NCBI GenBank assembly: GCA_014377305.1
Contig: JACMPW010000005.1
Location: 1-64,000 of the forward strand
Reading direction: 5' to 3'
DNA length: 64,000 bases
From: Candidatus Altimarinota bacterium
Lineage (GTDB): Bacteria > Patescibacteriota > Gracilibacteria > BD1-5 > UBA2023
The notes below the pieces were generated by a model. The model saw only the letters and a program-made list of their open reading frames with translations, ran no database searches and was not told the DNA's origin. This document shows positions 1 to 64,000 of this stretch, in pieces. How positions within the stretch are numbered: position 1 is the stretch's first letter; the number at the start of each line of letters is the position of its first letter. Made by a program: the position numbers and the translations under genes.

Positions 1-2157
1 ACTGCTACATTCACTCCTACGCCAAGTAGTACTGCAAATGGTACTATCAACATAGCTGGTGGAGCATTCACTGATGCTGCTGGAAATAATAATACTGTTG
101 CAACACAAAATGTGATCACGGTAGATACTGTTGCTCCAACGGTTATTCTCTCTACCGGTGCTCCGAATCCAACAAATGGTGCATTCTCTGTAACTGCTAC
201 ATTCTCTGAAGCAGTGACTGGGATGGTTGATGGAGACTTTGTGGTAGCAAATGGTGCTAAGTCAGCATATACTGCGGTGAGTACAACTGTCTATACAGTT
301 CTCGTGACTCCTGCTGCTGATGGTGCTGTTACTGTCAATATTGCAGCAGCTGCTGCAATAGATACAGCCAGCAATCCAAGTATTATTGCAACTCAACTCT
401 CTTGAACTTATGATGGAACTGATCCCACTGTTATTCTCTCTACCGGAGCTCCGAATCCAACAAATGGTGTATTCACTGTAACTGCTACATTCTCTGAACC
501 TGTTACTGGAGTAACAAGCGGTGATTTTTCCGTAAGCAATTGAACTAAAACAGCATTCAGTGGAGTGAGCACTACTATTTATACAGTTCTCGTGACTCCT
601 ACTGCTAATGGTCTTGTGACTGTCAATATGTTAATAGGTGCTGCACAGGATCTCGCAACGAATCCAAGTAATGCAGCAACACAACTTTCTAGAACTTATG
701 ATACTGTTGCTCCAACGGTAACTATCGGAGCTACTCCAACGAGTGTGAACTCTGGATCTACTTCAGCTCTTACATTTACTCTCTCTGAATCATCTGTGAA
801 CTTCGCTTCTGGTGATGTCGTCGTAGTTGGAGGAACTCTCTCTGCATTTGCAGGAGCTGGTACTGCTTATACTGCTACATTCACTCCTACGCCAAGTAGT
901 ACTGCAAATGGTACTATCAACATAGCTGGTGGAGCATTCACTGATGCTGCTGGAAATAATAATACTGTTGCAACACAAAATGTGATCACGGTAGATACTG
1001 TTGCTCCAACTGTAGTTATTACTGATGATGAATCAGGAACTGCAAATATTGCTGGATGAGATGTAGTATATACATTCACATTCTCTGAAGCTGTTACTGG
1101 ATTTAATAGAAATTCTGTTGTAGTAGTGTGAGGAACAAAAGGAACATTCATTACATCAAGTGCTACAGTCTATACCCTTGGTGTAACTCCAACTGCAGGT
1201 TCAGTTGCTAATATTACTGTTGATATAGCTGGTTCTGCTGCAATCGATGCTGCTTCAAATAATAGCATTGTTGCAACTCAATCTGTACAAGCTGTTGATA
1301 CTATCGCTCCAACAGTAGCTATCTCTTCATTCCCAAATGTTAATATAGCAAACTCTGGTGCTGTGACTCTCACTGGTACTTGTAGTGAAAATACTCGAAC
1401 AGTTACTGTAGCTGTTGGTGCTGTAAATGGTACTCCAACTTGTACTACAGGAGCATGGTCAACAAATCTCAATCTCTCTACTGAGTCATCAACCGGTGCA
1501 ACAGCAAATCAAACTGATGCTGCAGGAAATCTTGCCACTCAAGCCACTAGATCGAATACTCGTGATGTTGTAGCTTCAGTAGTTACTCTCTTAGGTGCTA
1601 CTACTCTCACTCTCGCATTCGGTGCTGTCTATACCGAGCTCGGTGCAAGATGGATCGATATAGTCGATGGTTCTGGTGCCGCGACTATCTCAGGGACAGT
1701 GAATACTGGTATCGCCGGAGTCTATGCACTCTCATACAAGCGGACTGATCTCGCTGGTAATATGAGCAATGTAGTGACTCGTACGGTCACAGTGTCACCT
1801 GCTCCTGTATCTTCAGGTGGCGGTGGTGGCGGATCGTCATCATATATCCCTCCAGTAGTAGTAGTTGCTGCGACTGGATCGACACAATCTGGATCTACAG
1901 TTGTTCAATTGGTGATAGTAACTCCTTCATCGAATCCGAATATAACTCAAGATATATTCGTACAAAAGAGTACTGATTTTAAAAAATCAAAAGTAATTAT
2001 TACTACCACTACTTTGAAGAAAGGTACTATGATAAATGTATTCAGAGTTCTTCCTAATGGAAAATCTATCAAAGTAGGAACTACCCGAGTTCTCTCAAAT
2101 GGAAAAATTAGATTTATCACAAAGACAACTGGAACATTTAATTTTGTACAAAAATAA
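1..2157 (+). CDS. Giant surface/adhesin-like protein with Ig-like repeats (C-terminal part, 5' truncated by window)
   Basis: The frame is open from base 1 to the TAA at 2155-2157 once TGA is read as glycine (for example at 403-405, 541-543 and 1057-1059). About 718 residues are visible. It consists of tandem bacterial Ig-like modules, each closing with a VDTVAPTV-type linker, and rich in Thr, Val, Ala and Gly. A last Ig-like module near 1590-1790 contains YTELGARW and resembles the DUF5011/HYR type. Then come a glycine-rich linker (GGGGGGSSS) and a basic C-terminal domain of about 85 residues. No membrane anchor or LPxTG motif is seen at the C-terminus. Such proteins are usually extracellular adhesins, and attachment to a host cell is a reasonable inference for this lineage. 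The 5' end and signal peptide lie outside the window. Confidence 0.85.
871..1010 (+). repeat. 140-bp perfect direct repeat (copy 2; copy 1 is 1-140)
   Basis: Bases 871-1010 are identical to bases 1-140. Both copies encode the same end of an Ig-like module plus the VDTVAP linker. Neighbouring modules are only similar, so this is a recent duplication or gene-conversion tract inside the repeat array. The first copy is cut by the window edge, so the true repeat may be longer. Confidence 0.95.
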
Positions 2158-2193
2158 ATATAGTAAATAGCTATCAAAAGCGATTTGTTCCGT

Positions 2194-2230
2194 AAAAATC
2201 CCATTCCGAGTACTCGGAATGGGATTTTTT
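2194..2230 (+). terminator. Rho-independent terminator after surface protein
   Basis: An A-run, a perfect stem ATCCCATTCCGAG/CTCGGAATGGGAT with a very short loop, and a T-run. It lies 37 bases after the stop of the Ig-like protein and upstream of lexA. Confidence 0.9.
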
Positions 2231-2275
2231 ATAAAAAGATTTGCATTCAAGAAATTTATGAATATATATATTTGT

Positions 2276-2290
2276 ATACATCGTATGTAT
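2276..2290. promoter_or_regulatory. Candidate lexA operator (inverted repeat)
   Basis: ATACAT-CGT-ATGTAT is a 15-base perfect inverted repeat 24 bases before the lexA ATG, in an AT-rich promoter-like stretch. LexA proteins commonly repress their own gene, so autoregulation is a natural inference. It is not the Escherichia or Bacillus SOS box and has not been tested against other sites. Confidence 0.4.
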
Positions 2291-2313
2291 TTATATTTCT
2301 TTTCTTTCATCCC

Positions 2314-2940
2314 ATGGAAAAACTCACCAACAAAGAGCAACTCGTTCTCCACTCGATAAGAGAATTCATCTCTCGCAGTGAGAAGATGACGATCCGAGCA
2401 CTCCAGACCGCTCTCGGATACGCCTCACCTCGCTCGATATCAGTCCTCATCGATCAGCTTATCACCAAGGGGTGGATCTACAGAGACAGTCAGGAGCAGA
2501 TCCGTATCTCTCCAGACTTCCGATCGGATAGTCACGAGGTCAGGATGATCCCGCTCATCGGGACGATCGCTTGCGGGATGCCGATATTCGCCGAGGAGAA
2601 CATCGAGACCGAGATTCCAGTATCGACTCGACTCGTCTCTACTGCCAAGAAGTATTTTTTCCTCAGGGCACAGTGAGACTCGATGAATCAAAAGGGGATC
2701 GACGATGGAGATCTCGTGCTCATTGAGCAGACCAGTGTCCCACAAGACGGACAGATCGTCGCAGCTCTCATCAACGACGAGGCAACACTCAAGGAGTTCC
2801 GCCATCAGGGAGATCTCGCCTATCTCATCCCTCACTCAGACAATCCTCGTCATCGTCCGATTATACTCGGTGACTTCTCAGACAATTTCTCAGTGCAGGG
2901 TGTTTTCGTCCGATCGTTCCCAGGTTCCCTCTTCGCATAG
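2314..2940 (+). CDS. lexA: LexA-family SOS repressor / self-cleaving S24 protease
   Basis: 208 aa, close to the usual LexA length. An N-terminal winged helix-turn-helix (about residues 5-65) is followed by the S24 peptidase domain. The self-cleavage region reads IACGMP, so the scissile bond would be Cys87-Gly88 where LexA normally has Ala-Gly. The nucleophile is Ser123 in GDSM (that glycine is a TGA codon at 2674-2676), and the general-base Lys160 lies in ATLKEF. It should repress DNA-damage genes and be inactivated by RecA-stimulated autocleavage. recA follows directly, which supports an SOS pair. The ATG at 2314 is chosen because it begins the HTH domain; the frame extends upstream without family similarity. 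Confidence 0.93.
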
Positions 2941-3049
2941 TTCTATACTTTTACCATCCACCATCACATGATTATCTACTTCAACCGCATTCTCCTATCA
3001 CTTATCATTCTTACCTTGATTTCATTCTCGATTTCTGTAGTATCGAATC

Positions 3050-3065
3050 TGTAATTTGTATTACA
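3050..3065. promoter_or_regulatory. Candidate recA operator (inverted repeat)
   Basis: TGTAAT-TTGT-ATTACA is a perfect inverted repeat 46 bases before the recA start, in the 171-base lexA-recA gap. A LexA site is expected here, but its half-site differs from the one ahead of lexA, so the assignment is tentative. Confidence 0.35.
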
Positions 3066-3111
3066 CACTCCCACTCAACTATACTAACAACCTACTAACT
3101 CACCTATTCCT

Positions 3112-4104
3112 ATGACAGATAATAAAAAAGAAGCCCTCGCCTCTGCTCTCGCTATGATCGAGAAACAATTCGGAACTGGTTCCGTGATGAAGATGTGAGA
3201 TAAGGTCCATATGGAAGTAGAAACAACTGGATCTGGATCTATTGCCCTCGATGATGCACTCGGTGGTGGCTATGCCAAGGGTCGTATCGTCGAGATCTAT
3301 GGTCCTGAGTCGTCAGGAAAGACGACTCTCGCACTCCATGCTATTGCCGAGGTACAACGCAATGGCGGTACAGCAGCATTCGTCGATGCAGAGCACGCTC
3401 TCGATCCGAAGTATGCGGCATCAATCGGTGTCAATATCGAGGAGCTCATCATCTCACAGCCTGACTATGGTGAGCAAGCACTCGAGATCGTCGATGCACT
3501 CGTCCGCTCTGGGGCTGTAGATCTCATCGTCGTTGACTCTGTAGCAGCCCTTACACCCAAGGCCGAGATCGAGGGAAATATGGGAGATAGCTTCATGGGT
3601 CTCCATGCTCGTCTCATGTCACAGGCTCTCCGTAAGGTGACGGGTGTCATCAACAAGTCGAACTCTACGGTCATATTCATCAATCAGATTCGTATGAAGA
3701 TCGGAGTCATGTTCGGTAATCCTGAGACGACTACGGGGTGAAATGCTCTGAAGTTCTATGCGTCTCAACGTCTCGATATCCGCCGCAAAGAGAAGCTCGA
3801 AACAGGCACTGGAGATGATAAGGAGGCATTCGGTAACCGAGTGAAGGTCAAAGTCGTCAAAAATAAGATTGCACCGCCTTTTCGTGAAGTGGAGATCGAC
3901 GTCCTCTTTAACGAAGGGATTTCACTCGCAGGAGAGCTCCTTGATATCGGTTCTGATCGCGGAGTAGTGAAGAAAGCTGGAGCGTTCTATTCCTATGGTG
4001 AGACTCGTCTCGGACAGGGGCGTGATAACTCGAGAGTATTTCTCAAAGAGAATCCAGCCATCATGAAAGAGATCGAAACAGCAGTCAGGGCTGCGAAGAA
4101 ATAA
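3112..4104 (+). CDS. recA: RecA recombinase
   Basis: 330 aa. Standard RecA: Walker [10 protein letters not shown] at residues 64-72, the DSVAAL stretch, the QALRK region and NPETTTGG in the L2 loop. It forms ATP-dependent filaments on single-stranded DNA for homologous recombination and activates LexA cleavage. Two in-frame TGA codons, at 3196-3198 (residue 29) and 3739-3741 (residue 210), sit where RecA has glycine. The second is the conserved Gly of TTGG, direct evidence for the recoding. The acidic C-terminal tail is short and the protein ends in a Lys/Ala-rich segment. Confidence 0.98.
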
Positions 4105-4109
4105 TTTGT

Positions 4110-4137
4110 TTGCAATAGAGTGAAAGTATGATACAAT
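4110..4137 (+). promoter_or_regulatory. Promoter for the small protein at 4159
   Basis: TTGCAA at 4110-4115 and TACAAT at 4132-4137 with a 16-base spacer, just after the recA stop and 21 bases before the next ATG. Confidence 0.55.
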
Positions 4138-4158
4138 AATGTTGTAAAATATTTTTCT

Positions 4159-4416
4159 ATGTCAGAGTATGATCCTACATCACTTGGACTCAATTCTGTT
4201 GCCGAACGACTCAAGGCTGCAGGATTTTGTCAGACGGGTATTGCCCGAGCTGTGACAGAACTCGTATGAGAGTATCTCGGTATCCATGCAAATATGAGTC
4301 ATAGCCTGACTACTGCTCTAGGCAATACAAATTCTGAAGCACTCCAGCTCCTATGAATACAAGATTCTGCTAATGATCCAAAATTTGAACAACCCAAAAC
4401 AGGAACTTATGTATAA
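4159..4416 (+). CDS. Small protein of unknown function (85 aa)
   Basis: 85 aa with two TGA-coded glycines, ending at TAA 4414-4416. It has its own promoter-like sequence and is closed by a terminator, so it is probably a monocistronic gene. The sequence is soluble and mostly helical in character (GLNSVAERLKAAGF near the start), without a signal peptide or known motif. I do not recognise the family. It is too short to show up under standard stop codons. Confidence 0.6.
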
Positions 4417-4434
4417 AAAAACTTGTAAAAAAAT

Positions 4435-4464
4435 AAAATCTCCTCATAATCGAGGGGATTTTTT
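4435..4464 (+). terminator. Rho-independent terminator
   Basis: AAATCTCCTC/GAGGGGATTT stem (one G-T pair) around a five-base loop, followed by a T-run, 19 bases after the small gene. Confidence 0.85.
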
Positions 4465-4467
4465 AGA

Positions 4468-4526
4468 GCTCCTTTGCAAAGGAGCGGTCTCGCCCCAAGT
4501 GGGATTGAGTTTTTTTCCCCACTTGG
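4468..4526 (+). other. Two tandem hairpins in the leader of the flavin reductase
   Basis: GCTCCTTT-GC-AAAGGAGC (4468-4485) is followed by CCAAGTGGG (4495-4503) pairing with CCCACTTGG (4518-4526) across a T-rich loop. The second stem ends 8 bases before the ATG at 4535. These may form a regulatory 5' leader or reinforce the preceding terminator. No known riboswitch class is recognised. Confidence 0.5.
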
Positions 4527-4534
4527 TTCTATCT

Positions 4535-5206
4535 ATGTTCAAAACAACATTCATCCTCATATCCAAGAGAGTACTCACACACGATGTCTATGAACTCGTC
4601 TATAGTTGTCCTGATCTCGTGAAAGATATACCCAAACCAGGACAATATGTGATGTTCCAACTTGCTCCAGGACTCAATAGATCGTATTCACTCGCTTCGT
4701 TTACTACAGATTCTTTCACTCTCGTTATCAAGAGAGTGACAGAGGGTAAAGGGAGCTCGATCATCTGTAATGCGGAGATCGGTCAGGTTTTTTCTGGCAT
4801 GCTCCCACTTGGACACTTCATGCTCAGAGACACCGTAGTATCCAAGTGTTTCATTGGTACTGGGACAGGATTTGCTCCACTCTATTGTCAGATGCTCGCG
4901 TGCACAAGCCTCTCTCTACGAGTCGCATTTGTTTTCTGAGTTCGCAATCTGGTGGATAGTTTCTATTCGTCTGAGATCGTGAGTCTATGAGAGCAGATTG
5001 TAGATTTCCGATATATTCCCTATCTCTCTCGTGAGGAGAGTCCAGGATTCACTCAAGGATATGTGATCGACTGGATTATTCCTGGGAACATCATAGAATA
5101 TGAGGAGTTTTACCTCTGTGGATCACCTGTGATGGTGAAGAGTGCACGAGAAAAACTCGCCTCACTATGAGTCGAGAATAGGAGAGTATTCTGGGAACAG
5201 TTCTAA
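4535..5206 (+). CDS. FAD/NAD(P)-binding oxidoreductase (ferredoxin-NADP reductase-like)
   Basis: 223 aa. The N-terminal beta-barrel carries the FAD-binding signature RSYSLAS (about residues 49-55). The nucleotide-binding half has GTGTGFAP (about 108-115) and a C-terminal CGSPVMV, the order seen in ferredoxin-NADP+ reductase and PyrK/phenol-hydroxylase reductase families. It should move electrons between NAD(P)H and a flavin or one-electron partner. No [2Fe-2S] cysteine cluster is present, so it is a bare FNR-type module and its partner is unknown. Several Gly residues are TGA, including one right after the original frame break at 4937. Confidence 0.85.
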
Positions 5207-5208
5207 TT

Positions 5209-5490
5209 TTACTCAAAACTCGGCGTCCGTATATCGAACCTGTCCATGTCATCATCTGCATCTTCATCGAAGTTATTCATGATATCTTGTCCCCAGCGAG
5301 AGAGAGCATAGATATTATCATTGAGATTCATATTCCTCCAGTCGATGATGAAATCATCAGGCGTCTCATCCGTCCCCTCGATATAGTAGGCCATCATCAC
5401 AGAGTAGCCTTGTTCCTCGGCGATCTGATTGATCCGCTTGATATAGTCCTGTACCTTGTCGGTGAATTGTTGTCGTGAGAGTTGAGACAT
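5209..5490 (-). CDS. Small acidic protein of unknown function (93 aa)
   Basis: 93 aa, convergent with the flavin reductase and only two bases from its stop. The N-terminal half looks helical (QQFTDKVQDYIKRINQIAEE), and the C-terminal half is Asp-rich (NNFDEDADDDMDRF). No TGA codons, signal peptide or membrane segment. I do not recognise a family. The clean frame and amphipathic composition favour a real gene. Confidence 0.6.
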   Translation of the reverse strand: MSQLSRQQFTDKVQDYIKRINQIAEEQGYSVMMAYYIEGTDETPDDFIIDWRNMNLNDNIYALSRWGQDIMNNFDEDADDDMDRFDIRTPSFE

Positions 5491-5583
5491 AGCAGAAAAT
5501 GATTCAGAGTTAGTATGACAATTATATAAAAATTTTGCTCGAAAGCGAATTTTTCCTACTTGATTTTCGCGTGCTTCTCTGAG

Positions 5584-6318
5584 TTATTCGAACCATTTCA
5601 CCGCACTCATACCTATTGCACCTATCACGAACAATACTACAGTTGCATATTTGTATTTGCTCTGTGAGTGTATCACAGGGAGGAGATCAGCAGTCGCGAC
5701 ATAGAGGAGTGATCCTCCAGCCCAGGCTGTTGCGAGCCCTGTGAATACTACCGAGACATTCGAGAGGATGAGATCAGAGAGCATATATCCTATAGGTGCA
5801 GCGAGTGCAAAAAGTGATATGAAGAGTATCTGTATATGCCACTGGAACTTGCTTTCGCGAAAAATCGCAGCAAGAGACAATGAAACAGGGATCTGATGTA
5901 TTGCAATACCAGCAAGGATGGTATATCCTATTTCACTCGATATTCCGAATCCAGCTCTGATCCCGAGACCATCGAAGAGTGTATGAAAAAAAATAGCTAT
6001 AAATGATACGAGTGCAACATGATCATAGTGCTCGTGTGGATCCTCATGTGTATGATCTCAATGACCATGGTCATGAGCATGAGGTGTGAGAATCTCCTCT
6101 ATGAGGTAGATCATGAGGAATCCTAGGATGAAAGCATATACGGCGAGTGGTGTTTGCTCGAGTGCCTCAGGGAATATATGCACGAGGGAGACTGAGAGCA
6201 TCGATCCTGCCCCGAGACCGATGAGGAGACCGAGTATCGTCCGATTGATTGTCTCGAAAAAGAAGAGGAGGAGACCAACAGCTGAGATGATCGCGAGTAC
6301 AAAAATAGAAAAGAACAT
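5584..6318 (-). CDS. ZIP-family divalent metal transporter
   Basis: 244 aa integral membrane protein with about seven or eight predicted helices. The ZIP hallmarks are present: FFHTLFDGLG in helix IV and IHQIPVSLSL in helix V (His-x-x-x-Asp/His pairs lining the metal path), with a His-rich cytoplasmic loop before them. ZIP proteins import Zn2+ and sometimes Fe2+ or Mn2+. It lies 41 bases downstream of a Fur/Zur-type regulator on the same strand, which suggests zinc-responsive uptake. One frame-breaking TGA falls in the His-rich loop at 6055-6057. The usual helix V HEIPEG Glu is replaced (HQIPVS), so substrate preference is uncertain. Confidence 0.88.
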
Positions 6319-6359
6319 AGTTATTATATTATGTATATTTGATTATACCTTCTATCGAT

Positions 6360-6734
6360 TTATCTGATCACACAGGCACTACATGACTTGGTCTGTTGAT
6401 ATGTCTGTGATAGGGTGAGTTGTGCCGATATACGAGTATGTGTATCATATATAGCTCCACAGTTCTCACAGAAACTGATGGTGACAGCGTCATCGATGCG
6501 TCCATCAGCACACTGGCAGGCGAAGATAAGTCGCTCTCCAGCGATCGTCGTCTCATGGATGAGACCCTGAGCCTTGAATGTATCTACAATACGATAGAGC
6601 GTAGCGAGATTCATCCCAGGTTGTCACTTCTTCCCGACGAGATCTCTACGCAGATCAGAGAAGGTGATACGACTTGAGAGAGAGAGGAGTTCTACAAATC
6701 GCTTGCGAGGCTCTGTAACACGGGAATCTGACAT
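6360..6734 (-). CDS. Fur-family metal-responsive repressor (Zur-like)
   Basis: 124 aa. N-terminal winged helix with NLATLYRIVDTF, the typical Fur recognition-helix region, then a dimerisation domain with structural zinc ligands FCENCG and CSAC near the C-terminus. The start at 6734 restores the whole HTH by reading through a TGA glycine near 6615. The adjoining ZIP gene makes zinc the likely signal, but iron, manganese or peroxide sensing cannot be excluded. It most likely represses its own operon. Confidence 0.88.
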
Positions 6735-6779
6735 AGAATGAGTAAGTTAGGAGAATGTGGGCTGGAAAAATAGACCCGC

Positions 6780-6807
6780 AATATAGTCATATTTGTTATA
6801 AATGCAA
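6780..6807 (-). promoter_or_regulatory. Promoter of the fur-ZIP operon with embedded inverted repeat
   Basis: On the minus strand, TTGCAT (6802-6807), a 16-base spacer and TATATT (6780-6785). The segment also contains ATTTG-N9-CAAAT, an imperfect operator-like palindrome inside the promoter. Autorepression by the Fur-type protein is an inference. Confidence 0.5.
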
Positions 6808-6832
6808 ATGTTTGCGAGAACAAAATTCGGTT

Positions 6833-7219
6833 CTACTTTTGATTCAAAAAATCAACGAGTATCAGTCTCGCGGCCTCTGCATCGACATCGCCATCCATGA
6901 TCCCATCTTCATCGAATCCTATCATTGCCTCGCTCGTCGTGAGTCGCTCATCGTGGAGTACTATGGGTATTTGTACAGTTTTCTCGAGTCTCTTCATGAA
7001 TTCTGATACTCGCTTGCCATGTTTCGACATCGACCCATCGATATTGTAGGGCATCCCGATGACGATTAGTTCAGCTTTTCGCTCAGCTACCCATTTTGGC
7101 AATAGAGCGAGGAGATCGCTCGTGAGGACGGTCCGATATGCGAAGCAAAATCCCTCGACCGCATAGGCGAGCCCAGATTTGCGAGTTCCGTAGTCGATGC
7201 TGATGATATTATTTTTCAT
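6833..7219 (-). CDS. ruvX: YqgF/RuvX-family RNase H-fold nuclease (putative Holliday junction resolvase / pre-16S rRNA nuclease)
   Basis: 128 aa, normal for the family. The motif SIDYGTRKSGLA near the N-terminus supplies the first catalytic Asp, HDERLTTSEA the Glu, and DVDAEAARLIL the last acidic region. Homologues act in pre-16S rRNA 5'-end maturation and have been proposed as resolvases. It follows rplI with an 11-base overlap, so the two are probably translationally coupled. No TGA codons are used. Confidence 0.93.
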   Translation of the reverse strand: MKNNIISIDYGTRKSGLAYAVEGFCFAYRTVLTSDLLALLPKWVAERKAELIVIGMPYNIDGSMSKHGKRVSEFMKRLEKTVQIPIVLHDERLTTSEAMIGFDEDGIMDGDVDAEAARLILVDFLNQK

Positions 7220-7679
7220 CTATCGTAACCGTGATGAATATCTTGGCGAGGGTATCTCGAGTGATATGGAGATAGACGAGGTGGCGACCAGCGGTCTTGA
7301 TATGGACTCCATTTGGGAGCTTGATATCTTTTTTCTCGAACTTGATGTTGTATTTTTCATTCACTCGTGTCCCGACAGTATGCTCGTCGAGTCAGCCGAA
7401 GACTTTTTTTCACTTTCACTTCAGGGTGAAGTCGAGCTCTTGTCCATCGAGTTGCCTTTGGATTTCAAATGCTTGTTCTAGCCGTTGTCTCGCTTGGTCT
7501 TGGGATTTCTTTTTATCTCACTCGATCTTCGCGAGGCGATCTGGGGTGATCTCACGGGCGAGTCAGCCTGGTATGAGCGAGTTGCGAGCCTGAGGTGCGG
7601 ACACCTCGATGATAGCTCACTTGCGACCAATATGGGCTATATCTGAGAGGATTTCGACGGTGATCTTGTGTGCTGGCAT
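7209..7679 (-). CDS. rplI: Ribosomal protein bL9
   Basis: 156 aa. The N-terminal domain has the L9 pattern (VEILSDIAHIGRKGAIIEV followed by ARNSLIPGGLA), then a central helix and a C-terminal rRNA-binding domain with GRHLVYLHI. L9 is a 50S subunit protein contacting 23S rRNA. The gene is hidden under standard stops because five glycines are TGA codons, including conserved positions in RKGA and IPGGLA. It overlaps the ruvX start by 11 bases. bL9 is reported missing from many CPR genomes, so its presence is informative. Confidence 0.9.
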
Positions 7680-7773
7680 AGGAAATAGTGGGATAAAAAG
7701 AAACTAAAAAATATATAAAATGAGTATATGTAAAATATGGCGAAAAAGCAATTTTCAGTCGATGACTTTTTCT

Positions 7774-7801
7774 TTTGACTTTTTCGTCTTTTGACTATAA
7801 T
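7774..7801 (+). promoter_or_regulatory. Promoter of tRNA-Gln
   Basis: TTTGAC (7774-7779), 16-base spacer, TATAAT (7796-7801), 17 bases before the mature tRNA 5' end. Confidence 0.7.
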
Positions 7802-7818
7802 TCAGCCAATTCCAATAT

Positions 7819-7893
7819 TGGGGATTCGCCAAGCGGTAAGGCAGCGGACTTTGACTCCGCCATTCGGGGGTTCGAATCCCTCATCCCCAACCA
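7819..7893 (+). tRNA. tRNA-Gln (anticodon TTG)
   Basis: 75 nt with encoded CCA. Acceptor TGGGGAT pairs with ATCCCCA, the anticodon arm is GCGGA-CTTTGAC-TCCGC giving anticodon TTG, and the T-arm has the TTCGAAT loop. The D-arm contains GCCAAGCGGTAAGGC, typical of bacterial tRNA-Gln. Confidence 0.96.
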
Positions 7894-8022
7894 TACAAAA
7901 TTACTCACTCCAGTAGAACCACAGATTCATTCGTCAAGCTATTTTTCTCGACTTTTGACCCAAAAGCAATACAATGTCGAATTCATGTCATGGAAACAAT
8001 TCTCCCGTTCGAGATGATTGTT

Positions 8023-8096
8023 TCTGGATATGATTCCAGATTTATCTCGCTTCGTTATGAGGACTCCAAGCAATCTGCCACGGCAGACTCCCTCAT
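8023..8096 (+). promoter_or_regulatory. Structured 5' leader upstream of rplU
   Basis: A TCTGGA-TATGAT-TCCAGA hairpin (8023-8040) is followed by a longer element in which ATGAGG (8057-8062) pairs with CCTCAT (8091-8096), enclosing TCTGCC-AC-GGCAGA (8074-8087). It ends 22 bases before the rplU ATG. Ribosomal-protein operons often carry such leaders for autoregulation. No known L21 leader consensus could be checked. The rest of 7894-8118 holds no gene. Confidence 0.5.
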
Positions 8097-8118
8097 ATGA
8101 GCATAATTTTCCCATTTT

Positions 8119-8430
8119 ATGATAGCAGTAGTAGAAATCGGTGGTAAACAATATACAGTAGAAAAAGACATGACATTCGTTGTCGATCGTCAGGCTGCTG
8201 ATGTCGGTAGTACTATGACTCTTCCAGCTCTCCTCATCGCGAGTGCAGATGGTAAGATAGTCAAGGTAGGTACTCCTACAGTGGAGGGTTCTCAGATCTT
8301 GGTCGAGGTTGTTGAGCATCTCAAGGCTGACAAAATCCGAGTATTCAAAATCAAATCAAAAAAACGCTACATGCGAACCCAGGGATTCCGAGCCTACCAG
8401 ACTCGTCTCACTGTCACAGCTATAGCATAG
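8119..8430 (+). CDS. rplU: Ribosomal protein bL21
   Basis: 103 aa. The N-terminus IAVVEIGGKQYTVEKD and the C-terminal KSKKRYMRTQGFRAYQT are diagnostic for L21, a 50S protein bound to 23S rRNA. No TGA codon interrupts it. The usual partner rpmA (bL27) is not adjacent; a cell-wall hydrolase follows instead. Confidence 0.96.
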   Translation: MIAVVEIGGKQYTVEKDMTFVVDRQAADVGSTMTLPALLIASADGKIVKVGTPTVEGSQILVEVVEHLKADKIRVFKIKSKKRYMRTQGFRAYQTRLTVTAIA

Positions 8431-8502
8431 TTCCCGAGTGACCAGAGAATGTAGTCAGTACAACTATCTCATATGTGAGATATTTATTCCTAAGATATTC
8501 GA

Positions 8503-9651
8503 TTGTCCATACGCCCCAATCATCGAGCTCGTCATGCACGAGCCAGTAGATCCAATATTGATCTCCCATCAGTATCGGATACATTTCGTAGATTCAAGTG
8601 GTTTACGATTGCACTCGTCATCCTATTCCCGATATACCCATCTCTCTCGCTCCTCGGATCGGTGGGCATGGTACGTGCCTGAGACTACGATGAGTCGACG
8701 ATCATCACGGCATATAGCGATCTCGGTGACGTGACAGGAGATGGATATATATCAGATACTGGACTCATCCGTATCTGAGGTGGTAGCTCTGGACAGAGTA
8801 GTCCACAGAGGCCATCTGATACACGCGTAACCGCAGATATCATAGACAAAAATATCAAAAAGCATACTGTCCGAGCTCTTGAGAGTGTTCGGAGTATATC
8901 AGATAAATATTGAGTGAGTACTGATGCTATCCTCTGGGCCAATGATCTCGAGAGCACTGATGAGCTCAAGATCGGTCAAATTCTCAAGATCCCTCCTGTT
9001 TCAGGTGTCGTCCATACTGTTGTCAATGGAGATACTATCTCTGCTATAGCTGCGAAATACGACGTAGATAGTAGAGATATTGTATCTGTGAATACTCTCC
9101 GAGATGCTGCGAGTATCCGTATCGGTATGGATCTGATGATCCCAGGTGCTATATCACGATCGGTTGCTATTCTCGAGAAAAATGATCCACAACCCAATAA
9201 ATCATCTCTTTCCAAGTGAGCAATCCAAACACGAGATACGAGTGATGCTCGTCTCGAGCCAAAATCTCAAGTCACTATATCTCCAAAAACATTACTCAAA
9301 GATAGATATGCGGTCAAGTATACTGGTAAATCACGAGGATTTGTCTGAGGGAATTGTACCTGGTATGTGGCCCAAAACAAGAGTGTTACTTGGCGAGGCA
9401 ATGCATCATCTTGGATGCGAAACGCTCAAGAAGAATGAGTCAAAACAGGATCTACTCCTATAGTAGGTGCTATCGTACAATTCTCTGGATCTGGATACAA
9501 TCGATACTATGGACATGTTGGTATCGTAGCGGGTATCGAGTGAGGCAATATCATCGTCAAGGATATGAACTATCGAGGTCTCTATGAGGTCACGATCCGC
9601 AAGGTGCCGATCGATCATCCGGGTATCGATGGATATATCTATGTCGACTAG
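8503..9651 (+). CDS. LysM and CHAP-domain cell-wall hydrolase
   Basis: 382 aa if it starts at TTG 8503, the only NTG after the upstream TAA at 8491. The first ATG (8668) would cut off the hydrophobic segment WFTIALVILF, which looks like a signal anchor. Two LysM-type peptidoglycan-binding stretches follow (HTVRALESVRSISDKYG and HTVVNGDTISAIAAKYD). The C-terminal CHAP amidase/endopeptidase domain has its catalytic Cys in GNCTWYVAQ and His in GHVGIV. It probably cleaves peptidoglycan peptide bonds during growth or division. At least seven glycines are TGA. Its terminator at 9664 closes the unit. Confidence 0.85.
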
Positions 9652-9663
9652 TCAGTCACTTTT

Positions 9664-9694
9664 ATCCCATTGTATTTATACAATGGGATTTTTT
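9664..9694 (+). terminator. Rho-independent terminator
   Basis: ATCCCATTGTA/TACAATGGGAT stem with a short TTTA loop region and a T-run, 12 bases after the CHAP gene. Confidence 0.9.
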
Positions 9695-9709
9695 ATGGAA
9701 AATAATAAC

Positions 9710-9737
9710 TTGACATGTATTGCATAACTCATAAAAT
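9710..9737 (+). promoter_or_regulatory. Promoter upstream of the 9887 gene
   Basis: Consensus TTGACA (9710-9715), 16-base spacer and TAAAAT (9732-9737). It would give a leader of about 140 nt in which I see no gene. Confidence 0.6.
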
Positions 9738-9886
9738 AAATAAAAATAATAAGATAAGATCCTCTTATATCTGCTCAATTCTAAGCCCTAAGCACCCAGT
9801 TCCAAGTTCTCTATTTCATATATTTGCATTTTTCCGTAGCATATGATAGAGTGAGTGGGTAAATCTATTTTTTTAACTATACATAT

Positions 9887-12800
9887 ATGTTTACGTTCAA
9901 TAAAATTGGTATCAGAAATATACGAGTAATCTTTGATCCACGAGAATCTATGAGTAGCCCTATAGAACAAAATGAACCAAAACTTGCCAAAGATATTCGC
10001 CCTATCGAACTCGCTAACTTGACTGTAGAGGCAACAAATGCAGTTATAGAAACTAAGGTCAAAACTGCTAGTGTTGAAGATCGTAGACTATTATGAGAAT
10101 GGCTAAATAGTCAAAAACTAAGCCTCAGTGATAATCCTACACGATTGAATTATATAGCAAATATGAAAAATATACTTGATCGTGTTAATACAGCAAAGGG
10201 AGAACCTAGTATTATGGATGATGGGAGTACAACTAAACCCGTACATACAGTACTAGGAACTCCAGCAGCCCCAGATACTCTTGCCTCAGTGGCGGTAGTC
10301 TCTGCTAATCCTGCTGTAGCTGAGAAGCAAAATACAGATAATGCATCAGCTGTAGAGAGAGCACGAGTAGCAACTACTACCATCTTGAATACGAGCAATA
10401 ATGCTCAGGTAACTCTTGCTCAGTCTGCACCTCCAAATAGCAATCCGACTCTTGGTGCTGAGAAACCAGTAGAGATAGCAAAAGATCCTAAAATCCAAGC
10501 TCTCGTAGAGACCTACAATGAGCAGTATGTAATCAAAAGAAATCTCACAAAAGCACTCTCTCGAGCTATAACTAATAATGGTGGCTATGATGCTGTATAT
10601 GAGCGAGTGACTGGTGAAAAACCAACAGGTGCAAATGAAGATATAATAAAATTCCAGAAATCATTCAATACAAATATCTCATTTCTCAAACAATTCGGTG
10701 GGGGTGCCGCATGAGTAGATGCTCTTTTATCTGGAAAAACAGATGAATATATGAAGGAGGTTGTAAAAACAATAAAGAATAATGGTGGTAAGATGCCAGA
10801 TATTCAGTCAGTAGAATGAATATCTCCTCAAGTTCAGACTATTGCTGGTGCTGTTGCTACTGTCCTGGTTGCTGTAGGTACAAGCGGTATTGTCATAGTA
10901 TGACATGAGGCGGATCGTACTACGGCAGATACATTTATCCGTGAACTCCAAAAAGACACAGAAGGTGGCGTATGGAATAAGTTCACAAATGCTCTCGTAT
11001 GGATCAAAGAAGCAGCTATGGGACGCAAACTCAGTATTACCCTAGGAGCGAATGAGAAAGAAGGAAATGTAGAAAAATATTATGGAGATATTCGTAATTT
11101 TACAAAAGAAGTAATGGAGACTCCAGATCTCTCAAAATCAACAAATCCACAAGTGAAGGAGATGTATATGGCAGCAAAGGCATTTGCTACTAATGCTAAG
11201 ATAAATCCTACAACTGAACAATACCAAAAAGCACTCATACAATCATATATTCTCAATGAAGGATATGCTCGTCAGTGAGTTGACTGGAAGGCAAATATCG
11301 GCCTCCTATTCGTCGGTGCTGGTCGTGAAGAGATCAAAGCTAATTCACGTGATAATAAAGGTAATTCTCTCGACAATGATGCTGAGAAGGCTATCACAAA
11401 CAGAAAAATCGAATCTGCAGAACTCAAACAAGCATGAGTAACTATCGAAAAAAATAGCGAAGGGAAATGGGTACACTCTATACCAGCAGTTGCTGCATTC
11501 GCATGAGATACAGAGAATATATCTATAACAATACCAGGAAAAACAGAAACAAACGGTACCTATACTATTGTTACGGATACTGTACAGACACTACACTTCT
11601 CAGATAGTGGATCTGGCTATGTTGTATCATTCTCAGACGCAACCAATCAGCCTGAGTCTACTGCTACTACTGCTGCACCAACTGGAGATAGACCTACGCA
11701 ATCAGCGAATACAGTTACTAAATTTCGGGAAACCAATACTAAGAATGCACTCGATGATGCTATATATTTTGCTGGACATACTCTCGAATTCAAGGCATAT
11801 CTTGATGCTATGGCAGGTCAAGATGTAGTAGCAGCACGAGCCACTCTCGAGAGTATGCTAACAGGTAAATATAGAACAAGAGCAAGTATCCTTCTCAAAA
11901 ATCTCAATACCATCGATAATACATATACGTATGGATCCAATGCAAATCGTAGAGCAGAGAAGATAACAGAAAAAAATATAAATAGTATCCGAACAGAGGA
12001 AATAATCAATGCAGAAAACAAGCTTGCTCGAAAAGTTGGTATCACCCAAAAATGAACTGATGATGCTAGTTTCGATATGCAAAATAGTGAGGTGAAACAG
12101 GCGTCTAGTATTTATACTGGACAAGAAATGACACTTTCTGTTTTTGCTACACCGAGGGCAACAGTAAAATGACCACAGTGAGCACTCCATCGTATCGATA
12201 CCATGGATGGATCATTTGCTATCAACTCCAAGACTGTGGAGATCACAGGAGAATACAAAAATCAGATCATCGATGCAACTGGATCACTCGTGAAAAACGA
12301 TAAAAAAGGAATTGCCTGACAAGTAGAAAAGCTTAATATATTCCTCAAAAATAATAAGCAACCAGAAACAGATATCACAAAATATACAAACTATCTCAAA
12401 TCAGGAAATATAGCAGATCTCGGAGTCCCTGGGCTGCAGCTCCAAGAATGAAAATGAACCAAGGTATTCGAGGCTCGTGCTCGCATAGCTGGTAATCTCT
12501 GTCTCAATAGAACACATGGTATCGTATTTCCACTTTTTGGGCTCCCTCCATCAGCTGGCAATCCACCAGTGAGACAATGAGTTGAGTCTGTAGCGACACT
12601 CGACTATACTACGCCAACAAAAGAAAATGATGTAACTACCCGCAAGAGTGCACTAGGAGGCAGTCCAGTTGCAGCATTAGTTAACCAGTTGACGAAAAAA
12701 CCAGGATCACCAAATCAACCAAATAATCCTACTCCTACTACGACTCCTCAAACAGGTCCAGCGGTTCCTAATAATCCTACTCCTACTACGACTCCTCAAA

Positions 12801-12943
12801 CAGGTCCAGCGGTTCCTAATAATCTTACTCACACTCCTGGAGGACCAGTTATTACGCCATCACAACCAGCTATGCCTGTTACAGCCCCAGTAACTACTTA
12901 TATAGCTCCACCACCTAGATCACTTTGACCAGTGGTTAAATAA
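9887..12943 (+). CDS. Large protein of unknown function with Pro/Thr-rich C-terminus (1018 aa)
   Basis: A single frame of 1019 codons, broken by many TGA glycines, ends at TAA 12941-12943. No signal peptide is evident. One hydrophobic stretch (about residues 317-340, AVATVLVAVGTSGIVIV) may be a membrane segment. The remainder is polar and Lys/Glu/Asn-rich, apparently helical. The last 90 residues are Pro/Thr/Gln-rich with two identical 16-residue repeats. I recognise no domain. Size and composition fit a lineage-specific envelope or secreted protein. Being expressed from its own promoter and followed 21 bases later by a lipoprotein gene suggests an envelope role. Confidence 0.75.
12722..12817 (+). 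repeat. Two 48-bp tandem direct repeats
   Basis: Two essentially identical 48-base units (12722-12769, 12770-12817), each encoding NNPTPTTTPQTGPAVP near the C-terminus of the preceding CDS. The unit is in phase with codons, as expected of a variable-length linker. Confidence 0.9.
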
Positions 12944-12964
12944 AGTTTTTCTTAATCTTCATAT

Positions 12965-13171
12965 ATGAAATCATCGCACATTCTCATCGCACTCTTGAGT
13001 ATTGTATTGCTCTCTGCCTGTACAAAAAATACTAACTCCATCAATACTCCTATATCAACTGAGCAGAAAACTCTGATAGTATCGGGTACCCTGCTACCAA
13101 AAGATACAATATCTGAACCTGTATCTTCAGGGCAAATCAGTACTCAGTCATTTTCTGGTAATCTCAAATAA
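12965..13171 (+). CDS. Small lipoprotein (68 aa)
   Basis: 68 aa with a classical lipoprotein signal: hydrophobic LIALLSIVLL and lipobox LSAC, giving a lipidated Cys at residue 19. The mature 50 residues are Ser/Thr-rich with no domain. It lies between two large envelope proteins on the same strand. Function unknown. Confidence 0.8.
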   Translation: MKSSHILIALLSIVLLSACTKNTNSINTPISTEQKTLIVSGTLLPKDTISEPVSSGQISTQSFSGNLK

Positions 13172-13197
13172 TTCCCATATTTTCTCTCTTTTCTATT

Positions 13198-16100
13198 ATG
13201 AAAAAAATCTTTTTCTCTGCTATCATTCTCTCGATGCTCATATGAGTCAATAACTCATGGGCAGCTATATGTGATCAGACATTCCAGTGAACACTTCGTA
13301 CGGGATATAATTATCCATTATCAGATCTCTATACGAATGTTAACGCTTTTCGTCACAATATCGCCGGTGGTAGCGTAACAATAGATGAGACAGCCGTAGG
13401 TGACCTCAATAGGGGATCTGGTCCAGGTTTTTCGTATACCCCTGAGCTCGTTACTCAGGACTACGAGATAGCACCATGACAGTCTATCACAGCGTTCAAA
13501 TCAGATAGCAACTACTCTGTATATGATTATCCTCTCTCTCGTGCTAGCAAACTCCTCGTCATCTATTCACTTGATGTGCAATGACAGAACAATGATGGAT
13601 CATGGACTCGCCCACCAGTCACCCATAATGAGTGTATCTACTATACTATCACCCGATGTGGAGATGGTGTGATTGATACTGGAGACGGAGAGACCTGTGA
13701 TGGAGGTGCGACCAATGGTACCGCAGGAAGTTGTAACAATACTTGTAACGGTAATCTACCACCTGAGCCAGTTCCAGTATGTAACTCTATTATAAATGGT
13801 AGAGCAGTAACAACACCATTGACTATCGGACAATGCGATGTAGGTACTGTATCAGGATTTACAGCTATTGGTACTAATCCTGTGAACTATAGCTGGTCAT
13901 GTAATGCTGGCACTCGATCCGTTGCATGTACAGCGAACTATATTACTCCAGGCGTTGGTACTCCGAACCTCATCATCAAAAAATACGTCAAAACCCTCAA
14001 TGCGGCTGGAGATACTCAGACCGCTCCTGTATCTGTAGCTCTTGGAGAAGCGTTCAACTACTACTACCAGCTCCAGAATATTGGATCAGTCGCTGCTACT
14101 GGCGTAGTGGTGAAGGATACACTCCCTGCATATCTCACATTCTCAGGAGCTATCACCGTCAAAAATCCAGCAGGTGCCGATGTCACGAGTGACTGGGGAT
14201 GTACTCAGGGTTCTCAGATATTCTCTGGAGAGACGATCGCTCGTATCACCCTTGTATGTACCAAACTGAGCCCACTCCCAGCGAACTCTGGTCTCTATAC
14301 ATTCTCAGTTCCAGTAGTCCTCGCAATCAATGCTCCCGTCAATATCAATATGCAGAATGTAGCATATGTCTGTGCTGATAATATAGTAGGCAATCCTACA
14401 GGTCCAAATGGGGAAGTGATCTGTGGTAATCTCAATCCACCTCCTCCTCCACCACCAGCTCAGTGTGATCAGACGAATCCAAATAGTCAAAAAGATCAAG
14501 CATGTATCGTGGTCACTGGATCAGGATTCGATCTCTCACTCAAGAAATATATCGGAACCAATGATGCTCAGACTCTAGCAACTGGTGTATCTACTACAAC
14601 CAATGCTCATCTCAGTTATATCATCCGTGTGACGAACTCTGGCCCAGCATCATCATCTGGTATAACCACTGTACAGGATATCCTCCCAACAGGTGTCGTC
14701 CTCGACGGGACTGTCTCAGGGTCGAGCTGGTCATGTAGTTCTAGTGGAGTGACGATCCTCTGTACATCGACTCTTGTAGTTACATCAGGATCCGTGTATC
14801 CAGATATCACAGTACCATTTCGTGTGACAGCAACCGCAGGACAGTCAGTTACCAATATCGCAGCCGTAGACAATCCTCTCGAAGTGAATCGATGTATGGC
14901 AACTGGATCTCTCCTCCCTGTTACGAGTAGTACCTATTGTACAAGGGATTCACTCAACTCTGATCTAGCGGTTCTCTATATTCCTGGAGGAGGTGGAGGT
15001 GGATCATCGAATATTGGCAAAAAATGTGTAAATAATATAGCTACTTGTGCAAATTATAACTCTCTTGTTGCATGTATCGCAGATGGTATCCCTGCAGCGC
15101 TCTGTTATCCAGCTGATGCAGTTGGGCAGGCTATGTGTTCTACACAATCACTCATATGTAGTGGTCCAGGAGGAGGCGGCGGAGGGGGTGGAGGAGGCGG
15201 ACGATGTGGGGATGGGGTACTCCAGCCCAATCTCTGAGAAGAGTGTGATGTGGTATGAGCACCATGGTGTGATGCATCATGCAAGATAGTTCTCAGAACC
15301 AACCCAGGAGCCAATCCGATCACCGATCTCTGGATGACGATCCCAGTACTCGCAGGAACTCAACGACTCGGATATACTTGGTTGGATGGTATTCCAGGGA
15401 AGGTGGCATTCTCAGATAACCGTATGGTTCTCGGAGTTGGTACTAAGGCATTCACCTTGGCTGATAGTGTAGGATTCGGTATCCGAACACAGTACCGTAT
15501 TCCACTCATGATCGAAGCAAACAAAAAAATCTGTCTCAAATCAGAAGGATCTGCTCTCAACTCTGAAGAGATCTGTACAACATTCGGTGCTGGAGCTCCA
15601 AACTCAATGATCTGGGCACGCATCGATGGTACGAGATATGTAGTAATCGGACAAGGCGATTTCCAATCTCGAAAATCAGATGGAACCTACGAACGAATAG
15701 TCGCGAATAGTCCGAACAATGTGACACTATTTCGTGGACCAGTACAATATTCTTCTCTACAAAATAGCAATCTCGGACCTACTCTCAATAGTGCATTCTT
15801 CGGTATGGTACCAGGGAATAATAGTACTATCTGACTCTTCACTGATACAGGCGTAGATCTCGTGAAACTCGCTGTCCGAGTCTCAGGGGCTGTTGTATCA
15901 AGTATTGGATCCGCATCGAATCGAGCAATCGAATCATTTATCAATGCTCATGATGTCTTCGCTGATTTTCTCGGTACATCAGTAGTGATGAATACATCTA
16001 CTACGAACTCCAATACTACATGAGTAGTAACTATCAGTACTCTCCCTACTCTTGTAGGTAAGACAGGTGGTAGCGTCTCAACAGTAGCAGATCTCGAGCA

Positions 16101-16635
16101 GTATGCAGTAAATGGCAATAAAAATATCCTCGCTGTTACGGGTGATCTCACGGTCGCTTGTCCAACAGGATCAACAGTATTTACTATGATGGGTGTCCGT
16201 ACAGTGATCGTCACTGGTAATCTCATCGTCAAGTGTAATATCATATACGGATCATCTGATACTACATCGAGCTGGGCATGGATCACCAAGGGTGGAGATA
16301 TCCAGGTATCCAATGGTACTGGTCCACTCTCATCAGGTGCCATCACCAATCTTGCAGGAGTATATGTAGCAACCAAAGAAGGACTAACTGGAGGACAGTT
16401 TACCTATGCTACAGGAACAAACAATACAACTCAAGCAATACTGCGTATCGAGGGAACTCTCTATGGTAACGCATCTCCACTCTTTGCCTCTCGCCTCTAT
16501 GCGAGAGCAACTGGAGCCTATGATATCCTCACGACTGGAACTATACTCACATACTCCAACCGTGCACTCGTATCACCTCCACCACTCCTATCACAGTATC
16601 TGGGTACCTACCAGGTACAACGAGTAGTACAGTAA
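13198..16635 (+). CDS. Large exported surface protein with DUF11-type repeats and cysteine-rich CGDG motifs
   Basis: 1145 aa. An N-terminal signal peptide (MKKIFFSAIILSMLIG, probable cleavage after SWA) is followed by a CGDGVIDTGDGETCDGG segment like the myxococcal Cys-rich repeat, then two DUF11-like beta-sandwich domains (GEAFNYYYQLQNIG with VVVKDTLPAYLTF; HLSYIIRVTNSG with VQDILPTGVVL). A Gly-rich linker and a second CGDG motif at about 15205 come next. The C-terminal 450 residues are a beta-rich module also seen in the proteins at 35412-37706 and 61454-64000. TGA glycines interrupt it at 15235 and 15832. It is probably a cell-surface structural or adhesive protein; attachment mode unknown. 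Confidence 0.85.
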
Positions 16636-16814
16636 AAGAGATCTCTGAAAAACTGCGAATTTCATCGTTATCAAAATTTATTTCTCAGTGCCCCTTTGCG
16701 ACTTTGTCCCATTGGAAATACCCTTGGGGTACATTGGCTCATTAGCAAACTCCTTTCGAAAAAATTTTTCTGCCTCGAACTTCTTGCTTTTGAGAAATCC
16801 GAAATATTAGAAAT

Positions 16815-16844
16815 AAAAAATACGGCCAATTGGCCGTATTTTTT
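16815..16844. terminator. Bidirectional terminator
   Basis: AAAAAATACGGCCA/TGGCCGTATTTTTT is a perfect palindrome between convergent genes, and its last bases form the stop codon of the carboxypeptidase on the minus strand. Bases 16636-16814 between the surface protein and this site hold no gene I can support. Confidence 0.9.
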
Positions 16845-17556
16845 ATCGTCGTGCTATCGCCTCCTGGAATCTGACGAACTCGGTATAGGTCCAGCCGAGA
16901 ATATGGAGACGAGTCGCGAGTGTGACACCGACATATCGATAGTGCCATGGCTCTGTTTGATATTCATCGATCTCGATTCATTTCTGGTAACTCTGAGTCC
17001 ACCCATACTGATATGCGTTGTTCTCGAGCCACTTCACATATTTGCGATAGGTAGGATTACTCGTGAATTCTTTTTCGCTACTGGCATCGAATAGATCCAC
17101 TGCGAGTCCGAGCTGATGCTCGCTATATCCAGGTGGAGCACAGAGCGAGTCACTACATCTGCCGAGATCCCAGAGCCGTTGCTGGTAGGTAGCACTCCGA
17201 TAGCCACTGATGACAGTGAGTGGTATTCCTACATCATAGACAAATCCTGATGCCATATTCCACAGTGCATCTCGAGCTTCTCGTCTGAGTTGACTATTGC
17301 GACCCGCCTCGTTGATGAGTGATCCAGAGATCGATACGAGATCAGATGGAGCGTAGTTACGATCAGAGAGTGGAGTGGTACGACTGACGAACCTGAGTAT
17401 ACTCGAGTCATCATAGAACACAGGGAGCCGTATGGCTGCCCTGAGTCTGGGAGTATTGTATGGGGGTATCGTTTCACCACTTGCCCCCATAGCAGGAGAG
17501 GATGAGGCAGAGAGGATGATGAAAAAAAGGATCACAAAGGATCTGAGAAGATACAT
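16843..17556 (-). CDS. D-alanyl-D-alanine carboxypeptidase (VanY/DacB, M15 family)
   Basis: 237 aa with signal peptide (MYLLRSFVILFFIILSASSS). The zinc-peptidase motifs appear in order: SGYRSATYQQRLW, the metal motif SEHQLGLAVDL (SxHxxGxAxD) and the C-terminal EPWHYRYVG holding the second metal His. It trims terminal D-Ala from peptidoglycan stem peptides. The C-terminal 45 residues are recovered only by reading the TGA at 16978-16980 as Gly, and the catalytic WHYR motif lies in that part. The start at 17556 is chosen for the signal peptide. It follows corA by 28 bases on the same strand. Confidence 0.92.
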
Positions 17557-17584
17557 AGAGTAGAGGGGAATTAGCGTTGATGAT

Positions 17585-18487
17585 CTATATGATTTTCTTC
17601 TTTTGGAGAAAAAATGTGAGGAGAATGAGGAGGATGAGAGTGATACCAATAGATCCATATACAACTCACTCGGAGAATGGTACATTGATCACGTTCATCC
17701 CGAAAAAACCAGTGAGCAGTGTTAGCGGGAGCATAAAAGCCGAGAAAGTAGTGAGGTATTTGATCGTGGTATTGGACTCGAGTTCGAATATACTCTTGAG
17801 TGTATCCTCCATAGAGTCGATATTTTCCTGGAGAAGCTCGATCTCGGAGAAAATCTTGTTCATCTTGTCCTCGAGATTCTCGAAGTAGAGCTCTACCTCA
17901 CCTGAGAATCGATTTTTCATCTGACTCTCGATCATCCGCAGTACGAGGATCTGTGGTTTCATCATATGCTTGAGCGTGATGATGTTTCGTTTTTTCGTCA
18001 TGATGTTGCGGATGGTATCTGTCCCACGAGCCGAGAAGAGCTCTCTCTCGAGTGCCTTGAGATCACGAGCAAACCGTTCCAGCATTTTCATCGTCTTATC
18101 GAGATATGCCTCGATGATGGAGTAGAGGATGAGGGCTGGAGATTCTTTTATACCGTTTTTGATATCAGTTTCATAGTGATCATAGACGCGTCGCATCGTC
18201 GATGACTGGTAGTAGCGAAATGATATCAGATACTCATGTGAGACGAATATATTGAGTTCATTTTGTATGTATCTCTCTGAGCTCGGGTCATATTTCGGAA
18301 AATGGAGCACGAGAAATATATAGTCATCGTACGCATCGAGACGAGCATACTGATTAGACTCGAGGATCGCATCCCGATCGAGCTCATGGAAGTCATACTT
18401 CGTCATCACTGCATCGATCTCATCGAGTGGTGGATTGACTCGGTCGAGCCAGAGTCAGGATATAGATGGATTTTTGGTACGAGCCAT
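17585..18487 (-). CDS. corA: CorA-family magnesium/divalent cation channel
   Basis: 300 aa. A long alpha/beta cytoplasmic domain and coiled helix are followed by two C-terminal transmembrane helices (FSAFMLPLTLLTGFF and GSIGITLILLILLTFFL) separated by the GMN signature in FFGMNVINVPFS. CorA pentamers import Mg2+ and sometimes Co2+ or Ni2+. The second helix is lost if TGA at 17666-17668 is taken as stop, and the first 26 residues are lost if the start at 18409 is used. ATG 18487 gives the full family length. Confidence 0.93.
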
Positions 18488-18503
18488 TTGATTTTTGATT
18501 GTG

Positions 18504-18524
18504 TGGTACTCAGAGCGGGACTTG
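18504..18524 (-). repeat. 21-bp copy of the tRNA-Leu 3' end (remnant)
   Basis: 20 of 21 bases match the 3' end of the tRNA-Leu at 18635-18655, including the CCA complement, but the rest of the tRNA is absent. It lies between the tRNA and corA. It may be an integration scar (att-like) or a tRNA duplication remnant. Confidence 0.7.
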
Positions 18525-18562
18525 GTCGCTCCTCCGGCCGTGACCCGCCTCTCCTCATAGAA

Positions 18563-18588
18563 TGAGAATGCCTTTCGTGGCATTCTCA
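18563..18588. terminator. Hairpin downstream of tRNA-Leu
   Basis: TGAGAATGCC/GGCATTCTCA is a perfect 10-bp stem with a six-base loop, 47 bases beyond the tRNA 3' end. There is no T-run, so it may be a processing or weak termination signal. Confidence 0.4.
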
Positions 18589-18634
18589 GAGCTCAATTCG
18601 GATTCAAGTCCAGGGAATTTCTATGATTTTATCT

Positions 18635-18718
18635 TGGTGCTCAGAGCGGGACTTGAACCCGCAAGCCTTGAGGCAGAGGATTTTGAGACCTCCGTGTCTA
18701 CCATTCCACCATCCGAGC
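18635..18718 (-). tRNA. tRNA-Leu (anticodon CAA)
   Basis: 84 nt with encoded CCA and a long variable arm (class II). Acceptor GCTCGGA pairs with TCTGAGC, the anticodon loop is CTCAAAA giving CAA, and the T-arm is GCGGG-TTCAAGT-CCCGC. Pair 31-39 is a T-T mismatch next to the anticodon loop. Confidence 0.92.
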
Positions 18719-18787
18719 ATATACCGAGATAGTATAGAAAAATGAGCCGAAGTCAAAGCGAGAAAGTGAGGATTTTCACAAAATTAA

Positions 18788-18815
18788 TTTGACTATCTTT
18801 AGATTAGTCTATAAT
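18788..18815 (+). promoter_or_regulatory. Strong promoter for ncRNA
   Basis: TTTGAC (18788-18793), 16-base spacer, consensus TATAAT (18810-18815), close to the tRNA-Gln promoter in sequence. Confidence 0.7.
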
Positions 18816-18821
18816 AACTCA

Positions 18822-19075
18822 GCTCGTGATATATTCTACATTTCTAGATTGTGGATCCCGCCTATTATTGGTTATGGGATTAAAGTATCTGATTGGAATA
18901 CTCTATGGATCACTGTTGCGAGTAAAAAATCAGGTATTGTGATCGTACAATACTCTGAGAGGTGCTCATTAAAAATTCACCTTAATTAGTACATTCTTGG
19001 TGGGAAGTTTTTCTTTCCCTATCTCGTAGGATGTACGCATTAAAGGACCCGCTGTAATGGCAGGTCTTTTTCTTT
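18822..19075 (+). ncRNA. Structured non-coding RNA of unassigned class (~250 nt)
   Basis: A strong promoter and a terminator bracket about 250 bases without a convincing gene. Several local stems are visible: ATCCC/GGGAT (around 18849-18875), AGTAT/ATACT, GATCAC/GTGATC across about 26 bases, GGTG/CACC, and a long stem pairing GTACATTC (about 18988) with GGATGTAC (about 19028) that encloses GGGAAG/CTTTCCC. The GGAAGCAGC loop of SRP RNA, the GAGGAAAGTCC core of RNase P RNA and the tmRNA tRNA-like end are absent. 6S RNA is possible but unproven. It could also be a cis-acting leader of prfA. This accounts for the 417-base gap between tRNA-Leu and prfA. Confidence 0.55.
19046..19075 (+). terminator. 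Terminator at end of ncRNA
   Basis: GACCCGC/GCAGGTC stem with one mismatch and a TGTAATG loop, followed by TTTTTCTTTT. Confidence 0.75.
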
Positions 19076-19135
19076 TCGCTCGACTTTTTCGATTTTTCTA
19101 TATAATGCAATCCTAAAATCCTAAAACTACTCCTC

Positions 19136-20212
19136 TTGAAATTCTCTCTCGACAACATCATCACTGAATATGAATCCCTCGAAACTGAGCTCATGGATCC
19201 CACGATCTATGCTGATCTCGCTCGACTCAAGGCAACCAATCAGAAGAAAAAATCAATACAGCTCACTGTAGAACTCTATCGTGAGTACAAGATGCTTTAC
19301 GCGAACTATGATGAGCTCAAGACGCTCGTCACCGATGAGAAGGATCCTGAGATGCTCGAGATGATGAAATCTGAGATCGCAGCTGCAGACAAGCGTATCC
19401 CCGAGCTCGAAGAGGCGATCAAGATCGCACTCCTCCCCAAGGATCCCAACGATAGCAAGAACATCATCCTCGAGGTCAGAGCCTGAGTAGGAGGGGATGA
19501 GGCCGGACTCTTTGCTCATGAGCTCGCTGAGGCTTACAAGGTATTTGCCCGTAAGGAGGGGTATACGCTCGAGGTGATGAGTGAGTCATGGAACGACGCT
19601 GGAGGGTATAAAGAGGGGATATTCAAAATCGAGGGAGGAGCCGGAGCCTATGCTCGGTTCAAATATGAGTCAGGAGTCCACCGTGTCCAGCGGATCCCAG
19701 AGACTGAGAAAAATGGTCGAGTTCATACCTCGACCGCGACAGTCGCTGTCATGATAGAGGCTGAGGAGATCGATATCGTCATCCGAGAAGAGGATCTCGA
19801 GATATCTGCGTGTCGTGCGAGTGGTGCGGGAGGACAGCATGTCAACAAGACGAACTCTGCCATCCGTATCGTCCATCTCCCAACAGGAGTGGTTGCCGAG
19901 TGTCAGAATGAGAGGTCCCAGCTCCAGAACAAGCTCACCGCTATGTCTGTCCTCAAGTCGCGAATATATGCAATAGAGGAAGAAAAGAAAGCCAAGCTCG
20001 AAGGAGCCACTCGTCTGGCGCTCGTCGGATCAGGTGATCGTAGTGAGAAGATCCGTACCTACAACTTCCCACAAGATCGCCTCACGGATCATCGGATCAA
20101 TGCGAACTTCCCGAATCTCCCCGTCATTATGATGGGAGATCTCGGCCATATTCTCGATGCTCTTGCTATCGCAGATCAGACCGCCAAGCTGGAGGCTGCA
20201 GCCGGTCGATAA
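19136..20212 (+). CDS. prfA: Peptide chain release factor 1
   Basis: 358 aa from a TTG start. The codon-recognition tripeptide is Pro188-Glu189-Thr190 (PxT type, reading UAA and UAG) within RIPETEKNGRVHTS, and the peptidyl-tRNA hydrolysis motif GGQ is at 232-234. RF2-type SPF is absent. This is the factor expected to remain in an organism where UGA is glycine. A TGA codon at 19484-19486 is itself decoded as Gly in this gene. A TATAAT at 19101-19106 may be its own -10. Confidence 0.97.
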
Positions 20213-20225
20213 ATCAAATTTGTAT

Positions 20226-20253
20226 TTGACAAATTAACAAATAAGAGTATAAG
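20226..20253 (+). promoter_or_regulatory. Promoter of the FISUMP gene
   Basis: TTGACA (20226-20231), 16-base spacer, TATAAG (20248-20253), 23 bases ahead of the ATG. Confidence 0.65.
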
Positions 20254-20276
20254 GATTTCACCTTAACTCATTTTTT

Positions 20277-21389
20277 ATGAACAAGATCCTTAGTAGCTTT
20301 TTTGTATTCGTGTTTCTTTTTGTCACTATTGCTCCAGTTGCTGATGCGAGTAGTCGCGTTCGTGGCACTCTACGCAATACTCAGACAATGTATACTCCAT
20401 ACTATCAGGCACCTGCATATCAGACATATTATTCACAACCAACTCAAGTATACCCTACGTCAGCTGGGAGTACCTATTACTATTCGTCGAACTACGTAGC
20501 TGGATATACCTACTACTCTACTCCAACTCCAGGATACTACTACTATAGCAATATTCCTACACAGACTCAGACGAGTTATGCGACACAACAGGGGCAGTAT
20601 TATTTTTCTCCGAACTATATCCAATGATATACCTACTATTCGAGTCCTACAGCGGGATACTATTATTACTATGGATCGAATACGACAAGCAATAGTAATC
20701 CCATATATACGACAAATAACCAGAACAATGCCAATCTGATATGTACAGTGATCAACAATATCTATCAATGTACGCAGAATAGCTATGGACCTATATTATC
20801 TACCTATCCTGGTTGTTCATCTGCAGATATCGTCATCGGAGGTCAGATCTGGGCATCATGCAACGCACTCGATCGCAATGCTGGGTCAATTGCGAAGTCT
20901 GGATGGTTCTTTGCTGGAGATACTCAGTCTACATTTACCTCATACAATGGATCCAATACGACTCTCGAGTGGATGGGCAAGCAGACTCAGACGAGTGCCT
21001 GGACGACAGGACCATGTGCGAGTGGGTATCGTCTCCCGAATCGTGGAGAGTGGGAGATCCTCCAGTCATATGCGAGATCCAACAGCTCTACGATCGCGAG
21101 TCTCATAGGACTCCAGTCCAACGGAGCCTACCAAGCATCTCGCAACTCTGCTGGTGATGTGACGATCAGCTCTCGCCTCCCAGTTAGTGCGAGCTACTGG
21201 ACATCGACGATGGACGGTGGTACACCGACCGTGATGCATGTTGGATCGACCTATGCTGGATACAGCACTACGGGTACAGACTATGGCTATGTGAATAGTG
21301 GGTATCAGTGGGCATATACAGATACTGGACTCCAACTCCAGAGATCGACGACTGGAGAACTCGCCAATGCGAGATGTGTGAGACAGTAG
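20277..21389 (+). CDS. Exported Tyr-rich protein with FISUMP domain
   Basis: 370 aa with a signal peptide (SSFFVFVFLFVTIAPVADA). Residues about 30-150 are tyrosine-rich low-complexity repeats with YYSTPTPGYYYYS-like units. The C-terminal 210 residues form a Fibrobacter-paralogous (FISUMP) domain, recognisable by IVIGGQIWASCNALDRNAG, GYRLPNRGEWEIL and the final ANARCVRQ. FISUMP proteins are secreted and of unknown biochemical role. One TGA glycine at 20625 separates the repeat region from the domain. It is probably extracellular. Confidence 0.85.
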
Positions 21390-21404
21390 TAACCAATACA
21401 AAAC

Positions 21405-21440
21405 AAAAAATCTGTTCTGAATATTCGGGACAGATTTTTT
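21405..21440. terminator. Bidirectional terminator
   Basis: AAAAAATCTGT and ACAGATTTTTT arms around an inner stem with GAATATTC, between the convergent FISUMP gene and the 21444 gene. Confidence 0.9.
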
Positions 21441-21443
21441 GTT

Positions 21444-23129
21444 TTATGTTTTCTGAAGGAGTCCCTCGATACTGGCGGTATGACTCGGAGGATAGGTGAG
21501 AGCTGTGGTGATATCAGACTGGAAACGGGGGAGACGATCCCCACTCGTGAGGACATCAGGAGTCCCTCAGAGCTTGGCAAGAGATCTCTCTAGGATATCC
21601 TTGCTCATAGGGCTGAGTGGTTCTCAGAGTTGTATATGATTCGATGGAGTCCGATCCCTATTGACGAGTGCTATGATACGATCGATAGACTCTTGAGCAC
21701 TTGGTCCTATACGATCGAAATATCTATCCGTGAGCCATGAGAGATTGTCTCTTGCATTTTTATCCCAGAGGAGTGTATTATTTTGAGGGCTTTCTTCTTC
21801 TATGGTAGTTTTTTCTTGTATCTTTTGGAGTGACTCCATGATTGCAGTCATCCTGACTAGAGTTCACTTGATAGCTCCTATATCAGGATCGAGAGGATTG
21901 CTAGTGGTCTTGTCTTGTATGACCCTACCCAGACGAGCTTGCTCCATACGCAACACTCCTCATGTTGTCTCGATCATAGTTCGCGATAGTTTCGCAGACT
22001 GTGGACTCCTGAGGCTGATATGGGAGAGGGTATTGTCGAGCATACCTCATACCTCTGGAGAGGTGATATCACTCCCATCTCCCATCTTGCCACTGAGTAG
22101 CTCCCTCGTATCTCGAGATATCATTGGTACTATCTGTGCCACTATATTTCGCTTGGTATCATTGCGTTCTCGAGCTGGGTCTATGATAGTAGGTGCTATC
22201 TCACGAGAGATGGAGAGTCCATTGCGTGTTTTGGCGAGCTTGAGAGGCTGCTTGTCCATATCTATCTCGTATTGGTATCTCTCATTGGTAGGATCTGAGA
22301 AGGTGAGACGGTCACCCGTACGAGTGATGAGTGTATCGGGGGATCACTTGGTGAGAGAACTGATGGTTTCGATAACTTTTCACTGTGTTGCATTAGACTG
22401 ATTGCTTATCAGTGCTTTTATATTATCAGCTCGCTCTGTATAAGGGAGTCAGAATTCTCGTGCACTAGCACGCAGTTCCTGGAATTCATTTTTGATCGTT
22501 CCTTTAGGAAGCTTTACCATGATAGCATCTATAGTACTTTGCTGCGAAAGATAATAGGTATCTATGAGATTCTTGATCTGAGGATTATCATTCTTTTGTA
22601 TTGCTGCATCGATTTTTGATGGTTCAGTATTGCTCGCTTTTGCGATTTTTATCTTTACATCTTCTGGAAGAGGATTTTTTGCTTTTGCAATAGTGAGCTC
22701 CTCTCATACGATCATTGGATCGATTTTTTTTACTGATTCAAGATTTGCTTGGAGTTTTTCGAATTTATCAGCGTTAGTTTCTAGTATAGAATTAACTTTT
22801 CCTTCACTTTCTAGTATAGAATTAACTTTTCCTTTATTTTCACCTCAACTATTATTTATTTTATTTTCCGATATAACTATATCATACTCTAATGCGAGAG
22901 TATTTTTTATTTTTTGATCCTTGTCTATAGATCATAGTTTTTGTTCCTCAACTTCTTTTAAGATATTTTTGAGTTCTAGCTCAAGTTCTTCTTTCTTATC
23001 TTGAGATAGATTATTTATACTTTTAGATACATCATCTGAAATTCATAGTTTTTTTATCAACCCTGAAAGAGCATCTTTCGGTGCTTCTGGTTGTTCTTTT
23101 ACTGGAATGGATGTGAGTTCTTGACCCAT
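21444..23129 (-). CDS. Large protein of unknown function (561 aa)
   Basis: 562 codons with about a dozen TGA glycines, ending at TAA 21444-21446. The N-terminal half is Lys/Glu-rich and helical, including two near-identical short repeats (KVNSILES/KVNSILET, about 22780-22835). The C-terminal half is rich in Arg, Asp and Leu (PTIIDPARERNDTKRNIV, TTGVLRMEQARLGRVI). No signal peptide, membrane helix or known motif is seen. It is 57 bases downstream of another unknown gene, and both probably share the promoter at 23984. Confidence 0.75.
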
Positions 23130-23186
23130 AATAAAAATATGATACCTTTACGATATCATATTTTCTTTTTTTATGCAAAAATCAAA

Positions 23187-23951
23187 CTATGCTATGGCTC
23201 AAGTTACAGATTTCCAAATATTTTTTGCTTTTATTTCTGATTCTCATTTTATTTGAGATATTTCAGAATCTTTCATTCCGAGTTTTACTCTAGCAATTGA
23301 TTCTAATGAAGAAATAATAGTTTTTCATTTTCAGTTTGAATCTCATACGGAAATAGTGAGTATATATACACTATAGAATCAACTTGCAAGTTGTTCTTTT
23401 GTGATTATTTTTCATTGTTCAGTAAGTGTAAGTATCTCTTTGAGGGTTTTATCTGCAACTCAGAATAAATCTTCTTTTGATACTGATGCTAGCATTATCT
23501 GCGCACTCCTATCATATTTTACTAGTATTTTCTTCTGAGCAATTCTGGCTTCTACTGCATTGTCTGGTGCATTACTGCCATCTACTAATTTACCGTCTAT
23601 CACTGGTGGTGCAATGATACCTCATCTTGCATCTCTGAAATATTTCACTGTTTTCTTCGTTCCATCTACTTGAATTACTTCTGCAGTATATACTTTGCCA
23701 TCGGTTTCTGTACTTGCTTGGGCTAATAGAATTGGATATGTATCTGCTAGGGCTGTCACTATAGGACGTTCCTGTGCCCCCGCAGATAGAGATAGTGCTA
23801 GGAGTCCTGTGGCTACTGCCGTACGTATCTTGCTCGTACCAGAGTTTCATCACTCAGATGGGGCAGCTACAACAGCATCTCATGAATCAATTCCTGAAGA
23901 TAGAGTAGGAGATACTTGAGAGAATATATTGATATGAAATATAGAATTCAT
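23187..23951 (-). CDS. Protein of unknown function (254 aa)
   Basis: 254 aa, starting at ATG 23951 and ending at TAG 23187-23189, with about twelve TGA glycines. A moderately hydrophobic Ala/Leu-rich stretch lies near residues 43-55 (TAVATGLLALSLSAGA). The C-terminal third is Lys/Ser/Ile-rich. No family recognised. It is first in a probable two-gene operon with the 561-aa protein. Confidence 0.7.
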
Positions 23952-23983
23952 ATGGAGTATGGTTTATAGTTATTTTCCTCTAT

Positions 23984-24012
23984 ATTTTAGCCTATCATAC
24001 TTGACTCGTCAA
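23984..24012 (-). promoter_or_regulatory. Promoter for the 23951/23129 gene pair
   Basis: Minus strand TTGACG (24007-24012), 17-base spacer, TAAAAT (23984-23989), 33 bases before the ATG at 23951. Confidence 0.65.
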
Positions 24013-24166
24013 CTCTATTTTATTTTCTCTCCTTGATTTCCTACTTTTTCTGACTATATTGCCCGCCCCTGAGCTATCTGATGCGTCCAGATATTTTTGA
24101 CATACCAATATTCCCTATGTGAAATAGGGATTTCTGATTGTGATTGTATACATATTGTGAGCGGGA

Positions 24167-24376
24167 TTAGCCCACTTTTCCAAAATATGCCCATTCATCA
24201 CCCACTCTAGCATTTTCATTTGGCATGATGATATAGCCATCTGTAGGAGCTACTATATTTCCTGTTGGGCTATCTATAATAGTCTCACCAATAGATACTG
24301 TATCAAAATTTTCCCATTTTTTTGAGAATATGTCATTGTCTTTTCTGTGTATTTTCTTTCCGTGTATAGAGTGTGG
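24167..24376 (-). pseudogene. C-terminal remnant resembling an aspartoacylase / succinylglutamate desuccinylase family protein
   Basis: On the minus strand an open stretch of about 69 codons without a plausible start ends at TAA 24167-24169. It reads like the end of the AstE/AspA metallocarboxypeptidase family: IVAPTDGYIIMPNENARVGDEWAYF. No catalytic zinc-binding part is present, so it appears to be a decayed gene end beside the AT-rich operon. The remainder of 24013-24463 has a small hairpin (24111-24132) and the operon promoter but no other gene. Similarity is judged by eye only. Confidence 0.45.
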
Positions 24377-24412
24377 TTATTACTTTATATATTATAGTGC
24401 ATATTTTTTAAA

Positions 24413-24442
24413 TTGACTTTTATTAAAAAATGTTATTATTAT
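24413..24442 (+). promoter_or_regulatory. Promoter of the four-gene AT-rich operon
   Basis: TTGACT (24413-24418) with TATTAT (24437-24442) at 18-base spacing, about 22 bases before the first ATG. Alternative -10 registers exist in the AT-rich run. Confidence 0.5.
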
Positions 24443-24463
24443 TATCTAATAACTAAATTTAGA

Positions 24464-25534
24464 ATGACTCAAAAATCATTAGAAGCCAATAAGTTAAATT
24501 CATGAGCCTCATTATACGCACAGCATATGTCATATGACAATGATCATAAAGTATGATTTTTTACTACAGCTATAGAAAAAATTCTTTCTTCAAGAAATGA
24601 ATGAAAGGCACTAGATATATTGGATGTGTGATGTAATAATGGTGATCTTATATGAAAATTGGATCTATATTTTTGAACAATAATAAGTACACATGGAGTA
24701 GATATTTGAGCTGAGTTAGTAAAAATGGCTCCTGCATGAAAGGCGAGTGTAGGAAATTGATACGATCTTGCATTATTTCCATCAGAAAGCAAAGATGTTC
24801 TACTTTATTCATCTTTCTTACATGAATTATGAAGTTATTTTACATCGGAATATTTTGAAAAATATTCAAGAGAAATATATTATGCAGGTATTAAAACCTG
24901 ATTAAAAGCAGCAGAACGCGTACTAAAACAATGAGGATTTCTCCTCATTAAGGATCCTGTTAGACCTTTACAATCTTCTGAAATATTAACATTAAAAATA
25001 AAAGATTGAATCAATAGAGTTACAACTATTTCAGAACTTTTCTCCAAATGAGTAGAAAAACCAACTCGAGATATAGATATATGAAATCTTACTGAACAAG
25101 ATCTACAAATTCTTGATAGCGTACTCGTTCCAAACGATCTGCATTACTTACCAAGAATGGCATTATTTTTGAAGTGATTCCAATGGTCTCACTCACAAAT
25201 ACCAAACTGAATAATAAATTTACAAGGAGACATATTAACATTCACACGAGATTTAGTTGCCGATATTTCACGACATATGCCTTGGTGATACTCTAAACAA
25301 AGTTTTACAGATGAACAAAAGGAATGGTATTGATCATTAAATGCAGAAGAATGGAAAGAGGTATTAAAAGATACCTGATTTGAAATAGAAAGTCATGAAG
25401 TGACCTATCGAAAAAGTGATCATTCAAAACTAATGGGAAACACATTTGTGATCTATGACTCAAAATGAAAAGAAATTCATGCACATGACATATCCCCAAC
25501 GCATCATTATACAGTATTAAAGAAAATTAAATAA
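24464..25534 (+). CDS. Class I SAM-dependent methyltransferase
   Basis: 356 aa. The Rossmann SAM-binding motif I, ILDVGCNNGD, is at residues 52-61. An acidic GVDIGAELV motif II region and the FLLIKDPV strand near residue 160 follow. The long C-terminal region (about 200-356) is unique and may bind the substrate. By my hand count about 21 of 28 glycines are TGA, far above the neighbouring housekeeping genes. It is first in an operon with a nucleotidyltransferase (3-base gap), a 2H phosphoesterase and a PLP aminotransferase, so it probably acts on a small molecule or nucleotide-linked product. The substrate is unknown. Confidence 0.82.
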
Positions 25535-25536
25535 AA

Positions 25537-27141
25537 ATGATTCGACAAGGATTACTACATCAGGAAATCACTCTTAGAAATATATCTCTTGAATTAGCTA
25601 TAAAATCTATCGGGGAGGTTTTATGAGAGAAAGTAAAAGCAATATGATACTTTGGTTCATTAGTTACTTGAACTAATGGGGTATATTCAGATATTGATTT
25701 TGTTTTAATAACTGAAGGATTACAAGATCCTGATGAACGAGAGCTACAATCACCTCTCATAAAGGCAAATATCAGGGAAAATGGTTATGAGTTTTTATGA
25801 GCATTTAATATCTACGAATCCTCTACTATAGAAAAAATGCCAATTTGGCTAGCCATAGTTCTATCTAATAATCTTGATATTCTACATGATCCCGAATGAC
25901 TCTTAGGGAAACTCAAAGTTAAATGATCATATGGAAATAGAATAGAGAATGTGGGTCATTGATGGAATATATGAGTAAATAATGGATGAATGGTGAATCT
26001 ATCTAAAGAACTGAGGGAGTATTGACGAGTTTTAAAAAATAGAGCACTTCTTTTGGAAGAGAAATTTCCAAAAATATCACATTACTTGCAACTAGAATCC
26101 GAAAGAATGACTACCTCATGATCACTTGCAATGGATGGAATATTTTGTACAAATGGATCCTTCGAAGAGTTAAGTAAGATTCATAATGATCGAAAGTTAT
26201 CATGACCAGAAAGTATTAAAGATCAAAGGAGAGTAACTCTCCTGGAAGAAGGTTTTTACTGATATTGAATAGATAAGCAACATGAACAAATAGCAGAAGT
26301 TCTCAAAAATACAATAGATTACAGTGGCGCCTTAATACATTTACTTACTTGATGTCATAGTATTATGAGAGAAATTCTGCATAATAAATGAGATTTTATG
26401 GTTGATGGGGAGGTTACCCAACTATTTTTACAAAAAAATTCAGATTTCATTCAAAAAATATTATGAGATGATAATTCTCTTATTTTTGCTCTTTTTAAGT
26501 CTGAGCAGGTATGCTGAAGAAGCTGAGGCATATCATTCGATCTTACCATGGATGGGGATTCTCGATATGCAAAAAATGATACCCCTGAGTTATTTAGCGA
26601 ATTACTTGAAAAATTAAGTAAAATACTTAACCTATTAAGGTTATATAGGGATGATGAATTATCTTGAATTGGGGAGGAAAGTTATTGAATTACGGTCAGT
26701 ATTCTCATAAATGCCAGTGGAATGAATCAGGATGAACTTAGCGAAAGTATCAAAAATATTGACGAGCTAATATTCCCTTCATCAAAGGCTGAAATAATAA
26801 TAGACAGACCTTCTGGAGTAAACTTAGATGTGAATTTTAATTCTAGATTTTCAATAACTATTAATAATTCTACCCTACCTGATATCAAACCAAAGGGCAC
26901 TTATCACTGGCAGATATCAAAGTGAATGAAAGCCTCAAGACTAAGCTTATTTAGATTACTAGCTAGATGTCAAAGAAAAGATACCTCAATGGTAAAGCCA
27001 AATATTACACAACTAGAAAATAAATATCAATCAAAATCAGAACACCTATGATTGCTCATAAAATGAGCAGTAAAGGATTTATTATCAATAACAAATCCTG
27101 ATAGTATTTATACGGAAAGGAAAGCAATAATTTACTTATAA
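25537..27141 (+). CDS. Nucleotidyltransferase-fold protein (MNT/aminoglycoside NTase-like N-terminus)
   Basis: 534 aa, starting 2 bases after the methyltransferase stop. Residues 37-58 carry the polymerase-beta NTase signature: FGS (39-41) then SDIDFVLI (51-58), with metal-binding Asp52 and Asp54. This domain transfers a nucleotide to a protein, RNA or small molecule. The remaining 450 residues are largely helical and unlike any family I recognise. They contain LIHLLTGCHSIMREILHNKG near residue 265 and a possible second alpha/beta domain near 380-450. It is rich in TGA glycines. Function in the operon is unknown; nucleotidylation of an intermediate is one possibility, an antitoxin-like MNT role another. 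Confidence 0.7.
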
Positions 27142-27144
27142 AAA

Positions 27145-27747
27145 ATGTTTACTGCCACATCACATTTTATAGGCATCGGATTAAATGTGGAAAAATTACT
27201 CTCTATATTTTCATGTACCAATGAGTATTTTTTATGAAAGGAGAGAATGCAATATCTTTCCATGAATCCCCTCTCATCACATGTAACACTACATTATCTA
27301 CCAAAAGAAATAGATTCAGAATATTTAGATAAAATTAAAGAAATTCTAGAAAGAAATCTAAGCTCTGATTTTGATATGGATATATCAGGTATTAATTGTT
27401 TTGTCCCAAATAAAAAAACTCTGATTCTATATTTAGAGCCCACAATCCCTAAGTCTATAAAAACCATACGAGATGAACTGATAGATATAAATCCGTTTAA
27501 TGAAATTACAGATAATTGATATGAATATATTCCCCATATAACGTTATGAAAGGTACAATCATTAGATGATCTGGATGATGACTCTATAAAGAAAATTATA
27601 TCTGAATTATTCCAAATAATACAAATATTCATTACACAAAAGAAACTTGCCGAAACACTCTGAATATTCCGAGTAAATTCCCTTATTACTCCTGAGCTTC
27701 AATTTCCAATCTTCTCTAAAAAACTTATATATGACAGAACTACATAA
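27145..27747 (+). CDS. 2H phosphoesterase-like protein (LigT/2'-5' RNA ligase superfamily)
   Basis: 200 aa, 3 bases after the previous stop. Two HxT motifs, His46-Val-Thr48 (SHVTLHYL) and His131-Ile-Thr133 (PHITLGKV), lie 85 residues apart, the arrangement of the 2H phosphoesterase catalytic pair. These enzymes cleave or form 2',5'- or cyclic phosphodiester bonds in RNA or small nucleotides. Next to a nucleotidyltransferase it may remove or remodel a nucleotide adduct. The C-terminus overlaps the next gene start by 17 bases. Confidence 0.75.
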
Positions 27748-28897
27748 TAACTATGACTCTGATAGACGTATGCTTTCGCTTTGATGGGGGTATACGGATG
27801 AGAGTTACGTTATAGATAATGAGCTTTTACAATCTCTCGAACGAGCATTAAAAAAATATTGATATTGAATTTTACAATACGAAAATTGCTATTGATTACA
27901 AAATTTGAGAGAAAAAATAGTAAAATGGGCTCCAGAGTTTTATAAAATTCCTCAGTTTTCAACTGAATCATTGATCATTACAAGTGGAATTACTGCCTGA
28001 TTAGATCTTGTTTGAAGAAATATACTTTGAGGCAAGTACGATGCTCTTATCATAGAACCATGCTATGATACAGCGATAAGAAGTATTCAGCAGAATTCTA
28101 ATCAAATATTCAGTATAAATGCAAGTGATAATGGTGATGGTTTTATAAAAATTACTACAGATCAATGGAATGAAATCCGTATTATTTTTTCAAAATGAAC
28201 GGTAAAGTTACTATATATTGTACCAAACTATAGTAATCCATCATGACTCAGTATATCACAAGAAGATAAAATTAAATTACTATCCCTGTGTAAAGAATTT
28301 TCTGTAACAATTTTTGAAGATGATCCATACGCACTATATGACTATTCATGAAAAAATAATGGAATAAAAACATTTTATGAATTAGATACTAATCATGAAT
28401 CTGTGATATATGCAAATTCTTTTTCTAAAATTGGTTTTCCTTGATTAAGGATTGGTTTCTTAGTATGAAATCCTCAAGTAATTGCCAAAATTTCAGAAAT
28501 ACAAAAATATTCTATATCGAGCCCAAATCTATTAACACAATGAATAGTTGAAGATATGATCGATGCCTGAATATTTACAAAAGTATTTAAACATAGATTC
28601 AGTGCTATGAAAAATAAGTATATCAACTTTATTGCTACGCTTAATGAAAGTGAAGTAGCCTCAATTAATCAATATATATCATGAATAAATGGATGATTTT
28701 ATGCATGGATTAATGTAAAGAACTGAACTAAATTTACTGATTTAGCAAGAGAGAATGGTCTCGTTGTTATACCATGAAAAATATATTGATGTAATTATAA
28801 TTTTGAGGAATATATTAGAGTGACGTTTTCCCAAATACCATCAAAAGACTTAGAAATAGCAACTAACAAATTAATTCGTACTTTTATGACTATTTAA
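27731..28897 (+). CDS. PLP-dependent aminotransferase (class I/II, MocR-type fold without HTH)
   Basis: 388 aa. Fold-type I features: TSGITAGLDL (about 84-93), NYSNPSG (166-172), EDDPYALYDY (196-205) and the PLP Schiff-base Lys233 in NSFSKIGFPGLRIGF, with Arg240 following. The sequence resembles alanine/aromatic aminotransferases and the catalytic half of MocR proteins, but there is no N-terminal DNA-binding domain. It would supply or modify an amino group in the operon product. The start at 27731 overlaps the phosphoesterase stop. Many glycines, including catalytic-loop ones, are TGA. Confidence 0.88.
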
Positions 28898-29005
28898 TAA
28901 CTCACTTGTTCTTTTGTAATGTTTGATGATTGAATAACGAATAGAAGAAGCTCAACATTATTCTGAGTTTTTAAATATATAGTTGCAATAAATGCATATA
29001 GCATA

Positions 29006-31030
29006 CTACTTGTGCGTCATATGATAGACCCCATCCTCTATATGTACTCGTCCCTCGAGTACCTCGGTACACCTGAGTGCCATCACACGAGATGGTGGAT
29101 CGATCGCGACCTGCGTCTCCCATAGTTTCCTCGCCTCCATATATGATCCAGTCTGGTAGAGTGAGAGAGCCTGAGCATAGGTCTCATACATAGCACTATC
29201 CGTCGTATATCAGAGGAGACCGAGGAGCTCATAGATCTTCACCCCTTCTGTTTTTCACTTCACGGCTATGGTATCGAGTTCACGTACAGCGAATATATCT
29301 CCTACCTGAGCGAGTGTCCCTCCTGATATGATCGTCCATACTCCATATTCTTTGCCCATAGCCTCGAGACGTGACGCCAGATTCACTGTATCCCCGAGGA
29401 CGGTATAGTTGAAGTGGTCACTCGATCCGATATTGCCTACCATCACATCTCCTGTCGCGATCCCGACTCGGAACTCGATCGGTGCCATACCACGCTCTAC
29501 TATCTCCTGATTGAATCCTGGTAGTATTTTCCTCATCTCGAGTGCTGTTCTGCAGGCTCGTATCGCATGATCTGACTGCGTGACTGGAGCTCCGAAAAAT
29601 CCCATCACGGCATCCCCGATATACTTGTCCAGTGTACCACCCTCACGAATCAGTATGTCTGTCATCCGAGAGAGGTATGAACTCATGAGATAAAACAGAT
29701 CACGAGTACCGAGTGCCTCAGATATCGTCGTGAATCCTGCGATGTCTGAGAAAAATACAGTGACCTCTCGCTGTTCACCACCGAGAGTGAGATCGACCTC
29801 CTCCATATCTATCATCTTCACCATCTTGGGATCGATATAGTGACCGAACGCATTTTCGATATATCGTCGCTCACGATCGACCACGAAGAACCGATAGATA
29901 AAAGTGATCGGAAAAGTCAGGAACCCACCAGCAAGAAAGAGAGGAAATATATCTACGAGAGTACGCTCTACATCGTAGAGATAGCGAGATATCCAGAGAA
30001 TACATCCCATCATCACTATTGCGAGTATTGGCGATAGATAGCTCGGGAGCAAAAAATAGAGGATCACAGTAACTAGGCTAATGGTAACTATACTGATCCA
30101 TAGATATTTTGTCTCGAGCACTGAGAGCATCTTGTTCTGGAGGAGTCCATCGAGAAAGTGTGCATGGAGCTCGACACCATCCATCATAGTTCCAGTTACA
30201 GGAGATACGAGACTATCATGGATGAGTGTTCCTGACTCCCCGATGAGGATATATTTCCCTGCAAAATTCGCTATGAGCTCTACTCTCGACATCGAGAGTA
30301 CATCGATGAATGATGCAGTAGGATATGAGTATGGCTGTCCAAAAAATGGATTGAGTACTTGATCATTACTAGAATTTGGGATCCGGAATCCTCATATTTT
30401 TGCGAGTTCTATAGGGAGACTCATGAGTATCTGAGTTCATGTTTTCCATGACTGATACGGCGTATGTGATATATCGTAGATTGTAGGTCGACTATAGACA
30501 GTATCTATATCGACTATTCACCATTTTGTATTCTTATACATAGATCTCGGAGCACCAGGACAAGTCTCTTCGAGTCATATAGTATCGGTTATACATTTTC
30601 CTCCGTCATATCGCATAGTTGCTATGACGATATTATCATATGTATCTAGTGTTTGGGAAAATTCATTTTCAGCTGGATCACTATTTTGGAATATGATATC
30701 GAATCCGATTCCTTTGACTCATGCTCACTCCAGTTTTTCGACAAGGTCTCGATATTTAGATTTTGGGATTGTGAGCATTTTTTGATCTCCAGTTGCTTGG
30801 AGTGTATTGATCGTATGTTCATCTATCGCTATGATGGCAATATCGGATGATGGACGCAGAGTATGAGTATAGAAATAGTCCTGCCAGACTCCACCAGTAG
30901 TGCGGTAGACAAAAAATCAGTTGATTGCATTCGAAAACTCGAGAGAAAATAGCATAATACTCCCAAATATGAGCGTGAGAGAAATCAGAGTGATTGCGAA
31001 AATATGCTTGAGGTTTCTGAGCTTTTTCAT
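29006..31030 (-). CDS. Membrane-bound class III adenylate/guanylate cyclase with CHASE2 sensor
   Basis: 674 aa. An N-terminal membrane helix (about 8-25) leads into an extracytoplasmic CHASE2 domain (about 40-300; PSSDIAIIAIDEHT near its start), then a cluster of membrane helices (about 310-385) and a cyclase catalytic domain from about 423 (VTVFFSDIAGFTTISE with metal Asp; LDKYIGDAVMGFFGAP). A short TPR-like tail (YETYAQALSLYQTGSY) ends the protein. It makes cAMP or cGMP in response to an external cue. Several TGA glycines break it under the standard code. No cyclic-nucleotide receptor is seen in the window. The short gap 28898-29005 holds no gene. Confidence 0.93.
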
Positions 31031-31060
31031 ATACTCTATCCTATCACTAACTCTCATAAT

Positions 31061-31384
31061 ATGCAAAAAACATCACTTTCGAGTATTATCCGTGAAGAAC
31101 TTACTCGTGCATTTGTTTTCTGACTTGGTTTTTTTGCTGTATTATCCGTCGGATTCGTCTCGGTTGCCTATGCAGCGAATGGATGAGCATTTGGTGCTCT
31201 ACTCAACCAGATACTCGTATCAGGGAACTGGGAGGCTCCAGGTGATGGTAGAGTCAAAAATAGTGACAAGCTCGCTGGTGTGGATGCTATCAACTATGTA
31301 CGGATAAAAGCAGGACAGAGTTGTGCATCGAACAAGTGTATTACAGGATTTCAGGCTGATGGAACAGTGAACTGTACTCCATAA
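31061..31384 (+). CDS. Small exported protein (107 aa)
   Basis: 107 aa, divergent from the cyclase. It has a membrane/signal segment (GLGFFAVLSVGFVSVAYA) followed by a short extracellular domain containing RVKNSDKLAGVDAINYV, similar to the start of the next protein (ARNTDKLGGISASGYLQ). Three Cys residues lie near the C-terminus. Function unknown. It is monocistronic with its own terminator. Confidence 0.7.
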
Positions 31385-31397
31385 AAAATACTGTATC

Positions 31398-31431
31398 AAA
31401 AAAATACCTTTTCTAAAAAAGGTATTTTTTT
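31398..31431 (+). terminator. Rho-independent terminator
   Basis: AAAAAAATACCTTTT/AAAAGGTATTTTTTT-type stem and T-run, 13 bases after the small exported gene. Confidence 0.9.
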
Positions 31432-31543
31432 GATGGTGATTTGCAAGATTATAGGTAAAGACAAACAAAAATCCAATCAAAATAATAGGGCAATATTGCG
31501 AGTCACTACGAAATCTATAGAATGAAATATATAAAAAATCACT

Positions 31544-33124
31544 ATGAAAAAACTCTCCCTCATTCCTTTCGTGCTCATTGTGACCCTCGGTGCTGTATGG
31601 GCAAGTACTATCATCTTCCCGAATACAACAGAGTTCCCTCGTACTCCCCAGATAGCAGGGACTATATGAGGAGTACTCTATGACTGGTTCAATACGGATG
31701 GCACAGCTCGAAATACTGATAAGCTGGGTGGGATATCAGCGAGTGGATACCTCCAGAATCATGACTGTAGCGGAGAGCCAATCAACAAGGTATGGGTAGG
31801 TATCGATGCGGATGGCAGGTCTATATGTGGGAGCAAGACTATACAGCTCGCGAGTATAGGGAAATTTAGCGAGATTGTCGGTAATATCCAAGTCAAGAAA
31901 AATGGATCTGCAGTGTGGACTCCAGCCAATACTACAGATCCTCTCACAGAGTGAGATATCATCCAAACTGACTCATCGAGTACTGGTACTATCGCGTTCA
32001 TCGCTGATGAGTCTATCCTCCGCCTCGATACCAGTACTACGGTAGAACTCTCTATCGGCGATCTCTCTGGACAGTCTGTTGCTCAGGCGATCCTCACCGA
32101 TGGACGTCTCTGGGGACGTATCCTCACGAGTACGGGAGTCAATCTCGGAGGATGAGGTACTGTCGCGTGAGTGCGAGGTACGAGTGTCAGTGTCACCAAG
32201 ACGAGTACTGGATACTATACGATCACCATCATAGACTCGACCAATCCCACATCAGCCGCGAGTGTCGTAGGGGGATGAGGTACAACATATACTCTCTCTC
32301 CAGGAGAACAAGTCCAGTATCCTCTCTCAACAGAGAGCAATGTCGCAGGATGAGGGGGGACATGAGTACAACCTACTCTCGTAGAGTCTACGATCGGCAA
32401 ATCCACATTGCTCGCTATGTCTGCATGGATACGAGACAATACCCGCAAAGATATCGACTATCTCTACGCGAACTCTGGAGCGGGACTCAATACTCGAGTC
32501 GTTGCCGAGTACAATACGACGGTACCACTCGCTAGCGATACTATCAATCTCACAGCTCTCTGTAGTGATGCCAATCATGTATACTGGCCATCACTAATTC
32601 CTACTCTGGGAGACAAATGTAGAGAATCGAGTCTCTACGCATTCGCCAACTATAGTTCAATAAGTATAAATGGAAGCATGGGCCCTGCTCGTCCTCTCAT
32701 ATTTAGGAATAATATCGTTCCTGCGAGTGGAAATGTTTATAGCATCACTGATGGATATATGATAAATAATCCAGGACAGTATATATCGTATGCACTGGAT
32801 AACTATACGGTATTGACGGGTAAAACTATAATTATGAGATTAAGTAGTGAAATTCCTGATACCTGAAAACACTATATCCTCGACTTCGGTGGTCCTCTAA
32901 AAGTGCTAAAAGATGCGTGAGTTTATAAATGTATGTGGAGAATATCTCTTTTATGTGAATTATGAGATATCAATGAACAAGATGATCATACTATTCTCAC
33001 TATTACATTACCAGCAACTCCAACTCCATCACAAATGGTTATGGGTAATACTTCATCATTAGTAGGTGGTTACCCTTATCAATTTCCAATCTGAACAACT
33101 ATCAAAAGGATTAATATTCAATAA
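31544..33124 (+). CDS. Exported protein with FecR-like segment (526 aa)
   Basis: 526 aa with signal peptide (MKKLSLIPFVLIVTLGAVWA). Residues about 145-170 read like a FecR domain (GTIAFIADESILRLDTSTTV), otherwise found in periplasmic sensor or surface proteins. Two Gly-rich linkers (GGGGT) follow, encoded partly by TGA. The C-terminal 240 residues include IRDNTRKDIDYLYANSGAG and are of unknown fold. It shares the TDKLGG-type motif with the preceding small exported protein. Probably a cell-surface protein; function unknown. Confidence 0.72.
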
Positions 33125-33147
33125 AAAAAACCGAAAGGGCTTTTTTT
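33123..33147. terminator. Terminator between convergent genes
   Basis: An A8 run, short CC-GAAA-GG stem and T7 run. The stem is weak apart from A-T pairing, but it could serve both flanking convergent genes. Confidence 0.5.
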
Positions 33148-33160
33148 ATTGAATTCTATA

Positions 33161-34801
33161 TTATCCGTCATTGCGTATTGAGAGTATCAGTATCTTGATG
33201 ATAGAGTGAGTTCACCCTGTTGGTGTTGCAGTGATAGTGACAGTGAAGTTTTCGCTCAATCCAAATGGTGCATTGGAATCATATATTCCAGTGATTGCTC
33301 CAGTACTCGTATTGATCGAGAGTCCAGCGGGGAATCCAGTAGCAGAGTATACGATCTTCCGACCGAGAGTATCAGTGACTCCACCAGCATTGATAATAAT
33401 GGGTGCACCTCAGAGTTCATCACTCACCGTCATATCAGCGAGTGCTTCAAATGCACCACCTGTGACAGGTGCAGGATCTGCAGCTGCTACTATCACAGTA
33501 CGATTTTTTGTACTCCTATTTCACTTGGCATCTGTTGCTGTATAGGTACGTGTATAGGTACCAGCTACTGCTGTATTGACAGCACCAGTGATGACTACTG
33601 TACAACTTGGGTCGATATTGTCAGTACAACTCGCTCCTAGCTCGGTATAGACATCTCAGACGGTGAGATTCACTATAGCAGCTCCACTGAGAGTGATCAT
33701 AGGAGCAGTGAGATCCTTGAGTACGGTACCAGTCTTGGTACTCGATACGAGAGTGGGAGCAGATACTACGGTCTCGACCTTGCCGAGAGAGGCAAGTGGA
33801 GCAATATGCTCAGTACGAGCTGTCGATCGAGCAAGAGTACGGGCATCGACAGGATTGACAGTCGATCGATTGTAGATTGCCTGATTGCCACCATCTCCGA
33901 GTGCGAACGTGAGTCCGATCATCGCACGAGTATCGTGTATAGCTCCAGATGTATGTGACACACCGATGACGATCGCACCAGAGCGACTGATAGGGTAGCT
34001 GTAGCTGATCTGAGTACGATCTACACCCTTCGCTATATGATCATATCCGACGGAGAACTTGCCCTGTTGGCCCATGTATGCAGCATACTCTGCTCCGTAT
34101 ATTGCACTCGTACCAGTGAGACTATTGTGAGTGGCTCCACCTCGGATAGCGAGTCGCCCAGTGCTACCGATATCGAGAGCTCATCCTGCAGTGACACTAT
34201 TCCACTGAGTTCATCGGTAGCTCGTAGTACTCGCTGTATTGTATATATCTGTATATGTATCTATGGCAGTAGGGGTATCTACATTGCGAGTTTGACTCGA
34301 GAGTGTATTGCCTGATGATAAAGTCGCATCATGAGAGCGACCATGAGCAATACTGAGAGATGCCGCCACAAATGGCCCTACTCCAGTAGTGGTGATACTT
34401 GCACCTACTTGTTCTCCTCGGAGATTGCCAGAATATGTAGGATTCTTGTATGCTGCCTGAGCAGCTTCTGTTCGAGCTGATATATGACCCACTATAGTAG
34501 TACTAGGAGTGATCTGTCCAGCGACAGTGATCGTAGCAGCTTTTGCATCCTTGAGAGACTCTATATTGAGGGCTATTGCTCGCGTCTTATCTCATCCTAC
34601 GATATCGAGCTGTACTCCAGGACCAAAATGAGAAGACTGAGTTCCACCGATACTTATATCCGCATTCACAGGGATAGTGAGAGTAGAGGCGACATTTTGA
34701 GTAGTTTTGTCACCGATGCTCTGAGCTCCTGTAGATTGTGCCGATGTACCCAGTGCTGTAGTGGCGAGGAGAGCTGCTGCGAAATTATGCTTGAGACTCA
34801 T
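33161..34801 (-). CDS. Exported beta-rich protein with C-terminal Ig-like domains (546 aa)
   Basis: 546 aa with signal peptide (HNFAAALLATTALGTSA). The central 300 residues are Gly/Ser/Thr/Ala-rich with alternating beta-strand character (KFSVGYDHIAKGVDRTQISY, AIVIGVSHTSGA), resembling a beta-barrel or autotransporter-like segment. A DUF5011/HYR-type domain follows (YTELGASCTDNIDPSCTVVI), then a putative-Ig domain of He_PIG type (VYSATGFPAGLSINTSTGAI). TGA glycines occur at 34592, 34211 and 33656. It is an envelope or surface protein; a porin-like role is only a guess because the Gram status of the cell is unclear. Confidence 0.75.
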
Positions 34802-34896
34802 AGGATGAGATTTATTGATAAACTTTATATATTGTACTCAAATACAATTATTGTCAATAAAATTTATTTGAAAATATGGTATGAGAGATAGTTTGT

Positions 34897-34934
34897 CACA
34901 AAAAAATCACCCCTGACCGAGTGATTTTTTTGTG
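34897..34934. terminator. Terminator between mscL and the 34801 gene
   Basis: CACAAAAAAATCAC pairs with GTGATTTTTTTGTG, a 14-bp stem with a 10-base loop and T-runs on both strands, just past the mscL stop. Confidence 0.88.
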
Positions 34935-34957
34935 GCGAGTTGTACTTGTATGTGTTC

Positions 34958-35350
34958 CTATTTCTTTTTCAGGAGATCGCGGATCTCGGCGAGGAGATCT
35001 ATGTCAGTTGGTCCTTTTGGAGCTGCTGGAGCTGGTTTTTTCATCTTGTTGATCGGCTTCACTACGAACATGAATATAGCAAATGCTACAATCAGGAAGT
35101 TCACGAGTATCGTGAGAAATGATCCATACTTGAGTACTACCTCACTCTGACCAGCTACGAGAGATGGGAGATGGAGAACCATCTGTGAAAAGTCTACCTT
35201 GCCCACTATCCAACCGATAACTGGCATCATGATATCCTCAACGAGAGAGTTGACAATCTTGCCGAATGCAGCACCGATGACCACACCTACCGCGAGATCG
35301 ACGACATTGCCCTTCATCGCGAAGTCTCGGAACTCTTTCATCATGCTCAT
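34958..35350 (-). CDS. mscL: Large-conductance mechanosensitive channel
   Basis: 130 aa (E. coli MscL is 136). The first helix reads [20 protein letters not shown] with the conserved pore constriction, then [11 protein letters not shown] second transmembrane helix, [19 protein letters not shown], and a C-terminal helical bundle ([15 protein letters not shown]) complete the family pattern. It opens on membrane tension to release solutes during hypo-osmotic shock. The start MSMMKEF at 35350 is preferred to the longer upstream frame. Confidence 0.97.
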
Positions 35351-35411
35351 AGGAGGATAGATAAAAACATAAAGCAAAAGTATTGTATACAAGTTTTATT
35401 TTCTGGCAAAT

Positions 35412-37706
35412 CTATTTGCTCATGGCTGGTGCTGGATCATGGATGAGGCGAGGATCTCACTCGATCACGAGAGGAGATGGGTATCTACTACCACCAGTAC
35501 TCTCTTTATCTACACGATCTATAGGGGAGAGGGCCGAGTATGCGTCCCGAGATCCTGGGAGATCATAATAGGATCTCATACAGCCTGTCTGAGCAAAGTA
35601 TGGACATCCAGTCGGAGCTATCTCTCGTGGAGGATTGGCTGATACGAGAGACCCATGGATATAGAGCTGAGAGTCACTTACCGCTGATATGATGGCGTGT
35701 TCCGCGATCAGAGAACTTGAGATATCTGTGATATTTCATTTGATTTTGATATTTCATCCGTTTCCAGCTGAGTCCGCGAGTGCCATGATAGCGAGAGGAG
35801 TTGGACGAGGAGAGATATTGGTGTCGATCGTAATATCTCCACCGAGTACTATGATCGTACGTTTTGATCGGACTCCAGTTCCACCATCGAATAGGGTCGT
35901 ATCAGAGATCGTATAGTCTCCAGAGATCACCTCATAGTCCACATCATCATAGGTAGTACGGTTTCGGTTCAGGAGAGCTATCTGTTTACGGATATCACTG
36001 ATCACATTCACTCGAGAGAGTACCCCGCCACCGACTCACTCTCCTGATTGACCCAATATCTTGACCCGCTCTGTTCGTGCTGTTGCAGCTGCGATATTGC
36101 CCACTTGAGTCATATAGAGCACATCTGATGTCCCATTGCGATAGTAGATATATCCAGTCATTGTAGTAGGTTCACTCGGAGCATCAGGGAGCCAAGTGAT
36201 ATACGTACCAGTTGATGTAAAAGGCGTAGCAGATATCGTTGCAATGCTCGATATATTGCTCCAGTCACAAATTGGATCAGTTGCTATAGTAAATGGATAA
36301 TTGCTACACTTCGCAGTAGGAGTACTCCCGAGAGATCTCCACTCGGCATCAGATCCATCTCCGATCTGCATAGTCGTGATGATGGTTGGGATGATTACCG
36401 TTGTACTATTTTTTACTACGCTCATCTCGAACGTATGGGGAGTATTGATGATAGGAGGATCCGAACTCGATACACTCGATACGAATAGTGGAACAAAATC
36501 CAATGGGACTCGCCATATTGGGAGCGTCATACCTGAGCCATTGTACTCGATAGAGTTGAGAGTGATTTCATTATTTGTATTGGTTGGAGCAGTGCTCTGC
36601 ACTGTATAGCTGATATCTGAGGTATTCAGAGCTGCAGTATATCGCCACTCCCCACATGCATCCACAAAGTTCGAGAACCTGATAGCATCAGCACATACGG
36701 GAAATAAATAATTGAAGTTATCCTCTGTTTGTATATTTTTCACGGTAGTATCATAAATCACCGCTATATTACCAGATATGACGCGATTTCCATATTTGTC
36801 CCTGGACTTGAGTATGAATGTATATATATCGCTCCCATCTGCGATCACCGATCATACGGGTGACTGGACGAGTATAGTAGCTGTACGAGTAGCTCCATCG
36901 GGACAACTGAGATCTGTAGGATAATTCGTACAAAAATCAATTGCATGGTATGTTCCAGGCTCTAGTGATGTGATGGGGATACTTGGACTAATGAAGAATC
37001 CAGATATCTCAGTTTTGCTATCATTGGTATCACGGATCGTGACGGTATAGGTATTCGAGAGAGAAAAATCTACAGTATATACACCATTGGTTCCAGTGAT
37101 ACTCTGTGTATCGAGTCCAATGTTTGCTGATCCTTGCCATCCGAGAGTACCTGCATCATAGATCCAGGCACCTGATACGGATAGTGTCGCTATATGATTG
37201 GCTACCAGAGTTGACTCATTCAGTATGACAGGTCTGAGTGGTAGGGCTATCCCCGTGAGATCGATATCTCAGGCAAAAGACATAGCTGATCCAGAGAGGA
37301 GTCATGTATTCGGGTTGTAGGTGATGATATTGCCACTACTAAAATATATATCTCCAACATTCTCGCTCCATCATGTCCCTGTGAGGGTGCAGTTTGCCAA
37401 GAGATTTGATAGAGATTGCCCCCCACAATTGAGTGATACTTGATTGGATCCACTTGCGAAGATGATCCATCCGATATTTTTGGCATAAAAAGTTCCTGTA
37501 AATGTTTTGCTACTTGTAAGCAAAGCAGGATCCATATCTATAATACCACTTGCAGAGAGTGCACTCGCCACATCGAATCGGGTGTTCGTATTCGTCCCAG
37601 TCATCGCGATACTCGGTCCAGGTGTATAGGTGACGCTCGCAGATATCTCGCTCACAAAGGCGAGAGACGAGACGAGTAGTGAGATGAGGAGGAGAATTCG
37701 GAACAT
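35412..37706 (-). CDS. Large exported surface protein (764 aa)
   Basis: 764 aa, signal peptide MFRILLLISLLVSSLAFVSE. The middle is made of beta-sandwich modules (LPIWRVPLDFVPLFV, TFTGTFYAKNIGWIIF). The C-terminal module, with RTIIVLGGDITIDTNI, NGGNIKIKGNI and LYIHGSLVSAN followed by two closely spaced Cys, matches the end of the 61454-64000 protein and resembles that of 13198-16635. The family looks like a set of paralogous surface proteins with a shared C-terminal domain. It ends at TAG 35412-35414 only when TGA glycines are read through. It is 8 bases downstream of the Cys-rich protein gene, so co-transcribed. Confidence 0.8.
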
Positions 37707-37714
37707 AGAGGATA

Positions 37715-38683
37715 TTATTGTGAGATCTGTCGACAAGCACTGATCATACCAGTTGCAGTGAGGCCATCGCAGAGTGCCGTATTTTTATATTTTTTGACAG
37801 CTGTGATTATGATAGTGTCACTACATTTATTACGGAGATTGGTATTGAGTATTTTTTGGCATGGTGTAGTATCGGTTCCACTGATCGCTGTTTTGTAGAG
37901 TGCGATATCGGCAGTTTTTGATACTTGAGCCTGACAGTAGAGTTTTTTATCTATATCTGCTATAGTCTCACAGAGATTAGTATTATCCGTATTTACAGCT
38001 GACTTGAGTCGGATAGTATCTTGACATGTCGAGGAGAGTTCTATGGTTTTAATTTTTTCACAGAGTTTCAGATCATTCGTTGCTATAGCTTGCCTGTAGA
38101 GACTTGTTTCATCTATCTCATGAATTTGTGTGAGACAGAGAGACTGGTATTGCTCTCCGAGAGTGTTACAGAATTCTCGGGTGATTGTATTATCTCGGGT
38201 TTTGGTTCCGAGTTGTACCTCATCGATGGACGCTTCGCAACTCGATCGACGTTCCATATCTACCACTTGACTACAGAGAGCACGATCACTCGTTGCTATA
38301 GCTCTATCAGTCGATATCACATCTCTACAGAGAGTGATGACTCCAGTACTCGTGAGTGTATCACAGGTTTCGATTGTTCCAGATTTTTTGGCTGTATTTG
38401 CGAGGATCATATCATGACACTCAATCTGTTTCAGATTATCAGATATAGCATTACAGAGTCCGATATTTTGCTCCTGTATAGCAGTGTTATATAATTCACT
38501 ATTCTTCTCATTTTGCTGAGCTATGGCTATCCTTTGATCTGCATATGTAGGTATTATAGTATTGACAGTAGTATCAGTTTTGATATTCCAAACATGTTTC
38601 TGATAAAAAAATCAGCAGTATATGCCAATTCCAATAACGATGAAAGTGATCAGTGATACGATGATGATGAGTATTTTTTGCAT
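37715..38683 (-). CDS. Membrane-anchored protein with cysteine-paired helical repeats (322 aa)
   Basis: 322 aa. A single N-terminal membrane anchor (ILIIIVSLITFIVIGIGIYC) is followed by about eight degenerate repeats of roughly 35 residues, each with the pattern A(I/T)xxxxxxLCxxI and a second Cys about 13 residues later (for example LYRQAIATNDLKLCEKIKTI and LYKTAISGTDTTPCQKIL). The Cys spacing suggests disulfide-stabilised helical hairpins facing outward. I do not recognise the family. It is probably co-transcribed with the large surface protein that follows 8 bases later. Confidence 0.75.
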
Positions 38684-38707
38684 ATCTCTAGAATACCCCA
38701 ATTTTGC

Positions 38708-38731
38708 AAAAAAATCCTCTTTTGCGAGGAT
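38708..38731 (-). terminator. Terminator of the mfd unit
   Basis: Minus strand ATCCTC-GCAAAA-GAGGAT stem followed by a T7 run, 26 bases beyond the mfd stop. Confidence 0.85.
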
Positions 38732-38756
38732 ATGCAGCATATTTTAACTGGACAAA

Positions 38757-41684
38757 TTATCTAATTATATCTTTGAGGAATTTTTCCACTGTTTTCCAGT
38801 ACTGGATTTCGACGCGAATCTTGCGTACGGAGAGGAGTATCATACTATTTCTCGTGTCGAATCGATCGAGAAATCTTTTGGCATCTGCAACAGTAGTTCT
38901 TTCCTCAAGATCGAATACATAGTTAAGTCCGATCTTTGATAGCTTCACAACACCATAGTCTGAGAGGATGAGTCGAGACCTGATGATGAGAAATAGATTT
39001 GAGAGGTTTTCATTTGTGTCCATCACACTTTCCATCTCATCGAGCTCCTCTAGCGTCTCGAGTGATTCTATTTCTCTGAAAAAATTCAATTTGTCAGCTT
39101 CTGAGAGAAAATATTCTACCGGTAGTACATATGAGATTTCGAGTTCGATTTTTGCTCGTGTCCGTTTCTTTTTCTCCTCACGCAACTCAGCGATCCGCTC
39201 CTCGAGGAGTCGGAAGTAGAGTGTCAGACCGATGTCTTTGCTCCGACCAGATTGTTTGATCCCGAGTACATCTCAGGCTCCACGGATCTCCATATCTCGC
39301 ATCGCGATCTCGAATCAGGCACCCAGATGAGTATTATTGGCGATAGTGATGAGCCGTTCTTTTTCGTCTTTTCCGAGTTCAGGTTTCCGATACATCAGAT
39401 AACAGTAGGCATCAGCATCCTTGCGTCATACTCTTCATCTCAGCTGATGGAGGCTCGCGAGACCGAACTCCTCAGGGTCGATGATGATGATCGTATTCGC
39501 CGAGAGGAAGTTGACACCATTCTCTATGATAGTCGTTGAGAGGAGGATATCGTATTCTCTTTTTTTGAATGCATGGATGCGATCCTCGATCTTATCCCCT
39601 GGCATCTGACCATGGGTTATTATGATTTTTGGAGATTCTTGTTTTGCAGATTTTGATTTCCCAATAATACCCTCTATCTCTTTCGCGAGTGCGTCCATCC
39701 CTCGGATCCGATTGTGCAATATGATGACCTGTCCACCTCGTCCCATCTCATACTCTACTGCATGAGCGATGACTCCCTCATTCCATCTTGTGATGATCGT
39801 CTCGATGGGTTTTTTCTTCTTCGGGGGAGTTGCTATGATCGATATCTTTTTGAGGCCTGAGAGTGCCAGATTGAGTGAGCGGGGAATAGGAGTTGCAGAG
39901 AGTGCGAGGATATCGATTCCGGCTCGGATTTTTTTGATCCGTTCCTTGTGCGTCACTCCGAACTTGTGTTCCTCATCGATCACGAGGAGTCAGAGTCTCT
40001 TGTATCTCACATCTTCTGAGAGGAGACGATGAGTCCCTACGACGACATCGATCTTGCCATCCCGCAGATCCTCCAGTGTAGTTGCGATCTCTCGGCCCGT
40101 ATTCATACGAGTCATGATGCCGACTCTCACGCCAAAAGGAGACAGTCGCTCAACGAATGTCTCATAGTGTTCATCAGCCAGGACGAGGAGAGGCGATATG
40201 ACTGCCACTTGAGTTCCCGCGAGTACTGCCTTATAGATAGCATTCATCGCGATCTCAGTTTTTCAGAATCCGACATCACCCGAGATGAGTCGATCCATGG
40301 CGAGCTCTGATTCCATATCGGCAAATACCTCCTCGATGGCCCGAGATTGATCCTGAGTATATTCATATGCGAAGGCATCCTGGAACTCTCGTTCCTTACC
40401 CTGGAAACTCGCAAAAGAACGACCTTTTGCGAGAGAACGCCTCGCATTGGTTTCGAGGATATCGAGTGCGATCGCCTCGATTTCCTCAGTTGTCTTACTC
40501 ATTGTGCGCTCCCATTCTTTGCCTGAGAGCTTGGTGAGTTCGACATCTGGCTTACCGAGATATTTGCTCACTCGGTAGATCTCCGTGAGTGGGACGAAGA
40601 GTTTATCTCACTCAGCATAGTGGAGCTCGATGTATTCTCGTTCCAGATTTACTGTAGATTTTTTGGTTACCGCATGGAATAGAGCAATCCCATGTTCACG
40701 ATGTACGACGAGATCACCTGGTGCGAGTGTGAGGAGGAGATCGAGGTGCTTGGCGATGGATTTTTTGTTCCTGGTTCTCACGAATACATTTCCGATGATA
40801 TCATCAGCTATGATTATGATATCTTTCATTATACAACTTTCCATTCCTCATTTTGCTACGTCAATGATTTCGATATTGACTATGGCGTGGAACTCTACGA
40901 ATTCTTGTACGGTTTTGATAAATTTGGTATAGATGATTACTCGTTGTTCTCATCTCTCTTCTCGCAAAAAGGCGAGAAACGCATCAATATGCTCGATCGT
41001 CGGGATATCCACTCCGAGTGATATCGCGTCATCTCGATGAAAATCAGTGAAATGAAAATCAGAAATATGGCGTAATTGGTCTATATATGGGAGAAAATCA
41101 CAACCAAGAAGAATTGTAGATTCTGATTCGACTAAGGCGAGGAGATCCATGTTTATGATGCCCACTTTTCTCTCTATTGGAGTCTCTGAGAGTTTCTGAT
41201 TTTTGATCGAGATAGTATCGCGATATCTGCGTTCATCTCATCGAGAGTCGATCTCCACGATCGAGTCTATCTCTGTATCGAACCACTCGATATGTACCTG
41301 ATTACCACTATGAGCATCTGTTATCGTGACTACACTGCCCTCACGACGATAGGTCGCGAGCTCTCCGAGATGCGTCGCATGGATATATCCGAACTCGATC
41401 AGCTTCTCGATGACATTTTCTATGGTTTGCTCAGCCCCTCTCGTTATCTCATAGAGTGAGTGTCGCCTGAGATAGCCTATATCACCACTTGTTTCGAGGA
41501 GAGTGGATGATATGACAAAAATCCCAGCGTGAGATTCACTCATCATCCAAAACTCTGCGAGATCCGTGAGAAGTTGTATTGGAGTATCGAGTACCGTTTT
41601 CGCGAATTGTCGCAATATAGAGATATCTGACTCCGAATCAGTGATGATGACCTTTTTCTGTCATTCGACAACAAGACTCTTCAT
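38757..41684 (-). CDS. mfd: Transcription-repair coupling factor Mfd
   Basis: 975 aa, shorter than the roughly 1150 of E. coli. After a UvrB-like N-terminal region, the RNA-polymerase interaction domain starts near residue 312 (LVVHREHGIALFHAV). The SF2 translocase follows: DRLISGDVGFGKTE (Walker A near residue 465, its second Gly encoded by TGA), the DEEH box near 569 and ATPIPRSLNLALSGL. Mfd displaces stalled RNA polymerase and recruits nucleotide-excision repair. The trailing TRCF domain is partly present. At least seven TGA codons would fragment it under the standard code. It is 71 bases downstream of frr on the same strand. Confidence 0.93.
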
Positions 41685-41755
41685 TTTGAAGAGTCGAGCG
41701 GTAGCACAACTGGAGTGGGAATATGTGGTGAGCAATTTATAATTTAGGAGTTCTA

Positions 41756-42301
41756 TTATACTTTCATTATTTCAATTTCTTTCACCTTGAGCATCTCCTC
41801 AATTTGTTTGATTCATTTATCTATTTCTTTTTGGAGATTCGCTTCATGTGTTTTTGCTTCATCTTCACTGATTTCTTTATCTGCCTTTGATTTGTCTATT
41901 TTTTTCTTGAATTCTTGTCTGATATTGCGTATTCCGACCTTGCCCTCTTCTCCGAGTCGACTTGCTATCTTGACGAGATCACGACGACGCTCCTCGGTAA
42001 GGGGTGGGATTTTTATCATCAGAGTCTCACCATTGTTCGATGGATTGAGTCCGATTTTTGCTTCACTGATGCCTTTTTCGATATCTCGGATGAGCGTTTT
42101 ATCCCATGGTTGTATCACGATCGTGCTCGCATCCATGACAGATACTGCAGCGATATTCTTGAGAGGGCCGAGTGATCCATATGCCATCACATAGATATCT
42201 TCTACAATCGCAGAGTTCGCTCGTCAGGCCTGGAGCTTCGAGAGCTCATTTTGCATATGATTCGTGGCTTTGTGTAGCTCTTGTTGTAGATTCGCTAACA
42301 T
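41756..42301 (-). CDS. frr: Ribosome recycling factor
   Basis: 181 aa. GRANSAIVEDIYVMAYGS (the first Gly is TGA), TIVIQPWDKTLIRDIEKGI and IPPLTEERRRDLVKIASRL are diagnostic for RRF. It splits post-termination ribosomes with EF-G. The start at 42301 restores the N-terminal helix, and the C-terminus continues past TGA 41813. The usual partner pyrH is not adjacent. Confidence 0.96.
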
Positions 42302-42372
42302 ATTGGAGAATATTATTATAAGATATATGTACAAATATTGTAGTCAAAAGGTTCCTTTTTACAAGATTTTTT

Positions 42373-42400
42373 TTGACATTTTCACAACGAATTATACAAT
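42373..42400 (+). promoter_or_regulatory. Strong promoter for the 42440 gene
   Basis: Consensus TTGACA (42373-42378), 16-base spacer, TACAAT (42395-42400), 39 bases ahead of the ATG. Confidence 0.75.
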
Positions 42401-42439
42401 GTTTTTTGACAAGTTTCTTACATTCTAACTTTTATCCTC

Positions 42440-43333
42440 ATGCAAAAAGTTCTTTCAATTCTCTTAGTAACTTCTTTTACAGCATCAGTTGCTTTTGCAG
42501 CATCTGGTGATATGGTACTTTCTACACCTACTACAATGACTCCTACTATGGCATCTGGTTCTCAGGCCATTCTTCCTCCTCCACCGCCAGTAACAACAAC
42601 GACGCCTATTAATACTACTCAGAATAATACTCTTCCTCAGCTCACTGCTGCACCATCAACATCAGTTGCTATGAGTTCATCAATCGGTGAGAACAAGAGT
42701 GTGAGTTGTGTATCGAACGCTGCTTTTGCAACCAATAGTTGTGATGCCTGTTTCGATGGAGGATCAGTCACAACAGGGAAGAGGCTTACAGGACTTTTTG
42801 ATAACTGGACGAATACTTCTACAGGACTGATGATCGCATACCAGAGTGAGCAGAAAAATCCAAATATGGTAGCATTTGGTACAACTATATGGACTGCTTC
42901 TCCGAGTGATGAATCAAAACTCTGGAAATCGAGTAGTGATATTATCTGGTCTCCGACACAGACTGGTTCTACAAAGATGCAATATATCCTCGGTGCTGGA
43001 CAAAAAGTTAAATTTTTCGAAGCAGACATCGCTGCAGGATATACGCTCACGAAAACAGATCGCAAAAATGGTGAACTCGTAGGAATGATGAGATACCCTA
43101 CTGTTGCTCATGCTGTAGATGCAGTAGGCAATGAGGGTGCAGCCAAAACTCATTATGAGTGTGTTGCCTACAATCTCTCTGCCCCAGCAACTGTAGTTCC
43201 AGTTACTCCGACTACTCCAGTTACTCCAGAGATTACGAAGACAGCTACAGGACCTGCTGAGACTATCGTTCTCATCCTTGCTGCGTTTTTCATAGCGTTT
43301 GGTCTCATGTTTTCTCTCCGCAAACGCATATAA
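42440..43333 (+). CDS. Exported protein with C-terminal membrane anchor and basic tail (297 aa)
   Basis: 297 aa, no TGA codons. Signal peptide MQKVLSILLVTSFTASVAFA, a Pro/Thr-rich spacer (PPPPPVTTTTP), a central domain of about 170 residues with two Cys pairs (SCVSNAAF, NSCDACFDG), a second Pro/Thr linker, then TGPAETIVLILAAFFIAFGL and a final RKRI. The hydrophobic helix plus basic tail preceded by TGPAE resembles sortase- or archaeosortase-type sorting signals, though no LPxTG is present. Its strong promoter and terminator suggest an abundant surface protein. Function unknown. Confidence 0.8.
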   Translation: MQKVLSILLVTSFTASVAFAASGDMVLSTPTTMTPTMASGSQAILPPPPPVTTTTPINTTQNNTLPQLTAAPSTSVAMSSSIGENKSVSCVSNAAFATNSCDACFDGGSVTTGKRLTGLFDNWTNTSTGLMIAYQSEQKNPNMVAFGTTIWTASPSDESKLWKSSSDIIWSPTQTGSTKMQYILGAGQKVKFFEADIAAGYTLTKTDRKNGELVGMMRYPTVAHAVDAVGNEGAAKTHYECVAYNLSAPATVVPVTPTTPVTPEITKTATGPAETIVLILAAFFIAFGLMFSLRKRI

Positions 43334-43347
43334 TAAGTTAAGAAATT

Positions 43348-43389
43348 AAAAATATCCCAATCCATTCCCTTGGATTGGGATATTTTTTT
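43348..43389 (+). terminator. Rho-independent terminator
   Basis: AAAAATATCCCAATCCA/TGGATTGGGATATTTTT stem, 14 bases after the anchored protein gene. Confidence 0.92.
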
Positions 43390-43437
43390 GCTTTTTCATA
43401 TTTTTACTATAGAGTGTTGGCCTTTCACTATCATACT

Positions 43438-44409
43438 ATGCTCCCATCACTGCTCACCTCTCGTCTCCGTACTATACTCGGATCTCACTACGATGATGTG
43501 ATTGCATCTTTCGCGAAGAATCGCAAATGATCACTTCGTATAAATCTCCTCAAGACTGATGGTATAGATGTACTCGCAGAATTTGCGGACAAAGGAATCA
43601 TCCTCGAATCATTTGCTGGAATCGATGGATCATATGTATTCGACCGTGAGCACGAGTATGCGATAAAGGGAACTCAGTCATTCTACAATGGTCTCATTTA
43701 TCTCCAGTCCATCGCATCTCAGCTCCCAGCACTTGTGCTCGATCCAGAGGCAGGAGAGTCTATCCTCGATGTCTGTGCAGCACCAGGATCCAAGACGACA
43801 CAACTCGCGATGATGATGGAGAATCGTGGGAGTATCTATGCAATCGAACAGAACCAGATCCGCTATGACAAGCTCCTCCACAACTGTGCACTCCAGTGAG
43901 CGACGATCATCATCGGAGTCAAGATGGATGCGAGACACTGGCTCTCAGATAAGGGTGCTGCAGTTACAGTCATAGATGACACTGCGGATATAGAGTTCGA
44001 TCATATCCTCCTGGATGCTCCTTGCTCGGCTGAGGGCCGTATCGCACTCGACAACGAGAAGACATATGGATTCTGGTCTCTAGATAATATCATAAAAAAA
44101 TCAGAACTCCAGTCTGAGCTCCTCGCGGTTGCATGGGATCATCTCAAGGTAGGGGGTACTATCGTATACTCGACCTGTACACTGGCTCCAGAGGAGAACG
44201 AGGGAGTGATCGCAGAGTTCCTCCTCGCTCACGATGACGCTACTCTAGAGGATATCGATCTCGGACTCTCAGGACACTCATGGTGGACTCCTGGACTCGC
44301 ATCATTCGGCAAGAATATGTATTATCCAGATATACTCGCTAAGGCAGTACGAATACTCCCGAGTGATGAGACGGAGGGATTCTTCGTCGTCAAAATACGA
44401 AAAGTATAA
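43438..44409 (+). CDS. RNA m5C methyltransferase (NOL1/NOP2/Sun, RsmB/RsmF-like)
   Basis: 323 aa. SAM motif I DVCAAPGSKTTQLA, the catalytic region DAPCSAEG and the catalytic nucleophile motif STCTLAPEENE are all present, so this is an active-site-complete 5-methylcytosine methyltransferase of rRNA or tRNA. The G of SAEG is coded normally, but LQGATI and NRKGSL use TGA. The N-ter NusB-like domain of RsmB is missing, which favours an RsmF/YebU or NSun-type enzyme. Substrate base unknown. Confidence 0.9.
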
Positions 44410-44410
44410 T

Positions 44411-44448
44411 AAAAAATCCCATCTTGAATATTCAAGATGGGATTTTTT
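44411..44448. terminator. Bidirectional terminator
   Basis: AAAAAATCCCATCTTGAA/TTCAAGATGGGATTTTTT perfect stem between convergent genes. Confidence 0.93.
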
Positions 44449-44452
44449 ATTC

Positions 44453-45088
44453 TTACTTCCTCCCGAAATCCGCAGGGATCTCGCCCCATGCCTTGGTTTC
44501 CCACTTGAGTATAGGGTTTTTATATTCATTTGACTTGAGCCAGAGAATAGCTCTATCGACGAGGACGAAGAGCTCCATATTTTTGGCACTTCTCGGCTGC
44601 TTGGTTCTGGCATTTTTCGCCTTGACCCATGAGATCGCAGTGATACTATCCGTATAGATCGGGAGTGTGAGCTCGTTCTCCTGACAATATCTGAGGGCAT
44701 GCACGAGACCGAGGAACTCGACGATGTTGTTCGTCCCATCAGCATAGGGTCATCCAGAGAATATCTTGGTAGTTGCATCATGTGTCATCACTCACTGATA
44801 TTCACACCACCCACTGATGGTGTTCCAGGCGCCATCTACTGATATACTCTCCATAATTGGTATACCATATTTTTGTTTCTCTTGGGCGGTCGGTGCTCCT
44901 GGCTTCGCAGTAGTACCGATATACTCAGCTGGTGGTCGTCTGAGTGCTACCTTGCACTCTTCATGACTCGCGAATGACTTGTATTGAGCACCCACATATC
45001 CCTCGACAGACCGCTTGCACTCTTCCCAGTTTGCGAATATCCCTGGAGTTCGGCCTTGCCAGACGGCATAGTATTTTTGTTTTGGCAT
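44453..45088 (-). CDS. rnhA: Ribonuclease HI with N-terminal RNA:DNA hybrid-binding domain
   Basis: 211 aa. The N-terminal 45 residues (KYYAVWQGRTPGIFANWEEC, then SFASHEEC) are the viroplasmin-like hybrid-binding domain of eukaryotic-type RNase H1. The catalytic domain has Asp in SVDGAWNT, Glu in NNIVEFLGLVHAL and Asp in IYTDSITAISWV. It removes RNA from RNA:DNA hybrids. The central part is only recovered by reading TGA as Gly near 44789. It starts 3 bases after rsmA ends, so the genes are co-transcribed. Confidence 0.92.
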
Positions 45089-45091
45089 AGT

Positions 45092-45859
45092 TTATAAAAA
45101 AGAAATCCAATCCTCTCGCCTGATCGCCTCAGCCCTCACTCGTTCATCATAGCCGAGCCGGATCAATATTTCACGAATTGAGTTGATACTATAACTACTT
45201 CACTTGATATTCGAGAGGAGCGTTTTGCGAGGATGAGCAAATACGATCTTCCAGAGTTTGATGAGTTGTTTTTCCTGATCTCGATCTCGCTCTTTTTTGA
45301 CTGCAAATCTGAGCACTATAGAGTCCACACGAGGTGCTGGATCAAAACTCGATCGATCCACATACCTGACCCTGACGATATCCTCACAGGCGACTTCCAT
45401 ACAGAGAGAGAGGAATGAGTGATGTGGCTTACGAGCTCTGCCCTCGAGGATCTTGTCCCCGACTTCCTCCTGCATCATGATGACCATCTCCTCAGGAGCG
45501 GTATCGAGCTCATAGAGAAGATAAAACAGGATCGGACTTGTGATATAGTAGGGAATATTGGCGATCACGGAGTAGGACTCGTATGGTGGGGTATATCTGA
45601 GAATATCGATATGATGTATGGTCAGATCCTCTGGAGTATATTTGTCCTTGAGGATCGCGATCATATCTGGATCGAGCTCGACGAGATCGAGAGCGACCGG
45701 TTGCTCTCATATAAGGTAGTCTGTCAGTGCTCCATATCCAGGGCCTACCTCGATGATATGTTTGCCTCAAATCTCTATGGCTCCTGCGATATCTGTGAGT
45801 GCTTCTGGATCGATGAGGAAATTTTGACCCAATGCTTTTTTTGCTTTGATTTTTTGCAT
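45092..45859 (-). CDS. rsmA: 16S rRNA m6,2A1518/A1519 dimethyltransferase
   Basis: 255 aa. KKALGQNFLID at the N-terminus, SAM motif IIEVGPGYGALTDYL, motif IV NIPYYITSPIL and the C-terminal FDPAPRVDSIVLRF identify RsmA/KsgA. It dimethylates two adjacent adenines in helix 45 of 16S rRNA. Its ATG shares one base with the stop of the preceding gene (TAATG), indicating translational coupling. TGA glycines occur at both ends. Confidence 0.95.
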
Positions 45860-46566
45860 TAATTCGACTCTTTAGTATATGTAGTCATCTTTGATACAGC
45901 CCTTGCGAGTATTTTTTGGTAGGTATGCCAGCTTGCGAGGATACGAGCATAGCCTCATTTTACCTCAGTAACCCAGGTATCAGTACTATTTTTCTGATTT
46001 TTATTGATACCATCAGACATTAGTATCTTTTGGAGATATTGCCATCAGGCTATTTTTTTGCTGGCGAGATCGCTACAGAGTGTCTGAGGATATGCATTCG
46101 TTGTTGTGATATGGAGTTTATCTTTATTTTCATTGAGCTTGGATTCGAGAGTACCGAATCCACATATCTGTGAATATATTCCTTGGATTTTCTCGGTACA
46201 ACTATTGATCGACTCGACCCACTTGACTGGGTCTGCTTCTCGGGTTTTTTGGAGTTGTCTCATATACTTGGTTATATCCGTATCAATCTTGTTGAATGAT
46301 ATCTGTACTGCCACGAGATATGCTACTGTCTCAGGAGTGATCGATTGTTGATTGCTCGCGAAAAAGCTCCCCTGAGGGCAGACAAAATCTGTGATACTAT
46401 TGGGATTTCAGGACTTTCTCGCTGTGATACACTGTTCTGCAGCGGCTACTATCTCACTCGATTCTGGGAGATCTGCCCGTATATCATCGCACCCCGCCGC
46501 AAAAAGAGACTCTACCGAAATAGAGCCGAGAATAATCGCAATGAGAAGTAGGAAAATACGATACAT
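45859..46566 (-). CDS. Exported protein of unknown function (235 aa)
   Basis: 235 aa with signal peptide MYRIFLLLIAIILGSISVES. The mature part is helical and carries six or so Cys residues (AGCDDIRADL, EQCITARKS, NSCTEKI, SQICGFG, TLCSDLA), consistent with extracytoplasmic disulfides. No family recognised. It is translationally coupled to rsmA by a TAATG overlap. The start at 46566 is chosen for the signal peptide over the upstream 46593. Confidence 0.72.
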
Positions 46567-46573
46567 AGATATA

Positions 46574-46777
46574 CTATTGGTGATGATCATCATGGGAGTT
46601 TGGTATACTTTCTGGCTTTTTATCTCTGAGTTTTTTTACCCCATAGAGTGATGCTATGATACCACCGAGAATCATACCAGTCACTACAGTATCCATTGTT
46701 TTGATACTTTTCTTAGCGACGTTGTCTGTGGTTGTTTCGGTTATATTTTCAGTTTTTTTCTTCTTAAAAGGGAACAT
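46574..46777 (-). CDS. Small single-pass membrane protein (67 aa)
   Basis: 67 aa. Lys-rich N-terminus (FPFKKKKTENI), one membrane helix (TMDTVVTGMILGGIIASLYG) and a His/Asp-rich C-terminus (SHDDHHQ) that could bind metal. It is 7 bases upstream of the Cys-containing exported protein. Function unknown. Confidence 0.6.
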   Translation of the reverse strand: MFPFKKKKTENITETTTDNVAKKSIKTMDTVVTGMILGGIIASLYGVKKLRDKKPESIPNSHDDHHQ

Positions 46778-46883
46778 ATATAAAATATTTTAAAGTAGAG
46801 GATACAGGTAGGGTATGGAGATTATAGATGACTTTTTTATACAAGCGGTATATATGATTTTATATGCTATGCTTGCAACTCGT

Positions 46884-47363
46884 TTATCTGTCCAACTTAA
46901 TTGTTTTTGAGATGAGTGTCAGTTTGGGTATAGTAATCATGATGACATTGTGTTCTACAGTAGCTCGGATCTCGTCGAATCCGAGATTCTCAGGAAGGAT
47001 GATCGACCGAGAGAACGCCCCATAAAAACACTCCTCTACGAGCATGCGACGAGCGTCAAGATAGATGGGGGATTCTTTGCGATTTCCTGATAGGGTGAGA
47101 ATGTTGCGAGAGAGTCCGATATCTATATCTGCTGGATCTACTCCAGCGACCGGAGCCACTATGATGATCGAGTTCGCGAGATCGAGGATATCTACAGCAA
47201 TCTGTCCAATATCTGTCTCATGATCAGCATCATCATGGATATCTACATCGATCCTATGATTAGGCTCATTGTGATTTTGATCATGCGTGCTATGTACATC
47301 GTGACTTGATTTTTTGGTTGTTTTATCTGCATCCGTGACGCCGTATATCTTGAACATATTCAT
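46884..47363 (-). CDS. Small heat-shock protein (Hsp20/alpha-crystallin family)
   Basis: 159 aa. The alpha-crystallin domain spans about residues 65-155, with VAVDILDLANSIIIVAPVAG at its start, then GAFSRSIILPENLGFDEIRA and the closing VIMITIPKL. The N-terminal arm is His/Asp-rich. It is an ATP-independent holdase for unfolding proteins. Start at 47363 (MNMFKIYG) is preferred over an upstream in-frame ATG. Confidence 0.85.
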   Translation of the reverse strand: MNMFKIYGVTDADKTTKKSSHDVHSTHDQNHNEPNHRIDVDIHDDADHETDIGQIAVDILDLANSIIIVAPVAGVDPADIDIGLSRNILTLSGNRKESPIYLDARRMLVEECFYGAFSRSIILPENLGFDEIRATVEHNVIMITIPKLTLISKTIKLDR

Positions 47364-47411
47364 AAAAAAAGATATCCATATACTATGAAATATCTGCATT
47401 TTTGCAACTTT

Positions 47412-48449
47412 TTATCGCTTTTGAGAGATGACTCGTTCATATCCAATCATGATATTATCATTGGATATTTTTCGAGTTTTATGTGTATTCATATTCTCGA
47501 GATCTCTGAGTGCCTGACCAAGATTCGAGAGATGACTCGGATGTATCGTGATAGCATCACTATGATAATCTAGGAGAGATGGTATATCAGATATGAGGAG
47601 TGGGATATGGTGGCTTCGAGCGAGCTCGACCCTAGGTCCACCGCTATAATAGGCACCAACATATATCCATCCACTTGCATGCATATAGAGCGACTCGATA
47701 CTCGCACCCTCCAGGGCTCAGGTGATACGTACTGAGCCAGTGAGTCAGAGTGATTGTATCTGGAGAGCTATACTTCTCGTCTCTATGGGAAATTGTCGTC
47801 AGACGAGGAGGAGTATGTGTGTGCCACCGAGATCTCGATATGACTTGTATCATCTGAGTAGATCTACTATTCCAGATTCACTCCCATAACTCCCATCATA
47901 GAGCCAGTAGGGCTCAGTTATCGAAAGTTGAGAGAGAGTATGCCTATCTCACTTCCCAGGAGTCATAGTAATATGGGGGATGATCTCTATAGATGATTCT
48001 GATATATGAGTTATTTCTACAGCTTCTTGTCAGATGGCTAGGGATGGTACTATGATAGTATTATTTGGATTATTGCGATTTTTTGTATTAGTATTGACAT
48101 ACCTCTCTATGAGGGTAGGAGGTCTACGTGGGTAGAGTATATCTACATGGCTCCAGACATGTGATATAGTAGTGATGCTCGGATCATATGGAGAGTATGA
48201 TGAGAAGTTCACTGAGCGAAATACCTCAGATGTTTCTGGTAATGAGAGTTTTTGTTTTCTCCGCCACCATGATGAAATAGGTACTATGATCGATCTCCCA
48301 TTATCAGGACAATCCTGTGCTATATAGTGAATATAGCTGATAGTGTCAGTTGGGTGACGAGATATCCAGAGATCAACCCAACTTGCAGCATATCGTGTGA
48401 TGATGGGGTCTATCGGTGGTACAGATCTGATGTCTATGATGATATGCAT
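47412..48449 (-). CDS. Glycosyltransferase (GT4-like)
   Basis: 345 aa. The N-terminus MHIIIDIRSV and the C-terminal GPRVELARSHHIPLLISDIPSLLDYH (donor-sugar site with the Glu of the EX7E-like region) resemble family-4 glycosyltransferases, with LYDGSYGSESG and THILLLVG in the middle. It would add a sugar to a lipid, glycan or peptide. An upstream ATG at 48509 is possible but would run through the 48494-48514 palindrome. It diverges from the HXS locus, so involvement in that pathway is open. Confidence 0.7.
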
Positions 48450-48493
48450 AGTGAGCATTATGAGAAAAAGTAATAAAATGTCGAGGAAATCAT

Positions 48494-48514
48494 ATAAAAT
48501 GATTTTCATTTTAT
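48494..48514. promoter_or_regulatory. Palindrome in the divergent glycosyltransferase-HXS promoter region
   Basis: ATAAAATGA-TTT-TCATTTTAT is a perfect 9-bp inverted repeat 51 bases before hxsD and 45 bases before the glycosyltransferase start. Its placement suits an operator controlling one or both directions. A TAAAAT (48517-48522) sits beside it as a possible -10. Confidence 0.5.
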
Positions 48515-48565
48515 GCTAAAATATGTATCATCATAAATGAAACGACCATATATCATCTTCTTATT

Positions 48566-49111
48566 ATGACTCCATTTTTATCTGTATCCACTGACTCTGA
48601 TAGGACGGAGTTTTTGATAGATACTCAACTTTTCTCTCCAGTGATTGCGATGAAGGCAGCATATGTCCTCCTTGATAGGGCATATTTCTTCTTTTTCACT
48701 CGTCCGGATTGACTCATGGTACAGGTGAGTCCCAAGGTATGACAAGATTGGAGTGCTGAGAGATTTACTCTTGAGTATAGTGATGAGCTCCTTGCTTATG
48801 CCCTGAGAGCTCGGGTAGAGCTAGAGAACAAAGAAGTTCGAGAGACTATCGTCAGACGAGCTTTGGGTTCGTATGCTGATCTTCCTAATTTTACATCTGT
48901 TGATCCTATTGCAAGTAGTCCACAGATCGACTTCGATAAAGATATTGATGAGATACTCAGAGAAATCGAAAATGATCCTGAACTCAAGATCGATGAAGCA
49001 GAAATCAATCGTATTCTCGCTGAGATTGATTCAGAGACTCAGGCACTCAAAAAACCAAAACTCGATCCTAATAAACTCAAAGATGTCAAAAAAAACTTTC
49101 AACATAAGTAA
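48566..49111 (+). CDS. hxsD: His-Xaa-Ser system protein HxsD
   Basis: 181 aa. The N-terminal 95 residues match HxsD in pattern: FLIDTQLFSPVIAMKAAYVL, then DRAYFFFF, VQVSPK and the FTLEYSDELLAYALRARVE region. HxsD is a conserved small partner of the radical SAM enzymes in His-Xaa-Ser peptide systems and may bind the precursor leader. The extra C-terminal 85 residues (Glu/Asp/Lys-rich, helical) look lineage-specific. It is first in the locus, and its end overlaps the next gene by 29 bases. Confidence 0.78.
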
Positions 49112-49283
49112 TATATTGTATCCAGAAACAATGATCCATGATGCTATACATGAGTTCCACTGATATGTTATTATTTATGCTGATGGATTGATTACTATTG
49201 ATGATGAGTATCCACAAGTAGTATTTGATGAACTGATGAATTATATCCTTTCTATTTTTTCAGAAAATACTGTATGAGCCTAG
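49083..49283 (+). CDS. Small protein between hxsD and hxsB (66 aa)
   Basis: 66 aa. It overlaps hxsD by 29 bases and hxsB by 10, with two internal TGA glycines, so it is invisible under standard stops. The composition (ISNILYPETMIHDAIHEFHG, YVIIYADGLITIDDEY) suggests an alpha/beta fold, reminiscent of short accessory proteins that assist radical SAM maturases. No family recognised. Double overlap argues for tight translational coupling and a real gene. Confidence 0.62.
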
Positions 49284-50728
49284 ATATTGATGTCATAGAG
49301 TCCATGAATATGGACCGAGTAGCTCCATTTTACTTCTCTCGAAAAAAAGATGAGCAGTATTTGATTACGAATGATTTTGGATATTATTCATATCTTTCTC
49401 CTTGAGAGTTTGATGATTTTTGTTCGAGCAAACTTACTTGAGACAAATTCATAGAACTTGATGAAAAACTCTTCATAAAAAATGATACCTATACAGATCG
49501 AGCGATCACTGCATATAACAAAAAAAATAGCTTTCTCGCATATGGACCTACGCTCCACATGATTATTACAACTCTTCGCTGTAATCATAAATGTCAGTAC
49601 TGCCATGCTGCTGTAGCTCCTATGACTGCGAAGAATCTAGATATGACACGAGAAACAGCAGAGAAGGTAGTAGATACGATATTCTATACATCAGCCCCAT
49701 CACTCACGATCGAGTTCCAGTGATGAGAGTCGCTCGTCAACTATGACATAGTTCAGTTCATTGTTGAGTATGCTAGCATGAAAGCTCAAGCTCTCCAGAA
49801 AAATCTCACATTTGCATTGGTATCCAACCTTTCACTCATGGATGAGGATAAACTCAAGTGGCTTCTCGATCATGGCGTTGATATATGTACGTCTCTCGAT
49901 GGTGATAAAAAGACTCATAATTGGCAGCGTACCTATAAGGAGGGGGATAGCCATGAGAAAGTAGTTCATTGGATCAATCGTATCACGGCTGAACAAGAAC
50001 TCAGGTGAAAAAAAGGATATAAAATCGGTGCCCTTGCTACCTGGACGAAACCAGGTCTTGCAAATTATCGTAATATTGTGGATTCGTACATAGAACTCTG
50101 ACTCACTACTATAGGACTCAGATGGCTCAATCCCTATGGATTTGCTGCTGCAGAGCGAGATACTCTCGAGTATACACTCGATGAATATTTTGAGTTCTAC
50201 AAGAACTCCATGGATTATATTCTTGAAAAAAATAAAGAATGAATTTTTCTCAAGGAGATGATGTCTATGGTCTATCTCGGTAAAATTCTCAATAATACGG
50301 ATAGTGGATTTATGGATGTGAGATCACCATCTGGTATTGCTATCGGAGGAGTTGCCTACAACTATGATGGTGGAGTGTATGCTAGTGATGAGTCGCGTAT
50401 GCTCGGTCGTATGGGGATTCATGATTTTCTCATGACACCACTCCTCGCAACAGGCGAAGAGACCTATAGAGCCATGGCCAATAGTGAGGTTACCAAGATA
50501 TCAGTCCAATCATCTACACTTGACGGACTCCCATGATATGTAGACCATGTATACAAGCCATATCTTGGAGTTGACTTGATCTATGCATTCACACAGCATG
50601 GTAATGTTTTTTCCAACTTTGCAAAGGATGATAAAACTCGTATTCAGATAAGTATGCTCGATTATTTATTTGATAAACTCAGAGATCCTGAGAATGAGAA
50701 AATTTTTAGATCTTGGATCAGGAGATAA
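49274..50728 (+). CDS. hxsB: His-Xaa-Ser system radical SAM maturase HxsB
   Basis: 484 aa. The [4Fe-4S] motif CNHKCQYC gives Cys103, Cys107 and Cys110, preceded by LHMIITTLR as in HxsB. TIEFQGGESL is the GGE SAM-binding motif, with both Gly as tandem TGA at 49723-49728. YNYDGGVYASDESRML near residue 358 is characteristic of HxsB C-termini. It should modify the HXS precursor by radical chemistry. TGA also occurs at 50008 and elsewhere. Confidence 0.85.
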
Positions 50729-50730
50729 AG

Positions 50731-50757
50731 TTGCAATAAGGAAGAAAAAGATATAAT
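50731..50757 (+). promoter_or_regulatory. Internal promoter for the precursor gene
   Basis: TTGCAA (50731-50736), 15-base spacer, consensus TATAAT (50752-50757), 23 bases before the precursor ATG. Precursor peptides are often transcribed at higher level than their enzymes. Confidence 0.6.
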
Positions 50758-50780
50758 CATAACATCTCTCTATACTATAT

Positions 50781-51206
50781 ATGTCTGAACAACAGAAAAA
50801 AATCATCCCAAAATTCAAGAAAAAACTCCAGTGATTCCTCTCAGATGAGAGTGGTAAAATCACCAAGGAAGATGTCCTCAAAATGGGTATGATGGCTATG
50901 GGTATTGCTATGATGGTAGGACAAGTCGATGCTGCTGCTACCCATGCTAGCAATGGTATTGCGGATGGTATAGGCGGGAGTACACATCAGAACTATAGTA
51001 TCGACTATAATTCTGATGCAGTGAGTTGTCCACCAGTGAGTCAGATTGTAAATGGTCATGTCAATGTAGTTCCATCGAGTTGTACTATTAACTGAGGTGG
51101 CATGACCAATGTCGCTGGCCACGGATCACACGGGAGCCACGGATCACACGGGAGCCACGGATCACACGGGAGCCACGGATCACACGGGAGCCACGCTTCT
51201 TACTAA
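50781..51206 (+). CDS. hxsA: His-Xaa-Ser repeat precursor protein (HxsA-like)
   Basis: 141 aa. A basic amphipathic N-terminus (KKIIPKFKKKLQ) and the leader-like segment FLSDESGKITKEDVLKMG are followed by a Met/Ala-rich hydrophobic stretch (GMMAMGIAMMVG) ending in AAATH. A middle domain with two Cys (AVSCPP, PSSCTI) leads to a C-terminal tail of eight HGS triplets and a final HASY. Two TGA glycines (residue 18 and the one before GGMTN) hide it under standard stops. This is the probable substrate of the surrounding radical SAM enzymes, with His or Ser side chains as candidate modification sites. Cleavage and export route unknown. Confidence 0.88.
51120..51200 (+). repeat. HXS-coding tandem repeat (4 x 18 bp)
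   Basis: Four exact 18-base units CACGGATCACACGGGAGC encode eight HGS triplets (51120-51191), followed by HAS (51192-51200). The alternation of GGA-TCA and GGG-AGC codons within each unit shows the duplication unit is two triplets. Confidence 0.97.
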
Positions 51207-51211
51207 TATTT

Positions 51212-51844
51212 ATGAAATCAACTCTTCACTACATCACTATCGGTATTGTTATCCTGACTCTTTCGAGTTGTTCCTGGTGAGCAAAAGAAAGTGTTGCTAT
51301 CCCTACTGGCACTGGTAGTAATAATACTCAATCGTTATCTAAGCTTACGTGATCTGTACTTCCTCCAGAAGCTCAGTTTAAGGATATTGTTACCGCATTA
51401 GAAGGGACTAAAAACTATAATGAATTCTCCAAAGCATATTCTCTTTCTTCGTCAAAAATAGATGAATGGATATCTCAATGAAGTGGATCATATATATTCG
51501 ATCATAACATAGTAGATAAACTTGTGCCATATATATACATATGTAGGCTCACGCTCTCAGGGGAGGATTCTGTAGTTCGATCATCATTTACGAGATATAG
51601 TACTATTATTCCTCCTATCACAGATAGGGATCCGACAAATAATGTGAATATTATTGAGCAATTTATGAGTTCAAAAATCTCTCTCTCAAAACTCTATGAT
51701 ATATTACTATCTCCTCAGGTCATATTACCACAATATTATATAGATCTCCTCTCCAAGAGGAGACTCGCCTATTGAAAAATATCGGCAGATGATTGCAGTG
51801 AACTCATATTCAAGTATGAAGATACATTTTTTAGTGAAAAATAA
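51212..51844 (+). CDS. Lipoprotein of the HXS locus (210 aa)
   Basis: 210 aa. Lipoprotein signal peptide (YITIGIVILTLSSC) with lipobox LSSC giving Cys20. The mature domain is polar and helical (AQFKDIVTALEGTKNYNEF, IIEQFMSSKISLSKLYDILL). Five bases separate it from the precursor stop. A surface lipoprotein here could receive, display or export the modified peptide, but no family is recognised. Confidence 0.78.
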
Positions 51845-51847
51845 GAA

Positions 51848-53311
51848 ATGAGAAATCACATCAAGTATAGAACGATATTTGCGAATAAGAAAGATCAATG
51901 AGTCGTACGACATATGCCCGATCAGTTGATCATAAGAGTATGAAAGTGATGCAATTTTCGTTGTATTTTTTGTAATGTTGCCGAAAATGAGACAGTACTG
52001 AGCCTCAAATCATCTCTCCAAGAGATACTGGCGATGACTTTTTATAAAATAAAACATACTAAATTTCTTTCTGACCAAATTAATGTAACTATTTCTGGTG
52101 GTGAACCTAGTATTTTCAAAAAAGAGACTCTATTCATACTCAAATACTTCAAGATTTTCTTTGAGAAACGAGGTATTCATACAAGCTTTGATATGCAATC
52201 AAATGCCTCGAGTATTGATAGGGAATTCGCAGATGCAATATATCGTCTCTGAGTATGACAGGTACTCGTCTCATCTCATGCACATGATCCAGAGATATTT
52301 GAGTCTATAATTGGTGTCAAATATGTAACTATGTGACCACGTTTTGAATCAGGCGTTCAACACCTTCTTGATGCTGGTATCGAGGTTACTTTTAATATTG
52401 TACTCAATCGTCTCAACCATTCGCATTATCTAGAACATATTGTCTATCTTCATCATAAATATCCTCAAGTAGCACTCTACAATATATGATTCGTTCAGCC
52501 TCATGGTATGGCACAAGAGAATTTCAAAAAATTATTCTCTCAATATAGTGATGTTGCTCCTGTATATAATCGTGTTATTTCGTATCTCAAGTATCACTGA
52601 AAATACGTACACTCTCACCTCGTAGGATTGCCCCTGTGCTATATGGATGACTGGTCGAGTAGTATGGAATATTCGTATAATCAGGCCCTACTCAAAGCAG
52701 ATCCGAATGATCACACTCTTATCCAATCTATCAATGATAGTAATAAGATACATCCATCATCTTGTGATGGATGTCGAGCAAAGCGAGTCTGTAGCGGTAC
52801 ATGGAAAGAATATAGCAAGTTACAAAAACTCAAGCCATACATATATCCAACCTATAATTCTTCTACTGTTTTTGCTGATGACATTGAGTCTATCGAAAAA
52901 GACTATGATTCTGGTGATCGAGTTTTTTTCTTGGAGTGACGAGTATATACGCAAGGAACCCTGACTGACAAGATTGCATCTATCAAAAATCTTGGATACT
53001 CTTGGATAAGTATTGTTTTAGATAAGTGGAGTGATGGATGTGATCCCTCGTACTTTGCAGGAACTAATATACAGTATATAGCTATTGCTTCGATAGCGAC
53101 TCTATCTACGATAGATGACGTAGCAAAGTATAATAAGCAAGTACCATTTCAGTTTCGTATTCAGTTGGATATACTGATCAAAAATCCAGAAAATTGGACA
53201 ATAAAAGATATCCTTGATATGCCAAAGAGTTCGGATATCCTTGTTCGACTCCCAAAAACCTGGAGATCAGAAAAACAACTTCACAAACCATATATTTATT
53301 TTTCTCTCTAG
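51848..53311 (+). CDS. Radical SAM peptide-maturase-like enzyme with SPASM-type cysteines (487 aa)
   Basis: 487 aa, 3 bases after the lipoprotein. Cluster motif Cys35, Cys39, Cys42 (CNFRCIFC) and GGEPS in the SAM-binding strand (VTISGGEPSIF). A SPASM/twitch-like cysteine set CDGCRAKRVCSG lies near residue 310. A further C-terminal domain of about 150 residues (from SIEKDYDSGDRV) is unlike standard maturases. TGA glycines include the one in the CNFRC-preceding GKGC. Its closest canonical role would be the second HXS radical SAM enzyme (HxsC), but I cannot make that assignment by eye. Confidence 0.85.
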
Positions 53312-53315
53312 TCCT

Positions 53316-54017
53316 ATGGTACAAGTCGCTATACTATGATTTTGAAGACAATGAAAAAAACATGCTCATTTTTGGCGACATATTTGAGTAGAGCCAACTA
53401 TTTTTACACGAACAGCATGAGAAAATAGTTCTTCTATAGAAGAATTTTCCCCGGAAAAATATACTATAGTGGTATGTGCAATATTTCCTCTTGATGAACA
53501 AACAAAAGTGCTCTCAAAGATTCTGATATCCGGATATCTCTGATACCTGATCATAGAGAAACCAATAACCTTTTCGAAGAAACTCCTTGAAACACTCGTG
53601 GGTAGAGAGAGAACCATCTTTTTCATAGATGAAGCATATATGGATATACATATGCGTATTGGGAAAATCTATGAAATAGAAACAGTATCATATGTACCTG
53701 ATGATGCACTCTCTATTCAGGAACATGCTATATGATATACTCTCAGGTCACCTGTATGAGTTCTCTCATATAGAGATATCATTAATTCTCATATTTTATC
53801 AATAGATCAGCGTTATCTACTGGCAACAGATGTTGGCACTATTGAGTCTGTGAATGGGGCTGTATACCTCGATGGACGTCTATTCTCATTTTCTTTTGAT
53901 GCTGTATATACGTATATGTTATACCACATAGCCGACGATGAGATGATGGGCAAGATACGGTCTAACTATTTGAATTTTCGTTTACAATCACCATATTGAG
54001 CCCTCTCCTATGAGTAA
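53316..54017 (+). CDS. Gfo/Idh/MocA-like NAD(P)-binding protein (short)
   Basis: 233 aa. The N-terminal Rossmann motif VAILGFGRQGKKHAHFW (first three glycines mostly TGA) and YLIIEKPITFS, the EKP motif of Gfo/Idh/MocA oxidoreductases, are clear. The C-terminal half is much shorter than the usual alpha/beta domain, and the total is about 100 residues below the family norm. It may be a redox enzyme acting on the peptide or a cofactor, or a degenerate scaffold. It overlaps the next gene by 8 bases. Confidence 0.7.
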
Positions 54018-54717
54018 TAATTCCTTACATAATAGAAAAATTTTTCAAAATAATACTGATATTTCCCGATACTGTATCGGCGTTTTTGGAGAAAAATTTG
54101 AAATACGTTATTGTAATTTTGGTTTTGTAGTCATACCAATATCAGGTCTATTTGTATACAAATATTATCTCTGATCAAAAGATGATCCTTTATTATTCTG
54201 AAATAGAGAGGCAAAAAATTATCTATTCTTTCACCAAAATTGAGTATTGATACCAATATACGAAGTTCTATGAGATATATGTATCTGAAACCAAGTATTC
54301 ATGCGAGCAAAAATCCAAAATATTCGAATGACAAGTAAAAAATTTGTATCTTTTTGTGATTTTGACATCCAACAACTTGCAATGATTATTACTCAGATAC
54401 ATACTATCTATCCTGGCTATATCCATGGTAATATTCATCCATCCAATTTTTTCCTCAATACAAGTGGAAAAATCGGAGTTTTTGATCTTATTACCTATGC
54501 GATATGACCTCGTGAGAGAGATATATCACGTATATTTATGCATGCTAGATATGATGTAGATTTTCTGAAACATTTCCTAGTATTTTACAAGTTTGATATT
54601 TCACTAAAAAAAGTATACTTGATCGCACTTATAGAACTCCGAGAATTGATGAAAATGTGATATGCAACAGATTTTGAAATAGAGATAAAAAAATTGATTA
54701 CACTGATTCAGTCATAG
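54010..54717 (+). CDS. Kinase-fold protein (APH/choline-kinase-like), catalytic Asp replaced
   Basis: 235 aa. The catalytic-loop region reads HGNIHPSN (His139 to Asn146), where aminoglycoside/choline kinases have HGDxHxxN, so the catalytic Asp is Asn141. The metal-binding region GVFDLITYAIGPRERDISRI keeps Asp159 and the family GPREXD pattern. A short N-lobe lacks an obvious P-loop. It is either an inactive pseudokinase with a binding role or an unusual phosphotransferase. It overlaps its neighbour upstream by 8 bases and is 3 bases from the next gene. Confidence 0.7.
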
Positions 54718-54720
54718 TAT

Positions 54721-55455
54721 ATGCAAATAGACCTCTATCTCGGATTTACATCTTGTCGATGACACTGTCTGTTTTGTAAACAGGGAGAGGATCTTATCTA
54801 TTTCCCTCGACCGACGTATATGTCAGATCCAACACAGTATCAATTTTTCTATTTTGATACATCAGATGATCTCTATAGTTGGATTGCTACAACGACATAT
54901 GAGAATATAGATACCATCAACATCTCAGGAAATGATCCGATAAGCTGGATTGAATTATCTCTATTTTTGGATATACTCACAGAGAAATATCCGTCAGTAT
55001 ATCGAACACTCCGTATATCGAATACACGAGAACTCGATCAGAAGATATGTACACGGATAGATGCAATAGAACTCTCTCTCTATTGACAGACTCCTGAGGT
55101 GCAGCTGGCGATGACAGGAACGGACGAATCTTGGGACATATTCCACTCCAATCTCGCAGAGATCCGAGCATCTCATAGAGTAGACGTACAATTGCAAACT
55201 ATATTTCTCTATACAAATATAGCATATGCCTCGAGTATTCTGGAGTATATGCTCTCCCTCTCAGGGGGACAACCTATCAAAATAGTATATCCTCATTTTA
55301 TGCCACGCAATATGGTGCATGAGCTCATTCCAAAGAGGGAATTCCTCCAGTTGCTCATACGACAGGTTCCCAAAAATATACTACAAAAATGTATCATGAA
55401 TAATATCAAACCGCAGATATCTCTCACCTCACTGTTTTATGATACACAAGAATAA
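54721..55455 (+). CDS. Minimal radical SAM protein (244 aa)
   Basis: 244 aa. Cluster motif Cys12, Cys16, Cys19 (CRGHCLFC; the Gly is TGA) begins almost at the N-terminus, followed by a partial TIM barrel with INISGNDPISWIEL in place of GGE. No additional Cys cluster is visible, so it lacks a SPASM domain. In multi-enzyme RiPP loci such small radical SAM proteins sometimes act on specific residues or as partners. The next gene overlaps by 17 bases. Confidence 0.82.
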
Positions 55456-56146
55456 TTTTATTTTCGACATGAGAGATGCTTTTTGAATTTGATATAGTTT
55501 TTCAAAGAATTGCTATGTAGAGTACACTCTTTCTTATGAAGATAAAAATATATTCACATATTTCAAAACCTACCTATCATCACAAAATATACTCTCTCCT
55601 ATACGTGAAGTATATACTGGTTCCGATGATATCTATGGTATGCATTCGATACTCGACTTTTTCTTATCTTCATATCCTATATTGACTGACTCAACCATAG
55701 ATCTACTGCGTACGAACATAGATTCATGAAAAATTTTGGAAATCCATTATTCGACTGATCCTATCGATAGTGATATCACACTCTATATATACTCAAAAGA
55801 TATTGTATTTCTTAAGCTTCTCAATTCTGACTATGATAGTGATAATTTCTTCGAGGCTTGATATAAGGATATTCATATGTTTTGTTCAAAATTGAAAATA
55901 AACTCAATTACGAGAGCTATCAATACTTCGATTATACTTACATCACATAATTTCGAAAATAAAGATGCATATTTGCAGCTAAAACAATCTCCATTTTTTC
56001 CCAAAGAATTTGATTCAAACTCTATTATTCAGGATGGAAAATTCATTACATATGAAATATCATATTCTATGAATGCACAAATAGTAGAAAACTTTACATT
56101 ATTTTATTTTCCTCGAGCAAAAAATGCAAAATCCTCTCCTCTCTAA
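55439..56146 (+). CDS. Protein of unknown function in HXS locus (235 aa)
   Basis: 235 aa, overlapping its neighbours by 17 and 23 bases. The sequence is Asp/Ser/Tyr/Phe-rich with hydrophobic helices (MHSILDFFLSSYPIL) and no recognisable motif, signal or cysteine cluster. TGA glycines include FGIGYSF. Position and overlaps tie it to the maturation cluster; a peptide-binding or partner role is only inferred. Confidence 0.62.
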
Positions 56147-57446
56147 AGAGATAACAACTCGTGAAAATCGTATTTGGGTACGTATCATCGCTGCATGTAA
56201 TGTGAAGTGTATTTTTTGTCTGGATGCTGATGCACAGAATGGTACACTCATCGATGATACCAAAATCCGAGATCAAATCCGAGATGGATACAAACCTGGT
56301 ATGACCAATCGTATAATCATATCTGGAGGTGAGGCGAGTATCCATCCAAAATTTGCCGATTATGTCAGATATGCCAAATCAGTATGATATGATCGAGTAC
56401 AGACAGTAACCAACGGGAATATGTTTGCCCGCCGAGAATTTTGTAATAAGCTTTTTGATGCATGACTTGATGAGGTCACCTTTTCTATCCATGGACATAC
56501 AGCAAAGCTCCATGACTATCTCACAGCGGCACCTGGATCGTATGAACGAGCTATACGATGACTGATCAATGTTCGCAAATTTTTCCCTACCAAAATCGTC
56601 AATATCGATATTGTTGTCAACAAGATGAATGTGGAGTATCTTCCGCAGATGGTGAAGTTTTTTATGCGACTTGGAGTATATGAGTTTGATATTCTTCAGA
56701 TTATTCCATTTGGTAGGGGATTTAGCCAATACAAAGATCAGCTTTTTTATCGTATCGAAGACTATCTCTGACCACTTCATGATACATGGAAGCTCTCTAA
56801 AATTCCAGGTGTATATATGTGGACGAATAGATTCCAAGTAGAAGCATTCGAGTGATATGAAGACCTCATACAGGATCCTCGTAAGATCAAATCAGAAGTT
56901 ATGTGAGAAGCTCTAGAGGAATTCTCTACATTCATCGAATCACATGGTATCACAAAACCTCATTGTTATTGAGAGGCCTGTGACGTATGTTTTCTCAAAC
57001 AATATTGTCATGACTATATCGATCATCAGAGTCATCATCTCCCTGCATGAGATATTCAGATATATAGTGGGAAAGATGACCCTATCACATTCAGATATCT
57101 TATCCTCAGATGAGAAGAGTTCCCGAGTCAAGTATATGAAAAATATGGAAATACAGGAGAGGAATTCGTATCTCGAATACAAGATATCCATCTCAATTCC
57201 AACCAAGAGATAGTCAATATTCCTCGTTGTATACGAGAGAAAAATAATTCTGGACTCTATGAATGGGATAACGATATGAGTCAAGAAAAAAATGTAGCAC
57301 AATATACAAAAAACTATATACTATGACTCTACCGTAAAAAATCCACTCGTTGCAAATCTTGTAAATACAATGATAGCTGTGAGTGATTACATATCAATTT
57401 TATCAGATCATACTGATTTAATCTTCTCAAACCCTTTCTCAAATAA
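56124..57446 (+). CDS. Radical SAM/SPASM-type enzyme (440 aa)
   Basis: 440 aa. Cys25, Cys29, Cys32 (CNVKCIFC), IIISGGEASIHP and TFSIHG define the radical SAM barrel. Two further cysteine clusters follow: CYGEACDVCFLKQYC near residue 278 and RCKSCKYNDSCEG near 408, consistent with auxiliary Fe-S clusters. It starts 23 bases before the previous stop. It probably introduces a modification into the HXS peptide or a partner; specificity unknown. Confidence 0.87.
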
Positions 57447-57448
57447 AC

Positions 57449-58432
57449 ATGGCTAATATCGGTTACATCCAAGTCAATCGTCACTGTAATAACGCCTGTC
57501 ACTTTTGCTCGAATCCATCCAACGGTCAAAATATCTCTTATGAGAAAGGAGTAGAGATTATCGATGATTTCATAGTACGCAAGTATAGATGAGTCATATT
57601 CACTGGTGGTGAACCAACACTCTCTCCTGATCTCTCAAGATGGATAGCATATGCACGAGAGGCAGGTATAGAATCCCGTATCATATCCAATGGTATGATG
57701 TGTGCGAGTCTCCCCTATATGAAAAAACTTGCTGATGCTTGACTCGAGCTCGTACACTTCTCGGTATATTCGTATAATCCGAAGATTCATGATTTCCTCA
57801 CAGATACACCGGGATCATGGAAACGACTCATGCTCTCTATCGGTCATGCTCATAGTCTCTGAGTACGTGTACAAATCAATACAGCAATCAACCACTATAA
57901 TCAATCTCATCTTGATGTAACAGTGCAGTTTCTCACGAAACAATTCCCCAAGTTACAACATTTTGTCTGGAACAATCTCGATCCTCTCATGATGAGAAAG
58001 ACAGATACAGCCCTTTCGACTATTCCAGATTTTGCAGCTTTTGAGCTCCCACTCCGGCGAGCCATGCAATATCTTGAGTCCACTAATCGTACATTTCGTG
58101 TAGAGAGAGTTCCACTTTGTTATATGCGATGATTTGAGCATTTTTCTACGGAAACTCGCAAAATCGTAAAAGATGAAGAGAGAATTGTACACTTTCTCGA
58201 CGAACGTGAGATCGTCGAACAAAAATCTGAATGGTTCGTACATGATAAATGAGAGGCTTGCAAATCCTGTGATCTCAACCCTATCTGTGCTGGTATTTGG
58301 CTTGCAAAACCTGCAACGATTTTTGGCACAGATCATCCTGGTTATTATGACTTTGTAGAGTTCCGTACACAGAAACTCACACTCGATGAACGTCAAAAAA
58401 TAATAGATACTATTAAAAAAGAAACAGACTAG
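57449..58432 (+). CDS. Radical SAM/SPASM-type enzyme (327 aa)
   Basis: 327 aa, 2 bases after the previous stop. Cys13, Cys17, Cys20 (CNNACHFC), VIFTGGEPTLSP, VHFSVYSYNPKIHD and the C-terminal cluster CKSCDLNPICAG match PqqE/AnSME-like peptide-modifying radical SAM enzymes with a short SPASM domain. The Gly before VIFT is TGA. Similar in layout to the 440-aa enzyme upstream, suggesting duplication within the locus. Confidence 0.88.
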
Positions 58433-58435
58433 CAT

Positions 58436-59335
58436 ATGCCAAATATTATTATCAATAATACCTGTAATCAACGATGTTCTTATTGTTTTGCTGAGGATAG
58501 TATGACCTACGAGGCTCTTCCGGTGAAGAATCAAAAATATTCTACTTTTATTAGTATTCTTCATTTTCTCAGACAAAATGGATATGAAGATGTACGATTT
58601 CTTGGGGGTGAACCACTCTTGCATCCAGAACTTCAGAAGTTTATTCTTTTATCCCGTAAGGGTGGATTTCAGACTCGTATGTTTTCTAATTTGAATTTTC
58701 CAGAAATATATGTATCTGAAAAATTCAAAAATCCTCTTTCTCTGCCACACACGATCAATGCCAATATCAATAATCGTGACTTTTACTCTGATATAGAGTA
58801 TGAACGTGTGATCAATAATATTCTTTTCTTTAAACAATGAGGTACGATCATGACTATCGGATATAATATATATGATCTTTCCAAATCATTTGATGATATC
58901 ATCCAAGTTGCTCGCACTACCTGAATCAAACATATAAATCTCAAGGTCACCAATACCATACTCGGAGACCCACTGATTGTAGATACAGGATCTCGACTCT
59001 ATGGAGAATATATATTTGATATTATTCGCTCATATGGTGATGAGTTTGAATTTGTTTTTTCGTGCTGACTTTCACGTGATATATTCGTGTCTACTGAGAT
59101 CGAATACATGAATAGCATCGGTATATATCCGAGATATGGGTGTGACGGATTCAGTGGCAAATTCGATATTGATATCGATGGGAGTATCTACAAGTGTTTT
59201 CCGACTCGATCACTGTATCTGAAAAAACGTCTTTCCATTTACTCATTTACAGATGAGCAGCAACTTTTTTCGATAGTTTGAATCGAGAAGTCTTCAGGGA
59301 TATGTCGAGCACATACACTGAGCAAGACAACTTAG
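58436..59335 (+). CDS. Radical SAM enzyme (299 aa)
   Basis: 299 aa, 3 bases after the previous stop. Cys10, Cys14, Cys17 (CNQRCSYC) followed by VRFLGGEPLLHPEL. The C-terminal third has YGCDGFSGKFDIDIDGSIYKC, the typical SPASM DxxGxIYxC turn, with a later Cys in GICRAH. Likely another peptide maturase. Canonical glycines near the end use TGA. Confidence 0.87.
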
Positions 59336-59355
59336 TCAATATCTAAATATACTCT

Positions 59356-60414
59356 ATGTGAAAATATCTCTCTACTCTCGGATATAATCCTAATATACTC
59401 CTGGAAAAATATCGAAAATTGTTTGTATCCAAGACTCGAAAAATCTGGAATATGCATATATGATGAGATATTCCTTGTGATGAATTCTTGCTCCATCCAG
59501 ATATCCATAGTCGACTCCTTGCGAGCATGAGGTGAGAACTATGAGTTGGTATACAATACTATAGAGAATTAGAAAAAGAGTACCACCAATTTCGAGAAGA
59601 ATGATTTTTTTATGATGCAAGTGAAAAAATAACAGGAACAAATATAGCTCTCACTCTCGATTTCAAGAATCCTGATATCAATAAACATGCCCACCCAGAG
59701 CATCAAAAACAGTGAATTAGTATATGATTCTGAGAACAAACCCCACAAGACTGGAGAAATCTTTTCAAAAAATCTTTTGATATACTACACTCGGTCTCAC
59801 CATGATGTATGAGTGAAATTGACTCAATGATAAAAAAAATTATACCATTTTGAGTGAGTGTATGAGTACATAATTCCGGCTCATATTCTGAGGCTATATG
59901 ACATCTACTGATGAGTTATCCTACGGGTATGTCTCATCCCGAACTCGCTCTTTTAGAAGCTATTCTCCATGAGTACAATCATAATAAGATCAATCTGATT
60001 ATGCAGACAGAAGTACTCATACTCAATGATAGTCGTGAAATCTACTATTCTCCATATCGTCCAGATGCTCGACATATTCATGGTATCTATCTCTGACTCC
60101 ATGCTATTGCATGAGTCTATTGGGTTATTTGGAACGCTCATAGTACTGGTATATACTCTCTCTCTCCTCAGTGGCAAGAGAAGGCTGTCCTCTACGTACT
60201 CAAAAATTGACTCTCTCTCCAAATCCTCGATCGATATGCAAAACTCACCCCACTTGGACAAGAAATACTAGAAGAAATGAGGGCTGTCCATAGGGAGTGT
60301 CTTCTCTACATCAAGCAATCACATATCTCCTACGATATCATAGAACATGCTCAGCAAAAACTCAAATCTCATCATCAGGACGTAGTCGAGAGCCAGCCCA
60401 AACTTGTTTCCTAA
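59356..60414 (+). CDS. HExxH-motif peptide modification protein (alpha-ketoglutarate HExxH beta-hydroxylase-like)
   Basis: 352 aa. HEYNH at residues 205-209 within LLEAILHEYNHNKINLIMQT, followed by YYSPYRPDARHIHGIYLGLH, matches the HExxH family of RiPP-associated proteins, in which the His/Glu/His motif binds iron for alpha-ketoglutarate-dependent beta-hydroxylation of peptide residues. The N-terminal 180 residues are family-specific and poorly conserved. At least 15 glycines are TGA, including the second codon. It closes the HXS locus and could hydroxylate the precursor. Confidence 0.78.
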
Positions 60415-61352
60415 AATGTCGTACGAATCCAATTTATTATATTTATATCGAGGTTGTAGGTAGTTATAAAAGCTATAAATATAACGATAGAATAGGGAAT
60501 AGTTTTGAAATATTCTCATCATCATATTGTAGTCATATGATCGTATATCCCATATATAGTAGTGCTAATATAACGAATGACTATGTATAATAGGATATAT
60601 ATCCATAGAGATGATATATATCTGAGGAGTTCACTATACAAATTAGATATTCCATTATCCTGAATATATGATCCAAAATATATAATGATCCAAAATATCG
60701 GTATGATATTATACTGCCATCTCGTGATCAAATAGTTGCTCCATGGACGAATCATGTATACTACAAGAAATATAAGAAAATACATATTTGCGTTCATATC
60801 TATACTATAGCTGAGCATGACTCATATGTGAGGTATAAGTTGTGAAAATATAAATCCTACTATACCAAAGTCCAGAATATATGCGAGTATATAGAGATAT
60901 ATCTCATTTTTTGGAATTTTTGGTGATAGCTGATTCATAACTACACCAATGCTGAGAGATCAACGAGACCTATATATACATCCAAGAATGATGACGATCC
61001 AAAAAAATAGGCATATCAGTGTCAATACTGCTATATTACCCACAAAGTCTGATATAGGGTGACTTCCCATAAATAATATGAGTATGGCTGTATATTTGAT
61101 ATCTCCTGATCATAGGAATGGACTACTTTGATATAGAAATATTCCTCATATAAGTAAGATGATGGAAACGAATATATTCGATATACTCATAGATATATAG
61201 CTAGGAGCAGATATCCATATCCAGAATGGTAAAATCCCAAAAAGTACCATCAAAGAGAGGTTGAGTATTTTTCTATGATAAATATCAGTTACGAGTATCC
61301 ATAGATTTACTCCTATAAATATGGATATTATAACAAGTTGCAAAGAGTCCAC
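60411..61352 (-). CDS. Prepilin-type aspartic peptidase (A24 family) with extended C-terminus
   Basis: 313 aa, eight or more membrane helices. The catalytic aspartates are in VTDIYHRKI (first Asp) and GSGDIKYTAIL (GxGD, second Asp), the A24 signature. It lacks the N-terminal Cys-rich methylase domain of PilD, so it resembles TadV/CpaA or FlaK-like peptidases. The C-terminal 150 residues add hydrophobic helices. It converges with the HExxH gene and overlaps its stop by a few bases. It could process type IV pilin-like precursors elsewhere in the genome. Confidence 0.82.
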
Positions 61353-61453
61353 AAAATCAAGTATTATACAATATAAAATATATTTTTCTAATCAAAAATC
61401 TGTTTTTTAAATAGAGAATGTGCTACGCTGAAAGCAGTATATAAATATCTTGT

Positions 61454-64000
61454 ATGAAAACAAAAATAAAAATTGGACTCTTGTTTCTCATATCCATCGT
61501 ATCTCTGCTGGAATTTGCTCAGCTCGATGCCGCTTGGTATGGTGATCATGGATATCATAATTCTTGGGCAGGAGGATGGTGTGATCAAGACGCTCAGGTA
61601 GATGCTACTTGACCATCTGCAGAGGTCTGGGGGCCAGCGTATGGAGATAGTCCATGGCCGTATGCTCTCTATTATATACAGGGTCGTATCATAGGTGACT
61701 ATGGTGGAGGATGGATGAACTGTCAATACTGGGATGCGACGGCCCCTACCTTGTCCTCTATTACATATGTGCCTCCCGCTACCAGTGGATGGACCAACAA
61801 CCCAAACTTTCCAGTGACACTCGTAGGGAGTGATTATGGGGGATCGGGCATACAGAGATACTATCTCTATTATAGATACCAAGATAACCCAGGATCAACT
61901 ACTCCGTGAGCATGGAGTAGTTGGATATGGTGTGGGAATGTGGCGAGCTCATTTGCATTTACCTGTGATGGGAGTAGGGGTACTGCCAATAGAGCATATC
62001 AGCTCTCTGCCGGTATGGAGGATGGTGCCTGAAACTATATTGCTGCAAATCTAGATGGATGAATTATCTATGTGGATACTACCATACCAGATCCAAATAT
62101 ATTTACCAATACAACGGCGACGAGTCTCCTGGCGACAACATCGCAAGCATTCACATTTACCTACAATGATGGAGGGGCACCAGTATCGATTCGATCTGTA
62201 TTTGAGAATTTTGCGAATCCTGCTACTACAGTATCTGTATTTGCACCATCAGCATTTGCCTATTCACATACATCATCTCAGAATATCAATACTGTAGATG
62301 GATCAGATCGTATCGTAGATGGAGGAACGGCAAGAGCGTATACCTATACTGTGACCCAGATTTGTGATCAGGCAGGGAATTGTTGGAATGGAACAAAAAA
62401 CTATACCTACAACATATACGCAAATCCGAACTATGCCCCTCAAAATACTCAAGATATCTCATCACTTTCGAGTGCAGTATCTGATGGAGTACCACGGAAT
62501 TTTGTACATACGATAAAAGATGGATACGGTAATGCAATCATCCCAGCTGCAGGCATCTCCCGATTAGTCACTATAGATCTCTCTGCTATCTCGAATCAGA
62601 TGTATATCAATCAACATACGAGATCTGCAACTGATGGTACGTCTGTATTTATCACTGTACCGAACAATACCCCTGATCAAGCATTGAGCTTCACTCCTAC
62701 ACAGGTGTTTGCAAACCCTACTACATCGACAACTGGAGCATATCCAGTGAGTATCCGAGTATATACACCAACTGCGAATAGCTATAGTCCTACTGACCCA
62801 CTTTCTGATCCATCTGCTGTATTCGGATTTGGAACCAATCTGATCGTATCTGATACACTCATCGGCCCAGCAAAAACATTTTCTCAAGTACTTTCGGGTC
62901 CAGTATTTAGACCACTCTATACGTCTGCTATCACTGGAGATCTCAGGACTGGTTGATTCATCGAGGGAACTGAGCAAATGAGCATCATCACTATCACTCA
63001 GGCAGCATCATCACTCACAACACCACCTTCTTTTGCTCTCGATCTCGAGTTCTCAGGATCCAATATACCCAATTTTGATCTTGCATGAGGTACCATAGCC
63101 TATGCACCTATTACCAATATTCTCTCTCCACTCATCGGTATCAGTACGCCGAGTAGTGTCACATTTCTCTCACAACTTCGCCAAAAACCTGATACGACTA
63201 TCGCTACACTCTCCAATCTCCAACTCTCGACTCATATCACCTATACTCTCGATGGCAAAAATATCCTCTACAATAGTGATATCATCGGTAAAACACGAGG
63301 ATATTGGGGTACAGCTCAGTCTCTCGCAAATCAGGTAGGTATCAAGATCATAGGCCCGATAGCGTCCAACACTATACGAGCCATCGTCGATGGACAATTC
63401 GCAGATGGGACGAGTATATTCGGATGACTCTCTCGAGTAGACATCCGTAACAAGATGAAACAATCGACCGCTCTCGCTACGCGTAATATGATAGTCGCCC
63501 CAGTATCATCTATTGTCGATAGTCTCACCATCCCAAATAGCTCATCACCACTTGATGCAAAATGAGCCAAAATCGATCTCTCACCAGTGAGCTCTATCTA
63601 CAAGGTAGAGAGGACTGGAGGCAATGTGACCCTCGCACTCACATCTGGTATCTCGGGCAAACGCACTCTCGTAGTGAGATGAGCCAATCTCTATATAACC
63701 CGTGATATGTACTATATGACTGCTGATGATATACTCTGAGTAGTAGTACAAAAAGATGAAGCCGGAAATGGGGGAAATCTCTATATCGATCCGAGTATCA
63801 CCAATATAGTGGGAACGTATATCCTCGATGGGAGTGTACTCAGCTATGATGGTACTACAGAGATCGGAGTAGGGAATATAACAACTCTCAAAAATCAGCT
63901 CTATATCTATGGATCTATCGTGAGTGAAAATACTATAGGTGGATCTCGTATGAATCCACTGAGATGTCCATCCCTCTTGGATGTAGCTTGTACCGATGTT
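61454..64000 (+). CDS. Large exported surface protein (N-terminal part, truncated by window)
   Basis: 849 codons, open to the window end. Signal peptide MKTKIKIGLLFLISIVSLLE with cleavage near LDAAW. The early region has Trp/Gly/Tyr-rich sequence (WYGDHGYHNSWAGGW), followed by Ig-like modules (APTLSSITYVPPATSG, SQAFTFTYNDGGAPVSI) and then a long beta-rich C-terminal module with KRTLVVRGANLYITRDM, NGGNLYIDPSI and LYIYGSIVSENTIGGSR ending in a Cys pair. That module is shared with the protein at 35412-37706. TGA glycines occur throughout. Start at 61454 chosen for the signal peptide. Confidence 0.85.

Follow-up and report, generated by a model that had tools for sequence, protein, structure and literature searches.

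A sporadically inherited gene set of a nucleotidyltransferase, a 2H phosphoesterase and an aminotransferase among UGA-recoded Gracilibacteria-type bacteria

CPR bacteria are considered to be without most biosynthetic capacity. In the genome of a Candidatus Altimarinota bacterium (here G000), a run of four adjoining enzyme genes raises the questions of what such a set does and where it came from. In the window, i.e., the whole stretch of 64,000 nucleotides that was analyzed, the open frames under genetic code 25 define four co-directional genes at 24464-28897 on the plus strand, which encode a methyltransferase, a nucleotidyltransferase, a 2H phosphoesterase and a pyridoxal-phosphate (PLP) aminotransferase. 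From 5' to 3', they are joined by a 2-base gap, a 3-base gap and a 17-base overlap, as stated in a preliminary description of this DNA. The features referred to below are the following.

24464..25534, plus strand: class I SAM-dependent methyltransferase (P0001), 356 aa, optional first gene of the cassette (Pfam Methyltransf_11, 4e-6)
25537..27141, plus strand: KNTase/ANT-like nucleotidyltransferase with a helical middle domain and a degenerate GT2-like C-terminal domain (P0002), 534 aa (NTP_transf_2, 7e-6)
25642..25704, plus strand: nucleotidyltransferase signature GYFGS...YSDIDF (G40-S41, D52, D54) in P0002 (alignment, 5/5 copies)
26689..27138, plus strand: GT2-like domain of P0002, residues 385-534, in which the DDG and DxD motifs are absent
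27145..27747, plus strand: 2H phosphoesterase (P0003), 200 aa, with HVT and HIT motifs (H46, H131) (2_5_RNA_ligase2, 6e-8)
27731..28897, plus strand: fold-type I PLP aminotransferase (P0004), 388 aa (Aminotran_1_2, 1e-25)
21390..29005, no strand: segment that G423, a genome of the same genus, lacks between the two convergent genes flanking it here (neighborhood comparison)

The enzyme classes and catalytic motifs noted in the preliminary description are borne out by the Pfam matches and by motifs conserved in relatives. P0004 scores 91 bits against Aminotran_1_2, above the Pfam cut-off, and carries the catalytic lysine of a fold-type I enzyme; residues K233, D197, N169 and R363 are invariant in the alignment of its subfamily. 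Its nearest PDB sequences include KAT II/LysN-like chains, with which it shares the fold type, the invariant lysine and the carboxylate-binding arginine. In contrast to these enzymes, P0004 belongs to a subfamily of its own with a GWGxxDE start, and this subfamily is seen only beside the nucleotidyltransferase. P0004 is the sole class I/II aminotransferase (Aminotran_1_2) detected in G000, and this speaks for a dedicated function more than for a general one; in the genome G311, the corresponding copy is likewise the sole member detected.

The nucleotidyltransferase P0002 has kanamycin nucleotidyltransferase (KNTase) as its nearest PDB sequence, and the GS...DxD/E signature of these enzymes is kept in all five copies. 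The fold model is weak (pLDDT 55); in this low-confidence model residues 7-221 align with ANT(4') and residues 385-502 with GT-A glycosyltransferases. P0002 thus shares with ANT(4')/KNTase the GS...SDxD signature and, at the confidence of the model, a nucleotidyltransferase domain followed by a helical domain. It differs from them in a fused GT2-like domain, in two extra motifs and in a score far under the family cut-offs (22.9 bits against the ANT(4') NCBIfam equivalog, for which the cut-off is 350). The two motifs, GxFxxDGExxQ and KxEQxxGRxGxxSFDL, are located in the middle domain, are found in 5/5 copies and are rich in charged residues. The third carboxylate of the nucleotidyltransferase was not located: at the strand expected from KNTase to hold it, placed here by eye rather than by residue-level structural alignment, all five copies appear to read AFN. 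In the G311 relative a full GT2 domain is fused to the nucleotidyltransferase (Pfam 2e-22) with DDG and DxD intact; in the alignment these motifs are present in the copy at locus L008 and missing in P0002 and at L009, L010 and L030. Activity of the GT-like domain is probable for the G311 protein; in P0002 it would be only a binding or structural domain.

P0003 is a member of the 2H superfamily, with H46xT and H131xT in 5/5 copies and a PF13563 score above the cut-off. It has the two HxT motifs in common with the ThpR/LigT phosphoesterases but scores 44.3 bits against TIGR02258 (RNA 2',3'-cyclic phosphodiesterase, ThpR), under the cut-off of 65.7. A second 2H phosphoesterase gene is located in the same genome (positions 8411-8935 of locus L060, G000:C7). 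The model of the methyltransferase P0001 matches SAM methyltransferases, and motif I and the acidic residue are retained in its relatives. A profile search of the genome contigs found such relatives only in G391 (JAGXIW010000003.1), where the protein is 48% identical and has the same position in the operon, and in G343 (SKJI01000024.1). The G343 homologue belongs to a different small operon (positions 2393-6502 of locus L021) together with genes for a sulfotransferase-like/FGE-like, a guanylate-kinase-like and a NUDIX protein; the first of these, read by eye, may resemble sulfotransferases.

The nucleotidyltransferase subfamily was found in 5/77 genomes of the order in a profile search, each time with the PLP and 2H genes adjoining. 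Three of the relatives came from a search of 192 genomes of the class and belong to another family of the same order, and the fourth came from the order profile search. The gene order is methyltransferase, nucleotidyltransferase, 2H and PLP in G000, nucleotidyltransferase, 2H and PLP in G311, methyltransferase, nucleotidyltransferase, PLP and 2H in G391, and nucleotidyltransferase, PLP and 2H in G303 and G480, i.e., the methyltransferase leads the operon in two of the five genomes (G000 and G391), one in each deep branch. The nucleotidyltransferase and PLP subfamilies occur in the same 4/192 class genomes (hypergeometric 2e-8), and the PLP subfamily was detected in G000 only among 277 genomes of the phylum, where strict cut-offs of 1e-40 and 1e-45 were applied to the class and phylum samples, respectively. 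Single-sequence searches of 286 phylum genomes gave one weak 67-residue match in one genome for the nucleotidyltransferase and no relative of the methyltransferase; the same two queries gave nothing useful in phages, plasmids and viral contigs. Viral contigs yielded no match for any of the four families in profile scans, nor for a second nucleotidyltransferase sequence used as query. The three-gene core, kept together in five genomes, rules out a patchwork of unrelated transfers, and the neighborhood search suggested in the preliminary description thus found genes that do co-occur. The three- or four-gene set is inherited sporadically and travels together among UGA-recoded Gracilibacteria-type bacteria.

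Beyond the cassette, an all-against-all comparison of the five neighborhoods revealed only generic AAA ATPases as shared genes. In G311 the PLP gene is followed by NUDIX and GNAT genes. In G391 the cassette is closely preceded by genes for RidA and threonine dehydratase (L010, 10507-12221), and in G303 a CCA/poly(A) polymerase gene adjoins it. In G480 (L030, 11995-18250), genes read by eye as an OLD-like ATPase, a C5 DNA methyltransferase, a GHKL ATPase and a response-regulator-like protein are located nearby, so that these surroundings are a possible defense island.

The operon genes have a GC content of 0.28-0.32, compared to about 0.45 in most flanking genes. Because the AT-rich stretch begins at about 22.5 kb, to the left of the operon, the earlier claim of a GC content well below that of the flanks holds for the operon itself, but only its right-hand side shows a sharp contrast. 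The heavy use of TGA for glycine was confirmed, with TGA at 68/109 operon glycines (62%) versus 228/1160 glycines (20%) across those other genes of the window that were examined (Fisher p 5e-20), an excess that is partly compositional since TGA use drops as GC3 rises in the background genes. Some of these codons are found at motif glycines, e.g., G56 in the LDVG motif of the methyltransferase, in support of code 25. The one promoter proposed earlier was not confirmed: a sigma-70-like match (10/12) is found at 24413-24442, upstream of the operon, but the region holds 21 such matches versus 34 ± 6 in shuffled sequences, i.e., fewer than expected by chance. A second AT-rich, TGA-rich block is found at 51212-61352 of the window, with adjacent radical SAM genes (56124-57446 and 57449-58432) and an APH-like gene (53938-54717) that scores just under the Pfam cut-off.

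In G423, the convergent homologues of 20277-21389 and 29006-31066 are only 46 bp apart, which implies that the block 21444-28897 was either inserted here or lost in G423; base composition favors insertion. The block includes two minus-strand genes to the left of the operon (21444-23129 and 23187-23951), neither with an assigned function nor with a relative in the other four cassette loci, so that it may not have arrived all at once. The former contains a tandem 30-nt duplication (22778-22837) that repeats about ten residues (GKVNSILE...). A search of the flanks of the block gave no convincing insertion repeats; at its left edge, between convergent genes, an abutting 28-nt inverted repeat (21395-21450, 86% complementary, no loop) is probably a bidirectional terminator. 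Because trees of the five sequences are unrooted and transfer cannot be demonstrated from them, four outgroups were added to the five ingroup sequences of the PLP tree. In the rooted tree G000 (family f1) groups with G311 (family f132) with support 100/100, and a single clade of f132 is rejected by the AU test (p-AU 0.004). These results fit transfer between families, where an ancient duplication followed by losses may be an alternative account. Together, the absence of the block from G423 and the rejected monophyly of f132 indicate that the cassette probably came from another UGA-recoded lineage, as had been proposed, and the GC content of the relatives' loci (0.22-0.31) is consistent with an AT-rich donor that shares this genetic code.

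From the association of these genes, their motifs, the fusion with GT2 and the signs of acquisition, we infer a product and an order of reactions. The reading that we prefer, at somewhat less than even confidence, is that of a mobile accessory cassette for a very short pathway, which would make or tailor an amino-bearing small molecule or glycan building block by way of a nucleotidylated intermediate. The aminotransferase would make or consume an amino acid, as suggested by the invariant carboxylate-binding arginine. The nucleotidyltransferase would place a nucleotidyl group on a substrate hydroxyl, like its kanamycin-modifying relatives, and the 2H enzyme would later cleave or rearrange the resulting phosphodiester. 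The methyltransferase and, in G311, the neighboring acetyltransferase and NUDIX hydrolase would decorate or recycle intermediates. Several points count against this pathway: the operon encodes no transporter, carrier protein or ligase; the 2H gene is also found alone in other genomes, where its neighbors give no hint at function, so that it may not be specific to the pathway; a third carboxylate was not located in the nucleotidyltransferase; and the fold model of P0002 is weak. In the literature searched, no account of such a gene set was found, in agreement with the earlier remark that no established pathway has exactly this composition. A bolder version, i.e., a new nucleotide-tethered pathway with a bifunctional KNTase-like/GT2 enzyme, a strictly coupled dedicated aminotransferase, release by the 2H enzyme and transfer within UGA-recoded CPR bacteria, is unlikely.

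Of similarly low probability is decoration of a surface glycan, where an amino-acid- or amino-sugar-phosphate substituent would be made and attached to a cell-surface polysaccharide. The GT2 fusion in G311 and the sulfotransferase-like/FGE gene beside the G343 methyltransferase homologue fit such a role, but the neighbors examined include no membrane transferase, flippase or glycan cluster, and the GT2 motifs are lost in 4/5 copies. Resistance or detoxification, in which the nucleotidyltransferase would inactivate an aminoglycoside-like or nucleoside toxin that the other enzymes modify or regenerate, is rather improbable. It would account for the sporadic, mobile distribution and for aminoglycoside nucleotidyltransferases being the nearest PDB sequences and folds; yet the score against the ANT equivalog is far too low, strict linkage to an aminotransferase is unexpected for a resistance gene, and the plasmids searched contained no relative of the nucleotidyltransferase or methyltransferase.

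The preliminary description had proposed small-molecule or nucleotide-linked biosynthesis, which the enzyme classes fit although the function itself is a deduction, or alternatively RNA modification, for which little support was found. An operon in which the nucleotidyltransferase and 2H enzyme act on RNA ends and the methyltransferase on RNA is improbable to a still greater degree: against the resemblance of the 2H family to RNA 2',3'-cyclic phosphodiesterase (44 bits, under the cut-off) and the polymerase gene in G303 stand a strict partner, the aminotransferase, without a known role there, a cassette in which no RNA-binding domain was found, and methyltransferase structural matches that are mostly to small-molecule enzymes, though this fold is poorly specific. 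An anti-phage or toxin-antitoxin system is very improbable, since the sporadic distribution, weak PADLOC matches of the nucleotidyltransferase and the G480 surroundings are outweighed by five neighborhoods that share no defense genes, a nucleotidyltransferase without a PHROGs match and, for the MNT-HEPN type VII systems, a helical domain that lacks a conserved R-x4-6-H motif, with no HEPN match in the domain searches. Nucleotidyl-activated phosphonate tailoring of the PntC/FrbH kind, in which nucleotidyltransferases are well known to be paired with PLP enzymes (PMC6697681), likewise unites the two in one small cluster but is unlikely here, because PEP mutase is found in 0/5 genomes (assemblies 79-99% complete). 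The cassette enzyme also differs in being of the pol-beta type rather than a LicC-type cytidylyltransferase.

The short pathway that we prefer would be a dedicated mini-pathway that has been retained, rearranged and passed between lineages in which UGA is read as glycine. It would point to a molecule that serves in encounters with host cells or competitors, and to gene exchange channeled by the altered genetic code that these lineages have in common.

Follow-up and report, generated by a model that had tools for sequence, protein, structure and literature searches.

An enlarged His-Xaa-Ser locus for probable peptide maturation in a Candidatus Altimarinota bacterium that reads UGA as glycine

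His-Xaa-Ser (HXS) systems were first predicted from sequence years ago, and to our knowledge the chemistry of none of their products has been published. The described form is HxsABCD (TIGR03976-TIGR03979), with two radical SAM enzymes in each of the canonical loci of Aeromonas and Stenotrophomonas. The locus analyzed here lies at 48566-60414 of the window (the whole stretch of 64,000 nucleotides that was analyzed) and resembles HxsABCD in having an HxsB equivalog, an HxsD homolog, a HxS-repeat precursor and a tight operon. In contrast to HxsABCD, it is without an HxsC equivalog, contains a second HxsD and six rather than two radical SAM genes, and adds genes for a HExxH hydroxylase, a MocA-like protein, a pseudokinase-like protein and a lipoprotein. 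The nearest models in NCBIfam are HxsA3 (NF038309) and HxsA4 (NF038313) for the precursor g4, HxsC4 (NF038332) for g11 and HxsD-like (NF038315) for g2. However, the window proteins remain below all four cut-offs (53 of 65, 46 of 55, 136 of 500 and 20 of 41 bits, respectively), and we found no publication treating these four families as one system.

Two further groups of systems share features with the locus. Enzymes of the aKG-HExxH type hydroxylate His, Asp and Gln of RiPP precursors (PMC12636437). The product of g14, initially annotated as a HExxH protein, scores above the cut-off of this family (TIGR04267; ChlH, PflC, PosC), carries the motif as HEYNH and adjoins radical SAM genes as in the ChlH type. 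Unlike in the known aKG-HExxH systems, the precursor in the window is a HxS-repeat peptide. RiPPs of the poly-cyclopropylglycine type likewise depend on radical SAM maturation of a repetitive precursor, but the radical SAM families differ (PMC9062424); HxsB and HxsC each form clusters of their own in the same radical SAM RiPP survey. Among open-licence papers, we found neither a description of expanded HXS loci nor any report of HXS systems in Gracilibacteria or other Patescibacteria.

Operon structure and genetic code

Translated with code 25, the region yielded 14 genes, all on the plus strand within ~11.8 kb (Table 1), in agreement with the nearly contiguous one-strand array of the initial annotation. 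Neighboring genes are spaced by -29 to +52 bp, consistent with the start/stop overlaps noted there; the larger overlaps vanish upon 5' trimming of g7, g8 and g10 to the likelier starts listed in Table 1.

Each of the 14 genes contains internal TGA codons (2-16 per gene), and the longest piece readable with the standard code covers 19-67% of gene length. To interpret these codons, the TGA columns of 20 Gracilibacteria-type (code-25) hxsB genes were compared with two standard-code HxsB proteins. The latter had Gly at these columns 379 times, with Asn as the runner-up (45 times), a pattern like that at GGN codon columns. The hxsB of the window (g3) has 8 internal TGA codons, mostly in conserved Gly columns. 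Thus, the proposed assignment of UGA to Gly is real here. No tRNA-Gly(UCA) was present among the 29 tRNAs listed, a list from which His and Met tRNAs are also absent. The genes are indeed fragmented under the standard code, but the claim that routine annotation would miss the system was overstated, because NCBI has the code table as well as models for HxsA3, HxsA4, HxsC4 and HxsD-like proteins.

Table 1. Genes of the locus and its distal neighbors (window positions)
Gene	Predicted product	Position	Strand	Basis
g1	HxsD, 181 aa	48566..49111	+	HxsD domain aa 18-104 plus helical tail
g2	Second HxsD paralog (HxsD-like), 66 aa	49083..49283	+	Profile comparison
g3	HxsB, radical SAM maturase	49274..50728	+	TIGR03978, 458 bits (cut-off 370)
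g4	HxsA3/A4-type precursor, (HGS)n tail	50781..51206	+	NCBIfam matches, repeats
g5	Predicted lipoprotein	51212..51844	+	LTLSSC lipobox
g6	Radical SAM, Cys-rich C-terminal region	51848..53311	+	Radical_SAM, 4e-12
g7	Gfo/Idh/MocA-like oxidoreductase, EKP motif	53316..54017	+	GFO_IDH_MocA, E=0.03
g8	APH-fold kinase homolog, HGN for HGD	54010..54717	+	APH, E=2e-4
g9	Short radical SAM, CRGHCLFC	54721..55455	+	Radical_SAM, E=0.01; motif plus in-house HMM
g10	Protein without family	55439..56146	+	Gene call
g11	HxsC4-like radical SAM, two C-terminal Cys clusters	56124..57446	+	NF038332
g12	Radical SAM	57449..58432	+	Radical_SAM, 1e-22
g13	Short radical SAM	58436..59335	+	Radical_SAM, 3e-8
g14	aKG-HExxH-type peptide beta-hydroxylase	59356..60414	+	TIGR04267, 62.4 bits (cut-off 40)
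	Membrane protein, prepilin-peptidase-like motifs TDIYHRKILN, GSGD	60411..61352	-	Motifs, position
	Large secreted protein, 931 aa in full	61454..64000 (to 64249 on contig)	+	Relatives' matches

Gene products of the locus

HMM searches placed HxsB and HxsD in the families first named, not in unrelated ones. By its profile score, the identity of g3 as HxsB is secure and unambiguous. The HxsD call for g1 is supported by homology but falls just under the cut-off of TIGR03976 (45.9 bits, cut-off 50; E=5e-12), with 88 of 90 model positions matched at the expected place; g1 orthologs immediately precede hxsB in relatives as well as in other phyla. The following gene, g2, is a weak match to the HxsD-like model (E=5e-4), and profile-profile comparison with HxsD gave a probability of 96.7% (E=4e-10). 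It is 48% identical to the nearest Candidatus Gracilibacteria copy (locus L141), and a tandem pair of this kind (hxsD-hxsD') precedes hxsB in Myxococcota, Clostridia, Woesearchaeota, Omnitrophota and Gracilibacteria.

AlphaFold models of HxsD and g2 were confident and of beta-alpha-beta-beta-alpha types. A search of both models against the PDB returned no match at E<=0.001; the weak matches (Z under 8) were to RPB11, Pcc1 and gyrase-like alpha-beta arrangements. Against PqqD, g2 scored only 13 bits. Judged from the models, HxsD does not clearly have a known leader-binding (RRE) fold, with the PqqD-like winged helix as reference.

The HXS precursor reported beside hxsB was recovered, its gene beginning 52 bp after hxsB (HxsA3, E=2e-14; HxsA4, E=6e-12). 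The tail comprises nine consecutive HxS units, eight of them encoded by a perfect 18-bp DNA repeat. The leader reads FL-x-DESG-K-I-T-K and the core ends in HGS repeats. HxsA proteins of relatives have in common the leader FLTDESGKISKKDALGL, usually a mid-core motif HASGIVNGHYSG, and a (HGS)n tail. By eye only, the FL-x-DESG of the leader resembles Flp pilins; a Pfam search of the leader for a Flp-pilin origin gave no match even at E=10.

Six genes carry a CX3CX2C motif, confirming HxsB plus five further radical SAM genes, and five of the six exceed the Pfam Radical_SAM cut-off, g9 being the exception. The locus accounts for at least six of the ~10 radical SAM genes in the whole genome. No window gene is an HxsC equivalog (TIGR03977, cut-off 268 bits). 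The best score of all window genes was that of g12 (83 bits), and HxsC was the top NCBIfam match of g6 (71 bits). The scores of g6, g11 and g12 are far under the cut-offs, and none of the three is therefore an HxsC equivalog. The Aeromonas locus L126, used as a control, passed its models with HxsA at 231, HxsC at 396 and HxsD at 78 bits, all above cut-offs. Thus, the difference seen in the window cannot be blamed on the models. The lack of an HxsC equivalog therefore indicates a locus of the HxsA3/A4-HxsC4-like kind rather than HxsABCD plus extras. As far as sequence can tell, the locus is an HXS system by its HxsB, HxsD and HxS precursor, and is not strict HxsABCD.

The calls for two other genes held in part. 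The Pfam match of g7 to the Gfo/Idh/MocA family is weak, but the EKP motif and homologs in the loci of relatives G382, G401 and G414 argue for it; the G394 locus has a MocA-like gene above cut-off. For g8 the kinase fold was recovered, but the catalytic Asp is absent, HGD being replaced by HGN in the window and by HGN or HGS in two relatives. Searches with family models returned no match for g10, and no homolog was found in relatives. Several relatives have secreted or membrane-anchored genes in the region corresponding to g5.

The HXS system probably reaches beyond 60414. The minus-strand gene that follows had no Pfam match, although prepilin-peptidase-like motifs are present. Its copy in G410 matched Peptidase_A24 (PF01478) at E=7e-4 with 20.5 bits, below the cut-off of 26.5, and several relatives have a counterpart at the same relative place. 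The last ~110 residues of the large secreted protein encoded next form a widespread domain. Both genes probably belong to the locus.

Conservation and expansion in relatives and other phyla

We scored HxsB by the TIGR03978 cut-off in a panel of 40 relatives. HxsB exceeded the cut-off in 20 of them, each hxsB having 2-30 internal TGA codons, and 21 were positive when a partial HxsB was counted. Among 380 genomes sampled across the phylum, 3 had HxsB. Gene order, a point on which the initial annotation could have failed, proved to be conserved in many relatives: their loci open with the block hxsD, (hxsD'), hxsB, hxsA, followed by a species-variable array that usually begins right after hxsA.

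The HXS loci of relatives span 23-37 kb. Total radical SAM counts per locus were 3 in G380, 6 in the window, 8 in G401, 11 in G416, 12 in G412, 14 each in G394, G409 and G414, 15 in G349 (a distant standard-code relative) and ~17, on one strand, in G387. Many Gracilibacteria carry larger versions than the window locus. Radical SAM enzymes inside one locus are mostly <38% identical, with one pair reaching 56%, and the arrays are therefore not the result of simple tandem duplication. They also hold carbamoyltransferase, SDR, sugar-nucleotide, asparagine-synthase-like, PPDK-like, MocA-like and methylthiotransferase-like genes. NifH-like (7e-84) and nitrogenase component-1-like (NifD/K) genes occur in the loci of four relatives; the window locus has no nitrogenase-like gene.

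Many loci have a common distal end, consisting of g11 and g12 orthologs, the HExxH gene, the prepilin-peptidase-like membrane protein and the large secreted protein. The distal radical SAM pair plus HExxH is kept in ~12 relatives, with g12 orthologs 58-66% identical and paired with g11. Orthologs of g11 were detected in 12 of the 40 relatives, all 12 HxsB-positive; g14 in 13, of which 12 were HxsB-positive; and proteins matching the downstream secreted protein over a long stretch in 16, of which 14 were HxsB-positive, all counts that ignore kinship. The presence of g11-like and HExxH genes next to HxsB in other phyla argues for linkage more strongly than these co-occurrence counts.

Scanning GTDB genomes, we obtained 79 named HXS loci, six of them from Candidatus Gracilibacteria, which use the same code and to which the window very likely belongs. 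Counted over HxsB plus 10 kb downstream, radical SAM genes per locus numbered 2 in Gammaproteobacteria, 1-2 in Clostridia (usually with one more just upstream), 1-4 in Myxococcota and other Deltaproteobacteria, 1-6 in Elusimicrobia, 7-9 in Omnitrophota and 5-8 in Patescibacteria; counts of 4-9 are frequent in the last three groups. The expansion is therefore widespread and lineage-biased, and no peculiarity of the window. Thus, the locus is enlarged as first described (six radical SAM genes compared to two in Aeromonas), but is not special to one organism, as the Elusimicrobia, Omnitrophota and Patescibacteria demonstrate. Nitrogenase-like sets were found in HXS loci of Myxococcota, Deltaproteobacteria and Elusimicrobia; a study of Elusimicrobia reportedly noted a nitrogenase paralog among radical SAM genes.

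Proposed pathway and alternative readings

We consider it likely that the locus serves, as a single operon, the maturation of a secreted HGS-repeat ribosomal peptide, with HxsD/HxsB acting first and lineage-specific enzymes later. HxsD and its paralog g2 would present the HxsA precursor to HxsB, a role suggested because they are fixed parts of the loci. HxsB would then introduce an initial, common modification, probably at the HxS repeats, before g6, g9, g11, g12 and g13 together with g14 add further, lineage-specific changes. From the characterized members of its family, g14 would most likely beta-hydroxylate residues such as His; given the known hydroxylation of His, Asp and Gln, placing hydroxylated His on the HGS tail is a guess. 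The MocA-like and kinase-like proteins might conceivably add or present a non-peptide group. The product, a putatively heavily modified peptide, would be exported and kept on display at the cell surface, with the g5 lipoprotein, the GSGD membrane protein and the large secreted protein as candidate partners in export or display; the neighboring genes and signal-like sequences, and only these, point to this step. Several points speak against the pathway: HxsA and HxsD are slightly under the curated cut-offs, an HxsC equivalog is lacking, and the HxsD model does not clearly show an RRE fold. The array varies strongly in gene content from one relative to the next, and some of its genes may therefore serve another pathway.

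A serious contender, to which we give somewhat less than even credence, sees in the HGS tail a surface protein, metal-binding or structural, that the enzymes mainly dress, the product being a coat or adhesin and not a released bioactive peptide. The secretion-like leader, the lipoprotein and large secreted neighbors, and a repeat number made variable by the perfect 18-bp DNA repeat fit this explanation, which however leaves so many different enzymes unaccounted for.

It is unlikely that two neighbors have been taken for one, namely a small HXS system (hxsD, g2, hxsB, hxsA) and, separate from it, a small-molecule island whose enzymes never touch HxsA. The complete turnover of the mid-array between relatives would agree with such a division, as would the NifH/D/K-like, carbamoyltransferase, SDR, asparagine-synthase-like and methylthiotransferase-like genes in the arrays and the location of part of the G412 array on the other strand. 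However, the window has one operon with overlaps, the array usually starts directly after hxsA, and g11 and g14 are almost confined to genomes with HxsB and are also found near it in other phyla.

An ordinary HxsABCD system with merely a few gained genes was already disfavored and seems very improbable: HxsB well above cut-off, HxsD and the HxS repeats are as expected for it, but no HxsC reaches the cut-off, the precursor is of the A3/A4 type, and Aeromonas and Stenotrophomonas have two radical SAM genes to the six found here. That the locus is an anti-phage, viperin-like island is scarcely credible, since several of the radical SAM genes, although matched by PADLOC viperin models, match many other radical SAM families at least as well, whereas HxsB reaches 458 bits with its own model; the best match for a defense reading (g12, NF038283; 50.3 of 180 bits) was far below the NCBI cut-off and the reading was rejected.

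Returning to maturation of an HGS-repeat peptide by one operon, we can tentatively picture hxsD-hxsD'-hxsB-hxsA as the fixed loading module of a modular assembly line. In Gracilibacteria and further candidate phyla, an array swapped between species and comprising up to ~17 different radical SAM enzymes, at times together with a nitrogenase-like reductase, might build a complex cofactor-like or surface molecule on the HGS-repeat peptide. If true, this would represent a class of peptide-scaffolded biosynthesis undescribed so far.

A genome of ~0.9 Mb devotes an operon of 11.8 kb, and its relatives 23-37 kb, to costly, unusual enzymes, so the product probably matters to these bacteria. The fixed start block points to four genes for first expression, and, with loci ranging naturally from 3 to ~17 radical SAM enzymes, each added modification can be tested in turn. 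That nitrogenase-like sets recur across several phyla within HXS loci suggests novel reductive chemistry on or beside peptides.

Precursor tail and downstream genes

In the 3' part of the precursor gene (window 50781-51206), the tail is encoded by a perfect 18-bp repeat, CACGGATCACACGGGAGC, that occurs four times; slippage can therefore alter the number of repeats. HxS units in the precursors of relatives occur in runs of 3-10. Downstream, the last ~110 residues of the large secreted protein form a domain that is present in nearly all Gracilibacteria relatives searched and may have a common role at the surface or in export. The recognisable Peptidase_A24 of the window's genome is encoded at C13:28173-28652.

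Features in the window and in relatives (G, relative's genome; C, contig; L, HXS locus from the GTDB scan)
Feature	Source	Position	Strand	Remark
Large secreted protein	window	61454-64000 (to 64249 on contig)		linked to HXS loci
GSGD prepilin-peptidase-like membrane protein	window	60411-61352	(-)	second in genome, divergent
NifH/component-1-like set	G394 (L056)	C15:228619-232321
NifH/component-1-like set	G416 (L052)	C1:30104-33785
Sets, further relatives	G409, G415
Sets, further HXS loci	L072, L073, L077, L086, L123

Variation in locus content

At G406:C1:190933-200611, the HExxH gene, one radical SAM gene and the large secreted protein were grouped with no HxsB over the cut-off, perhaps a decayed locus or an HxsB-free variant. 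Only the large secreted protein was found in G413:C23. The Elusimicrobia contig WOVA01000001.1 (L118 and L123) carries two HxsB genes ~12 kb apart, each accompanied by separate radical SAM genes. Family F8 (~325 aa, N-terminus MKFSIGYN; no Pfam match for the one copy tested) reaches up to three copies per locus (G387:C82, G394:C15, G414:C10), with homologs also in DPANN HXS loci (L133, L135, L137).

Nitrogenase-like genes

Expanded HXS arrays of several phyla contain or adjoin genes for a nitrogenase-like NifH and one or two component-1-like proteins. A nitrogenase paralog has reportedly been described in Elusimicrobia, and the sets in HXS arrays are possibly the same kind of cluster.

Follow-up and report, generated by a model that had tools for sequence, protein, structure and literature searches.

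An HxsA-like precursor with H-x-[S/N] sites in a radical-SAM gene cluster of Gracilibacteria

PMC9062424 credits Haft and Basu with proposing the His-Xaa-Ser (Hxs) radical-SAM system, which is described by profiles TIGR03976-03979 together with NF038309 (HxsA3) and NF038313 (HxsA4). The six annotated systems used for reference, which come from Pseudomonadota, Cyanobacteriota and Bacteroidota, have operons that run hxsA (or a candidate for it), hxsD where annotated, hxsB, hxsC, with one short H-x-S tail. No report of an Hxs product was found in the literature searched, nor any Gracilibacteria RiPP paper relevant here. Triceptide enzymes join an aromatic residue at position i to the beta-carbon of residue i+2, and the bonds described are His-Ala (HaaB), His-Arg (YhhB), Phe-Ser (MscB) and Phe-Asn (XncB) (PMC11002830); the HExxH enzyme ChlH hydroxylates a cyclophane peptide at His and Asp (PMC12636437). 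In the TVG poly-cyclopropylglycine system (TvgA/TvgB/TvgC), a repeat precursor is modified many times by one radical-SAM enzyme and an iron/aKG-dependent enzyme (PMC11002830).

The locus described here lies in a 64,000-nucleotide stretch of DNA, referred to as the window, from a 918 kb genome that is 93% complete and whose relatives are named Candidatus Gracilibacteria. Its precursor and neighbouring genes almost certainly belong to the Hxs system, with which they share an HxsB above the family cut-off, an HxsD-like neighbour, HxsC-like radical-SAM proteins, C-terminal H-x-S repeats and an aromatic end. The differences are that the gene order is D-B-A rather than A-D-B-C, that the precursor falls under the curated cut-offs, and that there are extra mid-region H-x-[S/N] sites, three HxsC-like paralogues and additional radical-SAM and HExxH genes; the window HxsB also has no auxiliary-cluster cysteines. 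The triceptide systems (HaaB, YhhB, MscB, XncB, ChlB/ChlH) are similar in having an aromatic residue at i (His in HaaB and YhhB), Ser or Asn at i+2 in MscB and XncB, and an HExxH hydroxylase partner comparable to ChlH. However, His-Ser and His-Asn cross-links are absent from those in the review PMC11002830, and SPASM cysteines are missing from the window HxsB. The TVG system resembles this one in its multiply modified repeat precursor, but its repeat is TVGG and its chemistry forms a cyclopropane on Val; the radical-SAM enzyme TigE counts among the folds near that of HxsB.

The precursor gene (50781-51206, forward strand) is open for 141 aa under table 25, in which TGA encodes Gly, and is broken under table 11. 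Its in-frame TGA codons specify G18 and G105, and the adjacent hxsB contains eight more. Support for the TGA=Gly code comes from the named relatives and from reading frames that are open and conserved; no tRNA for TGA=Gly was found in the window, which holds only two tRNAs. The translation, MSEQQKKIIPKFKKKLQGFLSDESGKITKEDVLKMGMMAMGIAMMVGQVDAAATHASNGIADGIGGSTHQNYSIDYNSDAVSCPPVSQIVNGHVNVVPSSCTINGGGMTNVAGHGSHGSHGSHGSHGSHGSHGSHGSHASY, is HxsA3/HxsA4-like by reading frame, family profiles and alignment, and runs from a leader through a hydrophobic stretch resembling a signal peptide and a middle with two cysteines (C83 and C101) to a (HGS)8-HAS-Y tail.

The leader and hydrophobic stretch occupy 50781-50933 (forward strand); the leader segment FLSDESGKITKEDVLKMG corresponds to aa 19-36 and is kept across 29 precursors, and the hydrophobic stretch spans aa 35-47. 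Signal-peptide cleavage is likely at VDA/A, after residue 51, as judged from the sequence, and a [small]-x-Ala motif stands behind the hydrophobic 13-mer in 27 of the 29 precursors. We rejected a prepilin-type leader: the precursor does have an FLxDE motif, but the Gly at -1 of the G|FxxxE pattern is replaced by N or S in relatives, and hydrophobicity sets in about 14 residues too late instead of at +1. The tail (51120-51203, forward strand) is encoded by four exact copies of the 18-bp unit CACGGATCACACGGGAGC, for which TRF reports a period of 18, 4.3 copies and a 100% match at 51118-51195, and this array specifies 8 of the 12 H-x-[S/N] sites in the precursor. Three sites lie in the middle region on the same strand: H55-A-S57 (50943-50951) and H69-Q-N71 (50985-50993), both read from the sequence, and H93-V-N95 within a conserved VNGH motif (51048-51065), whose N91, G92 and H93 are invariant in alignments A1 and A3. 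Tandem repeats are also present elsewhere in the window, at 135-702 (a 288-bp unit, two copies, 76% matches) and 12722-12830 (a 48-bp unit, 2.3 copies), probably in surface proteins.

Alignment with relatives shows P10, K14, F19, E23-S24-G25 and N91-G92-H93 to be invariant, and because both the leader and the VNGH motif align with the relatives' precursors, the gene is a real one. The initial annotation had described a tail of eight HGS plus HAS built from four exact 18-bp units, behind a leader-like segment, a hydrophobic stretch and a two-Cys region, and all of these elements are borne out by the table 25 reading. Its definition of the middle as a Cys-bearing domain fares less well: the two cysteines are there but are not invariant among relatives, and the region appears better defined by its three H-x-[S/N] sites and the VNGH motif. 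The same annotation gave the gene its own TATAAT promoter. The hexamer exists at 50752-50757, with a 15 nt spacer, yet it is absent from the list of the promoter scan, promoter-like sites in the region occur at chance frequency (50 found, against 56 ± 6.5 in shuffles), and no conserved -10 box was found upstream of hxsA in relatives. Since the precursor gene starts only 52 nt after hxsB and ends 5 nt ahead of the next gene, an operon is more likely than a promoter of its own.

Against the family profiles, the precursor scores 53.2 bits to HxsA3 (NF038309; cut-off 65), with the match in the leader, and 46.3 bits to HxsA4 (NF038313; cut-off 55), with the match in the tail; by these scores it appears related to both, yet it falls outside both by the curated cut-off rule. 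The score to HxsA (TIGR03979) is 13.8 bits, with a cut-off of 121.65, and a search of the window's own genome with that profile gave no match. Among 19 precursors tested, 18 match HxsA3 and 14 match HxsA4. Of 59 genomes, most of them drawn from the order, 33 have an HxsB above cut-off. A precursor profile gives matches in 44 of 77 genomes within the order, against 2 of 286 genomes in a sample of the phylum, namely the window's own and one of another class. The Hxs precursor is therefore no general trait of the phylum. The gene order hxsD-hxsB-hxsA is nearly invariant across the Gracilibacterial loci, and the other genes vary strongly. At one locus (L046:15331-16848, reverse strand), HxsB has no adjoining precursor and sits beside ATP synthase genes; the precursor of that genome is on another contig (L133). 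In G331, a genome from a different class of the phylum, a protein with a 527-aa frame (L088:43-1626, reverse strand) has the same kind of leader and long HSQ/HSS/CHxS repeats near radical-SAM genes, and may be a further variant with Gln at the +2 place.

The cluster around the precursor, all on the forward strand and nearly gapless downstream of it, encodes six proteins of the radical-SAM type along with a single HExxH hydroxylase. The 181 aa HxsD-like protein (48566-49111) scores 45.9 bits against TIGR03976 (cut-off 50), with E=5e-12 over 88 of 90 positions, and all 23 of its relatives in alignment A2 match that profile. We considered and rejected HxsD as a RiPP recognition element: its AlphaFold2 model (pTM 0.49, N-terminal domain well predicted) is beta-beta-alpha-beta-beta-alpha and not winged-helix PqqD-like, and the 50 PDB matches listed for it, all weak and Rpb11/Pcc1-like, include no such element. 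The HxsB maturase (49274-50728; 484 aa, cluster motif CNHKCQYC) reaches 458 bits to TIGR03978, above the cut-off of 370. Downstream of the precursor are a putative lipoprotein (51212-51844; 210 aa) without a family match, whose LSSC lipobox was read from the sequence, and then an HxsC-like radical-SAM protein (51848-53311; CNFRCIFC) with TIGR03977 HxsC as its best NCBIfam match at 70.8 bits. These are followed by a weakly matching Gfo/Idh-like Rossmann protein (53316-54017; PF01408, E=0.028), with homologues in six other loci, a weakly matching phosphotransferase/kinase-like protein (54010-54717; PF01636, E=1.9e-4, under cut-off; longest ORF from 53938), a divergent radical-SAM-like protein recognised by its CRGHCLFC motif (54721-55455; PF04055, E=0.011), and a protein without a Pfam match whose start was picked by eye (55439-56146). 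Next come an HxsC/HxsC4-like protein (56124-57446; CNVKCIFC; NF038332, 136 bits, cut-off 500), another HxsC-like protein (57449-58432; CNNACHFC; TIGR03977, 83 bits) and a radical-SAM protein (58436-59335; CNQRCSYC) whose PF04055 score of 34.5 bits is above cut-off. The three HxsC-like proteins carry extra Cys and score 71-83 bits to TIGR03977, far under the cut-off of 267.9, and are thus best classed by profile as HxsC-like and not HxsC proper.

The last enzyme gene of this series (59356-60414) encodes an aKG-HExxH-type peptide beta-hydroxylase with HEYNH at residues 205-209 (TIGR04267, 62.4 bits, cut-off 40), which is present in a single copy in the genome; its likeness to ChlH is weak (E=0.021), and by eye no tie was found between this gene and any one precursor feature. 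It tends to adjoin a divergent gene that in relatives is like type IV prepilin peptidase (PF01478; window 59356-64000, L025, L027, L032 and L043). A large secreted protein is often encoded near it, of 931 aa in the window's genome (L084:1455-4250), and the HExxH, prepilin-peptidase-like and secreted-protein genes may constitute a second functional unit.

The placement of histidines in these precursors follows a strict pattern. His residues were counted after the leader and before the tail in 29 precursors, with each middle region shuffled in 2000 rounds. In the first set, 125 of 131 mid-region His have Ser (73) or Asn (52) at +2, against 33 ± 5 in the shuffles (maximum 50). The fraction of Ser plus Asn around His is 0.95 at +2, and each of the remaining offsets between -5 and +5 gives 0.10-0.38; Tyr (0.22) and Phe (0.17) have no such preference at +2, and other residues are likewise without a rule. 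A held-out set of 18 precursors from later-fetched loci gave 89 of 101 His, against 24 ± 4 in shuffles (maximum 39); the first set suggested the rule and this second one served to test it, but it includes relatives of the first, and the two are thus not fully independent. All 12 His of the window precursor conform. Because the rule holds through the middle regions too, the unit is the wider H-x-[S/N], of which the HGS repeat strings together one form, and this pattern makes it likely that modification takes place at H-x-[S/N]; plain metal binding would not need a strict Ser or Asn at +2. The HGS unit of the initial annotation needs widening, since H-x-S and H-x-N occur throughout the middle and some relatives have a GSGSGS tail instead. 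Its broader proposal of many equivalent sites for modification survives in that a modified multi-site precursor is supported by the enzyme neighbours and by tail types that vary with the enzymes, although HGS is not the sole unit.

Four types of precursor can be told apart, with HGS tails (0 to 27 copies), with GS tails, with GGWC ends, or with a mixture of features, the longest tail having 27 HGS units plus HAS units (L132 / L074). Across 45 loci, a GS tail occurs with one divergent radical-SAM family at 6 of 6 loci and at none of the 39 without that family; two of the six (L125 and L130) were fetched after the link was noticed, and the count pattern was widened to take in L125, where a short GS stretch lies in a second precursor beside the divergent enzyme. 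GGWC ends occur with a two-domain radical-SAM protein in 4 of 4 cases against 0 of 41, and later loci add no new positives. HGS tails of at least three copies go with HxsC-like enzymes (23/25 against 1/7, p=2e-4, in loci with at least 5 kb downstream), for which the 40-bit threshold for calling an enzyme HxsC-like was picked after looking, other thresholds giving p of 0.002 to 0.01. The GSGSGS-type tails (L025, L035/L135, L042, L048, L125 and L130) are seen only alongside the divergent family, of about 700 aa, and the GGWC ends (L032, L034, L041 and L048) only with the two-domain protein, which has two Pfam radical-SAM matches where tested. At L036 and L049, the GS-associated radical-SAM gene is directly behind hxsB, and no precursor was found there.

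These correlations could reflect shared ancestry of whole gene clusters and not enzyme-substrate matching. On the HxsB tree there are only four to five independent changes per trait, and the sign tests give 0.06-0.125 per trait, none below 0.05 alone; the couplings were chosen after viewing the data, and loci are cut by contig ends. However, every trait is found in several genera, and the independent pairs run in the expected direction in 5 of 5 cases for HGS, 4 of 4 for GS and 4 of 4 for GGWC, or 13 of 13 over the three traits, and we consider shared ancestry an improbable explanation.

In a member of the same genus, G001 (L048), the precursor has GSGSGSGSGSGGGWC in place of HGS, and HxsD and HxsB are kept; in the 19.9 kb examined there is no HxsC-like or HExxH gene, and both of the other radical-SAM families are present. 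Loss of the repeat in close relatives that keep the enzymes had been put forward in the initial annotation as evidence against a modified tail. G001 has lost HGS and retained HxsD and HxsB, but the HxsC-like and HExxH enzymes are absent from the examined region, and we therefore read the pattern as enzyme-substrate matching and not as a refutation of the modified-tail reading. Another reading to be weighed is that the His-rich HGS tail stays unmodified and serves in metal binding or surface display, with the enzymes acting on the leader-proximal middle (VNGH) only. Both G001 and G041 (L042) are without HGS tails yet have HxsB, HxsD and the VNGH motif, and the HGS copy number spans 0 to 27, as would suit such a tail; nonetheless, HGS tails accompany HxsC-like enzymes, canonical Hxs systems of other phyla retain an H-x-S tail with HxsB and HxsC, and the +2 rule is common to tail and middle, such that we give an unmodified tail little credence.

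The window HxsB has cysteines at 50, 103, 107, 110 and 205 only. Reference HxsB proteins have four C-terminal Cys (at window residues 422, 425, 431 and 455), and Gracilibacterial HxsB are without this set, except for one odd copy (L053). Many of them have a different set (353, 356, 371 and 434), and the window type has neither. HxsB proteins without auxiliary Cys form one clade of 17 rows with support of 100/100, comprising the window and 16 loci (including L024, L026, L027, L032, L033, L034, L038, L043, L047, L048 and L050), in which the auxiliary Cys are replaced by S, A, S and D and the CxxxCxxC motif is retained. The SPASM-type fold is still there in an AlphaFold2 model of the window HxsB (mean pLDDT 84, pTM 0.86), for which the nearest solved structures are those of CteB, sulfatase maturases, TigE, ChlB and SuiB; ChlB, to which HxsB is related by profile with E=1.6e-7, comes behind the top matches, a sactipeptide thioether enzyme (5why) and sulfatase maturases (4k36). 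Because the SPASM cysteines of typical peptide-crosslinking radical-SAM/SPASM enzymes are missing, the chemistry of the window HxsB may differ from theirs.

One such possibility is that the triplets are modified by radical-SAM enzymes with no cross-link, for example by epimerisation of Ser/Asn (giving D-residues with no mass change) or by conversion of Ser to formylglycine, the reaction of sulfatase maturases. The presence of sulfatase maturases and CteB among the nearest folds is consistent with this, as is the loss of every auxiliary-cluster Cys, which is unusual for cross-linking enzymes. But formylglycine needs Ser or Cys, whereas the +2 residue is Asn in 52 of 131 cases, and neither epimerisation nor formylglycine explains a strict His two residues before; we think this unlikely, albeit worth keeping in mind. 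The H-x-[S/N] sites have the triceptide pattern of aromatic-x-(residue with beta-CH), and His at i with Ser or Asn at i+2 fits the triceptide geometry exactly, which would account for the exchange of Ser with Asn and for the rarity of other residues. Conversion of the triplets to three-residue cyclophanes is thus a tentative reading by analogy, a little short of an even chance.

A scheme with iterative His-Ser/Asn cyclophanes, possible His hydroxylation and then export is the one we favour, because of the triceptide geometry, the likeness to ChlB and the weak one to ChlH, and the [small]-x-Ala motif in 27 of 29 precursors; we infer its steps with a certainty that falls from the first to the last. 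The leader would recruit HxsB (with HxsD) and the HxsC-like enzymes, which would act iteratively on the H-x-[S/N] triplets. Each site would then become a three-residue cyclophane by a C-C bond joining the ring of His (i) to the Ser/Asn beta-carbon (i+2), with a change of -2 Da per site. For recruitment and iterative cyclophane formation taken together, our confidence is tentative and not quite at the halfway mark. The HExxH enzyme would add beta-hydroxyls (+16 Da), probably on His, and the hydrophobic segment would act as a signal peptide, with a rigid His-rich chain released or displayed outside the cell, presumably that of an episymbiont, and perhaps binding metal or making contact with the host there. 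HExxH enzymes require O2 and radical-SAM enzymes are O2-sensitive, which counts against this joint scheme.

The Hxs precursor family and system were already known; what is new here is the site rule, the coupling between tail and enzyme, and the HxsB clade without auxiliary Cys. The name Hxs was given years ago purely on the basis of sequence, and the H-x-[S/N] rule supplies an exact list of sites together with a mass-shift prediction. The coupling of tail motifs to radical-SAM families offers natural enzyme-substrate pairs, and the SPASM-Cys-free clade asks if auxiliary clusters are needed for Hxs chemistry. In addition, this reduced genome of 918 kb has five of its nine Pfam-detected radical-SAM domains in a single operon-like cluster. 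It is possible, though doubtful, that Gracilibacteria use a modular peptide-modification code, in which a leader read by HxsD/HxsB would be joined to interchangeable cores (H-x-S/N, GS and GGWC), each with its own radical-SAM enzyme, and in which the triplets would become His-Ser and His-Asn cyclophanes through an HxsB stripped of its auxiliary iron-sulfur ligands. If such a code is true, His-Ser/His-Asn would be a cross-link pair outside those in the review PMC11002830.
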